Assembly (NCBI GenBank): GCA_002721815.1
Contig: PBLQ01000073.1
Span: forward strand, 1-62,118
Source of the DNA: Myxococcales bacterium
GTDB taxonomy: Bacteria; Myxococcota; UBA727; GCA-2721815
DNA length: 62,118 nt
Direction: 5' to 3'
The translations under genes were made by a program, and so were the position numbers. The notes under the pieces were generated by a model that worked only from the letters and a program-made list of their open reading frames with translations, ran no database searches and was not told where the DNA came from. Shown here piece by piece: positions 1-62,118 of the stretch. Every line of letters starts with the position of its first letter. Position 1 is the first letter of the stretch.

Positions 1-58
1 CACCTACACCTACACCTACACCTACACCTACACCTACACCTACACCTACACCTACACC
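1..58. repeat. CACCTA hexanucleotide tandem repeat
   Basis: Nine perfect CACCTA units followed by a partial CACC run from the first base of the window, then ordinary sequence. On the other strand the unit reads TAGGTG. There is no open frame of interest and no palindromic spacer structure. It ends about 55 bp before the first gene. Since it touches the window edge its full length is unknown. It may be a real microsatellite-like tract or the reason an assembly stopped here. Confidence 0.9.
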
Positions 59-101
59 CGAACCTTAATTCCTTTATATTCTTGTTCTGCCTCTTCTCGG
101 G

Positions 102-107
102 TACCCT
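102..107 (+). promoter_or_regulatory. -10 hexamer of a leaderless promoter
   Basis: TACCCT lies exactly 6 nt before the GTG start at 114, with no Shine-Dalgarno sequence between. The transcript is inferred to begin at or next to the start codon. No -35 box is claimed. Confidence 0.5.
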
Positions 108-113
108 TAAGGT

Positions 114-1388
114 GTGCTAAATAATCTTGAAACTGAGATTCTTGTCATCGGTGGAGGGCCAGCAGGATGCGCGGCAGCAATCGAACTTGTAAGATCAGGA
201 CGTAACGTAATAATAATCGATAAGGCAAACTTCCCTCGCGATAAATGTTGTGGAGATGGGCTAACTACAGATGCGCTTCGCATACTTGAAAGTATGGGTC
301 TTAAACCTTCCACCGTTGAAAATTGGAACGAGATTATGAATGTAGTAATTCATTCTCCCAACGGGAACACTATTGAGCTCCCACTTCCTCACGAGAGAGG
401 ACAATACGCCGCAATCGTTCCACGGATAGAACTAGACGAGCGATTACTTGACTTAGCCCGCGATGCGGGAGCATCTATACATACTCCAGTCCGGTTTGAA
501 AGCCTTAGAGAGTTAGACCAACACGTAGAGGTAACGACTTCCAGTGACAGAAAAATTCTAGCCCGCTACGTTATTGCTGCCGATGGAATGTGGTCTTCAG
601 TCCGAAAATATCTTGGTGTAGGAATAAACAACTACAGAGGAGACTGGCATGCTTTTCGTCAGTACTTCTCTCAGACTGGACCAGAAGCACAACACCTTAG
701 GGTCTGGTTTGAGCCTGATTTACTTCCTGGATATATGTGGCTTTTCCCTTTGCCCGGACAGAGGGCAAACATTGGATTCGGCGTGCTACGGGGATCACAT
801 TACGAAATAGGTGACCTAGGAAAACTTTGGAATAACTTGTTAGAGCGTCCACATATCCGTGATGTAATCGGACACAATGCCATCCCAGAGGGAAACCGAA
901 AGGCATGGCCCATACCCTCTCGGTTAATGGAACTTCTTCCTTCCAAAGGAAGAATCCATTTCGTTGGTGATGCGATTGGAGCAGCCGACCCAATGACAGG
1001 AGAGGGTATTGCACAAGCCTTAAGAACAGGCAGGTCATCGGCACTCGCTATTATAAAATCTGGCCCCTTCAAACCTCAAAAAGCCGAGGCAATTTACAAG
1101 AAAGCTATCTCAGCTGAACTAGGACATGACCACCAGTTCGCTGGGCGACTACAAAAGCTTCTAAAAAAGTCAGAAACTACTGAATTAGCTCTTAAACTTG
1201 CCGATTACAACGACTGGACCCGACGAAATTTCGCACGATGGATGTTTGAAGATTATCCACGGGCTCTAGCATTAACTCCTAACAGATGGAGTTCAAATAT
1301 GTTCAATCTAGACGGGGCATACCAAGAAAGCTTGATCAAATCGATTGGCCCTAAAGAAATACCTCAAATAACGATAGGAACAGATTGA
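114..1388 (+). CDS. Geranylgeranyl reductase family FAD-dependent oxidoreductase
   Basis: This is a flavoprotein of the group that reduces isoprenoid double bonds, for example in menaquinone or prenyl lipids. The 424-residue product has an N-terminal FAD-binding GGGPAG motif near residues 13-18, the family signature around CCGDG near residue 45, and a second FAD contact (GDAIGAADPMTGEG) near residue 285. Length and motif order fit the family (about 400 residues). Related actinobacterial proteins include the menaquinone reductase MenJ, but the substrate cannot be read from sequence. GTG at 114 is chosen because a -10-like hexamer sits 6 nt upstream. The next gene overlaps its stop codon, so the two are probably cotranscribed, which suggests a shared role in lipid or isoprenoid metabolism. 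Confidence 0.85.
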   Translation: MLNNLETEILVIGGGPAGCAAAIELVRSGRNVIIIDKANFPRDKCCGDGLTTDALRILESMGLKPSTVENWNEIMNVVIHSPNGNTIELPLPHERGQYAAIVPRIELDERLLDLARDAGASIHTPVRFESLRELDQHVEVTTSSDRKILARYVIAADGMWSSVRKYLGVGINNYRGDWHAFRQYFSQTGPEAQHLRVWFEPDLLPGYMWLFPLPGQRANIGFGVLRGSHYEIGDLGKLWNNLLERPHIRDVIGHNAIPEGNRKAWPIPSRLMELLPSKGRIHFVGDAIGAADPMTGEGIAQALRTGRSSALAIIKSGPFKPQKAEAIYKKAISAELGHDHQFAGRLQKLLKKSETTELALKLADYNDWTRRNFARWMFEDYPRALALTPNRWSSNMFNLDGAYQESLIKSIGPKEIPQITIGTD

Positions 1389-1933
1389 TGGATGATCCGA
1401 TTCTATTAAACCTCCCGCAGAAAGTCGATGACTTTGATTCTGCAGTAGATACGGGATGGGAACTGCTGAGATCTTCTGAAAGTCTAAATCGACTTTTCTA
1501 TATAGCTTCTTCCGTAGGCGATTTTAGTGTTATCTGGCATATTCTGAATCTCACTCAAAAAATCTTGAACCCTAACCGAAAACGCTCAGTAGTTCGGCTT
1601 GCTGTTTTAATTGGAATAGAGTCCATAATCGTAAATCAGGGAATAAAACGCCTTTTCCGAAGAAGCCGGCCAGAGATGGGCTCAAGCAGTCACCCCCATA
1701 AGCTCCGGCAGCCCGCCACATCTAGTTTCCCTAGCGGTCATGCGAGTTCAGCTGTTCTAGCGGCATCGCTGCTTTCGGAAAGCAGCTCTGCTGCGCCTCT
1801 CTTTAAAATAATCGCAGCAGTAGTAGCAACTAGCCGGCTACACGTAAGAGCACATCATGCGTCAGATGTAATCGCAGGTGCTTTGATTGGCTGGTTCTTT
1901 TCAAAACTAGTTCGGTCAATTCAAAGTTTGTAG
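1388..1933 (+). CDS. PAP2-family membrane phosphatase
   Basis: This is a type 2 phosphatidic-acid phosphatase-like enzyme, expected to remove phosphate from a lipid or isoprenyl pyrophosphate at the membrane. All three catalytic motifs are present in order: KRLFRRSRP near residue 87, PSGH near 114, and SRLHVRAHHASD near 148-159, with the catalytic histidines in the last two. Hydrophobic stretches around residues 70-85, 115-145 and at the C-terminus suit an integral membrane protein. The ATG at 1388 shares a base with the stop codon of the reductase before it (TGATG), a sign of translational coupling. A TTG one codon earlier is possible. At 181 residues it is a compact family member. Substrate unknown; undecaprenyl or prenyl pyrophosphate would suit the upstream partner. 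Confidence 0.85.
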   Translation: MDDPILLNLPQKVDDFDSAVDTGWELLRSSESLNRLFYIASSVGDFSVIWHILNLTQKILNPNRKRSVVRLAVLIGIESIIVNQGIKRLFRRSRPEMGSSSHPHKLRQPATSSFPSGHASSAVLAASLLSESSSAAPLFKIIAAVVATSRLHVRAHHASDVIAGALIGWFFSKLVRSIQSL

Positions 1934-1969
1934 TTCCTCAATAAAACAGCGCAGAGAAGTTGAATAGCC

Positions 1970-2146
1970 CTAGCTTGATATTGAGACCGGATCTTCAACA
2001 GGTTCTATCTGCATAATTAGCAGACGAAGGTCTAACAGTAGGTCACTAGCTTCTATAGCTGAAACGACTTCGCGACTTTGCAACCTCGAAAGTTCGGTGT
2101 CGATCATATTAAACGCTTCATTTATTCGTTCATTTGTATCAGTCAT
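1970..2146 (-). CDS. Small hypothetical protein, 58 residues
   Basis: A short frame starts with ATG at 2146 and ends with TAG at 1970-1972. It is preceded by a GGAG Shine-Dalgarno sequence (CCTGGCGGAGAAAC before the ATG). The product is acidic and predicted largely helical, beginning MTDTNERINEAFNMIDTELS, with a leucine-rich stretch (LLLDLRLLIM) near residue 40. I recognise no family. It fills the gap after the LLM oxidoreductase gene on the same strand, 77 bp downstream, and could be its last cistron. The ribosome binding site and amphipathic helical pattern favour a real gene, but homologues would be needed to be sure. Confidence 0.55.
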   Translation of the reverse strand: MTDTNERINEAFNMIDTELSRLQSREVVSAIEASDLLLDLRLLIMQIEPVEDPVSISS

Positions 2147-2223
2147 GTTTCTCCGCCAGGATAATTTTTCCTACTTCTTTAGTATCCCACCTTTTGGGCT
2201 TCCTATACACATTATTTATAACT

Positions 2224-3201
2224 CTATCTTGGAGCTAAGTCACGAATCGCTTGAGAAAGATCTATACCCCCAAATGGCATTACCATTAAGGCCGCTGTGT
2301 TGACACCATTCTTCAAGTATCGATCAATGTGACTTCTGCATTCGTCAGGGGTTCCATGGACTATGAGCTCGTCTACGATGCTATCTGGCATCGCTTCGAG
2401 CGAGTTTGCTCGCTCACCCTGATCCCAGAGATCCCAATGCTCTTGAAGTTGCTCGGTTCTTCCCAACCATTCATGGAAAGCCCTGTACACAGGAACATTG
2501 AGGTATGCGGCGATAGCGCGTTTTGCTTCTCTTCGAACTGTCTCAGTATCTGGATTTGGACATACAAAAATTCGTGCAACAATTTCTTTCCCGCCACCTT
2601 GGCTATGAACAATTTCGGAAACTGTCTTTACATCTTCAGCAGAAAGCCAGTTGATAATCGCTCCATCTCCTTCACGCCCAGCTAGCCGAAGCATCCCCTC
2701 ACGAAGAGCTGCTATGAGGATAGGAACATTCTCCTTGGGAGGTTCCATCCCTAGGCGAAATCCTTTTATCTTGAAAGTCTCATAATCCCCAGAGACTTTT
2801 TCGCCAGTTAGGGCCTGTTTGAGGAAACGAACTACATCACGAGTTTTTTTGTATGGATCAGTAAATGGAATCCCATTCCAATGCTCGACGATTACATTTG
2901 ACGAAGAACCAACTCCAAATGCGAATCGACCAGGGGCTATCGAAGCCATGGTTGCTACCGACTGAGCTAAAAGGGCGGGGCCTCGAGTGAAGGCTGGAAC
3001 AATTGCAGTACCCAGCCTAAGTTCAGGAGCATGGACCGCGGCAAGGGCCAACGGTAAGAAAGCATCAGCCCCATTTGCTTCCGAAGACCAAACTTCTTTG
3101 TAACCTAAATCAACCAACTCACGTAAGCTGGGGCCTTGATCGCTCAGCGAGGTCGGCAGTGGAATCGTCATTGCGTAATTGCCTGAATCCAATTTACCCA
3201 T
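2224..3201 (-). CDS. LLM-class F420-dependent oxidoreductase
   Basis: This is a luciferase-like (beta/alpha)8-barrel oxidoreductase of 325 residues. Members in F420-producing actinobacteria usually use reduced F420 rather than FMN. Family features are the N-terminal LGYKEVWSSEANGADAF segment, the RLGTAIVPAFTRGPALLA strand near residues 60-80, APGRFAFGVGSSS near residue 90, and PILIAALREGMLRLAGREGDGAI near 180-200, which is the usual cofactor-phosphate-binding loop. The start overlaps the end of the upstream dehydrogenase gene by 8 bp, so the two are translationally linked, suggesting a shared acyl-CoA or lipid substrate. CofC, encoded at 11009, supports F420 being made in this cell. The actual substrate is unknown. 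Confidence 0.82.
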   Translation of the reverse strand: MGKLDSGNYAMTIPLPTSLSDQGPSLRELVDLGYKEVWSSEANGADAFLPLALAAVHAPELRLGTAIVPAFTRGPALLAQSVATMASIAPGRFAFGVGSSSNVIVEHWNGIPFTDPYKKTRDVVRFLKQALTGEKVSGDYETFKIKGFRLGMEPPKENVPILIAALREGMLRLAGREGDGAIINWLSAEDVKTVSEIVHSQGGGKEIVARIFVCPNPDTETVRREAKRAIAAYLNVPVYRAFHEWLGRTEQLQEHWDLWDQGERANSLEAMPDSIVDELIVHGTPDECRSHIDRYLKNGVNTAALMVMPFGGIDLSQAIRDLAPR

Positions 3202-4048
3202 AAACGTAGAATCCCTGTCCTGTTTTTCTTCCTAAATGCCCAGCAGTTACCAATCTACGAAGGATAGGTGGCGGAGAGTAAGTTGGTTCTTTGAACTCTT
3301 CATATAGCACTTCAGCTACGAGAAGAAGAGTGTCTAACCCAATGAGGTCTGAGAGTTCAAGAGGTCCTTGCGGGTGGGCACAACCAAACTTCATACCCGC
3401 ATCTATATCTTCCTTAGATGCTTGGCCACGATCATACATGTGCATGGCTTGAAGCAGATAAGGAACTAATAACCGGTTAACAACAAAGCCAGCGCGATCT
3501 ATAGTTGTAATAGGATGCTTTCCCAATATGTCCCTTGTGAAGCTCTCCACAATCTTCAAAGTATTTTCAGAAGTCACCTCTGAAGTGATTAATTCAACTA
3601 GTGGCTGAACAGTAGCTGGGTTGAAAAAATGCATTCCTAGGACTTTCTCACCCCTTGAAGTTGCTGTTGCGATCTCCCCTATGGATATTGATGAAGTGTT
3701 TGAAGCTAAAATTCCATCGGGCTGAACGATCTCATCAAGAGTAGAGAATACTTTTGCCTTTATTTCTGGTGACTCTATGACAGCCTCAATAACAAGATCC
3801 CTGTCAGCTAACTCAGAATATTCGGTGGTAAACGAGAGTTTCGAAAGAAGATTGCCCCTATCTTCTTCAGTCATTTTTTCTCTTGCAACGGCTTTTTCAG
3901 TACTTTGCTCTAGTTTCTGTTGAGCTAGTTCAGCTAAAGAAGCATCAACCTCAACCACGATTGTGTCACAGCCTGATTTGGCTGAAACTTCTGCTATTCC
4001 TGAACCCATCGTTCCGCCGCCTACAACCCCAACTTTACTGATTGACAT
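3194..4048 (-). CDS. 3-hydroxybutyryl-CoA / 3-hydroxyacyl-CoA dehydrogenase
   Basis: This enzyme oxidises or reduces the 3-hydroxyl of an acyl-CoA with NAD(H), in beta-oxidation or butyrate metabolism. The 284-residue protein has the single-domain short form: a Rossmann GGGTMG at residues 10-15, ASNTSS near 118, and the catalytic GMHFFNPATVQPLVE segment near 137-151, where the His belongs to the His-Glu pair. The helical C-terminal domain contains the usual NRLLVPYLL and DIDAGMKFGCAHPQGP features. A GGGAGAAG Shine-Dalgarno sequence precedes the ATG at 4048. It leads a short operon with the overlapping LLM oxidoreductase. The name paaH/hbd/fadB2 cannot be separated from sequence alone. Confidence 0.9.
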   Translation of the reverse strand: MSISKVGVVGGGTMGSGIAEVSAKSGCDTIVVEVDASLAELAQQKLEQSTEKAVAREKMTEEDRGNLLSKLSFTTEYSELADRDLVIEAVIESPEIKAKVFSTLDEIVQPDGILASNTSSISIGEIATATSRGEKVLGMHFFNPATVQPLVELITSEVTSENTLKIVESFTRDILGKHPITTIDRAGFVVNRLLVPYLLQAMHMYDRGQASKEDIDAGMKFGCAHPQGPLELSDLIGLDTLLLVAEVLYEEFKEPTYSPPPILRRLVTAGHLGRKTGQGFYVYG

Positions 4049-4181
4049 TATCTTCTCCCATCTATTGTTGCTTTATCGTACTAGTTAGGGTGTGGCCCTG
4101 ACGAGTGCTAGATGGATTAGATTTTACTACCAGAGGAGGCGCTATCGCCTAAATGTCATACCCTTCAAACATAATTGAGGT

Positions 4182-4334
4182 ATGAATCAACAACTGCATC
4201 TCGTATATTCACAACCTAAAAATTGGGAATTAACTGATCTAGACAAAGAACGGGCAAAGCGTGGAATAGCTGCTTGTCGGAAGGCGCTTGACCAAACTCG
4301 GCCTTTTCTATGGGATAACAATACCGCCGCTTAG
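4182..4334 (+). CDS. Small hypothetical protein, 50 residues
   Basis: An ATG at 4182 opens a 50-residue frame to TAG at 4332-4334, lying between two reverse-strand genes. The product begins MNQQLHLVYSQPKNWELTDL and continues with a basic helix (ERAKRGIAACRKAL) and a short aromatic tail. A GAGG lies only one base before the ATG, too close for a normal ribosome binding site, so initiation is unclear. Composition looks protein-like and both neighbouring genes end or start outside it. No family recognised. It stops 15 bp before the convergent end of the SCP2 gene. Confidence 0.45.
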   Translation: MNQQLHLVYSQPKNWELTDLDKERAKRGIAACRKALDQTRPFLWDNNTAA

Positions 4335-4349
4335 TGGTTGCATAAACAA

Positions 4350-4730
4350 CTAGCTGGGCTCTAGGTCCTCCCACAATTTCCTGTAATTAGGGGAATGTCT
4401 CCAGTCGTGCAAATCAACTAGAAACTTTTTATAATCTCCTTCGACCTTAAGGTCACCTCGCATAAATGCCTCTTCGGTGCTAATCCTTCCAAAAAAGATT
4501 TCTCTGATATCGTCATACTTCGCAGTAAACCTGCATTCAGGGTTGTCTAGTTTTCCTTTTGAAGCCTCAGACACGCTCCCTTCTTTCCAAACTATGTAAT
4601 ACCGTATTTTTCCCTCTGGAGTTCCTGAAATTTCGTACTGGCATGAGATTGATGCCCCCTGAACTTTTGGCAATTTACTTCCAAGGTTCTTTAGTTCCTC
4701 AACCCATTGATCAGATAGAAAGTCAGCCAT
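4350..4730 (-). CDS. SCP2 sterol-binding domain protein
   Basis: This is a single SCP2-type lipid-binding domain of about 126 residues, a fold that holds sterols or acyl-CoAs in a hydrophobic tunnel. Supporting features are the IRYYIVWKEGSVSEAS strand pair, the DNPECRFTAKYDDIREIFFG segment, and the AFMRGDLKVEGDYKKFL motif near residue 95, a hallmark of the family. I start it at the ATG at 4730, which has GAGGAAAG seven bases upstream; an earlier ATG at 4766 would add 12 residues from inside the upstream gene. It overlaps mca by 8 bp. Whether it serves the steroid genes elsewhere in the window is only inference. Confidence 0.8.
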   Translation of the reverse strand: MADFLSDQWVEELKNLGSKLPKVQGASISCQYEISGTPEGKIRYYIVWKEGSVSEASKGKLDNPECRFTAKYDDIREIFFGRISTEEAFMRGDLKVEGDYKKFLVDLHDWRHSPNYRKLWEDLEPS

Positions 4731-5604
4731 TGCTTTCACTTTCCTCAGATTCCCTAATATTCGCAAACAGATCGCTCTCTTCGGCGATTTCCCCTACACG
4801 ACTAAATGCAAGTATGTAGTCATCCCAAGGGTAAGCTTCAGCTGCCGCGCCTGAGGGAAGTCCGAACCAAAATGTTGATTCGGGGTCAACCTGTGTTGCG
4901 TGGGCTAGGAGGGCATCATTCCGTATTTGCCCATACTTTGATACATCAATCTTTGTTGTAATTCTGTGATCCTGAGAAGGTCGTTTAAACCAATCCTCAT
5001 TGAAAGGCGATTCAAGACCTAAATCGAGAAAAACTTTATGCAAAGCTTCGATTCTCTTCCGACTCCAAGTCGTGTAGTAAAGTTTTAAAGGCTGCCATGG
5101 ATCCCCTGCTTCCGGAAATAGGCTGGGGTCACCAGCTGCTTCCCAAGCCGGAATACTTATATCGAAAACTTTTAGGTGATCTGGGTGACGATAGCCTTGT
5201 TGATCATCGGGATATGTAACGATGACATGAGGCCGTTCAGCTCTGATTATCCTTACTAAACGTTCGACTGCTTCTTCTAAGGGGGCCATAGCAAAACAGT
5301 CTGGGTGCTCATTCGCTTCAGAGTCTTCCATTCCAGAATCTCTGAAGCCCAGATAGTGAACAGTGTCATATCCAATAATCTTTGCGGCCTTATCCAATTC
5401 TTCTTTACGTATTGAAGCGATGTTCGATCGAACCTCCGGACGGTCCATGGCCGGGTTCAAGATATCCCCTTCTTCACCCCCAGTGCAGCAAACTAGGGTC
5501 GTCCCAACTCCTAAGTCAGCATAAAGCGCTACAGTTCCTGCACCTTTCGATGATTCATCATCCGGATGAGCGTGAATTGTTAGCAAGCGAAGTTCTTTTG
5601 ACAC
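4723..5604 (-). CDS. mca: Mycothiol S-conjugate amidase (PIG-L/LmbE family)
   Basis: Mca cleaves mycothiol conjugates of electrophiles, releasing a mercapturic acid for export and glucosaminyl-inositol for recycling. The 293-residue protein has the zinc site AHPDDE at residues 12-17 and the third ligand in RHPDH near residue 137. It also has the Mca-type early segment CCTGGEEGDILNPAMD near 39-54 and the IPAWEAAGDP stretch. Length matches the actinobacterial enzyme (about 290) rather than shorter generic LmbE proteins. MshB, the paralogue that acts in mycothiol synthesis, is the main alternative. The GTG at 5604 is chosen because a TATCTT hexamer lies 6 nt upstream. This gene is a strong sign of a mycothiol-using actinobacterium. 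The SCP2 gene follows with an 8 bp overlap. Confidence 0.85.
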   Translation of the reverse strand: MSKELRLLTIHAHPDDESSKGAGTVALYADLGVGTTLVCCTGGEEGDILNPAMDRPEVRSNIASIRKEELDKAAKIIGYDTVHYLGFRDSGMEDSEANEHPDCFAMAPLEEAVERLVRIIRAERPHVIVTYPDDQQGYRHPDHLKVFDISIPAWEAAGDPSLFPEAGDPWQPLKLYYTTWSRKRIEALHKVFLDLGLESPFNEDWFKRPSQDHRITTKIDVSKYGQIRNDALLAHATQVDPESTFWFGLPSGAAAEAYPWDDYILAFSRVGEIAEESDLFANIRESEESESNG

Positions 5605-5610
5605 CCTGTC

Positions 5611-5616
5611 AAGATA
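5611..5616 (-). promoter_or_regulatory. -10 hexamer of a leaderless promoter for mca
   Basis: On the reverse strand TATCTT is followed by GACAGG and then the GTG start at 5604, a spacing of 6 nt. Confidence 0.5.
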
Positions 5617-5752
5617 GCCGCTCTTGCTCCCGAAGTCCTACCTTAATTCTAATAGTTATCTGCATTTCATTTGAAGTTTTTCCTGAAGCGATCTTCATTT
5701 CTGACTGGGGTTTTATTTCAACTACTAAAGGCTAGTTTTTCTTCATTATGTC

Positions 5753-5775
5753 TCAGGACTAAGATCGTGTCCTGA
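5753..5775. promoter_or_regulatory. Inverted repeat between divergent genes, possible operator
   Basis: TCAGGAC and GTCCTGA form a perfect 7 bp inverted repeat with a 9 bp spacer. It lies between mca and the divergent SDR gene, about 50 bp before the SDR start. It is not followed by a T-run, so a terminator is less likely than a dimeric regulator site. No regulator gene is nearby, and short repeats arise by chance. Confidence 0.3.
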
Positions 5776-5826
5776 CTATAGAGATAGAGAACTATCGTTT
5801 TGAAGTCTTTAACAGAGGGAGAAAGT

Positions 5827-6675
5827 GTGAGTGGCAGATTAGAAAATAAAGTAGCTGTTATAACAGGAGGAGCAAGCGGAATCGGGGAAGGCACTGTCCG
5901 TCGCTTCATTGCAGAAGGAGCGAAGTGCGTAATAGCAGATATTCAAAATGACTTGGCAGAGGAACTTGCTGATGAACTGGGTGAGAGCGCTGCCGCTTTT
6001 ACTGTGGATGTAGCGGAGGAAATCCAAGTGGAGGAAGCGGTTAAGTTCGCTGTATCTAAGTTTGGAAGCCTTGACATTATGTTCAATAACGCTGGGATCC
6101 TAGGTTCAGTCGGGCCGATTAGCGAGATAGACGGTGACGGGTGGCTTAGAACCATAGACGTACTTCTGAACAGTGTTTTTTATGGGATCAAACATGCAGC
6201 AAAAGTGATGATTCAACAAGGTTCTGGATCAATTATTAACACTGCTTCGACAGCCGGAGTGCGAGCCGGGCTTGGCCCGCATGTATATACAGCAGCTAAA
6301 CATGGAGTTGTAGGACTTTCACAGTCTGTTGCGACTGAATTAGGCCCACATGGAATTCGTGTGAACGTGATTGCCCCTGGGGGAACAATCTCTGGCTTAA
6401 CAGCGAGGCTTGTGACCGGAGATCATGAGAATCTTGAAAAAGCTTCAACAATTATTGGCGCCCATAACCCTCTAAGGCGTGCTGGGAGGCCTGAAGATAT
6501 CGCAAACGCAGTATTGTACCTTGCCTCGGATGAGGCGAGTTTTACTACTGGTGCTGTTTTGGTTGTAGATGCAGCTGGAGAAACAATTGCTGATAGGAAC
6601 CATCGTTTTGTGGATATGGGTTCCCAAACAGTTCAAGAAGCAAACCATTCTGGAACTAAAAGTAGCTTGAAATAA
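5827..6675 (+). CDS. SDR-family oxidoreductase
   Basis: This is a classical short-chain dehydrogenase/reductase of 282 residues using NAD(P)H. The cofactor motif TGGASGIG lies at residues 13-20, NNAG near 90, and the catalytic YTAAK near 153-157 after a TAS serine. The C-terminal half is typical up to the VVDAAG segment, and an extra hydrophilic tail of about 30 residues follows. The start is placed at GTG 5827 because AGAGGGAG lies 6 bases before it; a TTG at 5800 would add residues that contain this ribosome binding site. It stands alone, divergent from mca. Substrate is not predictable; steroid and hydroxyacyl substrates are common for this class in actinobacteria. Confidence 0.85.
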   Translation: MSGRLENKVAVITGGASGIGEGTVRRFIAEGAKCVIADIQNDLAEELADELGESAAAFTVDVAEEIQVEEAVKFAVSKFGSLDIMFNNAGILGSVGPISEIDGDGWLRTIDVLLNSVFYGIKHAAKVMIQQGSGSIINTASTAGVRAGLGPHVYTAAKHGVVGLSQSVATELGPHGIRVNVIAPGGTISGLTARLVTGDHENLEKASTIIGAHNPLRRAGRPEDIANAVLYLASDEASFTTGAVLVVDAAGETIADRNHRFVDMGSQTVQEANHSGTKSSLK

Positions 6676-6741
6676 CTAACATTCACCTTCAAAGTAATGA
6701 GGGTGACAATTTTATATGTCTGGCGAATTACCGGAATGACG

Positions 6742-6945
6742 TCAGTCGTTTAGGACAAAGGTTATTTTCAGCGTGACCCTATATTCAGTTATAGTTCCGT
6801 TCTCAACAACTACCTTTTGGTCTTGGACCCAAGCTCCTTTGACATTATCAAGGGTGCTAGCTGCTCGTTCCACACCGCGTTTCGTTGCGTCATCAAAACT
6901 TATGGGCGAAGAAGAAATAACTTCTGTTATTCGTGCGATTGACAT
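6742..6945 (-). CDS. Dodecin family flavin-binding protein
   Basis: The 67-residue product matches dodecin along its whole length: an N-terminal strand (ARITEVISSSPISFDDA), a single helix (KRGVERAASTLDNVKGAW) and two C-terminal strands ending in EYRVTLKITFVL. Dodecins form hollow twelve-subunit shells that store or buffer riboflavin, FMN or FAD, and sometimes CoA. The tryptophan in GAWVQDQK corresponds to the residue that stacks on the flavin ring. AAGGGG upstream of the ATG at 6945 is a good ribosome binding site. A flavin store fits a genome region rich in flavoenzymes, but this is context only. Confidence 0.88.
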   Translation of the reverse strand: MSIARITEVISSSPISFDDATKRGVERAASTLDNVKGAWVQDQKVVVENGTITEYRVTLKITFVLND

Positions 6946-7010
6946 ATTGTCCCCTTGAATTTATTTGAAGTGTAGCGACGTGGCAGGAAGTTAATCAACA
7001 GCCAGGAGCT

Positions 7011-7337
7011 CTAATCGCTATTATTTTCGAAGCTGGGTACTTCCACTCCCGGCAGGTAATAGGTAAACATATCTACGATAATTGCCATTACTTGGTTAGG
7101 GTCTACTCCACCCTTTCCCGAGTCAATCGTTATGACGTTACTATTCATTGTAATTTTATCTACGCCTCCAAGTTCGAAGATAGCTTTTGCCAATTTGTCT
7201 GGAGGTCGTTCGCCTAGGATCTCATTTGATGATTCATATCGCTCATGGTCCATTCCGGTAATGCTCCGGTTTATTTCATAGCGCTGAACGCCAGGCTTTG
7301 AAGAAGATTTTTGTACCACAGTCACAGGTTGTCCCAT
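7011..7337 (-). CDS. Nfu/NifU N-terminal-domain-like protein without the Fe-S domain
   Basis: The roughly 108-residue product resembles the Nfu N-terminal domain: a basic first part (VQKSSSKPGVQRYEINRS) and then DKLAKAIFELGGVDKITMNS followed by VITID, close to the PLAxALFxIPGV pattern of that family. The C-terminal CxxC domain that carries the iron-sulfur cluster in full Nfu proteins is absent. Start choice is uncertain: ATG 7337 follows a TACGAT hexamer by 9 nt, while GTG 7385 would add 16 residues unlike the domain. It follows rnhB on the same strand. A scaffold or accessory role in Fe-S or general protein interaction is possible, but no function should be assigned. Confidence 0.6.
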   Translation of the reverse strand: MGQPVTVVQKSSSKPGVQRYEINRSITGMDHERYESSNEILGERPPDKLAKAIFELGGVDKITMNSNVITIDSGKGGVDPNQVMAIIVDMFTYYLPGVEVPSFENNSD

Positions 7338-7346
7338 AAGAACATG

Positions 7347-7352
7347 ATCGTA
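7347..7352 (-). promoter_or_regulatory. Possible -10 hexamer before the Nfu-N-like gene
   Basis: TACGAT on the reverse strand lies 9 nt before the ATG at 7337, and no Shine-Dalgarno sequence is seen. Confidence 0.35.
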
Positions 7353-7417
7353 CTGCCCAAAAGCGCAAAGTTGCGAGATATACACAAATTGTGTGAGAAA
7401 TTATTAAATCTTAGAAT

Positions 7418-8125
7418 TTAAGGAAATAGCGTTCCTTGAGGTTTCGGTCGATCGATCCTTGGAACTCCGTGTGATTTGAGTTCGTCCATAAATGCCCATG
7501 ATTTTCTATGGATGCTAGTTGGCCCCCATTGATGTAAGGCTTCTATGTGTTGTGGGGACGGGTACCCTTTATTACTAGCAAAATAATAATCTGGATATTG
7601 TTTGTCGAAGTTTCGCATCATTCGGTCTCGAACAACTTTTGCGAGAATCGAAGCGGAAGCTATTGAAAGACACTTTGTATCACCTTTGATTATTTTTGTT
7701 ACTTTAGTTGCTCCAACAGCGTGCCCTACAAAATCCCATTTACCATCTATGAGATAATGTTCGGGAACTATAGATAATCCTTCGATTGCTCGTCTGGCGG
7801 CAAGTTTCTGAGACTCAGACATACCTAATTCATCACATTCGTCGTTTGATGCATGTCCAACGGCCCATGTTACGCACCACTTGCTAATTTTAGAGAAAAG
7901 AGATTCTCGTTCTGGCTCTTTAAGGAGTTTTGAATCTCGTACTTTATAGATTCTTTTCTCCTGAGGAACAATTGCCGCGACGATAGTTAACGGGCCAGCC
8001 CAGGCTCCTTTCCCCACTTCGTCTATTCCAGCTACATAACGAACACCCTCTTCCCAAAGATACTTTTCATACTTTAAGTTAGGGGGTGCGGATTGTAAGG
8101 ACTTTCGCACTTTGTGAGTACCCAT
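7418..8125 (-). CDS. rnhB: Ribonuclease HII
   Basis: RNase HII cuts RNA in RNA-DNA hybrids and starts removal of single ribonucleotides from DNA. The 235-residue protein has the first catalytic pair Asp35-Glu36 in GIDEVGKG, a second aspartate in LIDGKW near residue 137, and the KGDTKCLSIASASILAKVVR segment near 160 containing the fourth acidic residue. The usual DEVGRG signature reads DEVGKG here (Lys39 for Arg), which is unusual because that arginine belongs to the GRG loop that senses the ribonucleotide junction. The ATG at 8125 follows a TAACTT hexamer by 6 nt. The upstream unknown gene ends only about 40 bp before it. Confidence 0.92.
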   Translation of the reverse strand: MGTHKVRKSLQSAPPNLKYEKYLWEEGVRYVAGIDEVGKGAWAGPLTIVAAIVPQEKRIYKVRDSKLLKEPERESLFSKISKWCVTWAVGHASNDECDELGMSESQKLAARRAIEGLSIVPEHYLIDGKWDFVGHAVGATKVTKIIKGDTKCLSIASASILAKVVRDRMMRNFDKQYPDYYFASNKGYPSPQHIEALHQWGPTSIHRKSWAFMDELKSHGVPRIDRPKPQGTLFP

Positions 8126-8131
8126 TCCCGA

Positions 8132-8137
8132 AAGTTA
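8132..8137 (-). promoter_or_regulatory. -10 hexamer of a leaderless promoter for rnhB
   Basis: Reverse-strand TAACTT, then TCGGGA, then the ATG at 8125: the 6 nt spacing seen at other genes here. It would give rnhB its own internal promoter. Confidence 0.4.
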
Positions 8138-8164
8138 CTTCAATTAGGTACAAGTGAGATTGAA

Positions 8165-9892
8165 TTAAGAGAAGTTATTTCCTTTTTCTGGTTTGCTTGG
8201 ATTTATTGACGGCTTTTGGATAGGTGACGAGATAAGAGGGATTGCAATTTCATCTGGCTTTTGTTGAGGAAGTAGTGCTTCTCCTCGAAGTTCATTACTT
8301 CCCCAGGTTGGATCAAACCCCGGAGAAGTAAAAGTTATTTGTGAATTAACTTTTCCTTCCCAAAGCAACGCCGGCCTATCCCCGTGCCAGCGAACTGCAT
8401 AACCCACTTCTCCATTTGTGGTAGGCATATTACTTACCTCAACTGACACGTTAAACCACTTCGCGGTGTAGCCCGGAAACAATGCAACGGTAGAGGAATC
8501 GGGTTGACTTACCAGAGATCGGCGAAACATGAGAAGAAATAGAGCAGAGGCAAACGGGTCTTGCAGGCGCTCACTAGAAGAAAATCCTCCAGTTGGTTCT
8601 GCCCTTCCGATTATTTCGCTTAGAGAACCAGACTCCTCTGTGTCGCTTAGGTAATGATTAAGGCATTTAGCTATAGGCGTTGGGCTTTGATCTTCATCAA
8701 GAAGCGCATTTGGAAGAGACCCAGATTGGAGTGATATCGAATTATTTTTATAGATCTTTGGAAGAGTGTTCTCCAACTGATGGGCTTCTTCAAAATGACC
8801 GGATCGTTTTAGGAGACTTACTGATGATTCAAGGCCTAGGCGGAGGTACGAATGGCCTATACGCCTACGAATCCGACTTCGGGGAACCGCGGCAACGAAG
8901 TTTCCGATCTGATCAATCGCCCAATTAAGGATGGGGACACTGACTTCATCGTCCATGTGATGCAAAGTAAATTCATCACAAGCCCATAGCAAGTACGAGA
9001 TGTACTCCATTTCAGGACGTTGAAATGAAGATACTTGATATTGATCTATTGACTTGGTCAGGAGACGTTTTGCTGCTTCAATATGACCCCACAAACACAT
9101 AGATGAAATGGCAAGAGCCGAAGCATAAGCCGGAACGCCTTTCAACCAATAGTTCGAAGTAAGAGGCTGTTCGCACCCGACAAGTAGATGCCTCCTCGCT
9201 GAGAATAGGACCTTCTGCACTCCCTCGTTTTCAAGTTCTACAGATGACCCGTAATCAAGATGCGCATTCCAACCATTGGCAATTCCTGCTAAATTTGGGA
9301 GATCATCCGGATTTGGGAGCGAATGAAGCTTATTTTCAACCCAAAATACTAAACGCAAGCTAGAAGTATGAGGAAGAGGAAAGACGATCGCTACGTGGCT
9401 ACCTTTTACAGGCTGAGACCTTTCTGCATCATTCTGACTTTCTTCCAGTCTTAGAACGCCCAATAACTCACCCTCAGTCGCGGCTACCTGGCAATGGCTT
9501 ACAGGTTTAGAAGCTGAAATCACTGAAACGTTATTTCGGAATAACGTATTTCCTTCACATCTCCAAATCCCAGAACCAGCAGTAATAAAAGCTATAGCAA
9601 CTGGCAGAGGTGTTTCATTCTCTATTTCAACAATCACTAAAGAAGTATTTTTATATGGAGTAGAATTTGCTCGATGGACGATATCGCCGCCAGGTATTCG
9701 AAGCCGAGTTTCAATTGAAACTCCATCTTCAGCAACAATCTGCCGAACTGCCCGCTCATCTCTAGCTATATGCCACCTGTCATCTGCTCGAACCCCCCAA
9801 TGAACTAGGGGCCCAGAACCTAGTGGTTCTATCCCTCCATTAGATGACACGGTATGGACAGGCCCAACTCCAATACTTCCAATTTCAGCCAT
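8165..9892 (-). CDS. Conserved-looking hypothetical protein, 575 residues
   Basis: I do not recognise a named family. The first 200 residues are rich in beta-strand pattern (HWGVRADDRWHIARDE, IETRLRIPGGDIVHR). Residues from about 230 to 380 are helical with Trp and acidic residues (NYWLKGVPAYASALAISSMC, EMEYISYLLWACDEFTLHH), and the last 130 return to strands (WFNVSVEVSN, YAVRWHGDRPALLWEG). A beta-sandwich, then an alpha-helical barrel, then a beta domain is the layout of some six-hairpin glycosidase-like proteins, but I see no catalytic motif to confirm it. There is no signal peptide, so it is probably cytoplasmic. It lies 46 bp after gpsA and 39 bp before rnhB, which suggests one operon. 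Confidence 0.7.
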   Translation of the reverse strand: MAEIGSIGVGPVHTVSSNGGIEPLGSGPLVHWGVRADDRWHIARDERAVRQIVAEDGVSIETRLRIPGGDIVHRANSTPYKNTSLVIVEIENETPLPVAIAFITAGSGIWRCEGNTLFRNNVSVISASKPVSHCQVAATEGELLGVLRLEESQNDAERSQPVKGSHVAIVFPLPHTSSLRLVFWVENKLHSLPNPDDLPNLAGIANGWNAHLDYGSSVELENEGVQKVLFSARRHLLVGCEQPLTSNYWLKGVPAYASALAISSMCLWGHIEAAKRLLTKSIDQYQVSSFQRPEMEYISYLLWACDEFTLHHMDDEVSVPILNWAIDQIGNFVAAVPRSRIRRRIGHSYLRLGLESSVSLLKRSGHFEEAHQLENTLPKIYKNNSISLQSGSLPNALLDEDQSPTPIAKCLNHYLSDTEESGSLSEIIGRAEPTGGFSSSERLQDPFASALFLLMFRRSLVSQPDSSTVALFPGYTAKWFNVSVEVSNMPTTNGEVGYAVRWHGDRPALLWEGKVNSQITFTSPGFDPTWGSNELRGEALLPQQKPDEIAIPLISSPIQKPSINPSKPEKGNNFS

Positions 9893-9938
9893 GAAATTTT
9901 CTCTTAATTAGGGTTTTGATGAGCAGCATGTGATTAAC

Positions 9939-10931
9939 TCAGGTTTCAGATCCTTGATCACGAAGCATTAGAAGCTCGTATGCATCTGATGCGGAAATAC
10001 TACCGTTCACAACAGCCGAAACTTGGTCCGTGATCGGAGTTTCAACTTTGTATTCTTTAGCTAGTTGAGAGACAACTGGCGCTGTCATTACCCCTTCGGC
10101 AACATTATCCATATGCGAAATAACTTCATCAAGTAATCTACCCTTACCTAGCTGTTCACCAACAAACCTATTTCGGCTTTTTGCTGAGAACGAGGTTGCA
10201 ATTAGATCTCCGAGTCCAGCTAACCCTGAGAACGTTTCTCGCCTAGCGCCCATAGCTTCTCCGAGTCGTGTCAGCTCGGCCAACCCTCTGGTTATTACAG
10301 CCGCAATAGTATTATCACCTGTTCCCAGGCCGGTCGTCATACCTGCTGCAAGAGCAAGAACGTTCTTGAATGCTCCACCCAATTCACAGCCTTTCACATC
10401 AGTACTTGTATAAACTCGGAAATTTTCAGTTAGAAAAACTTTGTGTATCTGTTCTGAATCTGACTCATTAGCCATGGCCAGCACTGAAGCCGTTGCAAAA
10501 CCCTGAAGTACTTCTTGAGCAAGATTTGGCCCAGAGAGAACTCCTGTTGGGTTTTCTGGAAGCTCCTCATTTACGACCTGAGTCATAGTGAAAGTACTGC
10601 CCTGCTCTAACCCCTTTGCAAGACTTAAAATTGGAGTACCGTCTTGTAAGTATGGCTTCATCTGACAAAGGACTTCTCGAAAACTTTGAGATGGTATGGC
10701 TACAAGAGCGATATCAGCATCGTGTAGGACTTCTTCTAAATCAACAGAAGCTCTTAAATTATTAGCAAGATTGAAATCAGGTAAATAACGAAGATTTTTG
10801 TGATATTGGTTGATCGATGCAGCAACCTCAGAGTCCCTGCACCACAACTTTGTGAGAGCATTATGAGAAACAAGATGCGCGACTGTTGTCCCCCAGGAGC
10901 CACCACCTACAACTGCCACAGAAATATCCAC
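9939..10931 (-). CDS. gpsA: NAD(P)H-dependent glycerol-3-phosphate dehydrogenase
   Basis: GpsA reduces dihydroxyacetone phosphate to sn-glycerol 3-phosphate, the first step of phospholipid synthesis. The 330-residue protein carries the Rossmann GGGSWG at residues 9-14, the LSLAKGLE segment near 104, SGPNLAQEV near 136, and the catalytic region GAFKNVLALAAGM near 185-198 followed by GDNTIAAVITRGLAEL. Length is normal. The GTG at 10931 is chosen because a TACGAT hexamer lies 6 nt before it. It heads a reverse-strand series with the unknown 575-residue gene and rnhB, and is divergent from cofC about 70 bp away. Confidence 0.95.
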   Translation of the reverse strand: MDISVAVVGGGSWGTTVAHLVSHNALTKLWCRDSEVAASINQYHKNLRYLPDFNLANNLRASVDLEEVLHDADIALVAIPSQSFREVLCQMKPYLQDGTPILSLAKGLEQGSTFTMTQVVNEELPENPTGVLSGPNLAQEVLQGFATASVLAMANESDSEQIHKVFLTENFRVYTSTDVKGCELGGAFKNVLALAAGMTTGLGTGDNTIAAVITRGLAELTRLGEAMGARRETFSGLAGLGDLIATSFSAKSRNRFVGEQLGKGRLLDEVISHMDNVAEGVMTAPVVSQLAKEYKVETPITDQVSAVVNGSISASDAYELLMLRDQGSET

Positions 10932-10937
10932 TGAAGA

Positions 10938-10943
10938 ATCGTA
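10938..10943 (-). promoter_or_regulatory. -10 hexamer of a leaderless promoter for gpsA
   Basis: Reverse-strand TACGAT, then TCTTCA, then GTG at 10931 (6 nt spacing). A GAGG further upstream lies before the hexamer and would not be in the transcript. Confidence 0.5.
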
Positions 10944-10995
10944 CCTCAGAACTAGTGACGATTCAGATACTGAGCAATAGATAACCAGGTAGGCC

Positions 10996-11001
10996 TAGAA
11001 T
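10996..11001 (+). promoter_or_regulatory. -10 hexamer of a leaderless promoter for cofC
   Basis: TAGAAT is followed by 7 nt and then the ATG at 11009, with no ribosome binding site between. Confidence 0.5.
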
Positions 11002-11008
11002 CTTGTCA

Positions 11009-11587
11009 ATGGATACTTATGGAGTGCTTCTCCCAGTTAAATCTTTTAATAACGCCAAGGCACGTCTATCTTCCGTGCTTAACGCTAAAGAGCGCGCTGC
11101 CTTATCACGTTCACTAGCAGAAGGTGTTATTTCTGCGTGTGCAGGTGTCCCAGTCTGGGTTATTTGTGAAGATGAAGAAGTTGAACGATGGGCCTCGAAC
11201 CTAGGCACTCAAGTGATCCGAAATGTTGGAACTGGCCTAAATGAGGCAGCCCAAACGGGATTAGCAGCGTTAGCAAAAGAAGGCGTAAAGAAGGTTTTAA
11301 TTTCACATGCCGACTTAATTTTTCCTGGTGACCTCCCTTCACTATTTGAGCGTGATGGCATTATCCTTGTGCCGGATCGACATAATGATGGAACAAATAT
11401 CATAGGTTTACCGACCGAAATCGATTTTTCCTTCAGATACGGCCCTGGCTCATTGAAAAGACATAAGCGGGAAGCAGAAAGATTTGATTTGCCTTTAAGT
11501 ATCATGAAAGACACAAAATTTGGATTTGATATAGATAACCCTGATGATCTTGAAGAATCCAAGCTACTTAAAGAAGATCTGACCTAG
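11009..11587 (+). CDS. cofC: 2-phospho-L-lactate / phosphoenolpyruvate guanylyltransferase (F420 biosynthesis)
   Basis: CofC, called FbiD in actinobacteria, activates a three-carbon phosphate with GTP to begin assembly of the F420 side chain. The 192-residue product starts with the nucleotide-binding GVLLPVKSFNNAKARLSSVL segment, which matches the PVKxxxxAKSRL pattern of the family. It continues with LISHADLIFPGDLPSL near residue 97 and the PDRHNDGTNIIGLP motif near 120, then FRYGPGSLKRHKREAE. Start ATG 11009 is preferred to TTG 11003 because of the -10 hexamer 7 nt before it. The other F420 genes are not in the window, but three LLM oxidoreductases are. The LmbE-type gene follows 9 bp downstream. 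Confidence 0.88.
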   Translation: MDTYGVLLPVKSFNNAKARLSSVLNAKERAALSRSLAEGVISACAGVPVWVICEDEEVERWASNLGTQVIRNVGTGLNEAAQTGLAALAKEGVKKVLISHADLIFPGDLPSLFERDGIILVPDRHNDGTNIIGLPTEIDFSFRYGPGSLKRHKREAERFDLPLSIMKDTKFGFDIDNPDDLEESKLLKEDLT

Positions 11588-11590
11588 AGT
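11585..11590 (+). promoter_or_regulatory. -10-like hexamer overlapping the cofC stop
   Basis: TAGAGT begins at the cofC stop codon and ends 6 nt before the GTG at 11597. It could give the deacetylase gene its own leaderless transcript within the operon, though chance is possible. Confidence 0.35.
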
Positions 11591-11596
11591 GTCACT

Positions 11597-12325
11597 GTGA
11601 TCAGCCAAAATATCCCAACCCCTGCCAAAGCTCTTGCTATTGGAGCACACCCCGATGACATTGAATTTGGAGCTGGTGCTACGTTGGCCAAGTGGGCAGC
11701 AAATGGCTGTGAAGTCAGTTTGTTGATTTGCACTGATGGATCAAAGGGCTCTTGGGACCCTTCGACCAATACCAATGAATTAACTGCAATTCGCAAATCC
11801 GAACAACGTGTTGCGGCCGAGGAGCTTGGAGTCCTCGGAGAGATTATTTTCCTTGACTACATTGACGGTGAATTGCATGCTGGCGTCGAGGAACGAGATA
11901 CTGTTGCATCTTGGATTCGAAAACTTAAACCCGAAGTACTTCTAAGCCATGACCCTTGGAAAAGGTATAGGCTTCACCCAGATCATCACAATGCCGGACA
12001 ACTAGCTATCAATGGAATTGTCGCTGCTAGAGATCCTTTCTTTCTGACTGATTCTTCTTTGTATCCGCATCGCCCTTCAGAGCTATTCTTATTCGAACCT
12101 GAAGAATGCGATCACCTTGAAACCACTGATGGGTACGAAAAGAAAAAACTTAATGCTCTCGAGTCACACAAAAGCCAATATTTATCGACAATGGGAATAA
12201 CCGAAGGTAACGAAACTAAGGGACTGGAGGATTTCCGCGAACGTATCAGAAAAGAACTCATAGCTTTCGGCGATCTTACTGGAAAAGGAATGGCCGAAGG
12301 CTTTAAGCGAATTACAGAACTATAG
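11597..12325 (+). CDS. PIG-L/LmbE family deacetylase
   Basis: This is a zinc-dependent N-acetylglucosamine-type deacetylase of 242 residues. AHPDDIEFG at residues 17-25 gives the His-Asp metal ligands and catalytic Asp, and RLHPDHHNAG near residue 125 gives the third ligand. The length and the AHPDDIEFG variant are closer to BshB1/LmbE-like enzymes than to the longer Mca at 4723. Possible roles are mycothiol synthesis (MshB) or deacetylation of another amino-sugar conjugate; sequence alone does not decide. It follows cofC by 9 bp and converges on the DUF1015 gene with only 7 bp between the stop codons. Confidence 0.82.
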   Translation: MISQNIPTPAKALAIGAHPDDIEFGAGATLAKWAANGCEVSLLICTDGSKGSWDPSTNTNELTAIRKSEQRVAAEELGVLGEIIFLDYIDGELHAGVEERDTVASWIRKLKPEVLLSHDPWKRYRLHPDHHNAGQLAINGIVAARDPFFLTDSSLYPHRPSELFLFEPEECDHLETTDGYEKKKLNALESHKSQYLSTMGITEGNETKGLEDFRERIRKELIAFGDLTGKGMAEGFKRITEL

Positions 12326-12332
12326 AGTAGCC

Positions 12333-13535
12333 CTACCTATGCACCAGAAAGATTCCTGACCTAACTTTTGGTTGAAAATATGTGCTTTTCGGCGGGAAGG
12401 TCATCCGCCTATCAGCAACGGAGAGCAATTGGGCCATCGGAACAGGATGAAGAGCAAAAGCAGCACCCCCGTCTAAGTCAGTTTGATCAACTAGGTGGTT
12501 CAAACCAACAGATCCAGGAAGGTACTGAAGCCGATTATCTGTACCGGCCTCATCAATATGGAAAATTGGACTAAGAATCTTTCGTTGCAATAAGCCAGAG
12601 TCAATCTCTGATGGGTGTATTCTGGCAGGCTTGATAGTCGTCCACTGGCCGGCAGCATACATGGAGAACTCTCCTGAAGCCTTTGGTAGAGGATCTTGAT
12701 CCCCTGTAATCGGAAGAAGAGCGAAATCGCGGGCAGCTATCTCTTTGTAAAGATCATCCAAAGAATATCCAGCCATATCGGTAACACGTCGGTGGAAGGC
12801 ACTGATCTTTAGCTCGCTTAGTGGGAAAAAAGCGGCAAAGAGCTTTCCAAAAGACCCAGACTCACCGTTCCTTGCCCACATTTCTGACGCTGCACTTAGG
12901 CGATGATGGCCATCAACCACATACGCAGATTTATCTCTCATAATTTCTATGAGTTCGCTTGCGTGAACATCCGCCACGGACCAAATTTTTTGTTCAATCA
13001 AATCTTCTCGCTGAAAATGCAATATAGGCGTTTCATTATTTTGAATTGATGAAAGAATCGAAGCTACATGCTCATCATCTTCATACCCAAGAGCAACTGG
13101 TGAGGATTGAACTCGAATTTTTTCTAAATGGTCTGCAAGGTGCAAGGAGCGGCTTGGTCGTATTCGTTCATGGGGAATAATTCGCCCTTCTTTTACAGCA
13201 GTGAGTGGGACATCACCAATAATTGCTGTCTGCTTGTGATCTCCAGATCGAAGTTGGTAGAGGTAAAGCGACGGACTACGGACTTTCTCATAAATGTTCT
13301 CTGATAGAAGACGAGATAAAGCTGCAGCATTAGATTCGGAAACTTCTTCTGCAGTTTTCTCGCTTTCATCATCACCGAATGAACGCGTTACATGAAGAAA
13401 GACATAAGGGTCTTTTTCCATTACTTCGAACCTTTGTTCAGGCCTAAGGGCATCATACGCAGGAGAAACAACTCTCTCAGCCCATTCTTGCCGGACGAGT
13501 TGTGCTTCTACTCGACTGAGCAAACCTGACTCCAT
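12333..13535 (-). CDS. DUF1015 family protein
   Basis: The 400-residue protein matches DUF1015 throughout: VSPAYDALRPEQR near residue 22, the VFLHVTRS segment, the RIIPHERIRPSRS motif near 136, and the central YVVDGHHRLSAASEM motif near 207-219. The last resembles the nucleotide- and serine-binding loop of ParB/SerK-type kinases. The ATG at 13535 is 2 bp after the serA stop codon, so the two are coupled. DUF1015 genes often sit beside serA, consistent with a role in serine metabolism; a serine-kinase-like activity is known for related ADP-dependent enzymes but is only inferred here. Confidence 0.85.
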   Translation of the reverse strand: MESGLLSRVEAQLVRQEWAERVVSPAYDALRPEQRFEVMEKDPYVFLHVTRSFGDDESEKTAEEVSESNAAALSRLLSENIYEKVRSPSLYLYQLRSGDHKQTAIIGDVPLTAVKEGRIIPHERIRPSRSLHLADHLEKIRVQSSPVALGYEDDEHVASILSSIQNNETPILHFQREDLIEQKIWSVADVHASELIEIMRDKSAYVVDGHHRLSAASEMWARNGESGSFGKLFAAFFPLSELKISAFHRRVTDMAGYSLDDLYKEIAARDFALLPITGDQDPLPKASGEFSMYAAGQWTTIKPARIHPSEIDSGLLQRKILSPIFHIDEAGTDNRLQYLPGSVGLNHLVDQTDLDGGAAFALHPVPMAQLLSVADRRMTFPPKSTYFQPKVRSGIFLVHR

Positions 13536-13537
13536 CG

Positions 13538-14752
13538 CTAAACAGCTCTCTTATCTAGAAGAGAGACTCCCAAAACATGTTCAAGGGAAACCAACTCGTC
13601 ATATAGGCCTATTGGAACTGCACCTACCACTTCAATGCTAGCTACAGCAGCCCTCTTACCGTTAAACACGCGATTATCCATGTATTGAACATTTAGATCA
13701 GCAGCTCTAAGTGTCGAAAGAACTGAAGCAAGAACCCCGACACGATCTAAGTGCCGCACTCGTACTTGTGACGTCCCTTCTCCAGATGGTGCTTCGTTAA
13801 CGCAATTCAATGGATTTCCACTTTCAAAACCTGCAATAGCATCAACAACACCGCTAGCAATAGCTTTACTTGCTTGCATAGTTGATGCACCAATATGGTG
13901 ACTTCCAACAACCGAAGGGTGACTAGCTAAAGTTGAAATAATAGTACTTTCGCCAGAAGCAGGTTCATCGCAAAAGACATCTAGGCCAGCTCTAATTCCT
14001 CGTTCATTCATCGCTTGGATAAGGGCAGGCTCATCAATAATTTCGCCTCTACTGGTATTCAGTAGAATAGCCTTGTCCTTAAACGACCGGAGCAGCTCTT
14101 CGTCCACTAGTGACATTGTTTTTTCATTAAAGGGAACATGAACAGAAATAATGTCACTAGTGGCAACGAGCTCCTCCACAGTATCAGCTAGCCGTATCCC
14201 GATTTGGCGGATACGTTGTTCAGTTTCAGGCGAGCGACCACTTTTCCTTTGCCCTATTACTCGCAATCCGAAGGCTTTCGCTCGTTCCGCGACACTAAGT
14301 CCGATACCGCCAAGACCTATAATTCCGATGGTTTTCCCCATAAGGCCATCAGCTATCGAATATTCTTTTTTGTTCCAAATACCTTTTCGTAAGTCACTAG
14401 CGCCCTCAACAACATGGCGATCTATAGCTAGCAAGAGAGCGAAAGTTAACTCTGCAACTGCTGCAGCATTTCTTCCTGGAACATTACAGACATAAATTCC
14501 TAAATCTGAAGCGGCAACAACGTCAATGTTGTCGACACCAGCCCCTGCTCGAACGATCAGAGACAGTCGGTCAGCAGCTCTAAGGGCATCATCTGTCACT
14601 CGTGTGCTTCTAACAACAAGCACTTCAACACCTTGGATATGCTGCTCTAAGCCTTCAGAAGTAACATCATAATTTTCCTGCACTTCGTGCCCGATATCTT
14701 CGAGGGCAAGTTTCGCACTGGAATCCAATTTATCTGCTATTAAGATTTTCAT
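13538..14752 (-). CDS. serA: D-3-phosphoglycerate dehydrogenase-like 2-hydroxyacid dehydrogenase
   Basis: SerA makes 3-phosphohydroxypyruvate in the first step of serine synthesis. The 404-residue product has the D-2-hydroxyacid dehydrogenase layout: VRSTRVTDDAL and RAGAGVDNID near residues 60-85, the NAD-binding GLGGIGLSVAERAKAFG near 147-163, NTSRGEIIDEPAL near 227, and the HPSVVGSHHIGAST segment holding the catalytic His near 280. The C-terminal 85 residues form an ACT-like module (RHLDRVGVLASVLSTLRAAD), the usual site of serine sensing. The ATG at 14752 follows AGGAGAAAT; an upstream in-frame ATG at 14794 lacks such a site. DUF1015 follows directly. Confidence 0.88.
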   Translation of the reverse strand: MKILIADKLDSSAKLALEDIGHEVQENYDVTSEGLEQHIQGVEVLVVRSTRVTDDALRAADRLSLIVRAGAGVDNIDVVAASDLGIYVCNVPGRNAAAVAELTFALLLAIDRHVVEGASDLRKGIWNKKEYSIADGLMGKTIGIIGLGGIGLSVAERAKAFGLRVIGQRKSGRSPETEQRIRQIGIRLADTVEELVATSDIISVHVPFNEKTMSLVDEELLRSFKDKAILLNTSRGEIIDEPALIQAMNERGIRAGLDVFCDEPASGESTIISTLASHPSVVGSHHIGASTMQASKAIASGVVDAIAGFESGNPLNCVNEAPSGEGTSQVRVRHLDRVGVLASVLSTLRAADLNVQYMDNRVFNGKRAAVASIEVVGAVPIGLYDELVSLEHVLGVSLLDKRAV

Positions 14753-14939
14753 ATTTCTCCTAGCGTCGAGCTCTATACCGGCTTTCGCGGGCAAGGAGGT
14801 CTGCTCATACTTATTCTAATGAATACTTCTGGAGAGGACTACTGTGGCTCCCCTTTGACCATTTCTGACTTATCTAATTTGTATTAATCCATCGAAGGCC
14901 AAGAAGGTATATGGTTTAGGATTACTGACCGGAGGGAAA

Positions 14940-15446
14940 ATGTCTGAAGAACGGGAAATACTAGACTGGGAATCATATGGACTGGCTGCAAGGGAGCTCG
15001 CTCAAATCGTAGCCGATGATAATTACCAGCCCGATATCATCCTAGCTATAGCTCGAGGTGGACTTTTCGTGGCGGGTTCTCTCGGATATGCCCTTTCAGT
15101 GAAGAACCTCTACGTAATGAATGTGGAGTATTACACCGGAGTAGATGAACGTCTGGATGTCCCCGTGGCCTTACCTCCCTATCTGGACTCTATTGACCTC
15201 AGGAACGCTCGCGTTCTTATTGCTGATGATGTAGCTGACACCGGAGCAACGCTGGCCTATGTGTACGAATTCTGTAAGAACGAAGTTGCAGACGTTCGCA
15301 GCGCCGTACTGTATGAGAAAAGTCCTTCCATAATCAAATGTGAATACGTGTGGAAACGCACGGACCAATGGATCAACTTTCCATGGTCTTGTGATGACCC
15401 AATAATGGAACCTGCAGATGGCCGAGCCATCATCTTAGACGCATAA
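14940..15446 (+). CDS. Purine phosphoribosyltransferase
   Basis: This is a type I phosphoribosyltransferase of 168 residues that joins a base to PRPP. The PRPP-binding loop VLIADDVADTGAT is at about residues 91-103, and the pyrophosphate loop is LAIARGGLFVAG near 38-49. The late tryptophan-rich segment (WKRTDQWINFPWS) is typical of hypoxanthine/xanthine-guanine enzymes. GGAGGG four bases upstream of the ATG, with TAGGAT at 14917 as a likely -10 box, gives a short leader. It is the first forward gene before the molybdenum hydroxylase operon, so base salvage beside purine oxidation is a sensible reading. Xanthine-guanine specificity is likely but not proven. Confidence 0.82.
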   Translation: MSEEREILDWESYGLAARELAQIVADDNYQPDIILAIARGGLFVAGSLGYALSVKNLYVMNVEYYTGVDERLDVPVALPPYLDSIDLRNARVLIADDVADTGATLAYVYEFCKNEVADVRSAVLYEKSPSIIKCEYVWKRTDQWINFPWSCDDPIMEPADGRAIILDA

Positions 15447-15504
15447 AAACTCAAAACTTTTGCTAATCGTGGGGTCTATCGTTACGGCTTTTTCGTCTGT
15501 TCGC

Positions 15505-15510
15505 TACGAT
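15505..15510 (+). promoter_or_regulatory. -10 hexamer before the molybdenum hydroxylase operon
   Basis: TACGAT ends 9 nt before the ATG at 15520 and 3 nt before an in-frame ATG at 15514. No Shine-Dalgarno sequence is present, so the operon probably starts leaderless. Confidence 0.45.
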
Positions 15511-15519
15511 TAAATGATT

Positions 15520-16371
15520 ATGGAAGTATTAATAGCCTCATCAACAGAGGAAATCTGTGAACTGCTTGAGCAGGATAGTAGCCGTCAACTACTTGCTGGG
15601 GGTACTGACTTCATGGTTGAGGTTAACTACAGACATAGATCACCCTCGAGTGTAATTACTATCGATCAAGTGCCGGAACTTCAGAATTGGCACCACGATG
15701 GCGATTCTGTGGTTGTGGGATCTTGTGTAACCTATCGTGAAATCGAGAGAGGACCTTTAGCTACACTTGTCCCAGCACTAGCTCAAGCAGCACGAACAGT
15801 TGGATCACCGCAGATCCGAAATGCAGGAACCATAGGAGGGAATATAGGCACAGCCTCACCTGCCGGAGACATGATACCCGTCCTCTCTGCCTTAGGTGCA
15901 GTAATTTCTCTAAGAAGTTCTGAAGGCAAACGAGAAGTCTCGTTAGAGGATCTAATTGTCGGGGTAAAACAAACTTCCTTACGCCGTGGGGAATTTATCG
16001 AATCTGTAAGAGTACCTGTATTAGACAGCCCTCAAGAGTTTCTAAAAGTTGGGTCAAGAAGTGCCATGGTAATTTCTGTAACCTCGCTCGCCTTTATCAC
16101 TTACCCCAAAACACGTTCGGTCGGCATAGGACTTGGAGCTGTAAATCCCATACCAACGCGAGCTAAAGAAGCTGAGGTATTTATTGCTGATTTTCTTGAC
16201 TGGGAGACCATGCAAGTAGATCCTTCTGGGATAGATCACTTCAAAGATCTAGTCTCTGCAGCTAGTAGCCCTATTGATGACCACCGAAGCGTTGCGGCAT
16301 ACAGGCGTAAGAGTATTGGAATACTCGCACAACGCGCCCTAACGCGTGTGTTTACTGAAGGGGTTCTCTGA
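15520..16371 (+). CDS. Molybdenum hydroxylase FAD-binding subunit (XdhB/CoxM type)
   Basis: This is the middle subunit of a xanthine dehydrogenase-family enzyme; it carries FAD and passes electrons to the final acceptor. The 283-residue protein has the first FAD loop LLAGGTDFMVE near residues 26-36 and the second TIGGNIGTASPAGD near 105-118. It then has the substrate-side helical domain with KVGSRSAMVISV near 170, the counterpart of the usual KxxxRxAxDIA pattern. It overlaps the next gene by one base (TGATG). The small and large subunits follow in order, giving FAD - 2Fe-2S - Mo. Start 15514 is an alternative, two codons longer. Confidence 0.88.
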   Translation: MEVLIASSTEEICELLEQDSSRQLLAGGTDFMVEVNYRHRSPSSVITIDQVPELQNWHHDGDSVVVGSCVTYREIERGPLATLVPALAQAARTVGSPQIRNAGTIGGNIGTASPAGDMIPVLSALGAVISLRSSEGKREVSLEDLIVGVKQTSLRRGEFIESVRVPVLDSPQEFLKVGSRSAMVISVTSLAFITYPKTRSVGIGLGAVNPIPTRAKEAEVFIADFLDWETMQVDPSGIDHFKDLVSAASSPIDDHRSVAAYRRKSIGILAQRALTRVFTEGVL

Positions 16372-16865
16372 TGCCTAACGACGAACAACCGCACCTAAAC
16401 GTTAACGGTAAGAGGTTAACAATACAGAAATCATGGTTTGGAGAGAGCCTTTTATTCACTCTTAGAGAACGACTGGGACTATACGGATCAAAAAATGCAT
16501 GTGAACAAGGAGAGTGCGGATCTTGTTCAATCATGCTCGACGAAACCCTTGTGTGCGCATGCCTAGTACTGACAGGAAGCGCTACCGGCAGGGACATCAA
16601 AACAATTGAATCCCTCGCGCCTGAAGGATCACTCTCGACCATTCAACAAGCATTTATCGATACTGGAGCCATCCAATGCGGCTTTTGCACACCTGGCCTT
16701 CTAATCACAATTAAAGACTTTCTAGATGAGAACACCGACCCAACAGAGCTAGAAATCAGAGAAGCTATTTCTGGGAACCTTTGCAGATGTACAGGATACG
16801 GGCGGATCGTTGAAGCTGTCCGCATCGCCTCAAAGACGCATGACGAATCACAAGGGGCCAGCTAA
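16371..16865 (+). CDS. Molybdenum hydroxylase 2Fe-2S subunit (XdhC/CoxS type)
   Basis: The 164-residue small subunit carries two [2Fe-2S] clusters. The plant-ferredoxin-like N-terminal domain has its cysteines in NACEQGECGSCS with a further Cys in LVCACLV (about residues 43-65). The helical C-terminal domain has QCGFCTPG near 102 and NLCRCTGYGRIVEAV near 137. All eight ligands are present. It overlaps both neighbours by one base, so the three subunits are translated together. Electron flow would be Mo site to these clusters to the FAD subunit. Confidence 0.93.
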   Translation: MPNDEQPHLNVNGKRLTIQKSWFGESLLFTLRERLGLYGSKNACEQGECGSCSIMLDETLVCACLVLTGSATGRDIKTIESLAPEGSLSTIQQAFIDTGAIQCGFCTPGLLITIKDFLDENTDPTELEIREAISGNLCRCTGYGRIVEAVRIASKTHDESQGAS

Positions 16866-19114
16866 TGACAACAATTGAAAGCTATAAAACAAAGTCCGGC
16901 GTTGGGGTATCAGCTCAAAGGCCCGATGCGGTCCCAAAGGCTACTGGTAAATTCTCTTTCTCAAGTGACCTAAGCTCACATAATATGCTTTGGGGTCAAA
17001 CATTGCGGTCTCCCCTCCCATCTGCACGTATTAAGAGCATTGACTTTTCTGAAGCACTAGCTATTTCAGGCGTTCATGCAATCCTTACAGCCAACGATGT
17101 CCCTGGGAAGAATCTATTCGGGCTAGAACACCCTGACCAACCTGTTCTAGCTGATGACCTAATCCGCTACGCAGGAGAACCTATAGCGCTTGTCGCTGCT
17201 GAACATCCGGAGATAGCAGCAAATGCCATTAATGCGATCCACGTAACTTTTGAAGAACTTACGCCTCTTACCGATGCAGAAAGCGCTATCACCGCAGACC
17301 CAATTCATCCAGAAGGGAATGTTATACGTCATCTTAAAATTGACCATGGCGATCCATCTGTCACAGGCGATCTTGTCATCGAAGGAACCTACGAGGTCGG
17401 GATGCAAGATCAGGCTTTTATGGGAACAGAATCGGGCATGGCTGTACCATCACCCGATGGAAGTGTGGATTTGTACATCTCCACTCAGTGGCTACACTCA
17501 GACCAGAATCAAATCATTGAAGCACTTGACCTCCCAGAAGACATGGTCCGACTTACTCTGGCTGGCGTAGGTGGTGCCTTTGGCGGAAGAGAAGATGTAA
17601 GTATGCATGTTCACCTTTGCATGCTTGCGCTCCATACCGGACGCCCTGTAAAAATGATCTACGACCGAAATGAGTCATTTTTAGGCCACGTACACCGTCA
17701 CCCAGCAAAAATCTGGTATCGCCATCATGCGACTGAAGACGGACAAATCGTAAAAGTGGAAGGAAAAATCATCCTTGACGGAGGAGCTTACGCTTCAACA
17801 ACCTCGGCTGCATTAGCAAATGCTTGTTGTTTCTCAACCGGTCCTTATAGGGTCCCTAACGCACAAATAGAGGGATGGGGCGTTCGAACAAATAATCCAC
17901 CATGCGGGGCAATGAGAGGCTTTGGAAACGTTCAAACGTGTTTCGCTATCGAGGCCCAGATGGATAAGGTTGCAAAAGCTCTAGGTATTGACCCTGTGGA
18001 ACTTCGATTAATAAACGCCTTAGAACAAGGCGATACGATTATCACTGGCCAAAAGATCACCGGGGCGGCCCCCGTTAAAGAAGTTATCTCTTCTCTGGCT
18101 GATCACCCCATGCCCGGACCAGCAGAAAATAACCTTCTGGCTAGACCAGGTGGAACGGGAAGAACCACCGATCAAAAACATATTAAACGAGGTGTAGGGT
18201 TTGCAGTTTCGATTAAAAATCTAATGTTTGCTGAAGGCTTCGATGACTCATCCGAAGCCCTATGTCAAGTAGAGGATGGCAATGTAGCTATCCACACTGC
18301 GTGTGTAGAAGTAGGCCAAGGATTTATAACCTTGATACACCAAATTGCTGAAGAGGTTCTAGGAACTTCCGACATTACTATTATTCCAGCTGATACTTCT
18401 ATAGGTTCTGCTGGCTCAACTTCAGCGAGCAGACAAACTTGGATGTCTGGAGGGGCGGTATTAAAAGCGTGCGAAGCTGTAGTCGTAAAACTCATCGAAC
18501 AAATCTTCGAAGATGAAGGAGTAAAGTACGAGAATTTTAATGGAACTCTTGTTTCAGAAGATGGCACAAAGACGATACCCGTCTCTGAAGCTCTGAAAGG
18601 AAGGTCATTTCACGAAAAAATAGTCCATCGACATGCTCCAACCTTTCCTCTTAACAATAAAGGCCAAGGAGATGCCCACGTCTCATTTGCTTTTGCTGCC
18701 CACCGCGCCGTTGTGGACGTCGATCAGGAACTTGGACTGGTTCGAATCATCGAAATTGCTACTTCTCAGGACGTCGGCCGAATTCTAAACCCCCTTCAAG
18801 CAGTCGGCCAGATTGAAGGAGGCATAACTCAAGGTCTTGGATTAGCGGTTCTGGAAGAACTTGTTATGAAAAATGGAGTAATTCAGAACGCTAACTTCAC
18901 TGACTATCTCCTCCCCACTGCATTAGACACTCCACCCATTGAGATTGCAGCATTAATCGAAGAGCCCGAACCTGGTGCGCCATTTGGAGCAAAGGGAATT
19001 GGCGAACCCCCCACAATTTCATCTACCCCAGCAGTAGTAGCAGCGATTAGAGATGCAACTGGAATTGATCTTAGACGCGTCCCGGTTCGGCCAGAAGATA
19101 TAGCTTTAGAATAA
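16865..19114 (+). CDS. Molybdenum hydroxylase large subunit (XdhA type)
   Basis: This is the molybdopterin-binding catalytic subunit, 749 residues, of the xanthine oxidase family, which hydroxylates a carbon of an N-heterocycle or aldehyde using water. GGAFGGRED near residue 237 and GAMRGFGNVQT near 348 frame the active site. EVGQGFITL near 480 corresponds to the Gln that contacts the Mo-oxo group, and AKGIGEPP near 710 holds the catalytic Glu. The loop reads MRGFG rather than the AYRCSF of CO dehydrogenase, so a heterocycle or aldehyde substrate is favoured. Neighbouring purine and hydantoin genes suggest a purine-like substrate. The stop-start overlap TAATG couples it to the Fe-S subunit. 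Confidence 0.9.
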   Translation: MTTIESYKTKSGVGVSAQRPDAVPKATGKFSFSSDLSSHNMLWGQTLRSPLPSARIKSIDFSEALAISGVHAILTANDVPGKNLFGLEHPDQPVLADDLIRYAGEPIALVAAEHPEIAANAINAIHVTFEELTPLTDAESAITADPIHPEGNVIRHLKIDHGDPSVTGDLVIEGTYEVGMQDQAFMGTESGMAVPSPDGSVDLYISTQWLHSDQNQIIEALDLPEDMVRLTLAGVGGAFGGREDVSMHVHLCMLALHTGRPVKMIYDRNESFLGHVHRHPAKIWYRHHATEDGQIVKVEGKIILDGGAYASTTSAALANACCFSTGPYRVPNAQIEGWGVRTNNPPCGAMRGFGNVQTCFAIEAQMDKVAKALGIDPVELRLINALEQGDTIITGQKITGAAPVKEVISSLADHPMPGPAENNLLARPGGTGRTTDQKHIKRGVGFAVSIKNLMFAEGFDDSSEALCQVEDGNVAIHTACVEVGQGFITLIHQIAEEVLGTSDITIIPADTSIGSAGSTSASRQTWMSGGAVLKACEAVVVKLIEQIFEDEGVKYENFNGTLVSEDGTKTIPVSEALKGRSFHEKIVHRHAPTFPLNNKGQGDAHVSFAFAAHRAVVDVDQELGLVRIIEIATSQDVGRILNPLQAVGQIEGGITQGLGLAVLEELVMKNGVIQNANFTDYLLPTALDTPPIEIAALIEEPEPGAPFGAKGIGEPPTISSTPAVVAAIRDATGIDLRRVPVRPEDIALE

Positions 19115-19161
19115 CCTTCTCTTCGACATTCCAAATGCAAGGGAACTCCCTTAGCAAAATG

Positions 19162-19167
19162 TAGACT
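19162..19167 (+). promoter_or_regulatory. -10-like hexamer before the M20 hydrolase gene
   Basis: TAGACT ends 6 nt before the GTG at 19174 (3 nt before a GTG at 19171). It could allow transcription separate from the hydroxylase genes. Confidence 0.4.
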
Positions 19168-19173
19168 TTTGTG

Positions 19174-20421
19174 GTGGGGCAATTACGCATAAACGAGAAG
19201 CGGCTTTGGGACCAGCTAGATGAATTAGCGCAGATTGGCGCAATATCAGGCACGCTAGGAAGCAGCCGCCTTGCGCTGACAAAAGAAGATGGGCTTGGAA
19301 GAGATTTAGTTATTTCTTGGATGGAACAGCTTGAAATGGAAGTTTCTATAGATGCTATTGGTAACGTCGTTGGACTCTGGTGTGGGGGAAAGACCGATCG
19401 GTCGCTTCCACCTGTCATGACTGGCAGTCATATAGATACAGTCAAATCTGGAGGAAGATTCGACGGCAATTTAGGCGTCCTTGCTGGTTTAGAAGTAATC
19501 AAAGTAATCAAAGAGCAGAATATATCAACAAAGCATCCTATAGCTGTAAGTTTTTTCACAGGAGAAGAGGGCTCTAGATTTGCTCCAGACATGCTGGGAA
19601 GCCTGGTCTATGTGGGTGGACTTGACCTTGAAACAGCTTTAAGCACCATTTCTGTCGATGGCAAAAGACTTGGCTCTGAGCTCGAAGCTATCGGCTACAA
19701 CGGAACGGCGCCTTGCCCTGGAACTACCCCGAAGATTTTTCTCGAACTTCACATAGAACAAGGCCCAATTCTTGAAAGTGAAGGAATTGATATCGGCGCC
19801 GTGGAAAATGTTCAGGGAATTAGTTGGACCGAACTTACGATCAAAGGTCAATCGAATCATGCTGGGACTACCCCGATGAGAATGCGTCGAGACGCCGGAT
19901 ACGTCGCAGCTAAGATCTCAACATTCGTTCGTGATCTTTCCAATGAGATGGGTGGGACACAGGCAGGAACAGTCGGAAAAATCGATCTTGTCCCAAATTT
20001 AGTTAATGTTGTTTCCTCAAAGGCAACAATGACTGTGGACCTCCGAAATACATCAGAGCTTATGCTCCAAGAAGCAGAAAATCGCCTAGCAATTTTCTGC
20101 GAAGGTATTGCCTCCCAAGAAGATGTGGAGATCACTCGGAAATCCCTTGCTAGGTTTGAACCTGTTGAATTCAACCACCAACTTGTGGATCAAGTATTCG
20201 TCACTGCTCAGAATTTAGGATATTCGACTAAGCGAATGACATCTGGAGCAGGTCACGATGCCCAGATGTTGTCCAGAGTTTGCCCGGCAGCCATGATCTT
20301 CGTTCCAAGTAAAGATGGGCTATCACACAACCCTGCTGAATTTACTTCCATAGAAGAGGTTGCAGCCGGTGCGAATGTTCTTTTACATTTGATAGTTGAT
20401 GCTGCAGAGGAGTACCGATGA
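19174..20421 (+). CDS. Allantoate amidohydrolase / N-carbamoyl-L-amino acid hydrolase (M20 family)
   Basis: This is a dinuclear-metal amidohydrolase that removes the carbamoyl or ureido group from allantoate or N-carbamoyl-L-amino acids. In the 415-residue protein the metal ligands lie in GSHIDTV near residue 87, GGRFDGNLG near 98, TGEEGSRF near 130, LELHIEQGP near 192, and the late SHNPAEF near 387. The lid domain contains GQSNHAGTTPMRMRRD near 227. The two activities are hard to separate by sequence, and E. coli YgeY in the comparable locus belongs to a related M20 group. It lies 59 bp after the hydroxylase large subunit and overlaps the D-carbamoylase-like gene by 4 bp. The GTG at 19174 or 19171 could be used. 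Confidence 0.85.
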   Translation: MGQLRINEKRLWDQLDELAQIGAISGTLGSSRLALTKEDGLGRDLVISWMEQLEMEVSIDAIGNVVGLWCGGKTDRSLPPVMTGSHIDTVKSGGRFDGNLGVLAGLEVIKVIKEQNISTKHPIAVSFFTGEEGSRFAPDMLGSLVYVGGLDLETALSTISVDGKRLGSELEAIGYNGTAPCPGTTPKIFLELHIEQGPILESEGIDIGAVENVQGISWTELTIKGQSNHAGTTPMRMRRDAGYVAAKISTFVRDLSNEMGGTQAGTVGKIDLVPNLVNVVSSKATMTVDLRNTSELMLQEAENRLAIFCEGIASQEDVEITRKSLARFEPVEFNHQLVDQVFVTAQNLGYSTKRMTSGAGHDAQMLSRVCPAAMIFVPSKDGLSHNPAEFTSIEEVAAGANVLLHLIVDAAEEYR

Positions 20422-21371
20422 GTGGTCGACCGCTTCGTATTGGGGCCGGACAGCTAGGCCCTATTTCGAGAAATGAGTCCCGAAAAAATGTTGTAGATCG
20501 ACTTATTGCCCTTCTCCAAGAGGCCCATCGATCTGAGGTTGATCTTATCGTTTATCCTGAATTGGCCTTAACGACCTTTTTCCCTAGATGGTATTTAGAA
20601 GACGATTCAACGATAGACAGCTTTTTCGAGAGAGAAATGCCCAACCCTGAAACACAAAGATTATTTGATTCGGCAAAGAGCCTTGGCGTAGGTTTCTGCC
20701 TTGGCTATGCAGAGCTTACCCCTGATGGCCATAGGTACAACACCCAGATTCTCGTTGAACGTGATGGAACCATAGTAGGGAAATACCGAAAAGTTCACCT
20801 TCCGGGACACGAAGAATATGAGCCATGGAGAGAATTTCAACATCTTGAAAGAAGATACTTTGAGGGAGGTTCTAATTTTCCGACATGGAATGCTTTCGAT
20901 GGAATAGTGGGAATGGCAATATGTAACGACCGCCGATGGCCAGAAACTTATCGCTGTCTTGCTCTAGGTGGCGCTGAGCTAATCTTGATAGGGTATAACA
21001 CCCCTATTCATTACGCTCCGGACCCTTCGCAGAATAAACTAGCAAGTTTCCATAATCATCTGGTAATGCAGGCTGGTGCTTACCAAAACGGGTGCTTTGT
21101 GGTTGGGGTAGCAAAAGGAGGACTAGAAGAAGGAGTCGATTCATTAGCTGAAAGTTGCATTATTGCTCCGACTGGTGAAATTGTCTCCTCCGCTACTGGT
21201 TCAGGCGATGAGCTAGTTATAGCTGATATTGATTTTGACCTATGCAATAACTACAAAAACACAGTCTTTGACTTTAATAGATACAGAAGACCAGAAATAT
21301 ACAGCCCGATTACCGATCAAAAGGGTACAATTACGCCTGCAGAAGGAAGGGGGACCAATGACTTCCTTTGA
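20418..21371 (+). CDS. N-carbamoyl-D-amino acid hydrolase-like nitrilase-family enzyme
   Basis: This is a carbon-nitrogen hydrolase of 317 residues with the Glu-Lys-Cys triad at Glu48 (YPELALTTF), Lys125 (YRKVHLPG) and Cys169 (ICNDRRWPE). The segments PELALTTFFPRWY, KYRKVHLPGHEEYEP and NDRRWPETYR are close to those of D-carbamoylases, which free D-amino acids from N-carbamoyl derivatives made by D-hydantoinase. A hydantoinase-type gene lies at 35020, making this pairing attractive. Beta-ureidopropionase is the main alternative. The start overlaps the M20 gene (ATGA) and the end overlaps the fused hydroxylase by 14 bp. Confidence 0.85.
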   Translation: MSGRPLRIGAGQLGPISRNESRKNVVDRLIALLQEAHRSEVDLIVYPELALTTFFPRWYLEDDSTIDSFFEREMPNPETQRLFDSAKSLGVGFCLGYAELTPDGHRYNTQILVERDGTIVGKYRKVHLPGHEEYEPWREFQHLERRYFEGGSNFPTWNAFDGIVGMAICNDRRWPETYRCLALGGAELILIGYNTPIHYAPDPSQNKLASFHNHLVMQAGAYQNGCFVVGVAKGGLEEGVDSLAESCIIAPTGEIVSSATGSGDELVIADIDFDLCNNYKNTVFDFNRYRRPEIYSPITDQKGTITPAEGRGTNDFL

Positions 21372-23934
21372 GTTAAACGGAATAAAAGTCACCGTAAAAG
21401 GGAACCACCCTCACTTGCTTGCTGCCTTAAGAGATGAACTCGGAATTATTTCCCCCAAAGATGGATGTGCCCCCAGCGGACAATGTGGATGTTGCACAGT
21501 CATAATGAACGATAAGGCTCGAATATCTTGTCAACTTTCTGTGGAACGAGCAGAGAATGCAAAAATACAGACTCTTGAAGGCATCGACCCAGATGAATTG
21601 AACAAAATGGGTGCTGCATTCGCTGCTTGCGGAGCTCTCCAATGCGGGTTTTGTACTCCTGGAATCATGATTAGAACCAAAGTTTTGATAGATAAAAAGG
21701 GAGACAAGCTCGAGCGTGAATACGCCGCTCGTCATCTTGGTGCTCATCTTTGCCGTTGCACTGGATACATCAAAATTTTGGATGCCATGGAAGCGCTAGC
21801 TAAGGATTCGGTCCCTACAGCCACTCCTCTTGAAGGAATTGGGTCTAGTGGTTTAAAGTACGAGGCCGAAGACCTCGCCACTGGTAGAAGACCTTTCATC
21901 GATGACATGCAGCCCGACGGCCTTCTTCACGGAGCTTTTAAGCTTTCTGATCACGCTAGGGCTGAAATCATATCGATTGATACCTCAGCCGCTGAAGCCC
22001 TAGACGGTGTGATTCGTGTCTTCACTGCAGCCGACGTTGATGGAGAGCTTCGTGTCGGATTGATACATAAGGACTGGCCAGTCTTTATTCCGATCGGAGG
22101 ACGAACTAGCTATCTAGGAGATGTCCTAGCCCTTGTGGTCGCAGAAGATAGGACTACCGCTAGAGAAGCGGCAGAATTAATTCAAATTACGTATAAAGAG
22201 TTGCCAATAATCACAGACCCCATCAAAGCACTAGACAGTGATGAAGATGCAGTATGGGGATTGGAAGGAAATGTCCTCTCCACCTCAACCTACAAACGCG
22301 GGGATCCAGATTTTTCATTCGACGAATGCGCACATGTGGTTTCAGAAACATTTCAGACACAAAGAGTTGATCATGCTTTCGTAGAACCAGAATCGACACT
22401 GGCCACACTTGATGCAAACGGAAAGCTTTATGTTTATAGCGGCGGGCAAGGCATCTGGGATGATAGAAATGATATAGCACGCGTGCTAGGAATCGATCCG
22501 TCAGAAGTCATAGTAGAACTGGTCTCTAATGGCGGAGCTTTCGGTGGGAAGGAGGACATGTCTAACCAGGCACAGACAGCTCTCGCAGCATGGCTGTTAC
22601 AAAAACCTGTGAAGACAACCCTCTCTCGCGAAGAGTCTCTACTGATTCATAGCAAACGACATCCGATTAAGCTTCAATACAAGGCTGGATGTAACGAGGA
22701 CGGAGAGCTACAAGCACTATCCGTTTACATGGTTGGTGATTCAGGCCCATATGCGTCAGTAGGGATGAAAGTTTTAGAGCGCGCCGCAGGACACGCAAGT
22801 GGGCCATACGTTGTACACAACATTGCAGTTGAAGCAATCGCTGTTAGAACGAATAACTCAGTTTGCGGAGCATTCAGAGGATTCGGCGCTAATCAAGCTC
22901 AGTTCGCTATGGAAGGCGTTATGGACCGGCTAGCTAATCTCGTTGGCATTTCAGGATGGGAGATCAGAAATAGGAACGTGATCACCGCTGGGTCAGTATG
23001 GGGACCAGGACAAATTATGGATGAAGGTTCTTTAGGGGCCCAAGCCTGCTTAGACGCTGTAAAGGGTGCGTACGATACAGCTATATCTGATGGGAAATCA
23101 GTTGGGATTGGGCTTGGCCTGAAGAATTCAGGATTGGGTAACGGATTCAAAGAAGTTGCAAAAGCTGTCATCCGTTTCTGCGAAGACGGGCGTGTACAAG
23201 TTCGCCACTGCTGGACAGAAATGGGTCAAGGCGTTCATACTGTTGCAGCTCAAGTTGCTATAGAAGAACTTGGGATTTCAGCTTCTACGATCGACGTAAT
23301 AGTTGACACGACGCGCGAATTAGGAGCTGGACAAACAACTGGAAGCCGAGGAACCCTAATGGGGGCTGGAGCAGTTCGTGACGCCTGCAAAAAAGCAATT
23401 GAGGGAGGAAGAGTAGTCGGTCACGACTATGAGGGTGAATACCGAATTGATTGGACGAATGCGTTATCTGAGAATGTAGAAAATCCAATCATTCATTCTA
23501 CATTCGGGTACGCTGCCCAAGTAGTTATATTAGATTCCGAAACTGGAAATATCGAAAAGGTTGTCGCTGCTCATGATGTAGGAAGAGCTGTGAACCCCCT
23601 CCTATGCGAAGGACAAATCGAGGGGGCCGTTCATATGGGATTAGGTTACGCACTCTCTGAAGGGTTTCCATGCGATGAAACCGGACGGCCTAAAAATACT
23701 ACGCTAAAAAGTCTAGGAGTCATTCGTCCTAAAGATATGCCTCCTGTTGATGTCATTCTTGTGGAATCCCCTGAACCCAATTCACCATACGGAATTAAAG
23801 GAGTAGGCGAGATTGGACTCGTTCCTACTGCGGGTGCGGTTGCTGCAGCATTCTTTTCTCATGACGGAGAATGGCGGACTGAGCTTCCAATCCAGAACGT
23901 ATCTAATCGTGAAAGGTCTAATGCGTGGATTTAG
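21358..23934 (+). CDS. Fused 2Fe-2S / molybdopterin large-subunit hydroxylase
   Basis: This single 858-residue chain joins the two-cluster Fe-S module to the Mo-binding module, with no FAD domain between. Cluster ligands are in CAPSGQCGCC near residue 38, QCGFCTPG near 96 and HLCRCTGY near 130. The Mo part has GGAFGGKED near 395, GAFRGFGANQ near 505, EMGQGVHTV near 622 and IKGVGEIG with the catalytic Glu near 815. This two-domain layout is like the Mop-type aldehyde oxidoreductases (about 900 residues) and E. coli XdhD. The start at 21358 has AGGAAGGGGG upstream and lies within the nitrilase gene. The electron acceptor is unclear: the FAD subunit at 15520 may be shared, or another partner used. 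Confidence 0.87.
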   Translation: MTSFELNGIKVTVKGNHPHLLAALRDELGIISPKDGCAPSGQCGCCTVIMNDKARISCQLSVERAENAKIQTLEGIDPDELNKMGAAFAACGALQCGFCTPGIMIRTKVLIDKKGDKLEREYAARHLGAHLCRCTGYIKILDAMEALAKDSVPTATPLEGIGSSGLKYEAEDLATGRRPFIDDMQPDGLLHGAFKLSDHARAEIISIDTSAAEALDGVIRVFTAADVDGELRVGLIHKDWPVFIPIGGRTSYLGDVLALVVAEDRTTAREAAELIQITYKELPIITDPIKALDSDEDAVWGLEGNVLSTSTYKRGDPDFSFDECAHVVSETFQTQRVDHAFVEPESTLATLDANGKLYVYSGGQGIWDDRNDIARVLGIDPSEVIVELVSNGGAFGGKEDMSNQAQTALAAWLLQKPVKTTLSREESLLIHSKRHPIKLQYKAGCNEDGELQALSVYMVGDSGPYASVGMKVLERAAGHASGPYVVHNIAVEAIAVRTNNSVCGAFRGFGANQAQFAMEGVMDRLANLVGISGWEIRNRNVITAGSVWGPGQIMDEGSLGAQACLDAVKGAYDTAISDGKSVGIGLGLKNSGLGNGFKEVAKAVIRFCEDGRVQVRHCWTEMGQGVHTVAAQVAIEELGISASTIDVIVDTTRELGAGQTTGSRGTLMGAGAVRDACKKAIEGGRVVGHDYEGEYRIDWTNALSENVENPIIHSTFGYAAQVVILDSETGNIEKVVAAHDVGRAVNPLLCEGQIEGAVHMGLGYALSEGFPCDETGRPKNTTLKSLGVIRPKDMPPVDVILVESPEPNSPYGIKGVGEIGLVPTAGAVAAAFFSHDGEWRTELPIQNVSNRERSNAWI

Positions 23935-24995
23935 CTATAAACCAGACCCATGGCATGGTTTGCGCACACCACCACCTCTACTCATCTTTAGCTCGAGGAA
24001 TGCCCGGGCCAGCTGCCCCTCCCCATTCGTTCCTAAAAATTCTTGAAACAGTTTGGTGGAAACTTGATCAGGCTCTTGATCTAGAAACAATATTCTGGTC
24101 AGCAAAATTAGGAGCGTTAGAAGCACTTGAAACTGGGACAACATGCATAATAGACCATCATGAATCTCCAAATGCTATCGAAGGATCGCTTTCAGCCATT
24201 GCCGATGCATGTTCGGAAGTTGGGGTGAGAGTTAATACTTGCTATGGGATAACTGACCGCCATCCAGCATCAGATTTCCCCCCGAATTTCATGACTGAAG
24301 GAGCACGTCTAGGGCTTGAAGAAAACCGTCGCTTCTTAAGCGAGGGCGGTAACGGAATGGTAGGTCTTCATGCGGCTTTTACCTGCTCTGATGAAACTCT
24401 AGAGAATGCAACTGCATTGGCAAGAGAATTTAATGTAGGGATCCATACCCATGTAGCCGAAGGAAAAATAGATAAGGCCGCCCCCAATAGACTACGTAGT
24501 ATTTCTGAAGATAATTGGATCCTCGCCCATGGAGTCCACTTGGATGATCATCACGGTATCCGTGGAACGATCATTCACAATCCGCGTTCAAACATGAATA
24601 ACTCTGTTGGGTATGCGGCGCCCAAACGATTTGTAAATCCTGTTGGCTTAGGCACTGACGGAATAGGCGCTGACATGTTTGACGAATTTCGAGTCGGCTA
24701 TGCCCGTTTACGAGAGAACGACATCACCGAATCACCTCTAGCCGTGTGGGAAATGCTAGATGTAAATCAGAGCCTCTTCCCAGATTGTCTTCAGGACATA
24801 GTAACTTGGTCTTACCCCAAAGTAGACCCTTGGCATCTAGCATTCTCACCGGGGGTTAAGCCAAAAGATATCGTTATCGCAGGGAAACAAGTAATGAAAG
24901 ATGGAATTGTGATGACAATTGACGTAGATGAGGTTAGATCGAAATCAGCAGAAGTTGCTTCGAAACTATTTAAGAGAATTGGTGATTCACTGTGA
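23925..24995 (+). CDS. SsnA-like amidohydrolase lacking the N-terminal strand domain
   Basis: This is an amidohydrolase-superfamily enzyme resembling the chlorohydrolase SsnA. The metal site looks complete: [13 protein letters not shown] near residues 14-26, GTTCIIDHH near 72, GLHAAF near 146, GIHTHVAEG near 173, HGVHLDD near 204 and GTDGIGAD near 244; [10 protein letters not shown] is characteristic of the group. The protein begins almost at the first metal ligands, so the roughly 55 residues that normally form part of the beta-sandwich are missing. The C-terminal part is also short (356 residues against about 440). GTG 23925 overlaps the preceding gene by 10 bp; ATG 23955 is an alternative. 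Deamination or dechlorination of a ring compound is the family chemistry; activity of this short form is uncertain. Confidence 0.75.
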
Positions 24996-25999
24996 CACAA
25001 CCAGTAGCTATATATCTTCAAGATGCCCACTTAATCCAAGATGCAATGAAATACGCGAAGTATGCCGAAGAACAGAACTTCGATGCTGTCTGGCAAGCAG
25101 ACTCGAGACTTGTGCGTGAATGTTGCGTTCCTATGGCAGCTTTTGCGGCAAGTACAGAAAAAATCAGAATAGGAAGCGGAGTCATAGACTGTTGGACCAG
25201 AAACCCAGCTCGAATAGCATCAACATTCTCTACCCTCGATGATCTAGCTCCAGGTCGAATCATTCTAGGTATTGGAGCTTGGTGGGATCCGCTTGCCGCA
25301 AAGGTAGGAATTGAACGGAAACGACCATTGAGGGTAATGCGGGAAGTAGTTGAGTCTGTTCGCGCACTTTTGCAATGTGATGGACCAGTTACATATAAGG
25401 GCGACTTTGTAGATCTAGACGGGGTCGAACTTGACTATGTTCATCAAGAACGACGCGCAAAAGACGTTCCTATTTACATTGGAGCAACAGGCATGAAAAT
25501 GATGGAATTGACAGGGAAAATTGCTGATGGAGTGGTCCTAAACTACATGGTCGAACCCGCATATAATCTTCGTGCTATGGATGCCCTCCAAATTGGCGCT
25601 AAATCTGTAGGGCGGGACTTTGATGAAATAGATAGACCTCAATTAATTGTGTGCTCCGTCGATGAAGACCGTCAAGCTGCTCTAGATGGAGCGCGACTTC
25701 TTCTCACACAATACCTCGGCCAGCAACCTCATATTATGGCAGCTAGCGGTGTAACTGATGAACTACTAAATGAAATCCATCAGGTATTAACGTGGCCTGC
25801 AACTCATGAAGAAGTTGTTGCCGCATCAAAACTAGTTCCCGATGATGTTGTGCAAAGATGTACCGCTTCCGGAACTCCAGAAGAAGCAAAAGAAAAAGTG
25901 AAGGAATACATTAACACTGGATGCACCACACCTATCCTCTACCCTTTAGGGCCAGACGTAAAACTAATGATCGACACATTCTCAAATTGGGAACTTTAA
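24992..25999 (+). CDS. LLM-class F420-dependent oxidoreductase
   Basis: This 335-residue (beta/alpha)8 flavin/F420 oxidoreductase resembles the methylene-tetrahydromethanopterin reductase group. Features are [19 protein letters not shown] near residues 19-37, [19 protein letters not shown] near 50-70, [18 protein letters not shown] near 80-97 and [20 protein letters not shown] near 157. The GTG start shares GTGA with the stop of the SsnA-like gene, so it belongs to the heterocycle operon. Its place there suggests a reduction or oxygenation step on a ring intermediate, loosely like the flavin enzyme RutA in pyrimidine breakdown. That role is inference only. Confidence 0.83.
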
Positions 26000-26039
26000 A
26001 GAATACTAAGGGTAGATAGCGGAAAATCAGCACATGGGC

Positions 26040-26045
26040 TAAGTT
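26040..26045 (+). promoter_or_regulatory. -10-like hexamer before the amidase gene
   Basis: TAAGTT ends 7 nt before the ATG at 26053. There is no ribosome binding site. Confidence 0.35.
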
Positions 26046-26052
26046 CCCTCTC

Positions 26053-27498
26053 ATGGGAACAAATGATCATGAGTTAAGTAAGTTAGACACCATTGACCTG
26101 GCTTCAAAGATACGCAATAGGGAAATATCTCCCACTGAAGCTATTCAAGCTTCGATCGACAGAATAGAAGCCCTTGATGGTGAGCTGAACGCTGTTGTAA
26201 CTAGAAGATTTGAAAGGGCTTTAAACGACGCTGAAGGAGAAATTCCAGACGGCCCATTTAAAGGAGTGCCCTTTCTTCTAAAAGATCTTCGTACTTCCAG
26301 TGCTGATGAACCAATGCACTTGGGTAATAAGGCGCTTAAGGAGATCAACTACATCTCCCCCATAGAATCTGACCTTGCTAAAAGATACCGCGAGGCTGGA
26401 TTTATTGTTATTGGTAGGACAAACACACCTGAATTCGGACTTGTTGGGACTACAGAACCCGAGTCGTATGGGCCATGCCGCAACCCATGGAACACAGATT
26501 ACGGAACCGGAGGTTCAAGCGGAGGAGCTGCAGCAGCCGTAGCATCTGGCATGGTACCTTCTGCAAATGCAAGCGACGGTGGAGGATCAATACGTATTCC
26601 AGCAGCTATGTGTGGGCTTGTAGGATTAAAGCCAAGTCGGGGAAGGGTGCCGATGGGGCCATTTCAGGATGAGTGGGGGCTTTCGATTCAACACGTAGTC
26701 TCACGTTCTGTTAGAGATTCAGCTGCCATCCTAGATGCCTCTGCAATCCCGACGCTCGGCGATGGCGTAGTAGCGCCTGATATCGGACGACCTTACATTA
26801 ACGCCGCAGGAAAGGATCCTGGCAAACTCCGAATCGGAATATGGGCTGAATCACCTAGAGAAGAGCTAGAGATCAACCCAGAATGCCGTCAATCAGCATA
26901 TGACACGGCAAAAATTCTAGAAGGGCTTGGCCATATTGTTGAAGAATCTCACCCCAAGACGCTTGATGATCAATCAATCGGAGCTCGCTTCAGTGCAGTT
27001 TGGATGGCTGGCGCTAATCTTACACTCCGTTCATTAGAGCAGTTGCTTGGTCGAGAAGTAACCAAAGGTGATGTCGAACTGGCGACTTGGGCCATGGCTG
27101 AGTACGGCGCTAAAACTACTGGCCTAGAAGTCCTTCAAGCGCAAGCCGATATGGCTGAAACTCGAAGGGGTGCTGCAAGATGGTGGGAGGATGGATGGGA
27201 TTTACTACTCACCCCCACAACGCTTCAGCCCCCTCCAAGGATTGGAGATTTAACTTCTACGCCTGAAGAGCCGATGCGCAATTCGTTACGCTCTATACCT
27301 TACGCAGCTTTCACATCATTCTTTAATGTTTCAGGTCAACCTGCTATTTCATTACCGATAAATAACACATCTGATGGTTTACCAATCGGGGTACAGTTAG
27401 TTGCAGCCTACGGAAGAGAAGATCTTCTATTCAGCATCAGCGCTCAGCTAGAAGCGGAAGTAGGGTGGGCCAACCGGTTACCCCCTATCCATGCATAA
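26053..27498 (+). CDS. Amidase signature family hydrolase
   Basis: This 481-residue amidase hydrolyses a carboxamide or ureido bond by a Ser-cisSer-Lys triad. The lysine lies in PFLLKDLR near residue 77, the cis-serine in [16 protein letters not shown] near 150-165, and the nucleophile region is [16 protein letters not shown] near 173-188. The rest follows the family through GQPAISLPI near 430. Substrates range from indoleacetamide to allophanate and aryl acylamides. Without the long C-terminal domain of allophanate hydrolase it is probably a generic amidase. It stands 53 bp after the LLM gene and 13 bp before the PhyH gene. Confidence 0.88.
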
Positions 27499-27511
27499 GA
27501 AATAATCGTAA

Positions 27512-28333
27512 ATGGAACTTCCACGACTCAAAAAAAGTTCGTCTAGCTCAGAGGTAGCACAAGCGTTAAAGGAAGCAGGGTGCGTCGTAATCGAACGTTT
27601 AGTTTCCGAAGAACTAATGAGCCAAGTAGGTTCCGAGTTAAAGCCCTTTATTCATTCCACGCCTTTTGGCCCTGACAGTTTTACTGGGAAGAAAACAAAA
27701 AGGACCGGATCATTAATCGCAAGATCTACCTCGTTTCACGAACTAGCTTCTCACCCTACGATAATCGGCGCTGCAAGAGAGGTGATCTGCCAAACTGCGA
27801 CGACTATTCAAATCCATCTTACCCAAATCATTGAGATAGGCCCGGGGTCAGATGCACAGCCGATCCATCGCGACCAGTGGGCTTGGGACTCATTCCCTTT
27901 TCCACAAGACTGGGAAGTGGAAGTTTCGACAATGTGGGCTCTGACAGATTTTACTGAAGAGAACGGAGCTACAAGAGTTATACCAGGAAGCCACTTGTGG
28001 GAAGATAAACTTCGACCACCTTTCGAAGAAACTATCCCAGCAGTAATGTCGAGTGGGTCTGTTTTGCTATATACCGGAAGTCTTTACCACGGGGGGGGTG
28101 AGAATTCAACAACAGAAAGTCGGACCGGAGTAAACGTTGACTATTCAGCTAGTTTTCTTCGACAAGAGGAGAACCAATATTTAGCTTGCCCACCAGATGT
28201 CGCAGCACGAATCGACCCAGATCTTGCGAAACTCATTGGCTATAGTAGAGGCTCTTACGCTCTAGGGTATTTTGGAGATTTGCAAGACCCTATAGAAGCA
28301 CTGGATACTTTTAAAGATACGAATAATCTCTAG
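27512..28333 (+). CDS. Phytanoyl-CoA dioxygenase (PhyH) family protein
   Basis: This is a 2-oxoglutarate/Fe(II)-dependent dioxygenase-like protein of 273 residues. The iron facial triad is suggested by IHRDQWAW near residue 117 (His-x-Asp) and the later histidine in LYHGGGENS near 195. GATRVIPGSHLWED near 152 is a typical PhyH segment. These enzymes hydroxylate small molecules, and substrate cannot be assigned. The gene follows the amidase by 13 bp. Its last four bases (CTAG) are shared with the stop codon of the convergent DUF2867 SDR gene. Confidence 0.83.
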   Translation: MELPRLKKSSSSSEVAQALKEAGCVVIERLVSEELMSQVGSELKPFIHSTPFGPDSFTGKKTKRTGSLIARSTSFHELASHPTIIGAAREVICQTATTIQIHLTQIIEIGPGSDAQPIHRDQWAWDSFPFPQDWEVEVSTMWALTDFTEENGATRVIPGSHLWEDKLRPPFEETIPAVMSSGSVLLYTGSLYHGGGENSTTESRTGVNVDYSASFLRQEENQYLACPPDVAARIDPDLAKLIGYSRGSYALGYFGDLQDPIEALDTFKDTNNL

Positions 28334-29793
28334 TTGTTTTTCTCTTCAGCAAGTCTCACAAGGTTCTGAAGCATTTTCCTCCAAATAAGAATGTGTGCTG
28401 GAAGCAAAAAATACCAGTAGGCACGCCCTATAACGCCTTTGGGGACGAATAATGCTTGTTGCTCAACCACACTTCCAGCATTAGTTTCTCTGACGTTCCA
28501 TTCCAGCCATGCATGGCCAGGAACTTTCATTTCAGCTAGTAACCGAAGGCGCCGCGGTGTCACTAGAGTAACTTTAAAGAAATCGACAGTATCACCAACT
28601 CGAAGGTCAATTGGATGCCTTCGTCCTCTTCTTACTCCTACTCCACCTAGGAGCTCGTCTACAAATCCTCTTATGGCCCATAACCAGTCAAAGGCAAACC
28701 ATCCTGTATCACCCCCAACTGACTTGATCGTTCGCATGACTGAATTTGCGCTTAGATCTGTCCTTAGAGACCGCCGATCAACTAGAACTCTTCCACCAGC
28801 CCATTCAGGATCGCTGGGTTCAGGACGGGCAGGATCTTTAAAATTACTTGCATCTGACCAACGAGTAGGAATCTCCATTTCCTGAACTCGTGTTACGGCT
28901 TTTCCTATAGCATCTTCGAGCTTGTCAGGGGTCCTATCAGATGTTAGTTCGCTTCCGTACCCCTGGACTACCACGTCAGTAGTTAGTGAGTCGATAAGAG
29001 CCCGAGCAAGAGTAAAAGGCAGAGGGCTAACTAGATTAACCCAATGCGAAGACAAACGTGGGGTAAGAACTGGAACGGGAAGAATTAAACGTCTTTTCAA
29101 TCCGGCTACTTCGGCATATGTGTCCATCATTTCCCGGTAAGTAACTACTTCTGGACCACCTATCTCAAATACTTTATTAAAAGCCTCCTCTCGTCCAAGT
29201 ACAGATAGAAGACTCTCCAGAACATTACCGATAGAGATTGGTTGACACTTTGTCTTAGTTACCCATTTGGGGACAACCATAAATGGTAGAACTTCAACGA
29301 GAGACCGAAGCATCTCAAAGGAAGCGCTCCCAGACCCTATAATTACGGCTGCCCGCAGCTCAGTAACTGGCGTTGACCCGGAAGCTAGGATTTTTCCTAC
29401 TGCCTGCCTGCTCTGAAGGTGGGCAGACTTTTCAACATCATCTGGCCCCAAGCCACCTAAATATACGAGCTGCTTCAACCCCACCTCATCTGAAACCTCA
29501 ACAAAGTTTTTGGCTATCCGCTGCTCAGCTTCTGCGAAATTTCGCGTCGCTGACATAGAGTGGACAAGATATAGGGCTCGATCTGAACCTTTCAACGCGT
29601 CAACTACTTCATTTTTTTTCTCAAGATCCGCTTCGACTATTTCAACTTGACCAGTCCAGTCCCTATCTTGAAGCGACTCCGCCGATCGGGTAACACAGCG
29701 CACTCTATACCCGTTTTGTAAAAGTTCTGGAACTAGACGTCCACCGACATAACCTGTAGAACCAGTAACAGTAATGAGTTCGCTACGTTCCAT
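28330..29793 (-). CDS. Atypical SDR with C-terminal DUF2867 domain
   Basis: The 487-residue protein has an N-terminal extended-SDR domain with GSTGYVGGRL near residues 10-19, IVEADLEKKNEV near 52 and LVYLGGLGPDD near 108. A linker of about 50 residues leads to a C-terminal DUF2867 domain (WFAFDWLWAIRGFVDE, WLEWNVRE, GRAYWYFLLPAHILIWRKM). This fusion is common in actinobacteria, and the NmrA-like half may bind NAD(P) for sensing or catalysis; function is unknown. The photolyase gene lies upstream on the same strand. Its stop codon overlaps that of the PhyH gene by 4 bp. Confidence 0.83.
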   Translation of the reverse strand: MERSELITVTGSTGYVGGRLVPELLQNGYRVRCVTRSAESLQDRDWTGQVEIVEADLEKKNEVVDALKGSDRALYLVHSMSATRNFAEAEQRIAKNFVEVSDEVGLKQLVYLGGLGPDDVEKSAHLQSRQAVGKILASGSTPVTELRAAVIIGSGSASFEMLRSLVEVLPFMVVPKWVTKTKCQPISIGNVLESLLSVLGREEAFNKVFEIGGPEVVTYREMMDTYAEVAGLKRRLILPVPVLTPRLSSHWVNLVSPLPFTLARALIDSLTTDVVVQGYGSELTSDRTPDKLEDAIGKAVTRVQEMEIPTRWSDASNFKDPARPEPSDPEWAGGRVLVDRRSLRTDLSANSVMRTIKSVGGDTGWFAFDWLWAIRGFVDELLGGVGVRRGRRHPIDLRVGDTVDFFKVTLVTPRRLRLLAEMKVPGHAWLEWNVRETNAGSVVEQQALFVPKGVIGRAYWYFLLPAHILIWRKMLQNLVRLAEEKNN

Positions 29794-29903
29794 ACAAGTA
29801 TTTACAGTAGCGCTCCATTCTGACTAGGAAGTCGAAATTGTCATTGAGTTTTGTTATGTGTCAGATTTCACACAAGTAGATGCAATAGCCACTAGTCAAG
29901 GGT

Positions 29904-31259
29904 CTACCCTCTAGCTTCTTTGTATGTAGCTATTGCTCTCTCCCGAGCATCCGCATGATTAACAATCGGGAAGGGGTAGGTCTCGCCTAACATCAGGTTG
30001 TATTTTTGTAATGTAACCTGATCGTTCTCCCAAGGAGCATGTATCTCAGCATTTGATAAACTTTCAAGCTCTGGCACCCAACGCCGGATGTAGCTACCCG
30101 TAGGATCGAATTTTTTAGACTGGAGCATTGGATTGAAAACTCTAAAGTACGGCGCTGCATCGAAACCTGTACCAGCTACCCATTGCCAGTTTCCACAGTT
30201 CTGAGCTACATCACCGTCAATGAGCATCTTACGAAAGTACCTCTCCCCCTTTCTCCAATCTACTAGCAGGTGTTTAACGAGAAATGAAGCGGTAATCATC
30301 CTGACCCTGTTGTGCATCCATCCTGTTGCAGATAACTGCCTCATGCCGGCATCAACAATGGGATACCCGGTTTGACCTTTGGTCCAATTCTCAAATTCTT
30401 CGGGGTCATCTCTCCATGAAATGTTGTCATACGATGGGTTGGCAGCTTTTGTGGGGATATCTTGATTTGCGAATAGAAGGTGGGAATACCAGTCACGCCA
30501 AGCAAGTTGCCGGATAAACTGCCTGTGGCCTTCTCTGTTCGAAGATAGCCTATGAAGGATTTCCCTTGGTCCTATCGTGCCGAAATGCAGATCGGAAGAA
30601 AGAAACGATGTCCCTTCTTTAGAAGGAAAATTTCGAGACTCATGGTAATCATCTACAACTTTCAAAAATTTTTCAAGTCTATCTATAGCCGCTTTGTATC
30701 CCTGATTAGAAGTACTTGGTATTAAGTCTTGTGTTTCATTCCATGTATTCTGCTGAGCGTCAACAAAGATAGGCTGACTATCTTCTACTGAGGGAGGAGC
30801 GGGAAGCATGACCCACTTTTTGTAGAACGGAGTAAAAACTTTAGAGATTTCTCCTTTTTGGGTCAATACAGTTTCAGGGGGATGAACTAGCCCACTCCAA
30901 AATGTGTTAATGGGGACGCTGATGTCTTTAGCTATCTGTTCATCTCTTTGTCGAGAGAAAGGTGTCGTATCCGCATTGAAATATATGCAGTCGATGTTGT
31001 TCTCTCTGATATATCGGGCAAGGACATCTCTCGCAGGTCCTTGTATGATACTTAGCTCCCCGCCTATCGATTTGATTTCTGCTGCTAGAGCAGAAACATT
31101 TGAAAAAAACTGTTGCCGTCTATATGGCCCGGAATTTGAAATTAGTTCGGGTTCTAAAATAAGTACTGGGTGGATTCTATGAGATTCGCAAGCTTTCGTC
31201 CAAGCGAGATTGTCCTTTAACCTGAGGTCTTTCCTGAACCAGAATAAAGCAGTAGTCAT
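29904..31259 (-). CDS. phrB: Deoxyribodipyrimidine photolyase
   Basis: Photolyase uses blue light and reduced FAD to split pyrimidine dimers in DNA. The 451-residue protein begins with the antenna domain ([20 protein letters not shown]). The FAD-binding C-terminal half contains [10 protein letters not shown] near 250, the [12 protein letters not shown] segment near 295, [20 protein letters not shown] near 310 and [16 protein letters not shown] near 350 with the tryptophan of the electron chain. Length is typical of class I CPD photolyases. AAGGGAAC upstream of the ATG is the ribosome binding site. It suggests life in sunlit water. Confidence 0.93.
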
Positions 31260-31325
31260 AAAGTGTTCCCTTTGGTACGAGGTCTCTTCTCAATGTATCT
31301 ATTTGGCTACAGTCTGCGCATCTCA

Positions 31326-31331
31326 TAGGAT
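31326..31331 (+). promoter_or_regulatory. -10 hexamer of a leaderless promoter for the KstD-like gene
   Basis: TAGGAT is followed by 7 nt and the ATG at 31339, with no Shine-Dalgarno sequence. Confidence 0.45.
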
Positions 31332-31338
31332 TTAGATT

Positions 31339-32958
31339 ATGGATCATTTCGACATAGTGGTTCTTGGGTCGGGCGCAGCTGCCCTAGCCGCGGCAGTTTC
31401 GGCTTCAGGCCACGGGGCGAAAACAATTGGAGTTTTTGAAAAAGCTACAGTTATAGGGGGAACGTCAGCCATGTCGGGTGGGATGATCTGGATTCCAGGA
31501 AACCACCATATGGAAAATCAGCATCTCATCGACTCTCGTGAAATGGCTTTAGAGTACTTGGGCTCATTATCTCATGGCCGAATGAGAACTGACCTGCTTG
31601 AGGCCTATGTTGATGTTGGTCCCGCCATGGTCAAATGGTTTGAGACCAATAGTGAAGTAGTCTTTGAAATCGTAGAGAATTTCCCCGATTACCATCCGGA
31701 GAATCCGGGTGGAAACCAAACTGGCGGTCGATCTCTAGAATGCCCTCTATTTCCATTCGATGAGTTAGGAGAGTGGGCTGATCGAATAAGTCAGAGTCGT
31801 CAGATGTCTCCTTTTCTCTTAATGAACGAAACAACCCTTGGCAGAGGCCCATTAGATTCAGCTCCAAAGGAAGTTATCAAATTCCGATCCGAGAAGAATC
31901 TCCGGGGGTGCGGACAAGCGTTGATTGGGCGCCTCGTAAAGTCATGCTTAGATAGGCAGATAGTAATCGAAACCGAACATCAAGCCGATGAACTGATCAT
32001 CGAGCAGAATAATTTACGGGGAGTCCGCTTCAATACCCCTTTAGGCACTAGAGACGTGGAGGCCCAATCCGTGATCATCGCTACTGGCGGTTTTGAATGG
32101 AACAAAAGCCTCGTAAATAATTTTGTACGAGGGCCACTTCAAAGACCTGTTTCTATCGAAACAAATACAGGTGACGGGCTCAAAATGGCCATGCGAGCAG
32201 GAGCGGCGCTTGGAAACATGCAGGAAGCATGGTGGGTACCAGTTATAGACATCACGAATGACGAAGGTGCAACCATCCCATGGATGGTAAATCGAGAACG
32301 AGTAAATCCGCGATGCATAATGGTAAACAAAAGTGGTAAACGATTCGCAAACGAAGCTTCCAACTACAACGCATTTGGTGCAGCATTCCACCAGCTAGAT
32401 CCCGGAAGCTTTGAGTATCAAAATATTCCAGCGTGGATGATCTTCGATCAAGAATACCTCGTGCGCTATGGGCTATGCAGGTTTAGAGGTGAAGGCCAAA
32501 TACCCGGCTGGTTAACCTCTGCAGGCACCCTAGGCGAGCTTGCAGACCTTATAGGTTGTGACGGTTTGGGCCTTGAAGAAACAGTAGAGCGCTGGAATGC
32601 ACAAACAGCTGATCTAGACGACGGTGACTTTCATCGAGGAAAAAGCATCAATGACACACATTGGGGTGATGGAACAAAAACACTAGCAGCAACGCTCGGG
32701 CCCATTGATAAACCCCCATACTATGCCGTAGAAGTCCGTCCGGGTGCACTAGGGACCAAAGGGGGACCTCAAACTAATGCAAATGCTCAGGTTCTTGATG
32801 TAGATGGCGAAGCCATAAGAGGATTATATGCTGCGGGAAATGTGATGGCGTCATCTATGGGAATGGCTTATGGAGGAGCTGGAGGAACGCTAGGACCATG
32901 TATGGTGTTTGGATTTATTGCTGGAAGGCACTCAGCTGAGGAACTAGTCCAAAAATAA
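31339..32958 (+). CDS. KstD-like FAD-binding dehydrogenase
   Basis: This 539-residue flavoprotein is of the fumarate reductase / 3-ketosteroid delta1-dehydrogenase group, which introduces a double bond beside a ketone. The FAD-binding GSGAAALAAA lies near residues 10-19, IGGTSAMSGGMIWIPGN near 47-63, VIIATGGFEWN near 245, and the C-terminal SSMGMAYGGAGGTLGPCMV near 510. The tyrosine and glycine of that last segment match the active-site Tyr-x-x-x-Gly of KstD. Steroid use is plausible given ipdABC elsewhere in the window, but other enoate substrates are possible. It is a single gene divergent from the photolyase. Confidence 0.82.
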   Translation: MDHFDIVVLGSGAAALAAAVSASGHGAKTIGVFEKATVIGGTSAMSGGMIWIPGNHHMENQHLIDSREMALEYLGSLSHGRMRTDLLEAYVDVGPAMVKWFETNSEVVFEIVENFPDYHPENPGGNQTGGRSLECPLFPFDELGEWADRISQSRQMSPFLLMNETTLGRGPLDSAPKEVIKFRSEKNLRGCGQALIGRLVKSCLDRQIVIETEHQADELIIEQNNLRGVRFNTPLGTRDVEAQSVIIATGGFEWNKSLVNNFVRGPLQRPVSIETNTGDGLKMAMRAGAALGNMQEAWWVPVIDITNDEGATIPWMVNRERVNPRCIMVNKSGKRFANEASNYNAFGAAFHQLDPGSFEYQNIPAWMIFDQEYLVRYGLCRFRGEGQIPGWLTSAGTLGELADLIGCDGLGLEETVERWNAQTADLDDGDFHRGKSINDTHWGDGTKTLAATLGPIDKPPYYAVEVRPGALGTKGGPQTNANAQVLDVDGEAIRGLYAAGNVMASSMGMAYGGAGGTLGPCMVFGFIAGRHSAEELVQK

Positions 32959-33034
32959 TGTCACTTTGGGTGTAAGAAATCACATCTAAAAACGTCTCTC
33001 CTTTGAACAACAAAGTTCAAGATTGGAGACAAAA

Positions 33035-33220
33035 ATGAATACACATACTGGATCAAGCACAATGTCAGGACAGGCAGCACTTTGGGCGCTATATCGAGGC
33101 AGCCAAAACCTGAGTCCTCTGCGTTCGAACTACCGGTCCTGTAATTTCCGGAAAGAATTTCTCGACTGGTGTGAAATTCAAAACGATGAGTTAATTTCAA
33201 ATACAGGTGCGTTAGCTTAA
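33035..33220 (+). CDS. Small hypothetical protein, 61 residues
   Basis: ATG at 33035 follows GGAG by 6 bases. The product has ALWALYRGSQNLSPLRSNYR in its middle and an acidic, Cys-Trp-containing tail (FLDWCEIQNDEL). No family recognised. A reverse-strand frame covers the same region but has no ribosome binding site and a less protein-like composition. The DUF2237 gene starts 41 bp later. Confidence 0.45.
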   Translation: MNTHTGSSTMSGQAALWALYRGSQNLSPLRSNYRSCNFRKEFLDWCEIQNDELISNTGALA

Positions 33221-33248
33221 GATCTTTCATTATTAGTCGAACAAGATA

Positions 33249-33254
33249 TACCAT
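33249..33254 (+). promoter_or_regulatory. -10 hexamer of a leaderless promoter for the DUF2237 gene
   Basis: TACCAT, then AAAGGT, then ATG at 33261: the 6 nt spacing again. Confidence 0.5.
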
Positions 33255-33260
33255 AAAGGT

Positions 33261-33623
33261 ATGGCAAAAAATGTTTTAGGTACAGATCTTGTCGACTGTA
33301 GCCTTGACCCCCTTACTGGTTACTATCGAAATGGTTGCTGCGATACAGGTAGTGGTGACATGGGAGTTCACACTGTTTGCGCCATCATGACTGAGGAGTT
33401 TCTTAACTACTCCAAAGAAGTAGGAAATGATCTTTCCACACCAATGCCAGAATACGGATTCGAAGGGCTAAAACCAGGTGACCAATGGTGCTTATGTGCA
33501 CCTCGCTGGCAGGAAGCTTTTTTAGCTGGCAAAGCCCCTCAAGTAAAGCTGGAATCAACCCATATCGCCACCCTAGAATGGGCCCGATTTGAAGATTTAA
33601 AGTCCCATTCAGCTAGCAACTAA
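33261..33623 (+). CDS. DUF2237 family protein
   Basis: The 120-residue protein matches DUF2237: it begins KNVLGTDLVDCSLDPLTGYY, then has GCCDTGSGDMGVHTVCAIMT near residues 30-50, and DQWCLCAPRWQEAF near 77-90. Four or more conserved cysteines and histidines suggest metal or redox chemistry, but the family has no established function. Length is normal. It appears to have its own leaderless promoter and is followed by a 93 bp gap before the deaminase gene. Confidence 0.87.
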   Translation: MAKNVLGTDLVDCSLDPLTGYYRNGCCDTGSGDMGVHTVCAIMTEEFLNYSKEVGNDLSTPMPEYGFEGLKPGDQWCLCAPRWQEAFLAGKAPQVKLESTHIATLEWARFEDLKSHSASN

Positions 33624-33704
33624 CTACCACCTAGAAATTAGCTATGTAGGAGGCTACTTTCTGAAGCTGTTATGAGATTACCTAAGAAGTCTGCTGCTTT
33701 GCGG

Positions 33705-33710
33705 TACCGT
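33705..33710 (+). promoter_or_regulatory. -10 hexamer of a leaderless promoter for the deaminase-hydantoinase pair
   Basis: TACCGT is followed by TAGTGT and then ATG at 33717 (6 nt spacing). No ribosome binding site precedes the ATG. Confidence 0.5.
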
Positions 33711-33716
33711 TAGTGT

Positions 33717-35009
33717 ATGACACGAATAGTTCTCCAAGGAGCCCGTTACCCAGGTGATATAGCTTTTGAGCATGGTGTTATCACTCAGATAGGAACGGTT
33801 ACTCCAAAATCAGGTGACATCAAAGTTCGTATTGACGGAGATATCGTGACTCCTGGCCTAATTAACACCCACCATCACTTATACCAATGGATGACCCGTG
33901 GCCACGCGTCTGGCTGTGACCTATTTCAATGGTTGACAACCCTATACCCTATCTGGGGTCGGATGAACGTAGAGGACGTCTATGCTGCAGCTTTAGTGGG
34001 GCTAAGTGAACTTGCTATGACTGGGTGCACAACTGCTTCAGATCACCATTACATCGTCCCGAACAACGATGATTCCGTTTTTGATGCGATTGTAGAAGCG
34101 GCAAAAGCAGTCGGTATCCGCCTCTTTCTCAGTCGAGGCTCAATGGACCTCGGCGAATCGTCTGGAGGGCTACCACCGGATAATCTAGTTGAAGACCGTG
34201 ACGCTATTCTTGCCTCTACACAAAGGGTAATCGAGGAACACCATGACGGAGACATGGTCCATGTTGTAGTTGCCCCATGTAGCCCCTTTTCTGTATCAAC
34301 AGAGCTGATGGTCGAATCTGCCGAACTCGCCCGAAAATATGGACTTCAGATGCACACGCATTTGTGTGAAACAATTGATGAACAAGACCATTGTTTAGAG
34401 CGCTTCGGCAAAAGACCTGTCATGCAATTAGTTGACTGGGGATGGGCAGGTGATGACGTGTGGCTAGCTCACGGAATTCATTTGACTAGCGATGAGATTT
34501 CCCTTCTTGGAAATGCGGGAACAGGAATCGCCCACTGCCCTTCATCTAACGCTCGCATTGCTGCTGGATTGTGTCCTGTTGTAGATTTCCGTAAAAATAA
34601 TGTACCTGTCGGATTAGGAGTAGACGGAGCTGCGAGTAATGAGGTAGGAGGTTTATTTGGTGAGATGCGCCAAGCGCTGTACACCGCTCGAATACGCGAA
34701 GAACAAGCTGACGCATTAATGCCTGAAGATGTTCTCGATATGGGCACTGTAGGCGGAGCCAGATGCTTAGGAATGGATAATCTTGGAATGATCGACGTTG
34801 GAAGTCCAGCAGATCTCGTAGTATGGCCAGGGAATGACTTGGGAGGAATCTCAGATCCAATAACAGGCCTTATCCTAGGACCTGACAGACGAGCAAAACA
34901 TGTCTTTGTAGCTGGTGAGCAACGGGTTCAAGATGGGCAGCTCATTGGAGTTGATATCCATGCTGCCCACCGGGAGCTTGCAGAACGTGCGCAGCTCTTA
35001 TGGGACTAG
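33717..35009 (+). CDS. 8-oxoguanine deaminase-like amidohydrolase
   Basis: This amidohydrolase of the SsnA/AtzB group has 430 residues, the expected length. Metal and active-site residues lie in NTHHHLYQWMTRG near 51-63, ASDHHYI near 106, QMHTHLCET near 216, LAHGIHL near 254 and GLGVDGAASNE near 301. The first half has the AtzB/8-oxoguanine-deaminase-like FQWLTTLYPIW segment near residue 70. These enzymes remove an amino or other leaving group from purine or triazine rings. With its complete N-terminal strands it contrasts with the shortened relative at 23925. The hydantoinase gene follows 10 bp later, so the pair may act in sequence on ring compounds. Confidence 0.83.
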   Translation: MTRIVLQGARYPGDIAFEHGVITQIGTVTPKSGDIKVRIDGDIVTPGLINTHHHLYQWMTRGHASGCDLFQWLTTLYPIWGRMNVEDVYAAALVGLSELAMTGCTTASDHHYIVPNNDDSVFDAIVEAAKAVGIRLFLSRGSMDLGESSGGLPPDNLVEDRDAILASTQRVIEEHHDGDMVHVVVAPCSPFSVSTELMVESAELARKYGLQMHTHLCETIDEQDHCLERFGKRPVMQLVDWGWAGDDVWLAHGIHLTSDEISLLGNAGTGIAHCPSSNARIAAGLCPVVDFRKNNVPVGLGVDGAASNEVGGLFGEMRQALYTARIREEQADALMPEDVLDMGTVGGARCLGMDNLGMIDVGSPADLVVWPGNDLGGISDPITGLILGPDRRAKHVFVAGEQRVQDGQLIGVDIHAAHRELAERAQLLWD

Positions 35010-35019
35010 GAGGTAAAAA

Positions 35020-36435
35020 ATGGGAGTGAAACTAATCAAAGGTGGAACAGTTGTCAATGCAACCCATGTCGGAGAAGCCGATGTACTAATTGAAGATGAA
35101 AAAATCGTGGGCGTCGTATCTCCGCATAGTGAAATAGCGATATCAGCTCTTAATGGTGATACTACCATCATTGATGCATCTGGAATGTATGTGATACCCG
35201 GTGGGGTCGATGCCCATGTACATTTGCAACTTCCGATGAGCCCTAAGGCAACATCAAGTGACACCTTTGCTTCAGGGACAGCTGCGGCCGCTTGGGGAGG
35301 AACCACTACCGTAATCGACTTCGCCGGACAAATAAAAGGAACAGCTATACCCACCGCTATTGAGACCCGCCTCGAGGAGGCATCTGGCCAATGCGCTATA
35401 GATTACGCTTTCCATCTTTCGGTAGGAGATGTGAACGAACAATCGCTCATAGACCTAAACAATATGCTCGATGAAGGAGTTAGCAGTTATAAGTTATTTA
35501 TGGCTTACCCTGACTCGTGGTATTCAGACGACGGTCAAATACTCCAAGTAATGCAGTTAGCAGCCGATACTGGTGCAATGATCATGATGCACGCCGAGAA
35601 CGGTATCGCTATTGATGTCCTTCGCGATCAGGCTTTCGAACGTGGCGCAACTGGATCCATCTGGCATGGCCGCACAAGGCCACCTGAACTGGAAGGGGAA
35701 GCCGCTCATAGAGCGATACAGCTTGCTGTAGTTGCAGGGTCTCCACTCTATATAGTCCATCTCTCTTCATCTAACGCTCTCAATGAGGTTGCCCGAGCTC
35801 GCAATGACGGGAAGAACGTTTTTGCTGAAACTTGCCCTCAATACCTATATCTCAGCTTGGAAGAACATCTCGATCAGCCAGGGATAGAGGGAGTTAGACA
35901 TATATGCTCACCCCCGCTTCGTAAATTAGGAGATGGGCATCAAGATAGTTTATGGAAAGGACTTCGAACCGATGACTTATCCGTTGTTGCTACAGACCAT
36001 TGTCCATTTTGTGATGCGGAGAAGATACTTGGGATTGACGATTTCCGACAGGCTCCTAACGGGCTTGGAGTGATCGAACATAGGATGGATTTACTGTTCC
36101 AAGGGGTTCTTCAAGGAGAAATAAGTCTTCAAAGATGGGTGGAGATATGCTCCACTACCCCAGCTCGCCTATTTGGCTTACAAGGAAGAAAAGGTGTGAT
36201 TGCGCCTGGAGCCGATGCTGATGTTGTAATTTACGACCCTAATAAGGCGCATGTCCTTGGGGTAGATACACATCATATGGCTATTGACCACTCTGCATGG
36301 GAAGGTGTCTCTGTTACGGGGCAAGCTATAAGTGTGCTGAGTAGAGGAAGCTTTGTGGTCCATAATCGGGAATTTGTTGGAGGACAAGGACATGGAAGGT
36401 TTCTTAAACGAAATATCCCAGATGTCCTTCGATAA
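35020..36435 (+). CDS. Dihydropyrimidinase / D-hydantoinase family cyclic amidohydrolase
   Basis: This enzyme opens dihydropyrimidine or hydantoin rings to N-carbamoyl products. The 471-residue protein has DAHVHLQLP near residues 64-72, the lysine to be carboxylated in SSYKLFMAY near 156, later His ligands in MMHAENG near 188 and YIVHLSSSNA near 243, and the metal-binding aspartate in ATDHCPF near 325. Substrate loops fit HyuA-like hydantoinases. GGAGGT upstream is a strong ribosome binding site. N-carbamoyl products would feed the D- and L-carbamoyl hydrolases at 19174-21371. It converges on the yqeC-like gene 25 bp away. Confidence 0.88.
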   Translation: MGVKLIKGGTVVNATHVGEADVLIEDEKIVGVVSPHSEIAISALNGDTTIIDASGMYVIPGGVDAHVHLQLPMSPKATSSDTFASGTAAAAWGGTTTVIDFAGQIKGTAIPTAIETRLEEASGQCAIDYAFHLSVGDVNEQSLIDLNNMLDEGVSSYKLFMAYPDSWYSDDGQILQVMQLAADTGAMIMMHAENGIAIDVLRDQAFERGATGSIWHGRTRPPELEGEAAHRAIQLAVVAGSPLYIVHLSSSNALNEVARARNDGKNVFAETCPQYLYLSLEEHLDQPGIEGVRHICSPPLRKLGDGHQDSLWKGLRTDDLSVVATDHCPFCDAEKILGIDDFRQAPNGLGVIEHRMDLLFQGVLQGEISLQRWVEICSTTPARLFGLQGRKGVIAPGADADVVIYDPNKAHVLGVDTHHMAIDHSAWEGVSVTGQAISVLSRGSFVVHNREFVGGQGHGRFLKRNIPDVLR

Positions 36436-36460
36436 GTTATCAAAAGGAAAATCTTCTGCC

Positions 36461-37198
36461 TCAAGCAATTTCTTGAACAGCTTCAAAGGCAATAGCTACG
36501 ACATCGGTATCTTGATTCATCGAGTGAAGTGACTCAATCAGGACCTGTGCCTTTCGTTGGTTCACATCGTTGACTTTCGTAATTGCCACACAAAACTTGG
36601 ATTTTGTGGGCTTGGCTTTCTTTTGCCCCTCAGAGTGAAGAATCACTTTCGCTGCTCTTTCAGGTGTCAAATGATCATGAGGCATACATTCTGCTAGGTC
36701 CGCAACACGTTCGGGCCTGTGACAGCAGCTACTGATTACTTGACCAAGTGCGTCGGCCCCGATGGTGGAAATCATGAGATTACTGGAAGATGGAACAACA
36801 GGTTCAAATGCTGCGGGGGCCTTAAACGGAAGCCTGCGAGACCCATCGGCTTCAACTATGACATTATCTACATTCTGGAACCAGTGGTCACATAATGAGG
36901 GATCAACTCCTATAGCTTTTTCGCCTTGAACTTCCTTCCAGATCATAATTGGTGCTCCGTTTGAAATGTTTTGAATGATTTCATCTTCTGGTTCAAAATA
37001 GACGAGTAGAGATCGATTTTGATCAAACCCCATCTTTGTTGTGGAAGTTAAGATTGTCCTACCACGAAGCTGCTTACCAAGGGCGTGAAGAATGGTGGTT
37101 TTTCCTCCCCCTCCAACAATTGCTATGTGGTTTTTTATTTGTGGCGCATTTAGGCCTAAATAATTAGCTAACTCGGAAATTTGCAGTGGATCGACCAT
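36461..37198 (-). CDS. yqeC: YqeC-like putative molybdenum hydroxylase accessory protein
   Basis: This is a P-loop protein of 245 residues with IVGGGGKTTILHALGKQL near 28-45, TSTTKMGFDQ near 52, an IVEADGSRRLPFKAPA motif near 115-130 and EPVVPSS soon after. These match YqeC, named as a putative accessory factor of selenium-dependent molybdenum hydroxylases and found beside xdhD and ssnA in E. coli. Its exact job is not established. It follows an SDR gene by 33 bp and converges on the hydantoinase. I see no selA, selB or selD here, so a selenium link is untested. Confidence 0.8.
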   Translation of the reverse strand: MVDPLQISELANYLGLNAPQIKNHIAIVGGGGKTTILHALGKQLRGRTILTSTTKMGFDQNRSLLVYFEPEDEIIQNISNGAPIMIWKEVQGEKAIGVDPSLCDHWFQNVDNVIVEADGSRRLPFKAPAAFEPVVPSSSNLMISTIGADALGQVISSCCHRPERVADLAECMPHDHLTPERAAKVILHSEGQKKAKPTKSKFCVAITKVNDVNQRKAQVLIESLHSMNQDTDVVAIAFEAVQEIA

Positions 37199-37231
37199 AG
37201 AAACCTAATCAAAGACTTTTATAAACCTATT

Positions 37232-37978
37232 TTATGCAAGTGCAGCTCCATCAATCCGCACATGTTCTCCATTGATGTGGCGGCCTTCGTCTGAAGCGAG
37301 ATATGCGATAAGACCTGCGACAGCTTCTGGTTCGACAAATGGCGTAAGTGGGTTCTGTCTAAGAAGCAAATCCATATCGATGTTGTCGATGGGTGGCATT
37401 CTCGTCATTGCTGTCTTTATTCCTCCAGGATTCACACAATTAACTTGTAGACCTTTTTTCGCATATTCAACGGCTAGAGACTTCGTAAGCGCGAGAACTC
37501 CGGCCTTACTTGCTGCATAGGCTGCTGAATACGGTATGCCCGCCAACGCCGTCGTTGAAGAGACATTGACTATTGATCCCTTAGTCTTTAGGAGATAAGG
37601 AATTGATTCTCGGCAAACAAGAAAGGTCCCTGTAAGGTTCACAGCTAAAGTCCTTTCAAAGTCAGGTGTCGGATGATCAGACGTGTGATGCCACAACTGG
37701 ATTCCTGCGATATTTGCAACTACATTAACCTTTCCAAATAAATCCAACATGTTCTTAACCGAACCAGAGACCTCATCCTCTTGTGAAACATCACAGATCT
37801 CAAATTCAACATTCGCTCCAAACCCGCGGCATTCCTGAGCTGTTTTTTCCAGCTCCCTTTTGTCTACATCGACGATATAAAGTGAAGCGCCCTCACTTGC
37901 CATCTTTTTTGCTGTTGCTTCTCCTATGCCTGTTGCACCACCAGTAAGAAAGACGACTTTATTTTCAAAACGTTCCAT
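37232..37978 (-). CDS. SDR-family oxidoreductase
   Basis: This is a classical SDR of 248 residues. TGGATGIG lies near residues 13-20, NIAG near 88 and the catalytic Ser-Tyr-Lys in VSSTTALAGIPYSAAYAASK, with Tyr near 152. The C-terminal segment ends with the usual GEHVRIDGA. NAD(H) is likely because the second strand ends in an aspartate (YIVDVD). It comes first in a two-gene unit with yqeC-like, which may tie it to the hydroxylase pathway or be chance. No clear ribosome binding site. Confidence 0.86.
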   Translation of the reverse strand: MERFENKVVFLTGGATGIGEATAKKMASEGASLYIVDVDKRELEKTAQECRGFGANVEFEICDVSQEDEVSGSVKNMLDLFGKVNVVANIAGIQLWHHTSDHPTPDFERTLAVNLTGTFLVCRESIPYLLKTKGSIVNVSSTTALAGIPYSAAYAASKAGVLALTKSLAVEYAKKGLQVNCVNPGGIKTAMTRMPPIDNIDMDLLLRQNPLTPFVEPEAVAGLIAYLASDEGRHINGEHVRIDGAALA

Positions 37979-38099
37979 ATAACTTATTTACCTTTTCGCG
38001 TTTGTTTAGGGTTTTCTCCATTTGTTAGATTAATGATGCTATTAACGGTCTATAGATGTAAAGTATCACAGGCCATAATTCCCAAGGAGGCACTTTACG

Positions 38100-38849
38100 A
38101 TGCCAGATATTTCTTCCTTGAGCCTGTCGTTTGATGAAATCAGCATGAGATTTCCAGATGGAACTGAAGCTTTGCTTGATGTATCCCTCAGTGTTGGCCC
38201 GAATGAATTTGTATCTGTGGTCGGCCCTTCTGGCTGCGGGAAGTCCACCTTATTGAATATTGCCTCAGGGTTACTCAAACCTACCTCCGGTTCGGTAGAG
38301 ATTGCTGATACGAGTATGGGATATATTTTCCAAGATCCTACTCTTCTCCCGTGGAGAACTGTTTTGAGGAATGTCGAACTTCTCTGCGAACTGCATCAGG
38401 TACCTAAGGAAGAAAGACGTAAAAGAGCACAGGAAGCAATAGATCTTGTGGGTTTAAGTGGATTTGAGAGACATTTTCCCAAGACTCTCTCCGGTGGGAT
38501 GAAAATGCGTACTTCCCTTGCGAGGACTTTGACTTTACACCCAAGAGTTTTTTTATTTGATGAACCTTTTGGGTCGCTTGATGAGATCACGAGGGAGAAG
38601 CTCAACGACGAAACACAACTCCTATTTCAGAAAGAAGGATTCTCGAGCCTCTTCATTACTCACTCTATTTCTGAAGCTGTTTACCTCTCGACAAAAGTCT
38701 ACGTCATGTCAGAACGACCTGGGAGAGTGATAGCCGAGTTCGATATTCCGTTTGATTATCCTCGAGTACCTGAGCAAAGGTTTGATCCTAACTTTGCTGA
38801 AGTATGTGGAGAAATTTCTAGCGCTCTTCGTGGAGTCGATCATGACTGA
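38100..38849 (+). CDS. ABC transporter ATP-binding protein (ThiZ/SsuB/TauB type)
   Basis: This is the ATPase subunit of an importer, 249 residues. Walker A GPSGCGKSTLL is near residues 41-51, the Q-loop in YIFQDPTLLPW near 78, the signature LSGGMKMRTSLARTL near 130 and Walker B VFLFDEPFGSLDE near 150, with the switch His in FITHSISEAV. The subfamily transports nitrate, sulfonates, taurine or thiamine precursors. GGAGG precedes the ATG. The permease gene overlaps by 8 bp, and the binding-protein gene behind a TPP riboswitch follows, which favours a thiamine-precursor role. Confidence 0.9.
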   Translation: MPDISSLSLSFDEISMRFPDGTEALLDVSLSVGPNEFVSVVGPSGCGKSTLLNIASGLLKPTSGSVEIADTSMGYIFQDPTLLPWRTVLRNVELLCELHQVPKEERRKRAQEAIDLVGLSGFERHFPKTLSGGMKMRTSLARTLTLHPRVFLFDEPFGSLDEITREKLNDETQLLFQKEGFSSLFITHSISEAVYLSTKVYVMSERPGRVIAEFDIPFDYPRVPEQRFDPNFAEVCGEISSALRGVDHD

Positions 38850-39717
38850 AGGCATTGGACATGTAATTCACGATAGTGAAAAGAACTCCTTGAAAGGAAG
38901 GAATCGTTTCCACCGTTTTCGGCTATTTTTTTCAAACCTTTTCCCTCCGGTTTTTTTCGGATCATTAATCATTGGGATCTGGTATCTAGTCTCTTACGCC
39001 ATACTTGACGAAAGTAGGAGATTCCTGCTTCAACCTCCTCATAAAGTGCTAACTAATGGCTTTTTAGATTGGAGCGGACGTGATGGCATGAGCGAAATGC
39101 TGCAATCTCTATGGTCCTCGACGAAGGTTGCCGGTATCGGGCTGTTTTTTGCGATATTGGTAGGCTTTCTCCTTGCTGTAATTATGAGTCAAGCAGCATC
39201 AGTGGAAAAGGCCTTATTTCCGTATTTAGTTACTTTACAAGCAATACCGATTCTAGCCGTCGTGCCTTTGATCATGTTTTGGTGGGGGTCTGGCCAAACG
39301 TCAAGGGTTGTCGTGTGCATTCTTATATCCCTCTTTCCTATTATCGTCAATACCCTTTTCGGCTTGCAGTCAGCGGAAAAGGATATGCATGCGCTATTTA
39401 CTCTTCATAACGCCAATAGGTTTGTAAGACTCAGAAAACTTATGATTCCTGCTGCATTGCCTGCTATCTTCGCTGGTTTGAGGATCTCTGCTGGGCTTTC
39501 TGTGATCGGCGCAATCGTTGGTGATTTCTTTTTTGGAAAGGGCGAGGTCGGCCTTGGGCAATTAATTAAGCGATTTTCAAGCGAGCTACAAGGAGAGGAA
39601 CTACTTACTGCTGTGATTCTCTCATCTGCTCTTGGTGTTGCGGTCTTTCTCCTATTTACCTGGATCCAGAACAAAGCAATCGGCAATTGGTCAGAAAGGG
39701 CTGACTTAATTTCATAG
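38842..39717 (+). CDS. ABC transporter permease
   Basis: This 291-residue membrane subunit is of the binding-protein-dependent inner-membrane component family. Hydrophobic segments lie near residues 36-55, 90-115, 135-155, 160-180, 215-235 and 255-280. The coupling loop that docks on the ATPase is FVRLRKLMIPAALPAIFAGL near 193-212, matching the EAAxxxG loop region. Start is set at ATG 38842, overlapping the ATPase stop by 8 bp; a longer frame from 38752 would lie inside the ATPase gene. With its neighbours it forms a likely thiamine-precursor importer. Confidence 0.87.
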   Translation: MTEGIGHVIHDSEKNSLKGRNRFHRFRLFFSNLFPPVFFGSLIIGIWYLVSYAILDESRRFLLQPPHKVLTNGFLDWSGRDGMSEMLQSLWSSTKVAGIGLFFAILVGFLLAVIMSQAASVEKALFPYLVTLQAIPILAVVPLIMFWWGSGQTSRVVVCILISLFPIIVNTLFGLQSAEKDMHALFTLHNANRFVRLRKLMIPAALPAIFAGLRISAGLSVIGAIVGDFFFGKGEVGLGQLIKRFSSELQGEELLTAVILSSALGVAVFLLFTWIQNKAIGNWSERADLIS

Positions 39718-39819
39718 CTAAAATAGGAATCCTAATGATGCAATATCTGTAGTTAGCATTTTGAGTTTCAAGATCCCTAGGAATTATGCATCCGTTCGAA
39801 ATTGTCGACTAAGCTAAAG

Positions 39820-39909
39820 CCACCGGGGAGCTTGGAACGCCAGGCTGAGAAAGTGGTCATTCCACCACTGACCCTATACCTGATCTGGATAATGCCAGCG
39901 GAGGGAACG
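39820..39909 (+). promoter_or_regulatory. TPP (thi-box) riboswitch
   Basis: The conserved thiamine pyrophosphate aptamer is clear: GGGGAGC at 39825, GGCTGAGA at 39843-39850, a P3 hairpin formed by AGTGGT and ACCACT, GACCC, then ACCTGATCTGGATAATGCC and AGCGGAGGGAA. The GGAGGG at 39900-39905 is both the 3' conserved part of the aptamer and the Shine-Dalgarno sequence for the ATG at 39914. Ligand binding should therefore hide the ribosome site directly. No separate terminator hairpin is seen, so control is probably translational. Confidence 0.93.
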
Positions 39910-39913
39910 AGAG

Positions 39914-41056
39914 ATGAAAAAAGAGACATTTATAAGACTATTGCTAATCACAATGGTGCCTTTATCCCTTAGTGGGCTACTCGCCTGCGGAGGAAACACA
40001 AATGAAAAAAAAGATAAAGATGCAGCAGCGCAAGGCTTGGCCTCCTGCCCGAATCCAATCATTATTCAGACAGACTGGTATCCCGAGTCAGAGTACGGGG
40101 CGACTTACGAACTTTTCGGAGACGGCATCTACTTGATAGATAATGAAAATCGCTCAGTTTCTGGCACCCTTCACGATGGAGAAGTTGATACCGGCATTGG
40201 ACTTGAGGTAAGGACTGGCGGACCAGCTATTGGCTTCACCCCAGTAGCAAGTCACATGTATACCGATACTAGTATTACCTTGGGCTATGCAAATACAGAG
40301 GGTCAAATCACCCGGTTCGATAGTGCCCCTCTTCTGTCAGTGGTTGCGCCACTTGAAAAAAATCCACAAATGATCATGTGGGACCCGGATACCTACCCAG
40401 ATATTGAGTCCATTGAAGACTTAGGAAAGAGAAAAGTCACAATCAGCGTATTTGGACCAGAAGTATTCTCAGAGGTCTTTATCGCACAAGGGATATGGTC
40501 TGCAGATCAGGTAGATCCTTCGTATGACGGATCCCCAGCTAACTTTATTGCAAATCAGGGATCGATCGCCCAGCAAGGATTTGCTTCCGCAGAGCCATAC
40601 AATTACAAAAATACATACGAAGAGTGGGGCAAAGATGTTAAATATCAGCTCCTCCACGACGCTGGATTCCCTGTTTATTCTCAAACCTTAGCGATTAGAT
40701 CTGACGATCAAGTCTCTCTCGATTCCTGTTTGAAAGATTTGGTTCCGATAATTCAGAGGGCTGTTGTGAGCTTTAGTTCGAACCCTGACAATACCAACGC
40801 CCTAATTGTTGATGTGGTTGAATCGTTCAATAGTTCTTGGGTTTACGGCGAAGAGATCGCTAATTATTCGGTAAACATCCAATCGGAATTAGGTCTTGTA
40901 GGAAATGGAACGAATGACATAGTTGGAGACATGGATCAAGATCGGGTCCAAGAGGTGATTGACCTTATGGAAAAAGCTGGAATCAATACAAAAAAGATAG
41001 GCCCTTCAGATATTTTTACAAACGAGTACATTGATGAGAGCATCGGGTTTAAGTAA
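39914..41056 (+). CDS. Thiamine-precursor ABC transporter binding lipoprotein (ThiY-like)
   Basis: This is an extracytoplasmic solute-binding lipoprotein of 380 residues. The signal peptide is hydrophobic from about residue 9 to 22 and ends in a lipobox LLAC with the Cys at about residue 25. The mature part (QTDWYPESEYGATYELFGDG, DTGIGLEVRTGGPAIGF, VTISVFGPEVFSEVF) follows the NMT1/ABC binding-protein fold. The TPP riboswitch immediately upstream identifies a thiamine-related ligand, such as a pyrimidine moiety; the uptake role is inferred from that and from the neighbouring ABC genes. The switch controls only this gene and not the ATPase-permease pair before it. Confidence 0.87.
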   Translation: MKKETFIRLLLITMVPLSLSGLLACGGNTNEKKDKDAAAQGLASCPNPIIIQTDWYPESEYGATYELFGDGIYLIDNENRSVSGTLHDGEVDTGIGLEVRTGGPAIGFTPVASHMYTDTSITLGYANTEGQITRFDSAPLLSVVAPLEKNPQMIMWDPDTYPDIESIEDLGKRKVTISVFGPEVFSEVFIAQGIWSADQVDPSYDGSPANFIANQGSIAQQGFASAEPYNYKNTYEEWGKDVKYQLLHDAGFPVYSQTLAIRSDDQVSLDSCLKDLVPIIQRAVVSFSSNPDNTNALIVDVVESFNSSWVYGEEIANYSVNIQSELGLVGNGTNDIVGDMDQDRVQEVIDLMEKAGINTKKIGPSDIFTNEYIDESIGFK

Positions 41057-41167
41057 AGGTTAGAAATTTCCAATCAACCAAAATCCAAGCATATATATAA
41101 AATCTCCCATGTAAATGTTAATTATAGAAATCTTCCTTGATGACTTCAGCTAGAGAAGAATTTCCCC

Positions 41168-41173
41168 TACTAT
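41168..41173 (+). promoter_or_regulatory. -10 hexamer of a leaderless promoter for the DUF3048 gene
   Basis: TACTAT, then CGTCAA, then GTG at 41180 (6 nt spacing), with no ribosome binding site. Confidence 0.5.
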
Positions 41174-41179
41174 CGTCAA

Positions 41180-42334
41180 GTGTCAAATTCTACTAATTCA
41201 CATCGCAACTCGAGGGGCGCTCCACTAATCTGGATCACTCTTCTTTTGACAGCCACTGCCCTTCTGCTGACGGCGTGTGGCGGGAACAGCACCCCTGTCG
41301 AAGAAACTATTGAAGAAAAAAGCACTCCCGAGCCAACGCCAACAAGTCCGCCGACACCAACACCTACAGAAACCCCCGATAGTTCATCCCCCGCTCCTAC
41401 ACCAACCCCTGTTTTGTCTCAGTTTGAACAAGACGAGAAAGATGGAATTATTCGGTCTCCTCTAAATGGAACCGCTGTTTCTGAAGAAAGTCTCACTCGA
41501 AGAATTCTAGGTGTAAAAGTAGACAACCATCTGGAGGCCCGCCCCCAATCTGGGATCGAAAAAGCTGACCTCATTTTTGAGATATGGGTGGAAGGCCTAA
41601 CTCGCTATCTCGCGTTCTTTCAGGCATCCGATGTCGAATACATAGGACCAATACGCTCGATGCGCCCAACCGATATCGCCCTTCAAAATCCTTTCGCAGC
41701 AAGTTTCGTTAATTCGGGTGGGCAAGACTGGGTGTATGAATTAGCTTGGAATTCATCAGTTCGCTACTTCTTGGAGCCAGAAGGAACATTCCGAATAAGC
41801 GACCGTTACCCCCCTCATAATCTCTATGGTGACACGGTTGCTTTACGCACACTAGACGATAGGGGCGATTACGACGAACCTCTGGAAGCTCTGTGGAATT
41901 TTGGGGAAATGCCGGAAGATGCAACACCAGCAACACAAATATCGATGACCTACCCATACGAGTTTTCTTCAAGCTGGTATTGGAACCCTGTCCTAAATCA
42001 TTACGAAAAGGATACAACAGATAACCCCCATTACTATCTAGATTCCGAAGGAAACGCCCAGCGAGTTTCTGCTGACACGCTTATAGTTTTTGAAATGGAC
42101 GTGTATATGACATGTTATGGCTGCACATCTGGGCGCGTCGTACCTGTAACAGTAACAACGGGAAGCGGGCCTGCATGGATACTAGCTGAAGGGAAAGTTG
42201 TCTCAGGAACATGGTCACGAGAAACAGACACTGAATGGTTTTCCATCCAAGATGAGAATGGCAGTGACCTAAAGGTCCCCCCTGGACGCATCTGGGTCAC
42301 GCTAGCTCGAAATGACCGAACAACTATTCAATAA
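41180..42334 (+). CDS. DUF3048 domain lipoprotein
   Basis: This is a secreted lipoprotein of 384 residues. After a basic N-terminus, a hydrophobic segment (IWITLLLTATALLLTAC) ends in a lipobox with Cys near residue 33. A Pro-Thr-rich linker (about residues 45-77) follows. The DUF3048 region then begins at ILGVKVDNHLEARPQSGIEK near residue 109 and includes YIGPIRSMRP and FVNSGGQDWVYELA. The second half contains LNHYEKDTTD and a C-terminal VPPGRIWVTLA strand. The family, which includes YerB, has no firm function; an envelope role is likely. It converges with the PLP enzyme gene 17 bp away. Confidence 0.87.
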   Translation: MSNSTNSHRNSRGAPLIWITLLLTATALLLTACGGNSTPVEETIEEKSTPEPTPTSPPTPTPTETPDSSSPAPTPTPVLSQFEQDEKDGIIRSPLNGTAVSEESLTRRILGVKVDNHLEARPQSGIEKADLIFEIWVEGLTRYLAFFQASDVEYIGPIRSMRPTDIALQNPFAASFVNSGGQDWVYELAWNSSVRYFLEPEGTFRISDRYPPHNLYGDTVALRTLDDRGDYDEPLEALWNFGEMPEDATPATQISMTYPYEFSSSWYWNPVLNHYEKDTTDNPHYYLDSEGNAQRVSADTLIVFEMDVYMTCYGCTSGRVVPVTVTTGSGPAWILAEGKVVSGTWSRETDTEWFSIQDENGSDLKVPPGRIWVTLARNDRTTIQ

Positions 42335-42351
42335 CACTCAACCATTTCTAT

Positions 42352-43554
42352 CTAACGAAGAACTCCAGTTAATAGAACCCCCACTCGGTCTGAATGCTGC
42401 AGATAGCCTAATTTCATTGCGGACATTACCCCCGCTAGACCGGCCGATCCAGTAGGTTCAGCATTTATACCTTGTAGATTCACTAAATCGTAGGCTATGG
42501 ATATTTCTTTTTCTGAAGCTAGGATACTTTCTCCTCCTGTATAAGCGAGGGCTTTTACAACGCCAATCCAGTCATAGGTGACATCATCGAGGATCCCAGT
42601 TGCGAGACTTTCTGGTTTCTCCCAAGGAGACATTAACGATGCAGCATTAGAAATTGCGTAATCGATCTTTTCTTGGGCTGCTACTTCTTGAGGAAGACCT
42701 TTCCAGGCTCTATCGAACGGCGCACACCCTTCAGCTTGGACAGCGCATACTTTAGGAACCGTCTCCAGAATTCCGAATTCTTTAGCTTCTAATAGGCCTA
42801 TGGTGCAGCTTGTAAGCAGGGCTCCACCTCCGACTTGTATAAAGAGATGATCTATAGCATTAGACGAAATCACCTCTGCTAGTTCCCACCCCAACGTTCT
42901 TCCACCGTCTAGAGCCAAAATATTTTCAGAGGCTTGGACCGTAAAAGGAAGTGAACCTTTATTGATGGCTTCTTGAAACTGATTCATACATGGATCCCCC
43001 AGCTCGCCCGGCTTCCTGTCGCATACATGTATGGTGGCATCCAGCTTCTCAAGCTGATTCACTATATTTGGACTTGCCCAAGTAGGTATATAGACATCTA
43101 TCGGCCTATTGACAGCCCGGGCAACCGTTGCTGCGCCTATTGCTGCATTTCCACATGAAGATATCGCTAATCTTTGGTCTGTATGAGTGGCATTAACAGC
43201 TAAATGGAGTAGAACTCCCATTAAGTGCCTTGCTTTATGGGATCCGGCAACATTGTTGGTTTCGTCCTTCCAAAGACAGAAACTTGGAAGCATATCTGAA
43301 GCGCCTATCCATGTTCCTGTAGGAGTTATTCGGAACCCGGAACCATCTATAGTTGCAATTGCTTTATCAATTTTGGTTACTAACGAAACATAATCTTCAT
43401 CGGTCCAGCCTTTGTCAATAGCATACTGCCATGACCATAGGAACTTTCTCCATTTAATATATGGGGTTGATGCAGACTCTTCAGGTGTTGGCCAAGTCGC
43501 CCCAGGAGGAGTAGGAAGCCAGGATTGACTTGAGGCATTTGTTTGTTCAAGCAC
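42352..43554 (-). CDS. Fold-type II PLP-dependent enzyme (threonine synthase/cysteine synthase-like)
   Basis: This 400-residue member of the tryptophan-synthase-beta superfamily has its PLP lysine in NVAGSHKARHL near residue 104, the phosphate-cradle SSCGNAAIGAAT near 131 and VGGGALLTSC near 243. It is related to threonine synthase and cysteine synthase, but the reaction is not clear. Its GTG start directly abuts the stop codon of a second fold-II enzyme of 503 residues (TAG then GTG), so the two are coupled and may form a complex or act in sequence. The N-terminal WLPTPPGATWPTPEES segment resembles no common family I know. Confidence 0.72.
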   Translation of the reverse strand: MLEQTNASSQSWLPTPPGATWPTPEESASTPYIKWRKFLWSWQYAIDKGWTDEDYVSLVTKIDKAIATIDGSGFRITPTGTWIGASDMLPSFCLWKDETNNVAGSHKARHLMGVLLHLAVNATHTDQRLAISSCGNAAIGAATVARAVNRPIDVYIPTWASPNIVNQLEKLDATIHVCDRKPGELGDPCMNQFQEAINKGSLPFTVQASENILALDGGRTLGWELAEVISSNAIDHLFIQVGGGALLTSCTIGLLEAKEFGILETVPKVCAVQAEGCAPFDRAWKGLPQEVAAQEKIDYAISNAASLMSPWEKPESLATGILDDVTYDWIGVVKALAYTGGESILASEKEISIAYDLVNLQGINAEPTGSAGLAGVMSAMKLGYLQHSDRVGVLLTGVLR

Positions 43555-45066
43555 CTAGACCGTCACACCTGTCTGATCATTGAACTCTTCGACCATAATG
43601 TCCCATGCCGGCGTCATAGTGTGAAGGTAGTCCCAGAATTTCTGATTCCGCCGAGCGTCAAAATCTTCTACACTAACTCCTTGTTGCTCTACCCATGTGT
43701 AATAACCTAAGTTAAAAATTCTCTCCCTACCTATTTCATCCAATTGCAATAGATGTTCGGTATTAATCTCCTTAAGAAAAGTGGATGCTATCTCGCTGGC
43801 ATGACCCATATTGAAATCACTATTGAATTCACTTTGCAACAATTGTTGTTTTTCACTCTCGTAAAGCTCAGAACCATCAGTTGCAACAGTTATCACAACA
43901 TCGTTTTCGCCAAGGTTGAGAGCTTTTGCAGTCTTTATTGCAGCTGTCATATTGCAGATTGAAGAGAAACCAAAATGGCAGAGATTCATAACAATTTCTG
44001 CATCTATCCCCATTTCTTCAACAAGGAATTTTTTCCCCTCATCAGTTGTAAAAACTAGATTCAACCTATCAGTTGCTTGATCACTGACTCCTACGACTAT
44101 GTCCGTATTCATGACGTTATGAATTAGAGGGATATGTTTATCTCCGATTCCCTGGATATTGTGCTCCCCGTATCCGTTGTAGAGCATGGTAGGGCATTCT
44201 AATGCTTCAACGGCAACGATCTTTGCTCCGAAATCGTCCTTTAATCTATCTCCTGCTCCTAGGGTTCCTGCAGAACCAGAAGCAGATACGAATGCTTTCA
44301 ATTCAAGATCAGGGTTAGCCATTCGCATTGTCTCGAAGACATGACCTAGAGCTTTCCCAGTTACCTTGTAATGTCCTATGTGATTCGCGTACTCTGAGAA
44401 CTGATTAAAGATGAAGTTGGTTTCGTCCTTCTGCAGTTCATTGCACGCGTCATAAATCTCTTTGACATTGCTTTCTGATCCAGGTGTTCGTATTACGTCC
44501 TCTGGATCTAGTACCCACTTGTCTAACCAGTCGAAACGCTCTTTGCTCATGTTCTCTGGCAGCACTGCGACACCTCGACTTTGCAATAGAGTCGAGATTG
44601 CTATTCCTCCGCGAGCATAGTTTCCGGTAGATGGCCACACTGCACGATGTATATCAGGATTGAACTGTCCACTAACTACTCGTGGCAAAAAGCATGAATA
44701 TGCTGCGAGTACTTTATGTGCAGTAATCATTGGAAAACGGTTACCGAACAAAAGAACAATTTGAGCATCAACACCGGTTAATTCCTTCGGAAGAAGGATA
44801 TGTTCCGGCAAAGCTGTTTGGCGAGTACTCTGAAAAGAATTGTACCAATGCACACGAAAGAGATTAAGTGGGTGAGCTTCGTTTGGGTCAATTTCTTCTA
44901 ATTTAGTAAGGATCTTTTCGGGAATTGAAGAAGGGTTGGAAAGTTGTTCAAAGGTAGGTAATAGAATCCCAGCTTCTCGGAATCTGCTGATGGATCTCTC
45001 ATAGTTTTTCTGATCCACAACTGACTGCAAGAGTCCATATTTCGCTATATCGATATCCAAAGTCAT
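43555..45066 (-). CDS. Fold-type II PLP-dependent enzyme, long form
   Basis: This 503-residue protein has PLP-enzyme features: a candidate lysine in FPMITAHKVLAAYSC near residue 117, PSTGNYARGGIAIST near 144-158, and a glycine-rich ASGSAGTLGAGDRL near 260. An extended N-terminal region of about 90 residues and a C-terminal tail (WDYLHTMTPAWDIMVEEFND) exceed the usual 330-400 residues. It heads a two-gene unit with the enzyme directly downstream. A cysteine synthase or lyase is possible; the substrate is unknown. The ATG at 45066 follows a TACCGT hexamer by 6 nt, and the divergent P450 gene starts 130 bp away. Confidence 0.7.
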   Translation of the reverse strand: MTLDIDIAKYGLLQSVVDQKNYERSISRFREAGILLPTFEQLSNPSSIPEKILTKLEEIDPNEAHPLNLFRVHWYNSFQSTRQTALPEHILLPKELTGVDAQIVLLFGNRFPMITAHKVLAAYSCFLPRVVSGQFNPDIHRAVWPSTGNYARGGIAISTLLQSRGVAVLPENMSKERFDWLDKWVLDPEDVIRTPGSESNVKEIYDACNELQKDETNFIFNQFSEYANHIGHYKVTGKALGHVFETMRMANPDLELKAFVSASGSAGTLGAGDRLKDDFGAKIVAVEALECPTMLYNGYGEHNIQGIGDKHIPLIHNVMNTDIVVGVSDQATDRLNLVFTTDEGKKFLVEEMGIDAEIVMNLCHFGFSSICNMTAAIKTAKALNLGENDVVITVATDGSELYESEKQQLLQSEFNSDFNMGHASEIASTFLKEINTEHLLQLDEIGRERIFNLGYYTWVEQQGVSVEDFDARRNQKFWDYLHTMTPAWDIMVEEFNDQTGVTV

Positions 45067-45072
45067 ACATTC

Positions 45073-45078
45073 ACGGTA
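45073..45078 (-). promoter_or_regulatory. -10 hexamer of a leaderless promoter for the PLP enzyme pair
   Basis: Reverse-strand TACCGT, then GAATGT, then ATG at 45066 (6 nt spacing). Confidence 0.5.
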
Positions 45079-45182
45079 TCGCGTTCTAGTTCTTCGGAGA
45101 CCGTCCTGGCAGTGTTTCTTAAACTATCTGTTAACAACCTATGAATATTACTTACCAAAGAGCATAGACCCCATATAGAAGC

Positions 45183-45188
45183 TACGGT
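45183..45188 (+). promoter_or_regulatory. -10 hexamer before the P450 gene
   Basis: TACGGT ends 8 nt before the ATG at 45197. The spacer (GAAGAAAT) has only a weak purine run, so leaderless or very short-leader translation is possible. Confidence 0.4.
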
Positions 45189-45196
45189 GAAGAAAT

Positions 45197-46390
45197 ATGG
45201 CTGATAGGATGATCGATCTACTAGATGGCGAATTCTACGTAGATGACCCGTATGCGGCATATCAGTGGATGAGGTCTGAGTGCCCAGTGTATTGGGATGC
45301 AACAAACGAGCTCTGGGGAATTTCAAGATATGACGACATAGTTGAAATTGAGAAGAATAAGACGGTGTTCATTAATTCGGACAGAGACAAGGGGGGGTAC
45401 CGCCCGAATATGCCCGCTGACAAGTCAATTATTGGTCTTGATGACCCAGAGCATAGTGTGCGAAGATTGCTTGTGTCTCGGCGGTTCACGCCTAGGTCAG
45501 TTAATTCTTGGACCCCACATATTGAAGGTGCAGTCCACCGGTTATTGGATAATGCTACTTCAGAAGATCGACCTGTTGATATTGTCGGGGAGCTAGCTGC
45601 CCCGCTACCAGCAATGATGATAGGTCACCTGCTTGGATTCCCGGATCGACTTTGGCCTGCACTGCAACGGTGGTCCGAAGAAACGATAGCTCTTGGGGGT
45701 GGTCCGAGATATGCCAATGAAGCTGGGGCAAATGCTGTTTTTGAATTCGTTCAAGCTTGTTCAGATTTATATGAAGAAAAACTCAAATCCCCTAGTGATG
45801 ACATTATGAGTACTTGGATCGAAGCTGAAAAAAATGGTTTAAGAGATAAGACAGACTTTGGGTTGGATCAAATCATTAGCGACTGCCTTCTATTACTAGA
45901 TGGTGGTGCAGAAACGACAAGGACAGTTATAGCTCGGAGTCTTTTAGAGCTGGCTAAAAATCCTGACCAATGGGATCTTTTGAAGAATGGAGCCAACCTA
46001 GATTTAGCGGTAGAAGAATTTATTCGATTTGTTACGCCTATCCATAATATGTGCCGCGTAGCTACAGAGGATTATGAAATTGGTGGAGAGGTAATTCGAA
46101 AAGGGCAGCAGATTGTTCTTATGTATTCTTCTGCAAACCGTGACACTTCTCATTTTGACGATCCGGAAAATCTAAATATTGCTAGAGATCCCAATCATCA
46201 CATTGCTTTTGGGTTCGGTACTCATTTTTGCTTGGGGGCATCATTAGCGCGATTGGAAATAAAACTTTTCTTTGAAATCTTTCTCGAACGTATAGCCAGC
46301 ATTAAGTTACTCGCTGATCCTGTCGAAATGCCGAATTCATTTGTTTATGGGCTGGCTTCATGCCTTATGCAGCTCGAAAAGGAAATCTGA
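45197..46390 (+). CDS. Cytochrome P450
   Basis: This is a soluble bacterial P450 of 397 residues that inserts oxygen into a substrate using ferredoxin-supplied electrons. The oxygen-binding helix reads LLLDGGAETTRT near residues 233-244, the ExxR motif is in EEFIRF near 275, and the heme-binding loop FGFGTHFCLGASLAR near 334-348 has the cysteine ligand. Length is normal. Related actinobacterial enzymes hydroxylate sterols, fatty acids or terpenes; steroid side-chain oxidation (CYP125/142-type) is a possibility given ipdABC nearby but is not shown. It is divergent from the PLP gene pair. Confidence 0.92.
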   Translation: MADRMIDLLDGEFYVDDPYAAYQWMRSECPVYWDATNELWGISRYDDIVEIEKNKTVFINSDRDKGGYRPNMPADKSIIGLDDPEHSVRRLLVSRRFTPRSVNSWTPHIEGAVHRLLDNATSEDRPVDIVGELAAPLPAMMIGHLLGFPDRLWPALQRWSEETIALGGGPRYANEAGANAVFEFVQACSDLYEEKLKSPSDDIMSTWIEAEKNGLRDKTDFGLDQIISDCLLLLDGGAETTRTVIARSLLELAKNPDQWDLLKNGANLDLAVEEFIRFVTPIHNMCRVATEDYEIGGEVIRKGQQIVLMYSSANRDTSHFDDPENLNIARDPNHHIAFGFGTHFCLGASLARLEIKLFFEIFLERIASIKLLADPVEMPNSFVYGLASCLMQLEKEI

Positions 46391-46455
46391 AATATTTCTT
46401 GTTATAACTGATCTATGATCAAACAGGCCGGGTATTTGATACTGATTGTTAGCTT

Positions 46456-47295
46456 CTACCTTTTAGGATCTCCCAGAATTTCCTCGCCTGTTAGGCCTAC
46501 TAAGAATTCAGTGAACTGGGGACCTCTACGAAGTGAATGCCCTCCATCAACATTGATGCATTGACCGGTAATCCATCGGGAATCTGGACTGATCAAGAAT
46601 TTCACCAAGGAGGCAACATCTTCAGGAGTCCCGATATCTGCCATGGGCGTATTATCTATGTAGGACTTAAAGGTTTCGCTGTCTCTAGGAACTCCCTCCA
46701 TTATCTCAGTTGCAATAAAGCCTGGGCGAACTGCGTTGAAGCGGATGTTCGACTTCCCAAATTCATCTGCTGCATTCCTAATCATCGCTTCTATCCCAGC
46801 TTTTGCTGCAGGGTACGCTCCGAACCAAAGATGAGTCAGATGCCCAGCGATTGACGACATTCCTACAAATGAACCGCCTCCTGACTCTTTTAAGTAGGGA
46901 ACCGAATGCTTTATGCATAGCATTGTCCCCAATACGTTGAGGTGAAGGACCCTAGTGAACTCCTCAAGACCTTGTAGGTGATATGGGGCTAGTGCTCCGC
47001 CTCCTCCTGCATTGGCAACCACTCCATTAAGTCCGTTTCCAAAATGGGAAGCTGCTGCCATAGCCTCCTCTACCTGTTTCTCTTCAGTCACGTCACAAAC
47101 CCGATACTGAATCTTTTCTTCCCTACCACTGGCTTGTGCGATTTCTTCTTGTGCCTGCTGAAGTCGCCCCTCGGTTCGTCCACAGATAGTAACTGAAGCG
47201 CCATTGCGCACTAAGGAAGCAGCACATGCTTTACCTATGCCAGTACCACCTCCAGTTACTAGAACTCCACTTCCGATTAAATCATCTTTAACCAT
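46456..47295 (-). CDS. SDR-family oxidoreductase
   Basis: This 279-residue classical SDR has TGGGTGIGKA near residues 14-23, ANAGGGG near 93-99 and the catalytic Ser-Tyr-Lys in MSSIAGHLTHLWFGAYPAAK, with Tyr near 160. It ends with INVDGGHSLRRGP, as in the 2,4-dienoyl-CoA reductase/peroxisomal-type group, which carries an Arg in that position. AGGAGG before the ATG is a strong ribosome binding site. Fatty-acyl or steroid substrates fit the surroundings. The DUF3159 gene lies upstream on the same strand. Confidence 0.86.
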   Translation of the reverse strand: MVKDDLIGSGVLVTGGGTGIGKACAASLVRNGASVTICGRTEGRLQQAQEEIAQASGREEKIQYRVCDVTEEKQVEEAMAAASHFGNGLNGVVANAGGGGALAPYHLQGLEEFTRVLHLNVLGTMLCIKHSVPYLKESGGGSFVGMSSIAGHLTHLWFGAYPAAKAGIEAMIRNAADEFGKSNIRFNAVRPGFIATEIMEGVPRDSETFKSYIDNTPMADIGTPEDVASLVKFLISPDSRWITGQCINVDGGHSLRRGPQFTEFLVGLTGEEILGDPKR

Positions 47296-47347
47296 CTGGT
47301 TCCTCCTTATATCTCATTTAGGTCATACCTCAAGTCTCGTTCGTACT

Positions 47348-48070
47348 TCACTTACGCTCTTGACCTGGGTCATCTTTCGCTAGTCTTTCTTCCATAATTG
47401 TTGCTAGCCCAGGAAAGTCTTGAATCTGGCTCAAACGTCGGTTTAAGTAAAAGAAGGATCCGAGTATTACAAGTGTCGTGAAGGGCCAATTTACAAAAAA
47501 CCGGATGATTAAATACCCGTCAACCGAGGCATTGTTAAATAGCCAAATATCGAATGCAGAGCTGGAAAATTGTGCGAAAGCTATAAATACTGAAATATGG
47601 TTCATGGCCTTCACATAGACCTCTTGAGATGTAATGCTTTTTTTGAGGCCTAAAATGAGCGGCGCATATTTCGCCAGCAGATTTTTTTTCAGAAAAACGG
47701 AAATAATGAGCGCTAAGCCGACCGACGCCTTGATTCCGATTCCGATTCCGAAATACACTGCTTCGCTGTCTGTAATGATTCCAACGACTCCCCTAGCAAT
47801 AATCCCGATAGTTACTATTGGCAAAAATCGGCCGATAGGGTATCCCTGTCGGTATCTTTGAAATGTAATTTTTAGCGACCAAACCGTCGCTACAACAATC
47901 GCCCATAGCAAACCAAACAAGCGATTAACGACAATGAAAGCGAACAAGGGGAACAAAGCTTCCCATATATTTCTATCTCCTGTCGGAGTGATTGGGTTAT
48001 GTGGGACTTCTGATGAAGGCCCCAGTTCTTTGTCTTGAGTCACTTTCCCAGTTTGGCCTGCTTCAGACAA
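47348..48070 (-). CDS. DUF3159 family membrane protein
   Basis: The 240-residue membrane protein begins with a hydrophilic stretch of about 30 residues. Hydrophobic segments include FPLFAFIVVNRLFGLLWAIV near 40-58, FLPIVTIGIIARGVVGIIT near 82, a segment near 105-125, and FVNWPFTTLVILGSFFYLNR near 190-210. DUF3159 is an actinobacterial family whose function is unknown. The start is TTG at 48070 with GAGG four bases upstream. It sits beside two SDR genes and supports an actinobacterial source. Confidence 0.8.
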   Translation of the reverse strand: MSEAGQTGKVTQDKELGPSSEVPHNPITPTGDRNIWEALFPLFAFIVVNRLFGLLWAIVVATVWSLKITFQRYRQGYPIGRFLPIVTIGIIARGVVGIITDSEAVYFGIGIGIKASVGLALIISVFLKKNLLAKYAPLILGLKKSITSQEVYVKAMNHISVFIAFAQFSSSAFDIWLFNNASVDGYLIIRFFVNWPFTTLVILGSFFYLNRRLSQIQDFPGLATIMEERLAKDDPGQERK

Positions 48071-48125
48071 AAATCCTCTTTCCCCTCTGATTGTTTATTT
48101 AAGGAGTATGGTCTAAAACCTTTAT

Positions 48126-48941
48126 ATGCCTTCCAACAAAGAGAGAACGATCGCAATTACAGGAAGTGCATCTGGCATTGGAGCATCCTTAAGGAATTCT
48201 TTAGAGTCGGATGGCGCTAATGTTATCGGGATCGACCTTAATGATGCGGATGTTATAGCGGACTTAAGTAACGTCGATGGCAGGAATCAAGCTATATCAG
48301 AAACGCTTGATAGAGCAGGAGGTGCTTTAGATGGCCTTGTTACTTCTGCAGGGGTGGGACCGCCCTATGACCCCGAGAAGATTATTTCTATCAACTGGTT
48401 GGGGACAGTCAAGATTATCAATGGATTGCGCGAAGCTTTAGCTGTTTCGAATTCCACTGCGAAAGTGGTAGCTGTGTCTTCAAACTCAACGACTATTACA
48501 CCAAATGTTCCTGAAAGCCTTATAGAAGCATGTCTCGCTTTTGATGAAGAGAAATGTAATCAAATTCTTGGAGGCTATTCCGGCATGGCCTCAATGGCTA
48601 TTGCTTATGCAGCTTCGAAGACGGCGGTTGCTCGTTTCGTCCGAAGATCTGCCCCTTCTGAAGAGTGGGCTGGGTCCAGAATTAGATTAAACGCAATAGC
48701 TCCTGGAGCGATACTTACCCCTCTTCTGCAAGGAGGCCTAGATGACGAAGAGTTTGGGGATGCCATCAAGACATTACCGATTCCTGCTGGGGGTTTCGGA
48801 TCTCCTGAAACAATTGCTAAGTGGATAGAAATGATGCTCTCTGACGCAGCAGACTTTATGTGTGGCTCGGTAGTCATCGTTGATGGCGGATCAGATGCTT
48901 TACTCCGCCCTGATGATTGGCCAAAATCTTTCACGATCTAA
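48126..48941 (+). CDS. SDR-family oxidoreductase (3-alpha-HSD/carbonyl reductase-like)
   Basis: This 271-residue SDR has TGSASGIGASL near residues 12-22, a short TSAGVGPP segment in place of the usual NNAG near 75, and YAASKTAVARFVRR near 162 containing the catalytic Tyr-Lys. The long insertion before the active site (residues about 120-150) and the DGLVTSAG strand are typical of the HsdA/3-alpha-hydroxysteroid dehydrogenase group. NAD-binding is indicated by IGIDLNDADVIADL. Steroid carbonyl reduction is a reasonable guess. It is followed about 85 bp later by the acyl-CoA ligase gene. Confidence 0.84.
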   Translation: MPSNKERTIAITGSASGIGASLRNSLESDGANVIGIDLNDADVIADLSNVDGRNQAISETLDRAGGALDGLVTSAGVGPPYDPEKIISINWLGTVKIINGLREALAVSNSTAKVVAVSSNSTTITPNVPESLIEACLAFDEEKCNQILGGYSGMASMAIAYAASKTAVARFVRRSAPSEEWAGSRIRLNAIAPGAILTPLLQGGLDDEEFGDAIKTLPIPAGGFGSPETIAKWIEMMLSDAADFMCGSVVIVDGGSDALLRPDDWPKSFTI

Positions 48942-49026
48942 ATGATCTAATTGGGCGGGGCTAAGTCTTAGGGGTATCTTGGTATTTACTTCGAAGAACC
49001 TAGAGAAAGTTGAATTAAGGAAAGTT

Positions 49027-50568
49027 ATGTATCCCGGCGTTCATGCAAAAAGTCATCCAAATAAGCCCGCTCTTGTAATGTCAGATACTGGTGAAAACAT
49101 GACATACGAGGAGCTCCACTCTTACGCAGAAAAGATGGCAAACCTTCTACAAAATGCAGGGTTTAAGGCCGGAGATCATATTGCCTTATGTCTGGAGAAT
49201 CGACTTGAATTCTTACCTATCTGTTGGGGCGCCCATTACGCCGGCCTGTACTACACAGCTATCAGTTCTCGCCTAACTGCACCGGAGATTGAATACATCA
49301 TAAAGGACTGTGGGGCAAGGGCATTCATTACTTCGCCTTATAAAGGGGCTGAAGCTCTAGAGGTTGCTTCAGAAATACCTGATGTTTCTCTTCGGTTATG
49401 CGTCGGGGGGAATATTGATGGATTTGACTCTCTAGAAGACCTCTTGGACCAGCAGCCTCTTAGCCCGGTAGGTCCGAGAATTGAGGGTGCTGACATGCTC
49501 TACTCTTCTGGAACCACTGGACGCCCCAAGGGAGTGAAAGTACCTCTCCCTGGTACCTCTCTGGGAGAAACTGACGGAGTTACTGCTCTAATGGGAGCTC
49601 TATTTGGCGCAAATCAAGAAACAAATTACCTTTCTCCTGCCCCGCTCTACCATGCAGCCCCGCTTAGATTCTGCAGAGGAATTCACAAAATCGGAGGAAC
49701 GGTAGTTGTAATGCCAAGATTCAGCCCCGACGAAATGTTGGAAAGCATAGAGAAGTATCAGATTTCATTCCTCCAAGTAGTCCCTACGATGTTTGTACGC
49801 CTATTGAAGCTCGACCAGAGTGTACGCGATAAAGCTGACGTCACCTCTCTTCAAGGAGTTGTTCATGCAGCAGCTCCGTGCCCGATACCTGTCAAGAAAC
49901 AAATGATTGATTGGTGGGGGCCAATCATTCACGAATATTATGCAGGAACTGAGGGGAATGGTTTCTGTTATTGCAATAGCCAACAATGGCTTGAGCATGA
50001 AGGGACCGTTGGAAGTGCGATACAGGGGACGTTACACATCGTCGATGACGATGGGGAAGAATTACCGGTTGGGGAAATCGGAACAGTTTATTTTGAAAGT
50101 GATTCCACCTTCGAGTACCACAATGATCCAGAGAAAACAAAGGGTGCGCGACTCGCAAATGGCTGGTCGACTCTTGGCGATATTGGTCGTCTTGATGAAG
50201 ATGGCTACCTTTACCTCACTGACCGAAAAGCCTTCATGATTATTTCCGGTGGAGTAAACATTTACCCCCAAGAAGCTGAGAACGTGCTCACTATGCATCC
50301 CAAGGTTTTAGATGCAGCAGTTTTTGGAGTTCCAAACGATGACTTAGGTGAAGAAGTGAAGGCAGTAGTCCAGCTGATTGACCCTGAGTCAGCAAGTGCG
50401 GATGTGGAGAGAGAGTTGCTAACTTTTTGCCATGAGCAACTAGCAAAGGTTAAATGCCCGAGAACTGTCGACTTTAGAGATGAACTCCCAAGACATCCAA
50501 CTGGAAAACTATATAAACGCCTTCTCCGAGATGAATACTGGGGTGATAGGAATAGTCGAATCGTTTAG
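49027..50568 (+). CDS. Acyl-CoA synthetase (AMP-forming, FadD-type)
   Basis: This is an ATP-dependent ligase of 513 residues that activates carboxylic acids as CoA thioesters. It has the P-loop LYSSGTTGRPKGVKV near residues 158-172, HEYYAGTEGNG near 302, and the C-terminal hinge DRKAFMIISGGVNIYPQEAE near 400-419. The adenylation lysine is in RHPTGKLYKR near 497. The start ATG 49027 follows AAGGAAAG; an upstream TTG at 48979 would add 16 residues. Substrate could be a fatty acid or a steroid-derived acid, as for FadD3 and FadD19 in related pathways. A SnoaL-like gene follows 9 bp later. Confidence 0.9.
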   Translation: MYPGVHAKSHPNKPALVMSDTGENMTYEELHSYAEKMANLLQNAGFKAGDHIALCLENRLEFLPICWGAHYAGLYYTAISSRLTAPEIEYIIKDCGARAFITSPYKGAEALEVASEIPDVSLRLCVGGNIDGFDSLEDLLDQQPLSPVGPRIEGADMLYSSGTTGRPKGVKVPLPGTSLGETDGVTALMGALFGANQETNYLSPAPLYHAAPLRFCRGIHKIGGTVVVMPRFSPDEMLESIEKYQISFLQVVPTMFVRLLKLDQSVRDKADVTSLQGVVHAAAPCPIPVKKQMIDWWGPIIHEYYAGTEGNGFCYCNSQQWLEHEGTVGSAIQGTLHIVDDDGEELPVGEIGTVYFESDSTFEYHNDPEKTKGARLANGWSTLGDIGRLDEDGYLYLTDRKAFMIISGGVNIYPQEAENVLTMHPKVLDAAVFGVPNDDLGEEVKAVVQLIDPESASADVERELLTFCHEQLAKVKCPRTVDFRDELPRHPTGKLYKRLLRDEYWGDRNSRIV

Positions 50569-50577
50569 GAGTCAAAT

Positions 50578-51045
50578 ATGGAGATAACCGAAATAAGCGA
50601 TCGTCTTGAAATAGAGCAATTGATGGTTCGTTACATTGAAGCAATCGACTCTAAGGACTGGGACCTGCTAGATAGTGTCTTTACTGAAGATGCCCATCTC
50701 GACTATGAAAGTTCTGGCGGCCCTGAAGGGAAAGGAGATTATCCTTCCATCAAGCTATGGCTTCAGAATAGTTTGGCTATTTTCCCCATGACCCAACACT
50801 TAATCGGCAAATCTTTAATCGAAATTGATGGTGATTCGGCAACGTGTCGAACAATATTTTCTAACCCTATGGGGGTTCCTATTAACGAAGAAGGAGTCTA
50901 TGATCCTGCTGGCGAACAACTTCACATATTCACAGTTGGGGGATGGTATAACGACACGTGTATTCGAACGGAATCAGGTTGGAGAATTAATGAAAAAATC
51001 GAAGAACAGGCCTATATGGAAGGAACATTTCCTCCGTTCGAATAG
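50578..51045 (+). CDS. SnoaL-like / ketosteroid-isomerase-fold protein
   Basis: This 155-residue protein is of the NTF2/SnoaL cone fold. It starts with the usual helix ISDRLEIEQLMVRYIEAIDS, then DWDLLDSVFTEDAHLDYE near 29-46, and later strands (MTQHLIGKSLIEIDGD). The Asp and His positions fit the active site of SnoaL_4 proteins, but many members have no known reaction. AGGAGTCAAAT precedes the ATG. Placement after the acyl-CoA ligase and near steroid genes suggests an isomerase or dehydratase, without proof. Confidence 0.8.
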   Translation: MEITEISDRLEIEQLMVRYIEAIDSKDWDLLDSVFTEDAHLDYESSGGPEGKGDYPSIKLWLQNSLAIFPMTQHLIGKSLIEIDGDSATCRTIFSNPMGVPINEEGVYDPAGEQLHIFTVGGWYNDTCIRTESGWRINEKIEEQAYMEGTFPPFE

Positions 51046-51060
51046 GCAATGAAAAAGCTT

Positions 51061-51648
51061 CTAGCCGTTTTGAGATAACCATTCGTACATAGCTATACCA
51101 CTTGCGACTCCGGCATTGATCGATCTTGTAGATCCATATTGAGTTATCGCTAATATTATTTGACATTCGCTAATCATCTCAGCGCTTAGCCCTGGGCCCT
51201 CTTGGCCAAAAACTAAAACACAATGTTCTGGAAGTTTCGTGGTTTCAATAGGGACTGAGTTCCTAATATTATCGACGCCGAGTACTGCTATATTCTCAGC
51301 TTTAGCCCATGACGAAAATTCCTTTACCGTCTTGTGGTGTTGAACATGCTGATATCTGTCTGTAACCATCGCTCCTCGCCTATTCCAGCGCCGTTTACCG
51401 ATAATGTGGACAGCTTTTGCCATGAAAGCATTCGCGTTTCGAACAACGGTTCCTATATTAAAGTCATGCTCCCAATTCTCTATTGCTACGTGGAATGGAT
51501 GTCGAACCGCATCAAGATCTTCTATTATTGCTTCTCGTGTCCAATATCTATACCGGTCAATAACATTTCTACTGTCCCCATTCAGCAGAAGTTCAGGGTC
51601 TAGTCGAGCGTCATCAGGCCATGGTTTCGGATGGGGGCCTACAGGCAT
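51061..51648 (-). CDS. TrmH/SpoU-family RNA 2'-O-methyltransferase
   Basis: This is a SAM-dependent knotted methyltransferase of 195 residues. Motif 1 is in HDFNIGTVVRNANAF near 60-74, motif 2 in VLVFGQEGPGLSAEM near 142-156 and motif 3 in YGSTRSINAGVASGIAMYEW near 170-189, the SAM-binding knot. The substrate, tRNA or rRNA, cannot be told. GAGGAA lies upstream of the ATG. It stands alone, convergent with the SnoaL-like gene. Confidence 0.88.
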   Translation of the reverse strand: MPVGPHPKPWPDDARLDPELLLNGDSRNVIDRYRYWTREAIIEDLDAVRHPFHVAIENWEHDFNIGTVVRNANAFMAKAVHIIGKRRWNRRGAMVTDRYQHVQHHKTVKEFSSWAKAENIAVLGVDNIRNSVPIETTKLPEHCVLVFGQEGPGLSAEMISECQIILAITQYGSTRSINAGVASGIAMYEWLSQNG

Positions 51649-51725
51649 CTAAGTTCCTCTTCGAACAGGTTTAAATCTATATACGAATAGCTATTTGTCA
51701 TGCTCTTAGCTCTCAGGAAAGATTT

Positions 51726-52415
51726 CTATTGCTTCCCTAACGGTAGCACTCCGAACGCCATGGCTACGTAATGGAGAGCTGCTGCAGCTACAACCATAAG
51801 GTGCCAAATTTCGTGGTACCCAAAAATTGAAGGCCAAGGATCTGGTTTTCGTAATCCTACGATAAAGGCACCGAAGGTATAGAGAAGCCCTCCTAATCCC
51901 AGCAATATCATCCATGGGCGATCTAAGGTGTCCCACATTTGGGGCAATGCCAGAACTGATACCCACCCGAGAGTAAGAAACAGTGCATTCATTAACCCAT
52001 ACGGTGGTTCAAAGGGCAGAAAGCGTAACAAGCACCCGACACCAACTCCAGCCCACGCTGATATCAGAAGGGTTAATTGAAGCCATCCATCTACAACAAG
52101 CATGCCGATAGGCGTGTACCCTCCAGCTATGCAAAAGTAGATCCCGACATGGTCTAACCTACGGAATCTCAACCATTGCCTGTCATCGAAATCAGTTCGG
52201 TGAAATAGTGCACTTATACCCAACATCGCAGAAATACCGAAGGAAAATGCAAACGCTGCGAAGGCCGTTCTAGCTGATGGTGCCGTCCAAATAAGTACAA
52301 CCGCAATTGGAATAGAAAGGAAAAAACACCAGGTATGAAGAACTCCTCGGAATCGTGGACGCTCTACAGCCCGTTGGCGAATCACCAATAGCGAATTTGG
52401 GATTTTATTATCCAT
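51726..52415 (-). CDS. Hemolysin III / YqfA-type membrane protein
   Basis: This 229-residue multispanning protein of the hemolysin III (PAQR-like) family has about seven hydrophobic segments, with a conserved ALFHRTDF near residue 68 and HVGIYFCIAGGYTPIG near 88-103. At the C-terminus IFGYHEIWHLMVVAAAALHY near 195-215 contains the conserved histidine pair. Despite the name, toxicity is not implied; members may be zinc-dependent hydrolases. It overlaps the phosphatase gene by 8 bp and has AGGAG upstream. Confidence 0.88.
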   Translation of the reverse strand: MDNKIPNSLLVIRQRAVERPRFRGVLHTWCFFLSIPIAVVLIWTAPSARTAFAAFAFSFGISAMLGISALFHRTDFDDRQWLRFRRLDHVGIYFCIAGGYTPIGMLVVDGWLQLTLLISAWAGVGVGCLLRFLPFEPPYGLMNALFLTLGWVSVLALPQMWDTLDRPWMILLGLGGLLYTFGAFIVGLRKPDPWPSIFGYHEIWHLMVVAAAALHYVAMAFGVLPLGKQ

Positions 52416-52914
52416 TCAAGTTCTCCTGTAGCGAAGAGAGATACCCTTTTATTTCTTGAGCGCATGCATCAAAAATATCCTGATCACCGCCAGCTGGATC
52501 TTGTACTTCCTCCCAGGGTTCTATCATGACGTCACCTAATTGTAATTCGGTGACTCTATGTGCAAAGTCTGATTGTGAAGCCTTGAGAAACTTTGCGATA
52601 CGAGGGAGAGTACCTGTAATAGAGGTTGCTTCAGGGTGCTTACGTCGAATATATTGCACATGCTCCGACTCGAATACGATTATGAGGTCAGCCCAATGGC
52701 AATCTTCGCTTTCTAATTGATGGCTTCGGTGCTTGGGGTCCGAAAGGTTCATTCCTGCGAGTGCTTCTCTGGTCCTCTGGCTCATCGGCAACCCGGGAAT
52801 AGAGAAAGTCCCTGCTCCTCGGATTTCTAAGGTAGAAGTCATATCTCGCATCATGGTAACTGCCATGACTGAACGGGCAGCATTTCCTGTGCATACGAAT
52901 AATAGATTTGCCAT
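52408..52914 (-). CDS. Low-molecular-weight protein-tyrosine-phosphatase-like protein
   Basis: The 168-residue protein has the phosphate-binding loop VCTGNAARS with Cys8 and Arg14 of the CX5R motif near residues 7-15. A later VQDPAGGDQDIFDAC segment near 139-153 gives the Asp expected to act as general acid. The fold also covers arsenate reductases, but the usual extra Cys pair is not clear. It begins one base after the hotdog gene stop and overlaps the hemolysin III gene, so the three are cotranscribed. Target unknown. Confidence 0.85.
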   Translation of the reverse strand: MANLLFVCTGNAARSVMAVTMMRDMTSTLEIRGAGTFSIPGLPMSQRTREALAGMNLSDPKHRSHQLESEDCHWADLIIVFESEHVQYIRRKHPEATSITGTLPRIAKFLKASQSDFAHRVTELQLGDVMIEPWEEVQDPAGGDQDIFDACAQEIKGYLSSLQENLNG

Positions 52915-52915
52915 T

Positions 52916-53533
52916 CTATAGTTCGTCTTCTTGCTCTAACCGCAGAAAGAGCGCTTCGGCTTCTGAACATAAGCGTTGTCCATCGTGACAAGTAGCCTTA
53001 ACACTGATTCTTCTACCACTATTTTGGGTAACCCATCCTCTAAATATGAGTTTCTTGTTTGTAGGAGTGAATGACCTGTATCTGACGGTTAATTTACCTG
53101 TATATCCTGTTTCCCCTTCGGCTAAGCTTTGAACTGCTCCAAATAGTTCGTCGTAGAGTCCGGCTATGTACCCTCCATGAACTGACGTCGGCGCACCTTC
53201 ATATAGCGAAGATAGAGTTGTTTCAAATAAGTATCCTGGCTGCCCATCTGGTCCAGAGTGTAAATCCCAGTGTACGGGCGGTGAGAATGGGTGCAATTCT
53301 CCTTGAAACAAGGATCGACTGCGGTAACTTTTCGATGTTTGTTTTCTAGATCCCTCTGGTTTTTCGGACCAGTGAAGAAGGGGCTCTCCTTGCAATTTCT
53401 CGCTTGCTGTCTCGACAAGCAGCTTGGCTGCTAGCAGTTGTTCTGAGCCTAGCTCTACCTCTCTTGTCATTTGTGCCAGGTTATGTATAGCGTCCCGCAA
53501 TTCGCTTGCAGCAGATAGAACATCTTCTTCCAT
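52916..53533 (-). CDS. PaaI-family hotdog thioesterase
   Basis: This is a hotdog-fold acyl-CoA thioesterase of 205 residues. An N-terminal helical region of about 75 residues precedes the fold. The core has GAPTSVHGGYIAGLYDELFG near residues 120-139, where HGG and the helix Asp/Glu form the active site, then GKLTVRYRSFTPTN near 155 and the C-terminal strand. GGAGG before the ATG at 53533 supports the start. It probably hydrolyses an acyl-CoA from the adjacent lipid or steroid pathway. Confidence 0.84.
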   Translation of the reverse strand: MEEDVLSAASELRDAIHNLAQMTREVELGSEQLLAAKLLVETASEKLQGEPLLHWSEKPEGSRKQTSKSYRSRSLFQGELHPFSPPVHWDLHSGPDGQPGYLFETTLSSLYEGAPTSVHGGYIAGLYDELFGAVQSLAEGETGYTGKLTVRYRSFTPTNKKLIFRGWVTQNSGRRISVKATCHDGQRLCSEAEALFLRLEQEDEL

Positions 53534-53623
53534 GCATCCTCCGTCAGGTAGAGAGCCCTTAGCAGCTCAAATGAGCTTTCCCCACCCATAGGAGTGTATG
53601 GGATCTTGATGATAAGGTCAGCT

Positions 53624-54640
53624 TTAAAGACCTAAACAGTCAGCAATTCTTTCTCGCTGCCTGTAGATGTCTCCCCAGGAGGAAGACAGAGTTAGCCCTC
53701 TTTTCAACCATATTTGCAAGTCATACTCCAGAGTATATGCAATAGCTCCATGGCACTGAAGAGAAGTTTTACATGCTAAGTCAACAGCTTTTGATGCAAG
53801 TAACTTTGCCATGTGAGCTGCGAGTTCTGCTTCAGTGTCACCCTTATTAAGAGACCAAGCTGCCCTGTACACCATAGGTCGAGCGAATTCTATTGCCTTC
53901 CCTGTGTCAGCGAGGTGATGTTTTATCGCTTGGTTAACTCCAACTGGTTTTCCAAATTGTTTACGTTCTTGTACATACTGCACTGTCATATCCAATAACT
54001 GCTGGGCTACCCCTATACATTGGGCAGCAGTAGAGACTTCGGCTCTTAACTTTGTGATTTCAATCAGCGACCGAACCTTATCAGAGTCGCCTTCAATGAC
54101 TGTGCCGGAGTTTGTATCCCACTTGACAGAAAAGAGTCTGCGGGAAGAATCAACGGACGCTTGACGCTGAAGGACGATAGATTCTTTAGCTACTAGGTGC
54201 AAAAGACTGTCACGAAATAAGAGGAGGTAGTCAGCCGAGTCAGCTCCGACGACATATTGGCTCTCAAGGGCAACCGAAAGGCGATGTTCCCCATTAATTG
54301 CAGATTCGAGAATACTCGTATACTGGCTTTTGTTATTGCATTCCTCCAGTAAAGGAATAGACAAAACAGCGTGTTCCATAACTGGTTCAGGACAAGCGGC
54401 GCGGCCTAATTCTTCCATAATCAAGACAAAGTCCTGATCTAACATTTCTAAACCACCCAGCGTTTCAGAAGCTGTTATTCCTAGTACCCCCATAGAAGCG
54501 AATGAATTCCATAGTTCAGGCATGGCAGCGGAATCAGATTCAACGAACTCATTAATCGCCTCAGGTGAGCAGTCCTTCCTTAACATCTCACGGGTTGCCT
54601 CAGCAAAAAGCAGCTGCTCATCTTTGAAAGAGAATTTCAT
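53624..54640 (-). CDS. Acyl-CoA dehydrogenase, small partner subunit
   Basis: This 338-residue acyl-CoA dehydrogenase-like chain has the family N-terminus (MKFSFKDEQLLFAEATREML), MGVLGITASETLGGLEMLDQ near 50-69 and the C-terminal FAD-side motif RKQFGKPVGVNQAIKHHLAD near 225-244. The middle beta-domain is degenerate and no obvious catalytic Glu is seen. Such chains pair with a full ACAD; lengths here (338 and 389) are like the FadE28/FadE29 (ChsE1-ChsE2) heterotetramer of steroid side-chain oxidation. The partner is encoded 49 bp upstream. AAGGCGG serves as the ribosome binding site. Confidence 0.83.
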   Translation of the reverse strand: MKFSFKDEQLLFAEATREMLRKDCSPEAINEFVESDSAAMPELWNSFASMGVLGITASETLGGLEMLDQDFVLIMEELGRAACPEPVMEHAVLSIPLLEECNNKSQYTSILESAINGEHRLSVALESQYVVGADSADYLLLFRDSLLHLVAKESIVLQRQASVDSSRRLFSVKWDTNSGTVIEGDSDKVRSLIEITKLRAEVSTAAQCIGVAQQLLDMTVQYVQERKQFGKPVGVNQAIKHHLADTGKAIEFARPMVYRAAWSLNKGDTEAELAAHMAKLLASKAVDLACKTSLQCHGAIAYTLEYDLQIWLKRGLTLSSSWGDIYRQRERIADCLGL

Positions 54641-54689
54641 TCAAACCGCCTTATAAGCATTAACTTTCTGGGACTACCTAACGACATGT

Positions 54690-55859
54690 TTACTTCCTTG
54701 GCAGCCCGAGGACACGTTCTGCAACGATATTTCTCTGAATCTCGTTTGTGCCCGCATATATCGGCCCTGCAAGCGCGAACAAGTACCCCGACATCCAATT
54801 TCCGCTATCTTCAGCATCTGGCGCACCCTCAACAAGCTCACCTTGTTCAGAAAGCATGCGAAGAGCTGAGGCATGAATCTCAATATCAAGTTCTGACCAG
54901 AAAAGCTTCATGTAACTGGCTTCAGCTCCTAGAGTTCCACCTTCCATCAGCATTGTTGCTTTTTGAAACACCTGGTATCGGTATGCTTGCGCATTAACAT
55001 AGGCATCGACCACCTGATCTCGAATAGCAGACGGAAGAAGTGGATTTCGTTCTATTGCTTTCATATATAACTGAACTAATCGGTTAGCCGCTGCTAAAAA
55101 CCTTCCGGGTGCTCGTAAGTTTAATCCGCGCTCACTGCTCGCGGTTGCCATGGCTACGCTCCAACCAGCTCCCTCATCTCCAAGTAAATTTTCAACGTGA
55201 ACTCTACAATCGTCAAAAAAAATTTCAGCGAATGCGGGTTCCCCGTCAAGACGAGAGACAGGCCTTCTAATCAAACCAGGAGAATCTCCAGGTACTAGAA
55301 GGTAACTCAACCCTGCGTGGCGTTCACTAGTAGGGTCCGTCCGAACGATACAGAAAATCCAGTCAGCCCACGCCCCTCTTGAGCACCATGTTTTCTGGCC
55401 ATTGATCACGTAGTGATCTCCATCACGCACGGCAACCGTTTTTAAACTAGCTAAATCACTGCCTGAGTCTGGCTCTGACCAACCTTGAGCCCAAATTTCA
55501 TCGCCATTTGCCATTTTTGGAAGAAATCGATCTTTCTGTTCTTCTGTCCCCCAACTGAAAAGGGTTGGTCCAAGGAGACTTATGCCATTTGTATTCACTC
55601 TGCCTGGCGCCCCAGAGAGATAATACTCTTCTTCATATAAAAGCCATTCAATTAGAGAACAGTCACGTCCACCATATTTTTTTGGCCAATTCGGAACTGA
55701 CCACCCTGCTTCAAATAACGTTCGTTCCCATGTCCTGTGTTGTTCAAACCCTAGCTGGGTATCCATAGGCGCCCAACGGTCATTGGGCTTATTCTCATTA
55801 ATCCAGTGTCGGATCTCATCACGAAAAGCTGTCTGATTTGAGTCGAAGAATAGGTCCAT
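54690..55859 (-). CDS. Acyl-CoA dehydrogenase, large subunit
   Basis: This 389-residue acyl-CoA dehydrogenase has GWSEPDSGSDLASLKT near residues 129-144, VINGQKTWCSRGAWADW near 153-169, the ATASSERGLN segment near 242 where the catalytic Glu is expected for the FadE17/FadE29-type, and the closing YAGTNEIQRNIVAERVLGL. It desaturates an acyl-CoA alpha-beta bond with FAD. Together with the smaller chain downstream it would form an alpha2beta2 enzyme. It is 14 bp after the ipdC-like gene, within the same steroid-type operon. Confidence 0.87.
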   Translation of the reverse strand: MDLFFDSNQTAFRDEIRHWINENKPNDRWAPMDTQLGFEQHRTWERTLFEAGWSVPNWPKKYGGRDCSLIEWLLYEEEYYLSGAPGRVNTNGISLLGPTLFSWGTEEQKDRFLPKMANGDEIWAQGWSEPDSGSDLASLKTVAVRDGDHYVINGQKTWCSRGAWADWIFCIVRTDPTSERHAGLSYLLVPGDSPGLIRRPVSRLDGEPAFAEIFFDDCRVHVENLLGDEGAGWSVAMATASSERGLNLRAPGRFLAAANRLVQLYMKAIERNPLLPSAIRDQVVDAYVNAQAYRYQVFQKATMLMEGGTLGAEASYMKLFWSELDIEIHASALRMLSEQGELVEGAPDAEDSGNWMSGYLFALAGPIYAGTNEIQRNIVAERVLGLPRK

Positions 55860-55873
55860 AACTTCCCAACTAG

Positions 55874-56944
55874 TTAAAGGTTGTGTTGATTTAATCCACT
55901 TAATATGTCAGATGCTTCGGAGATAATACCTCGAATGATCATTTCAACTGGCGGAGCCGAATTTATTACGCCCAAACCAACTCCCGTTGGCATAATCCCT
56001 ATCTCATGGTTGCCTTCAACCATTGTTGCTTTTGTGAGCATAGGAGCATTGGCCGCAAGCATGAGTTGAGACCATGTGAGGTCCTGATTTCTCTTCATTG
56101 AAATTGCTTCACTAATTAGATCGGGAAATGATGTTTGCGTTAGACGCCGAAACTTGAGGGCATTGATCATCGCCCGAGGAAATCGAAGTAATTTTGCTGA
56201 TTCTAGACCTCGAACCATTGTGGTATTTATAACTCGTTGGGGGACACCATCAATTGCTCGAGTGCGGACCGTATCGGTGACTGCCGATTCAAAGTATGCT
56301 TGCTTTACGCTTTGTGGCACACCGCTTTCTTCGGAAAGAAGGAACCGAGTACCCATAGCTATACCTTCGGCTCCCCACGCGAGTGAGGCGACGAGTCCCT
56401 TACCATCGGTAATTCCCCCTGCAGCGAGTACAGGAATATCGACAGCTGACGTCACTTGAGGGACTAGAACCGCGGTGGGGACCTCTCCAGTGTGTCCACC
56501 CCCTTCACTTCCTTGAGCGATCACCGCGTCAACCCCCCATTCTGCAACTTTTTCAGCGTGTCTTCGCGCTGCGATAGTTGGGATCGTTACGACTCCACTA
56601 TCTTTGAGCTTCTTTACCATGTCCGGCTTGGGAGCTTGTGCAAAAGATACAACCTTAACTCCGGATTTAATGCTCCAATCTAATCGGTCTTCGATATCAG
56701 GAGCATCTGTTCTGACATTAATTCCAAATGGCTTATCAGTTGCCTCTTGGATTTGCACAACGGACTCTTTCATCTCATCGAAAGTCTGAGTTGCTGTTGC
56801 GAGGAAACCAATTCCTCCAGCTGCACTAGTTGCAGCAGTTAATCTAGCTGTCGAAACCCATCCCATCCCAGTTTGAACAATGGGATACTTAATCTTGAAA
56901 AGGTCACAGATACGAGTATGTAATCTTGGATGGTTACTACTCAT
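55874..56944 (-). CDS. ipdC: IpdC-like NPD/2-nitropropane dioxygenase family flavoprotein
   Basis: This 356-residue FMN enzyme has the TIM-barrel features TGMGWVSTARLTAATSAAGG near residues 22-41, FGINVRT near 72, VDAVIAQGSEGGGHTGE near 138-154 and IPVLAAGGITDGKG near 170. In mycobacteria and rhodococci the same gene order, ipdA-ipdB-ipdC, encodes steps opening the last steroid rings; IpdC is a COCHEA-CoA-related reductase. The order here, with ATGA overlap to ipdB, is the main basis for the call. Nitronate monooxygenase is the general family alternative. Confidence 0.78.
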   Translation of the reverse strand: MSSNHPRLHTRICDLFKIKYPIVQTGMGWVSTARLTAATSAAGGIGFLATATQTFDEMKESVVQIQEATDKPFGINVRTDAPDIEDRLDWSIKSGVKVVSFAQAPKPDMVKKLKDSGVVTIPTIAARRHAEKVAEWGVDAVIAQGSEGGGHTGEVPTAVLVPQVTSAVDIPVLAAGGITDGKGLVASLAWGAEGIAMGTRFLLSEESGVPQSVKQAYFESAVTDTVRTRAIDGVPQRVINTTMVRGLESAKLLRFPRAMINALKFRRLTQTSFPDLISEAISMKRNQDLTWSQLMLAANAPMLTKATMVEGNHEIGIMPTGVGLGVINSAPPVEMIIRGIISEASDILSGLNQHNL

Positions 56945-57690
56945 TCAGGCACCTCTTGATACCTCATCCCCGTAGGGTCAATAATTTCCATAATACGAAG
57001 CTCTTCTTCATTAGGAACACGCGTCTGATCTACTTCTGTTGGAATAACTAGATCAAAAGACGTGTTTTCTATAACCTCACTCATCTCAACCCCAGGGTGA
57101 ATAGATCGAATACGCATTCGATTTTCTGGCGTCTCAAAATCAAAAACGCCGAGGTTTGAAACTACCCGGTGAACATCGTGAAATCGATTTCCTGGCTGTC
57201 CAAGAGCCCGCATTCGGTCATAACCAGGTCCAGAAACGATATCAACTTCGGAAACAAAACTTCTTTGTGAGTGTTTAGGCACCCAATAGCTGGTCCGGTG
57301 GTTGATTAAATTTCCTGGTGATCCCCGCAATCCTAATAGCTGTGCTTTTGGCTTTTTATAGTCACCTATAGCCGCTATGTTCTGATTACCGTATTGATCA
57401 ATCTGGGTAGCCCCCATCATCACGTGCCTTCTTCCCGACCAAACAATGTCAAAAATAGTTCTATAAGGCACGTAGGATTCAACTGTTCGCTCAGCATCGG
57501 GGTCATTAAGAGGTAAAGGATTAGTTGCTAAAACCGAAACAGCATCAGTCATAACGACATCGGGTGAAAATGTTGCCTTCGCTAGACGCCCTCCGATAAT
57601 TGGACTAATTCCTATCGGATTACAGAGGATATCTGTCTCGCCCCTAAAGCAGTCAGCAATCGCTGCAACACAGATATCGGCTCGCATCAT
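56941..57690 (-). CDS. ipdB: IpdB-like CoA-transferase-family beta subunit
   Basis: This 249-residue beta chain belongs to the class I CoA-transferase fold. IpdAB is a ring-opening hydrolase acting on COCHEA-CoA in steroid catabolism rather than a transferase. Features are LCNPIGISPIIGGRLAKATF, MGATQIDQYGNQNIAAIGDY near 92-111 and GLRGSPGNLINHRTSYWVP near 120. Start is taken as ATG 57690, making an ATGA overlap with ipdA; a TTG at 57705 is possible. It overlaps ipdC by 4 bp on the other side. Confidence 0.8.
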   Translation of the reverse strand: MMRADICVAAIADCFRGETDILCNPIGISPIIGGRLAKATFSPDVVMTDAVSVLATNPLPLNDPDAERTVESYVPYRTIFDIVWSGRRHVMMGATQIDQYGNQNIAAIGDYKKPKAQLLGLRGSPGNLINHRTSYWVPKHSQRSFVSEVDIVSGPGYDRMRALGQPGNRFHDVHRVVSNLGVFDFETPENRMRIRSIHPGVEMSEVIENTSFDLVIPTEVDQTRVPNEEELRIMEIIDPTGMRYQEVPE

Positions 57691-58565
57691 AACCCCTGTT
57701 CCCAACTGTTTACAGCCGCCAAATATTCTTCATGAGAGCCAGCTTGAAGATACTTTTCATTGAATATGTCCCACAACTCTTTGTCCGCTGCTGTTGCGGC
57801 ATACATCTTTTGGAAGGCTTCATCTCTACTGTAGTCGGGGAGGCATTCTGTAAAATGTGCTCCCATAGGAGCTTCAATTACCCCATCTACGAAGATTCGA
57901 GGAATCTTTAAGGTATGTACGCTTCCTTCATTTAGGAAATTTTCGGTAGGAATAACTTTCTCGCAACTCATAAATGTTCGCTTCGCTGCCATAGCAAATA
58001 GGTCGTCAAAATATAGGTCTGGACCAAGAAATTGCCCATTGCCTCCTGCGTCTGCTCTATTCATGTGAATGATTGAGAGATCTATATCGAATGCGGGGAT
58101 AGCTACCAGAGTTTCTCCTTCTCCCCCACCCGGTTCCGGATACGGTGAAACGATAGTTCGGAGCTCTGAATTCATAGCTAACATATCGGACCCGAGACCT
58201 GCTCTTGTTGGGTAAAACGGAACTCTATGTGATGCAGCTAAAAGCCCAAGATAAAAAGCTCCCTCATCAAATTCGACAGCCTCAATTGTTCCAGATTGAC
58301 GAGCAACACGAAAATGGGGCTCTAAAGGTATCGAGTCGAGAGAAACAAAGCCATAAACTGCTTTCTTCAATTGTTTGGTTGCAGATAGAATTCCGATTTC
58401 GGGCCCGCCGTAACTAACTATGGTTAAGTCGGTAACACCTGACCGGATTATCGCTCGGACGAGTGACATCGGTTTTCTTCGTGATCCCCAACCACCAACA
58501 CCAATAGTCATACCGCTTTCCAACTCAGATATGAAGTCTTCTTCAGTTATGACCTTGTCAGCCAT
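57687..58565 (-). CDS. ipdA: IpdA-like CoA-transferase-family alpha subunit
   Basis: This 292-residue alpha chain matches CoA-transferase family 1: MTIGVGGWGSRRKPMSLVRA near residues 16-35, LTIVSYGGPEIGIL near 42-55, GLGSDMLAMNSELRTI near 125 and IIHMNRADAGGNGQFLGPDL near 165. With IpdB it forms the ring-D-opening hydrolase of steroid breakdown. Start is ATG 58565 because GGGAG lies five bases upstream; another ATG at 58577 precedes this site. It is the first gene of a reverse-strand run through ipdB, ipdC and the acyl-CoA dehydrogenase pair. Confidence 0.8.
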   Translation of the reverse strand: MADKVITEEDFISELESGMTIGVGGWGSRRKPMSLVRAIIRSGVTDLTIVSYGGPEIGILSATKQLKKAVYGFVSLDSIPLEPHFRVARQSGTIEAVEFDEGAFYLGLLAASHRVPFYPTRAGLGSDMLAMNSELRTIVSPYPEPGGGEGETLVAIPAFDIDLSIIHMNRADAGGNGQFLGPDLYFDDLFAMAAKRTFMSCEKVIPTENFLNEGSVHTLKIPRIFVDGVIEAPMGAHFTECLPDYSRDEAFQKMYAATAADKELWDIFNEKYLQAGSHEEYLAAVNSWEQGL

Positions 58566-58692
58566 TGGTTCTCCCATGATCGCGGAAAGTCTATATTTCC
58601 CGGATAACTAAAAAGGTTATCTCAATTCTTCCCTCGATCTGCCACAATAAGGAAAGCAACATTTTTAATACTTTGATCAAATAGGGGGCCAT

Positions 58693-59484
58693 ATGGCAAA
58701 TCCTGATAGTGGTATTGCAGATAAGGTCGTCATCGTTACGGGTGGGACCAAAGGAATAGGGAAACAAATCGCTCAAAGTTTCTTAAAAGAAAAAGCCAAA
58801 GTAATAATTTGTGCCCGAACCCAACCTCAGGAAACCATTCAAGTCGGAGGGAGCATCGCTGACTACTTCCAGTGTGACGTTAGGGAAAGCTCTCAAATCA
58901 TGGCGCTAATCGATTACTGCATAGCTACCTATGGCCGTTTAGACATACTGGTAAATAACGCTGGTGGAGCGCCTCCAGCTGACTCGAGTTCAGCCTCAGA
59001 ACGATTTACAAAAAGTGTAATTGATCTCAATCTTGTAGCACCTTTGATTTTCGCTCAAATGGCTAGGAAAGCGATGATTGACAAAGGTGACGGTGGGCTG
59101 ATCATCAACATCTCAAGTGTGAGCGGAATGCGGGCGAACCCTATGGGAGTGGCTTATGGCGCCGCGAAAGCTGGCCTACTTAATGCTACGGAGACATTAG
59201 CCCTAGAATGGGGTCCGGAGATTCGAGTTGTCTCAGTGACTGCAGGATTAATCCTCACAGAGGACAGCCGAGCTTTTTATGGAGATGATGAAAGTGTTTC
59301 TGAAATAGAAAAAACCATCCCAATGAGACGATTGGGAGACCCAGAAGATGTTGCTAATGCATGCCTATTCGTAGCCTCAGAAGCATCTAATTGGATATCG
59401 GGATCAAATCTTGTTATCCATGGTGGAGGAGAAAATCCTTCCTATCTATCTGCTACGACCGCATTTGAAAGTAATCAATCGTGA
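58693..59484 (+). CDS. SDR-family oxidoreductase beside ipdABC
   Basis: This 263-residue SDR has TGGTKGIGKQIA near residues 16-27, NNAGGAPP near 92 and the catalytic Ser-Tyr-Lys in ISSVSGMRANPMGVAYGAAK, with Tyr near 154. AGGGGG upstream of the ATG is a good ribosome binding site. In mycobacterial steroid clusters an SDR gene lies next to ipdA in a similar divergent position (Rv3548c region), so a related role is plausible. It overlaps the next gene by 4 bp (GTGA). Confidence 0.85.
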   Translation: MANPDSGIADKVVIVTGGTKGIGKQIAQSFLKEKAKVIICARTQPQETIQVGGSIADYFQCDVRESSQIMALIDYCIATYGRLDILVNNAGGAPPADSSSASERFTKSVIDLNLVAPLIFAQMARKAMIDKGDGGLIINISSVSGMRANPMGVAYGAAKAGLLNATETLALEWGPEIRVVSVTAGLILTEDSRAFYGDDESVSEIEKTIPMRRLGDPEDVANACLFVASEASNWISGSNLVIHGGGENPSYLSATTAFESNQS

Positions 59485-60488
59485 CGATCCCATATGTTAC
59501 TGACATTGACCCAGAATATGGAAAGGTTGTAGAAATATCTCCATCAGTTCGACGTGTTATTGCCAACAATCCTGGTCGGTTCACATTCACTGGAACAGGA
59601 ACCTACATCATCGGGAGAGGTCAAGTCGCCGTTATTGACCCAGGCCCTGAAAACGATGCCCACGTAGATGCCATACTCGAAGGTTTACCCGGAGAGGAAA
59701 TATCTCATATTGTAGTTACTCATACGCATAAGGATCATTCTCCTGCAAGCCGAGCACTGCAGACAGCAACTGGAGCACCAATTTATGGGTTTGGCCGGCA
59801 CCCTGTGCTGCCAGAAGAAGAGGTTTTGCGATCAAAACCGACTACTTGGGACATACTGTTGCCTACACCTGAAGAGTTAGAAGAACTCAAAAAAAGTATG
59901 GCATTCCCGAGCGATGATGAGAATGAACACGAACAAGATGAACCTGGCGATATGGCCTTCAATCCAGATATAGAAGTCGGGCATGGAGACCTTATTAAAG
60001 GAGGAACTTGGACTCTTGAAGCTGTTCACACTCCTGGGCATATTTCGAATCACCTGTGCTTTGGCTTCAAAGAAGAGAGATGCCTCTTCTCTGGCGATCA
60101 TGTTATGGGTTGGAGTACTTCAGTTATCCCATCTCCAGAAGGAGCAATGGGAGAATACATGGATAGTCTCTACCTTCTTCTAGATAGAACCGATGAATTC
60201 TTCTATCCAACTCATGGGCCGAGGATCCCTGAGCCCATTAGTTTCACTCGGTCCCTAATCGCGCATCGTCATGATAGAGAGCAGCAGATACTCAACTGCC
60301 TCTTGGAAGGGCCTATGGCAATTCCGGACCTTGTCACGAAAATGTACGTCAATACTCCTCATATTCTTTATATGGCCGCAGGACAATCGGTATACAGCCA
60401 CCTTGTCCATATGGTTCAAAAGGGCATGGTAGAAACTGAAGGAGCGCCAAGCGCTGATGGCATGTACCGCCTAGGTACAATGAAGTGA
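59481..60488 (+). CDS. Metallo-beta-lactamase-fold hydrolase (LACTB2-like)
   Basis: This 335-residue hydrolase has the metal motif VVTHTHKDHSPASR (HxHxDH) near residues 76-89, VHTPGHISNHLCFG near 178 and LFSGDHVMGW near 198 for the remaining ligands, and a C-terminal winged-helix-like tail (ILNCLLEGPMAIPDLVTKMY). This layout resembles LACTB2 and related RNA or thioester hydrolases. In this operon a thioester or lactone substrate from steroid or acyl-CoA metabolism is plausible. Overlaps of 4 bp on both sides indicate translational coupling with the SDR and LLM genes. Confidence 0.86.
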   Translation: MTIPYVTDIDPEYGKVVEISPSVRRVIANNPGRFTFTGTGTYIIGRGQVAVIDPGPENDAHVDAILEGLPGEEISHIVVTHTHKDHSPASRALQTATGAPIYGFGRHPVLPEEEVLRSKPTTWDILLPTPEELEELKKSMAFPSDDENEHEQDEPGDMAFNPDIEVGHGDLIKGGTWTLEAVHTPGHISNHLCFGFKEERCLFSGDHVMGWSTSVIPSPEGAMGEYMDSLYLLLDRTDEFFYPTHGPRIPEPISFTRSLIAHRHDREQQILNCLLEGPMAIPDLVTKMYVNTPHILYMAAGQSVYSHLVHMVQKGMVETEGAPSADGMYRLGTMK

Positions 60489-61498
60489 AGCTCGGAGCCC
60501 AATATGGCTATTGGACCAAAAGGCCGCAATTAGATATTGTCCCAACCGCAATAGAGGCTGAAAGTCTCGGATACGATTCACTGTGGACGGGAGAAAGCTA
60601 CAGTAGTGACGCCTTTACACCTCTTTCTTGGGTTGGTGCCCACACACAAAAAATAAAGTTAATTACCGGTATAGCTCAACTCGGTGCTCGAACACCTGCC
60701 TCGTTGGCGATGCAAGCTATGACTCTTGATGGACTATCTGGGGGAAGGTTTTGTTTAGGAATTGGTGTATCGGGACCACAGGTCATTGAAGGCTGGTATG
60801 GGCAACCATTTGGAAAGCCACTTACTAGAACGCGTGAAACAATTCGCATTCTTCGAGAGATTTGGGAACGAGAGCGCCCGGTAGTCTCAGATGGGCTGAT
60901 GTTTCCACTCCCCTATCCTCATGAAGCACCTAATTCGTGGGGATTAGGAAAGCCTTTAAAGCTAATTACAGAACCGCTTCGTTCAGATATCCCGATTTTG
61001 TTAGGGGCTGAGGGGCCAAAAAATATTGCTCTAGCATTTGAAATGTGTCAAGGATGGATTCCGCTCTATTACTCACCAGAAAGGCCGGATATCTTTGATC
61101 TTTCGAATTTTATAGTCCCTTCGGATTTCGAAATTGCTGTCAACGTTACGGTAAATATCTGCGAGAACATCGAAGATGGCCTCCTGCCTCAGAAAGCGAT
61201 TATTGCGTTTTACATCGGTGGCATGGGGGCTCAGGAACGAAATTTTCATACTGAATTAATGGGGCGGATGGGCTACGAAGAAGAAGCAAAAAATATTCAG
61301 AACCTTTTTCTTAATGGAAAAAGGAACGAAGCTATCATGGCTGTACCTAGCGCATTTGCTGATGAAATATCTCTCGTTGGACCTAAAGAGCGAATCGCTG
61401 AAAGGCTAAGTCTTTGGAAAGATTCTCCCGTTACAACATTAATTGTGGGAGCAAATAATTCGAGTACGTTGCGAACGATGGCGGAACTCGTACTCTAG
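60485..61498 (+). CDS. LLM-class F420-dependent oxidoreductase
   Basis: This 337-residue luciferase-like enzyme has AIEAESLGYDSLWTGESYSS near residues 22-41, KLITGIAQLGARTPASLAMQ near 57-76, LSGGRFCLGIGVSGPQVIEG near 83-102 and IPILLGAEGPKNIALAFEM near 165-183. These are typical of F420-type LLM proteins, some of which are encoded in mycobacterial cholesterol regions. It is the third LLM gene in the window. The GTG start lies in the GTGA overlap with the hydrolase gene. Substrate unknown. Confidence 0.85.
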   Translation: MKLGAQYGYWTKRPQLDIVPTAIEAESLGYDSLWTGESYSSDAFTPLSWVGAHTQKIKLITGIAQLGARTPASLAMQAMTLDGLSGGRFCLGIGVSGPQVIEGWYGQPFGKPLTRTRETIRILREIWERERPVVSDGLMFPLPYPHEAPNSWGLGKPLKLITEPLRSDIPILLGAEGPKNIALAFEMCQGWIPLYYSPERPDIFDLSNFIVPSDFEIAVNVTVNICENIEDGLLPQKAIIAFYIGGMGAQERNFHTELMGRMGYEEEAKNIQNLFLNGKRNEAIMAVPSAFADEISLVGPKERIAERLSLWKDSPVTTLIVGANNSSTLRTMAELVL

Positions 61499-61527
61499 AA
61501 CTATATCCCTTATTGATGATTATCTGG

Positions 61528-62118
61528 TTAAGCCCGTTGAGAACTAACGCTAAGACTCTCTCCGGTCATATACCCGCTCAAGTCACTTGCCAAAAAGACG
61601 ATAACATTGGCTACTTCCCAAGGTTCAGCTCCCCTACCAAACGCCTCTTGGGACTCTAAGGCTTTCAAAAGCTTAGGGTCACTAACTTTCTCAAGAAAAG
61701 GATGGCTAGCAAAACTTGGCGAGACAGCATTAACGCGTACCCCGAATTCAGCAGCTTCAATAGCCGCGCAACGCGTTAAAGCCATAACGCCTGCCTTTGC
61801 TGCAGCATAATGGCTTTGACCTGCCTGAGCTCGCCAACCTAACACGCTGGCATTATTAACAATTACCCCTGCCTCATTTCCAACCATATGACGAAGTGCA
61901 GCCCGAGTGCACCTCATAGTGCCGTTTAAGGTGACATCCAAAATTCGATTCCACTGTTCATCTTCCATTTCAACAAGATTGTCATCTCCCCCCAGACCTG
62001 CGTTGTTGACCATGACATCAATTAAACCGAATCTCTCCTCTGCTGAACTGATCAACCCTTGAACATCCTCCTCTTTAGTGACATCACATACCACGCTAGC
62101 GGCGTTGTATCCTTCAGA
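61528..62118 (-). CDS. SDR-family oxidoreductase, N-terminus beyond the window
   Basis: The frame is open to the last base of the window, so the N-terminal nucleotide-binding motif is missing here. The visible 196 residues include CDVTKEEDVQ, NNAGLGGDDNL, the VNNASVLGWRAQAGQSHYAAAKAG segment in two parts with the catalytic Tyr and Lys, and the ending SGYMTGESLSVSSQRA, which lacks the usual DGG. It converges on the LLM gene 29 bp away. A role in acyl-CoA or steroid oxidation fits the surroundings. Confidence 0.82.
   Translation of the reverse strand, partial: SEGYNAASVVCDVTKEEDVQGLISSAEERFGLIDVMVNNAGLGGDDNLVEMEDEQWNRILDVTLNGTMRCTRAALRHMVGNEAGVIVNNASVLGWRAQAGQSHYAAAKAGVMALTRCAAIEAAEFGVRVNAVSPSFASHPFLEKVSDPKLLKALESQEAFGRGAEPWEVANVIVFLASDLSGYMTGESLSVSSQRA

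Follow-up and report, generated by a model that had tools for sequence, protein, structure and literature searches.

A conserved pair of fold-type II PLP enzymes among reductive urate degradation genes, and its possible role in place of YgeX

The gene pair and its surroundings

Two genes for fold-type II PLP enzymes of the PALP family (PF00291) lie end to end on the minus strand of contig PBLQ01000073.1, the whole 62,118-nucleotide stretch of which was analysed and is referred to here as the window. Gene A (43555..45066) starts with ATG and encodes a cysteine-synthase-like protein of 503 residues; gene B (42352..43554) starts with GTG and encodes a threonine-synthase-like protein of 400 residues. 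An initial annotation of this DNA had described abutting members of this superfamily, unequal in length, with the TAG of one directly followed by the GTG of the next, and the sequence bears this out. Plus-strand positions 43555-43557 read "cta" (TAG on the minus strand) and adjoin "cac" at 43552-43554 (GTG on the minus strand), so that the stop codon of A and the start codon of B abut with 0 nt between them. The leaderless promoter proposed for the pair in that annotation received no support. A scan of 42300-45300 with a sigma-70-like pattern, whose reach is limited to promoters of that type, found none upstream of A; the sole match lies inside B, and one match is fewer than the mean of 5.7 in shuffled sequences. 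The contig looks like Acidimicrobiia DNA that was misbinned in its assembly, and it probably does not belong to the genome in question (G000).

The window encodes a series of further enzymes, on the plus strand unless stated otherwise. Xanthine dehydrogenase genes (15514..19114) comprise a FAD subunit below the curated cut-offs, an iron-sulfur-type ORF recognized by eye, and a PucD homologue (838.8 bits, cut-off 783.65). Next are two candidate ureido-group removers, a hydrolase of the AllC/hydantoinase-carbamoylase family (19171..20421; 459.4 bits, cut-off 452) and a nitrilase/carbamoylase-like hydrolase (20418..21371; 109.1 bits to N-carbamoylputrescine amidase, cut-off 410.25). An XdhD-like xanthine dehydrogenase of the selenium-dependent type (21352..23934; 784.1 bits, below the cut-off of 830.45) precedes an SsnA-like amidohydrolase (23925..24995; 252 bits to PRK07203, below the cut-off of 444), the end of which overlaps by 4 nt a gene for an LLM-class F420-dependent-type oxidoreductase (24992..25999), a candidate yanthine reductase. 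Farther along are an amidohydrolase of the 8-oxoguanine deaminase family (33717..35009; 540.3 bits, cut-off 532), a HyuA-like dihydropyrimidinase/D-hydantoinase (35020..36435; 500.6 bits, cut-off 393.25), the selenium-cofactor protein YqeC on the minus strand (36461..37198; 156.1 bits, cut-off 73.05), and an ABC transporter that is a candidate for purine uptake (38100..41056, plus strand), with an ATPase and permease below named cut-offs and a putative binding protein assigned from its position. SsnA-like, XdhD-like, HyuA-like and candidate ureido-removing proteins are thus encoded together, the combination by which clusters for reductive urate degradation are recognized, and by gene content the window carries parts of that pathway, the yge/ygf pathway of E. 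coli.

Family assignment and predicted folds

Both proteins exceed the PF00291 gathering score of 35 (A with 41.8 bits, B with 122 bits), and all 38 A sequences compared match the family (E up to 0.01). Across these 38 sequences K118, S146-T-G-N149 and G264-S265-x-G267-T268 are invariant in A, as are K107, S133-C-G-N136 and G242-G243 across 34 sequences of B. We take K118 with STGN in A, and K107 with SCGN in B, to be the candidate PLP lysine and S-x-G-N loop of the fold-type II pattern. As the initial annotation had noted, neither protein is a clean match to a common biosynthetic enzyme, and both fall far below the curated cut-offs for named enzymes. Among the families listed, the top named match of A is cysK (TIGR01139; 74.8 bits, where 350.95 is required) and that of B is threonine synthase PRK05638 (94.1 bits, cut-off 421); B scores 31.8 bits against the threonine synthase model TIGR00260, short of its cut-off of 167.1. 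TIGR03528, the YgeX model (cut-off 532.25 bits), is absent among the families listed for either protein at E up to 1. A reading of A and B as the OrtA/OrtB thiolase was dropped, there being no OrtB model among those families.

The predicted model of A (pLDDT 90.1) has as fold matches, among those listed, cysteine synthase and cystathionine beta-synthase with Z 29-32, and also SbnA and O-ureido-L-serine synthase. That of B (pLDDT 92.6) matches threonine synthase with Z 37-38 for most entries and diaminopropionate ammonia-lyase with Z 31-33, with serine racemases also among the matches listed. Profile-to-profile comparison of A with B detected no relation, which makes a recent tandem duplication unlikely.

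Conservation of the pair

The pairing of A with B is real and old, and far from a chance arrangement. The initial annotation had suggested a search for the pair in other genomes; with a codon-model caller for ORFs in the relatives' loci, the 80 nearest A loci, drawn from five phyla, were examined, and in 73 a B homologue follows A on the same strand, the edges of the two matches being at most 522 nt apart. Three of the seven loci without B are cut off by a contig end. The junction itself, from which the initial annotation had suggested a fixed stoichiometry, is not conserved in exact form, its gaps ranging from overlap to more than 100 nt. In a sample of 198 genomes of the Acidimicrobiia class, B above 450 bits accompanies type-I A in 25 of 27 genomes and was found in none outside them. 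In 27 of 29 cases of a second A lineage (type II), a diverged threonine-synthase-like partner is encoded upstream, no more than 1 kb away. With B downstream in type I, a ThrC-like partner therefore occurs in two gene orders.

Alphaproteobacterial A genes are arranged differently: among 11 genomes one has B, no adjacent B was seen in nine, and one is cut by a contig end on the B side. The initial annotation had held that homologues usually found apart and assigned to different pathways would speak against a joint role; this is not so for the lineage of the window, but it does describe most alphaproteobacterial A (the nine of 11). In one further clade (L064, L067, L090 and L096) A has no B next to it, and a relative of YgeX is encoded in the genome or at the locus; a Rhodospirillales locus (L084) has A, B and YgeX together in one cluster.

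Genes within 10 kb on each side of A were counted at the same 80 loci by their best reference match of at least 100 bits. Selenium-type xanthine dehydrogenase occurs at 20, SsnA-like at 17 and E. coli-type SsnA at 3 loci; AllC-like hydrolases follow at 16, LLM oxidoreductases and nitrilases at 8 each, YgeW at 7, YgeY and YqeA at 6 each, HyuA at 5, YgfK at 4 and YgeX at 3. Many loci of freshwater Actinomycetota have the pair and no pathway gene within 10 kb. Of the 12 type-II loci, seven have the gene order carbamate kinase, ThrC-like partner, A, with carbamoyltransferases nearby, and eight have two carbamoyltransferases.

Distribution relative to SsnA and YgeX

An SsnA-like protein is encoded in 68 of the 198 class genomes and A in 56, every one an SsnA genome (Fisher 7e-38, calculated with relatedness of the genomes ignored). 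Each of the 12 SsnA genomes that lack A encodes a relative of YgeX scoring 237-402 bits, in nine of them within 30 kb of SsnA, and no SsnA genome lacks both. Five class genomes have A together with a YgeX relative, and the complementarity of the two within SsnA genomes gives a one-sided Fisher value of 8e-10, again with relatedness ignored. A TIGR03528 search of 30 A genomes returned one match over the cut-off, five more at 230-356 bits, and at most 57 bits or nothing in 24, a set that includes G000, probably not the true genome of the contig.

The association is weaker elsewhere. From the rows of matches, 28 of 34 chosen A genomes were read as having short-form or E. coli-type SsnA, and no clear SsnA-like protein was found in the other six (G051, G059, G071, G072, G074 and G075). 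In Alphaproteobacteria at most six candidates were scored per genome, a depth at which misses are possible, and no SsnA-like match emerged in 10 of the 11 A genomes. Since these genomes mostly lack both an SsnA-like match and an adjacent B, the A family appears to work elsewhere as well.

Proposed role of A and B

We consider it somewhat probable that the A-B pair functionally replaces YgeX, and that its two products would convert 2,3-diaminopropionate to pyruvate and ammonia. This reading rests on the conserved pairing, the intact PLP motifs, the predicted folds, the pathway context and the complementarity with YgeX in one class; what the pair acts on and what it makes, how A and B share the work, and whether they join in one complex are points that we infer. 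2,3-Diaminopropionate was among the substrates put forward in the initial annotation, and it fits the genomic context. In the proposed scheme urate would be reduced to yanthine, and the rings reduced and opened, by the selenium-type xanthine dehydrogenase, the F420-type LLM reductase, the SsnA-like protein and the hydantoinase; both ureido groups would be removed by two carbamoylase-like hydrolases, a task that in other lineages would fall to carbamoyltransferases plus carbamate kinase; and A with B would yield pyruvate and ammonia from diaminopropionate by way of a PLP-bound aminoacrylate.

A point against this scheme is that it calls for two proteins where the E. coli pathway has a single PLP enzyme, YgeX (PMC12507026). 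A further reading, which we regard as unlikely, makes A and B the subunits of an obligate heteromer, a PLP diaminopropionate lyase at the end of an F420-type reductive urate pathway in Actinomycetota of marine and fresh waters. Its ThrC-like subunit would have joined the CysK-like A on two occasions (as A-B and as B'-A). We know of no two-subunit lyase for the diaminopropionate reaction.

It is tentatively possible that A and B are separate, co-transcribed enzymes for two stereoisomers, D- and L-diaminopropionate, or that one is a racemase, with no complex formed; this would be one form of the YgeX stand-in and not its opposite. HyuA is described as D-stereospecific, and YgeX as acting equally well on either isomer of diaminopropionate (PMC12507026); the serine racemases among the fold matches of B and the lack of a detectable profile relation between A and B are in keeping with two distinct activities. 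Against this reading stands the clade of L064, L067, L090 and L096, which keeps A with no B beside it while encoding a YgeX relative. Action one step earlier is improbable. Here A and/or B would eliminate the ureido group of albizziin or 3-amino-2-ureidopropionate with release of urea, by-passing free diaminopropionate. Ureido-removing enzymes adjoin A and B, SbnA and O-ureido-L-serine synthase are among the fold matches of A, and arginase-family genes lie near alphaproteobacterial A in three of 10 loci (L137 and L144 by Pfam, L138 by eye). The fold matches of A are superfamily-wide, however, and elimination by the pair would be redundant, since the window retains the AllC-like and nitrilase-like candidates, and eight of the 12 type-II loci two carbamoyltransferases.

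That A and B are an ordinary biosynthetic cysteine synthase and threonine synthase, neighbours by chance, is very improbable. Their nearest solved relatives are CysK and ThrC, and in the second lineage the upstream partner of L124 passes threonine synthase cut-offs (197 bits to TIGR00260), but A and B score far under every named-family cut-off listed, and A occurs in the class sample only with SsnA. Moreover, of the 17 A-B genomes tested, 16 encode a threonine synthase apart from B that passes the TIGR00260 cut-off, so that the housekeeping ThrC is a protein other than B.

Reductive urate degradation has only recently been worked out in gut bacteria (PMC12507026, PMC12990295). The distribution of A and B suggests a different terminal step in many Actinomycetota, including marine Acidimicrobiia, and in scattered Pseudomonadota, Myxococcota, Acidobacteriota and Eisenbacteria; cultured species among the carriers are Telmatospirillum siberiense, Rhodoplanes elegans and Propionivibrio dicarboxylicus. 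Surveys that look for YgeX would therefore miss the carriers, and those based on PF00291 would enter them under YgeX. The role of A and B, if confirmed, would supply a function for two widespread families recognized here as PALP and nothing more specific, and would suggest that purine nitrogen is used in the open ocean.

Comparison with known systems

Among open-licence titles and the beginnings of abstracts, we recognized no published account of the A-B pair. CysK and cystathionine beta-synthase resemble A in their PLP motifs and in fold (Z 29-32 over 278-322 residues), but A differs in its length of about 500 amino acids, its added N- and C-terminal parts and its catabolic context. B shares the fold of ThrC (Z 37-38, rmsd 2.1-2.5 over 312-354 residues for most entries), and an N-terminal CxxC is present in 12 of 17 B sequences checked, although not in B of the window; B nevertheless forms its own long-branch clade.

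YgeX of E. coli (2,3-diaminopropionate ammonia-lyase, TIGR03528) is likewise a fold-type II PLP enzyme, is encoded alongside SsnA-type reductive urate genes, as A and B are in the window, and ends the pathway. The B profile finds the YgeX structure 4d9g (E 5e-5), and hhalign aligns the two with 91% probability over 200 columns, whereas A gives a probability of 3.5% and no convincing profile match. YgeX is one gene and A-B are two, and B and YgeX fall in separate clades of a partner tree that omitted L100, L101 and L120 (wrong-frame extracts with no YgeX match) and L015 (a poor extract). Like YgeX, A is a PLP enzyme of genomes with SsnA: an SsnA-like protein accompanies A in 56 of 56 A genomes of the class sample, and less strictly elsewhere (28 of 34 chosen genomes, 1 of 11 Alphaproteobacteria).

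The reductive urate clusters of E. coli, C. difficile and Chloroflexota, as given in PMC12507026, have XdhD-like, SsnA, HyuA and ureido-removing enzymes in common with the window, and those of Chloroflexota also a putative F420-dependent reductase. A figure legend of that paper colours neighbourhoods by PF00291 as "YgeX", so that an A-B pair would not be told apart from YgeX there; the PF00291 gene of those clusters is YgeX, and in the window it is the A-B pair.

The gene pair and its products

Gene A (43555-45066, minus strand, 503 aa) is followed directly by gene B (42352-43554, minus strand, 400 aa, GTG start), the stop codon of A abutting the start of B in the window sequence, as the initial annotation had described. 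Its placement of both products in one superfamily also holds, both being PF00291 fold-type II PLP proteins, and its remark that neither cleanly matches a common biosynthetic enzyme is borne out by scores far under every NCBIfam cut-off listed. The leaderless promoter that it proposed ahead of the pair was not found in a sigma-70-like scan of 42300-45300. Among proteins of solved structure, A comes nearest in sequence to cysteine synthases and B to threonine synthases; profile comparison of A with B detected no relation. Invariant are K118, S146-T-G-N149 and G264-S265-x-G267-T268 in 38 A sequences, and K107, S133-C-G-N136 and G242-G243 in 34 B sequences; from the general fold-type II pattern we take these to be the PLP lysine and phosphate-side loops. 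The AlphaFold model of A (pLDDT 90.1, pTM 0.92) matches cysteine synthase, beta-cyanoalanine synthase and cystathionine beta-synthase at Z 29-32. That of B (pLDDT 92.6, pTM 0.92) is closest to threonine synthase (Z 37-38 for most entries), followed by threonine deaminase, serine racemase and diaminopropionate ammonia-lyase (Z 31-34). Judged from these modeled folds alone, the reaction of A and B is not deducible. Upstream of A, window positions 45197-50568 encode a cytochrome P450, two short-chain dehydrogenases and an acyl-CoA-ligase-like protein (the latter three named by eye), a block that is collinear in loci L017 (Acidimicrobiaceae) and L020.

Conservation of the pair

Searching genome contigs with A as query gave at least 582 confirmed relatives, of which only the best 80 were kept, so that the locus set is biased to close kin. 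Sought in these other genomes, as had been proposed, B lies downstream of A on the same strand, with at most 522 nt between match edges, at 73 of the 80 loci. Three of the other seven are truncated by a contig end, and four (L064, L067, L090 and L096) have no B despite 10 kb of sequence; these four are one clade in the A tree. As this Acidimicrobiia clade is nested inside the A-B group, B was likely lost there. Among 77 called pairs (starts from our own calling script, two genomes entered twice), 16 junctions overlap, 38 have gaps of 0-30 nt, 17 of 31-150 nt and six are longer; the zero-gap junction recurs in L017-L021. By these sequence comparisons, A and B constitute a conserved unit.

A in relation to YgeX

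When 30 A genomes were searched with TIGR03528, the family of the E. coli 2,3-diaminopropionate ammonia-lyase YgeX, one scored above cut-off (that of locus L084), five reached 230-356 bits and 24 gave at most 57 bits or no match. A stronger comparison came from a single class sample of 198 genomes, drawn from the class of the L017 genome, taken as Acidimicrobiia. An SsnA-like amidohydrolase (profile A5, E <=1e-60) was called in 68, and A in 56: 27 of type I (>600 bits) and 29 of type II (480-566 bits, one split in two), with 16 other matching genomes, at 55 bits or less, set aside as ordinary relatives. All 56 A genomes also carry SsnA-like genes, A lying within 30 kb on the same contig in 23. 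Every one of the 12 SsnA genomes lacking A has a YgeX relative (237-402 bits, none above cut-off), within 30 kb of SsnA in nine, and no SsnA genome among the 68 is without both. A and a YgeX relative occur together in five class-sample genomes, and three YgeX relatives belong to genomes that lack SsnA. Fisher tests, which ignore phylogeny, give 7e-38 for the association of A with SsnA and, among the SsnA genomes, 8e-10 for A against YgeX relatives. In the B-less clade, L067 and L096 have a YgeX-like gene after the SsnA-like gene, and a YgeX relative is present in the genomes of L064 and L090, the two that were searched. On this comparative evidence, the A-B pair is best explained as a putative alternative end of reductive urate degradation, taking the place of YgeX.

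Two gene orders and their partners

Of the 27 genomes with type-I A, 25 have B (>450 bits), and no B at this score occurs in genomes that lack type-I A; of the two others, G196 carries a YgeX relative in its place and G261 has a fragment of B on a separate contig. Type-II A, one clade in the A tree, has a threonine-synthase-like partner within 1 kb upstream in 27 of 29 genomes; in G208 A starts 764 nt from the contig end, and in G260 a weak upstream partner (34 bits) is seen. A tree of the partner proteins puts B in one clade and the type-II partner in another, located among threonine-synthase-like proteins; this suggests recruitment on two occasions or a deep split. A separate threonine synthase above cut-off was found in 16 of 17 A-B genomes tested (G029 has none, its close relative G030 has one), and by this measure B is not the sole threonine synthase of its genomes. 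Of three type-II genomes tested, G257 has the partner only, and in G150 and G212 another copy above cut-off accompanies the partner.

Neighbors of type-II A were identified from their best match or by eye, and by NCBIfam for L124 only. In seven of 12 loci (L124-L127, L129, L131 and L134) carbamate kinase directly precedes partner and A, and the fetched stretch holds two carbamoyltransferase genes; in L135 two carbamoyltransferases precede partner and A, with SsnA-like after them. In eight of the 12 loci the two carbamoyltransferases differ, one aspartate-type and one ornithine/YgeW-type, and perhaps each acts on one ureido group. A nitrilase-like gene lies nearby in L130 and L132; neither it nor the carbamoyltransferase set was seen in the fetched stretches of L128 and L133.

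A beyond the class sample

In 327 alphaproteobacterial genomes (the class of Telmatospirillum), A was found in 11. With no more than six candidates scored in each genome, an SsnA-like gene was found in only one of the 11, a genome that also has B. Adjacent B was not seen in nine of the other ten, and in the tenth, L144, the contig stops 182 nt beyond A. At E <=1e-40, YgeX relatives were found in 69 genomes of the sample, none of them among the 11 with A. The surroundings of A vary: arginase-family genes occur in L137 and L144, RidA-type and ureidoglycolate-lyase-family genes in L137 and CoA transferases in L136, and L145 has members of the ornithine-cyclodeaminase, M20 and M24 families and, upstream, a further PALP gene. 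A without adjacent B (L136-L145) probably reflects a different catabolic use of the family. In a further set of 34 selected A genomes, we read 28 as having short-form SsnA (roughly 200 bits upward, with the match beginning around profile position 44-59) or the E. coli type; a clear SsnA was not obtained in G051, G059, G071, G072, G074 and G075. These results count against the reading of the pair as an alternative to YgeX: A is a wider family, whose tie to urate is complete in the class sample, and elsewhere frequent, not universal.

Provenance of the contigs

The window contig matches L017, from an Acidimicrobiaceae MAG, both in G+C (0.456) and in tetranucleotide composition (distance 0.07-0.10), and its 33.7-55 kb part is collinear with L017 at 84-88% nucleotide identity; five other stretches of its assembly have G+C 0.515-0.52 and lie at 0.33-0.40 from the window. 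Such composition indicates that the contig is most likely misbinned, and results from that assembly outside it therefore carry no weight. Loci L086 (Propionivibrio sp. MAG) and L089 (Pleomorphomonas sp. MAG) show the same set of genes in matching positions around A-B, so one of these two contigs is probably misbinned; if so, the YgeX relative counted for the genome of L089 may come from another organism.

Urate-pathway context and known systems

According to PMC12507026 and PMC12990295, reductive urate degradation starts with conversion of urate to yanthine by XdhD; yanthine is reduced by YgfK, UacX or, in Chloroflexota, a putative F420 enzyme; and SsnA, HyuA, removal of two ureido groups and conversion of diaminopropionate to pyruvate by YgeX follow. 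Between 15.5 and 41 kb the window encodes Se-type xanthine dehydrogenase (XDH), SsnA-like, F420-type LLM oxidoreductase, AllC-like and nitrilase-like proteins, together with PucD XDH, the 8-oxoguanine deaminase family, hydantoinase, YqeC and an ABC transporter, a set that by homology represents parts of this pathway. Purine clusters surround the pair in distant genomes as well, e.g., Telmatospirillum siberiense, Rhodoplanes and Rhodovulum, in the order RpiR-type regulator (by eye), Se-type XDH, SsnA-like, A, B; the Se-type XDH of L079 scores 899 bits, above cut-off. In the 80-locus scan, many freshwater Actinomycetota loci had none of the E. coli or window reference proteins within reach.

The LLM oxidoreductase and SsnA-like genes abut at 23925-25999. 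A putative F420-type enzyme is described for Chloroflexota in PMC12507026, and the similar presence of an LLM gene beside SsnA-like in this actinobacterial contig makes its product a candidate yanthine reductase outside that phylum. At the other end of the pathway, a point against replacement of YgeX is that E. coli performs the step with this one protein, whereas the A-B pair would employ two.
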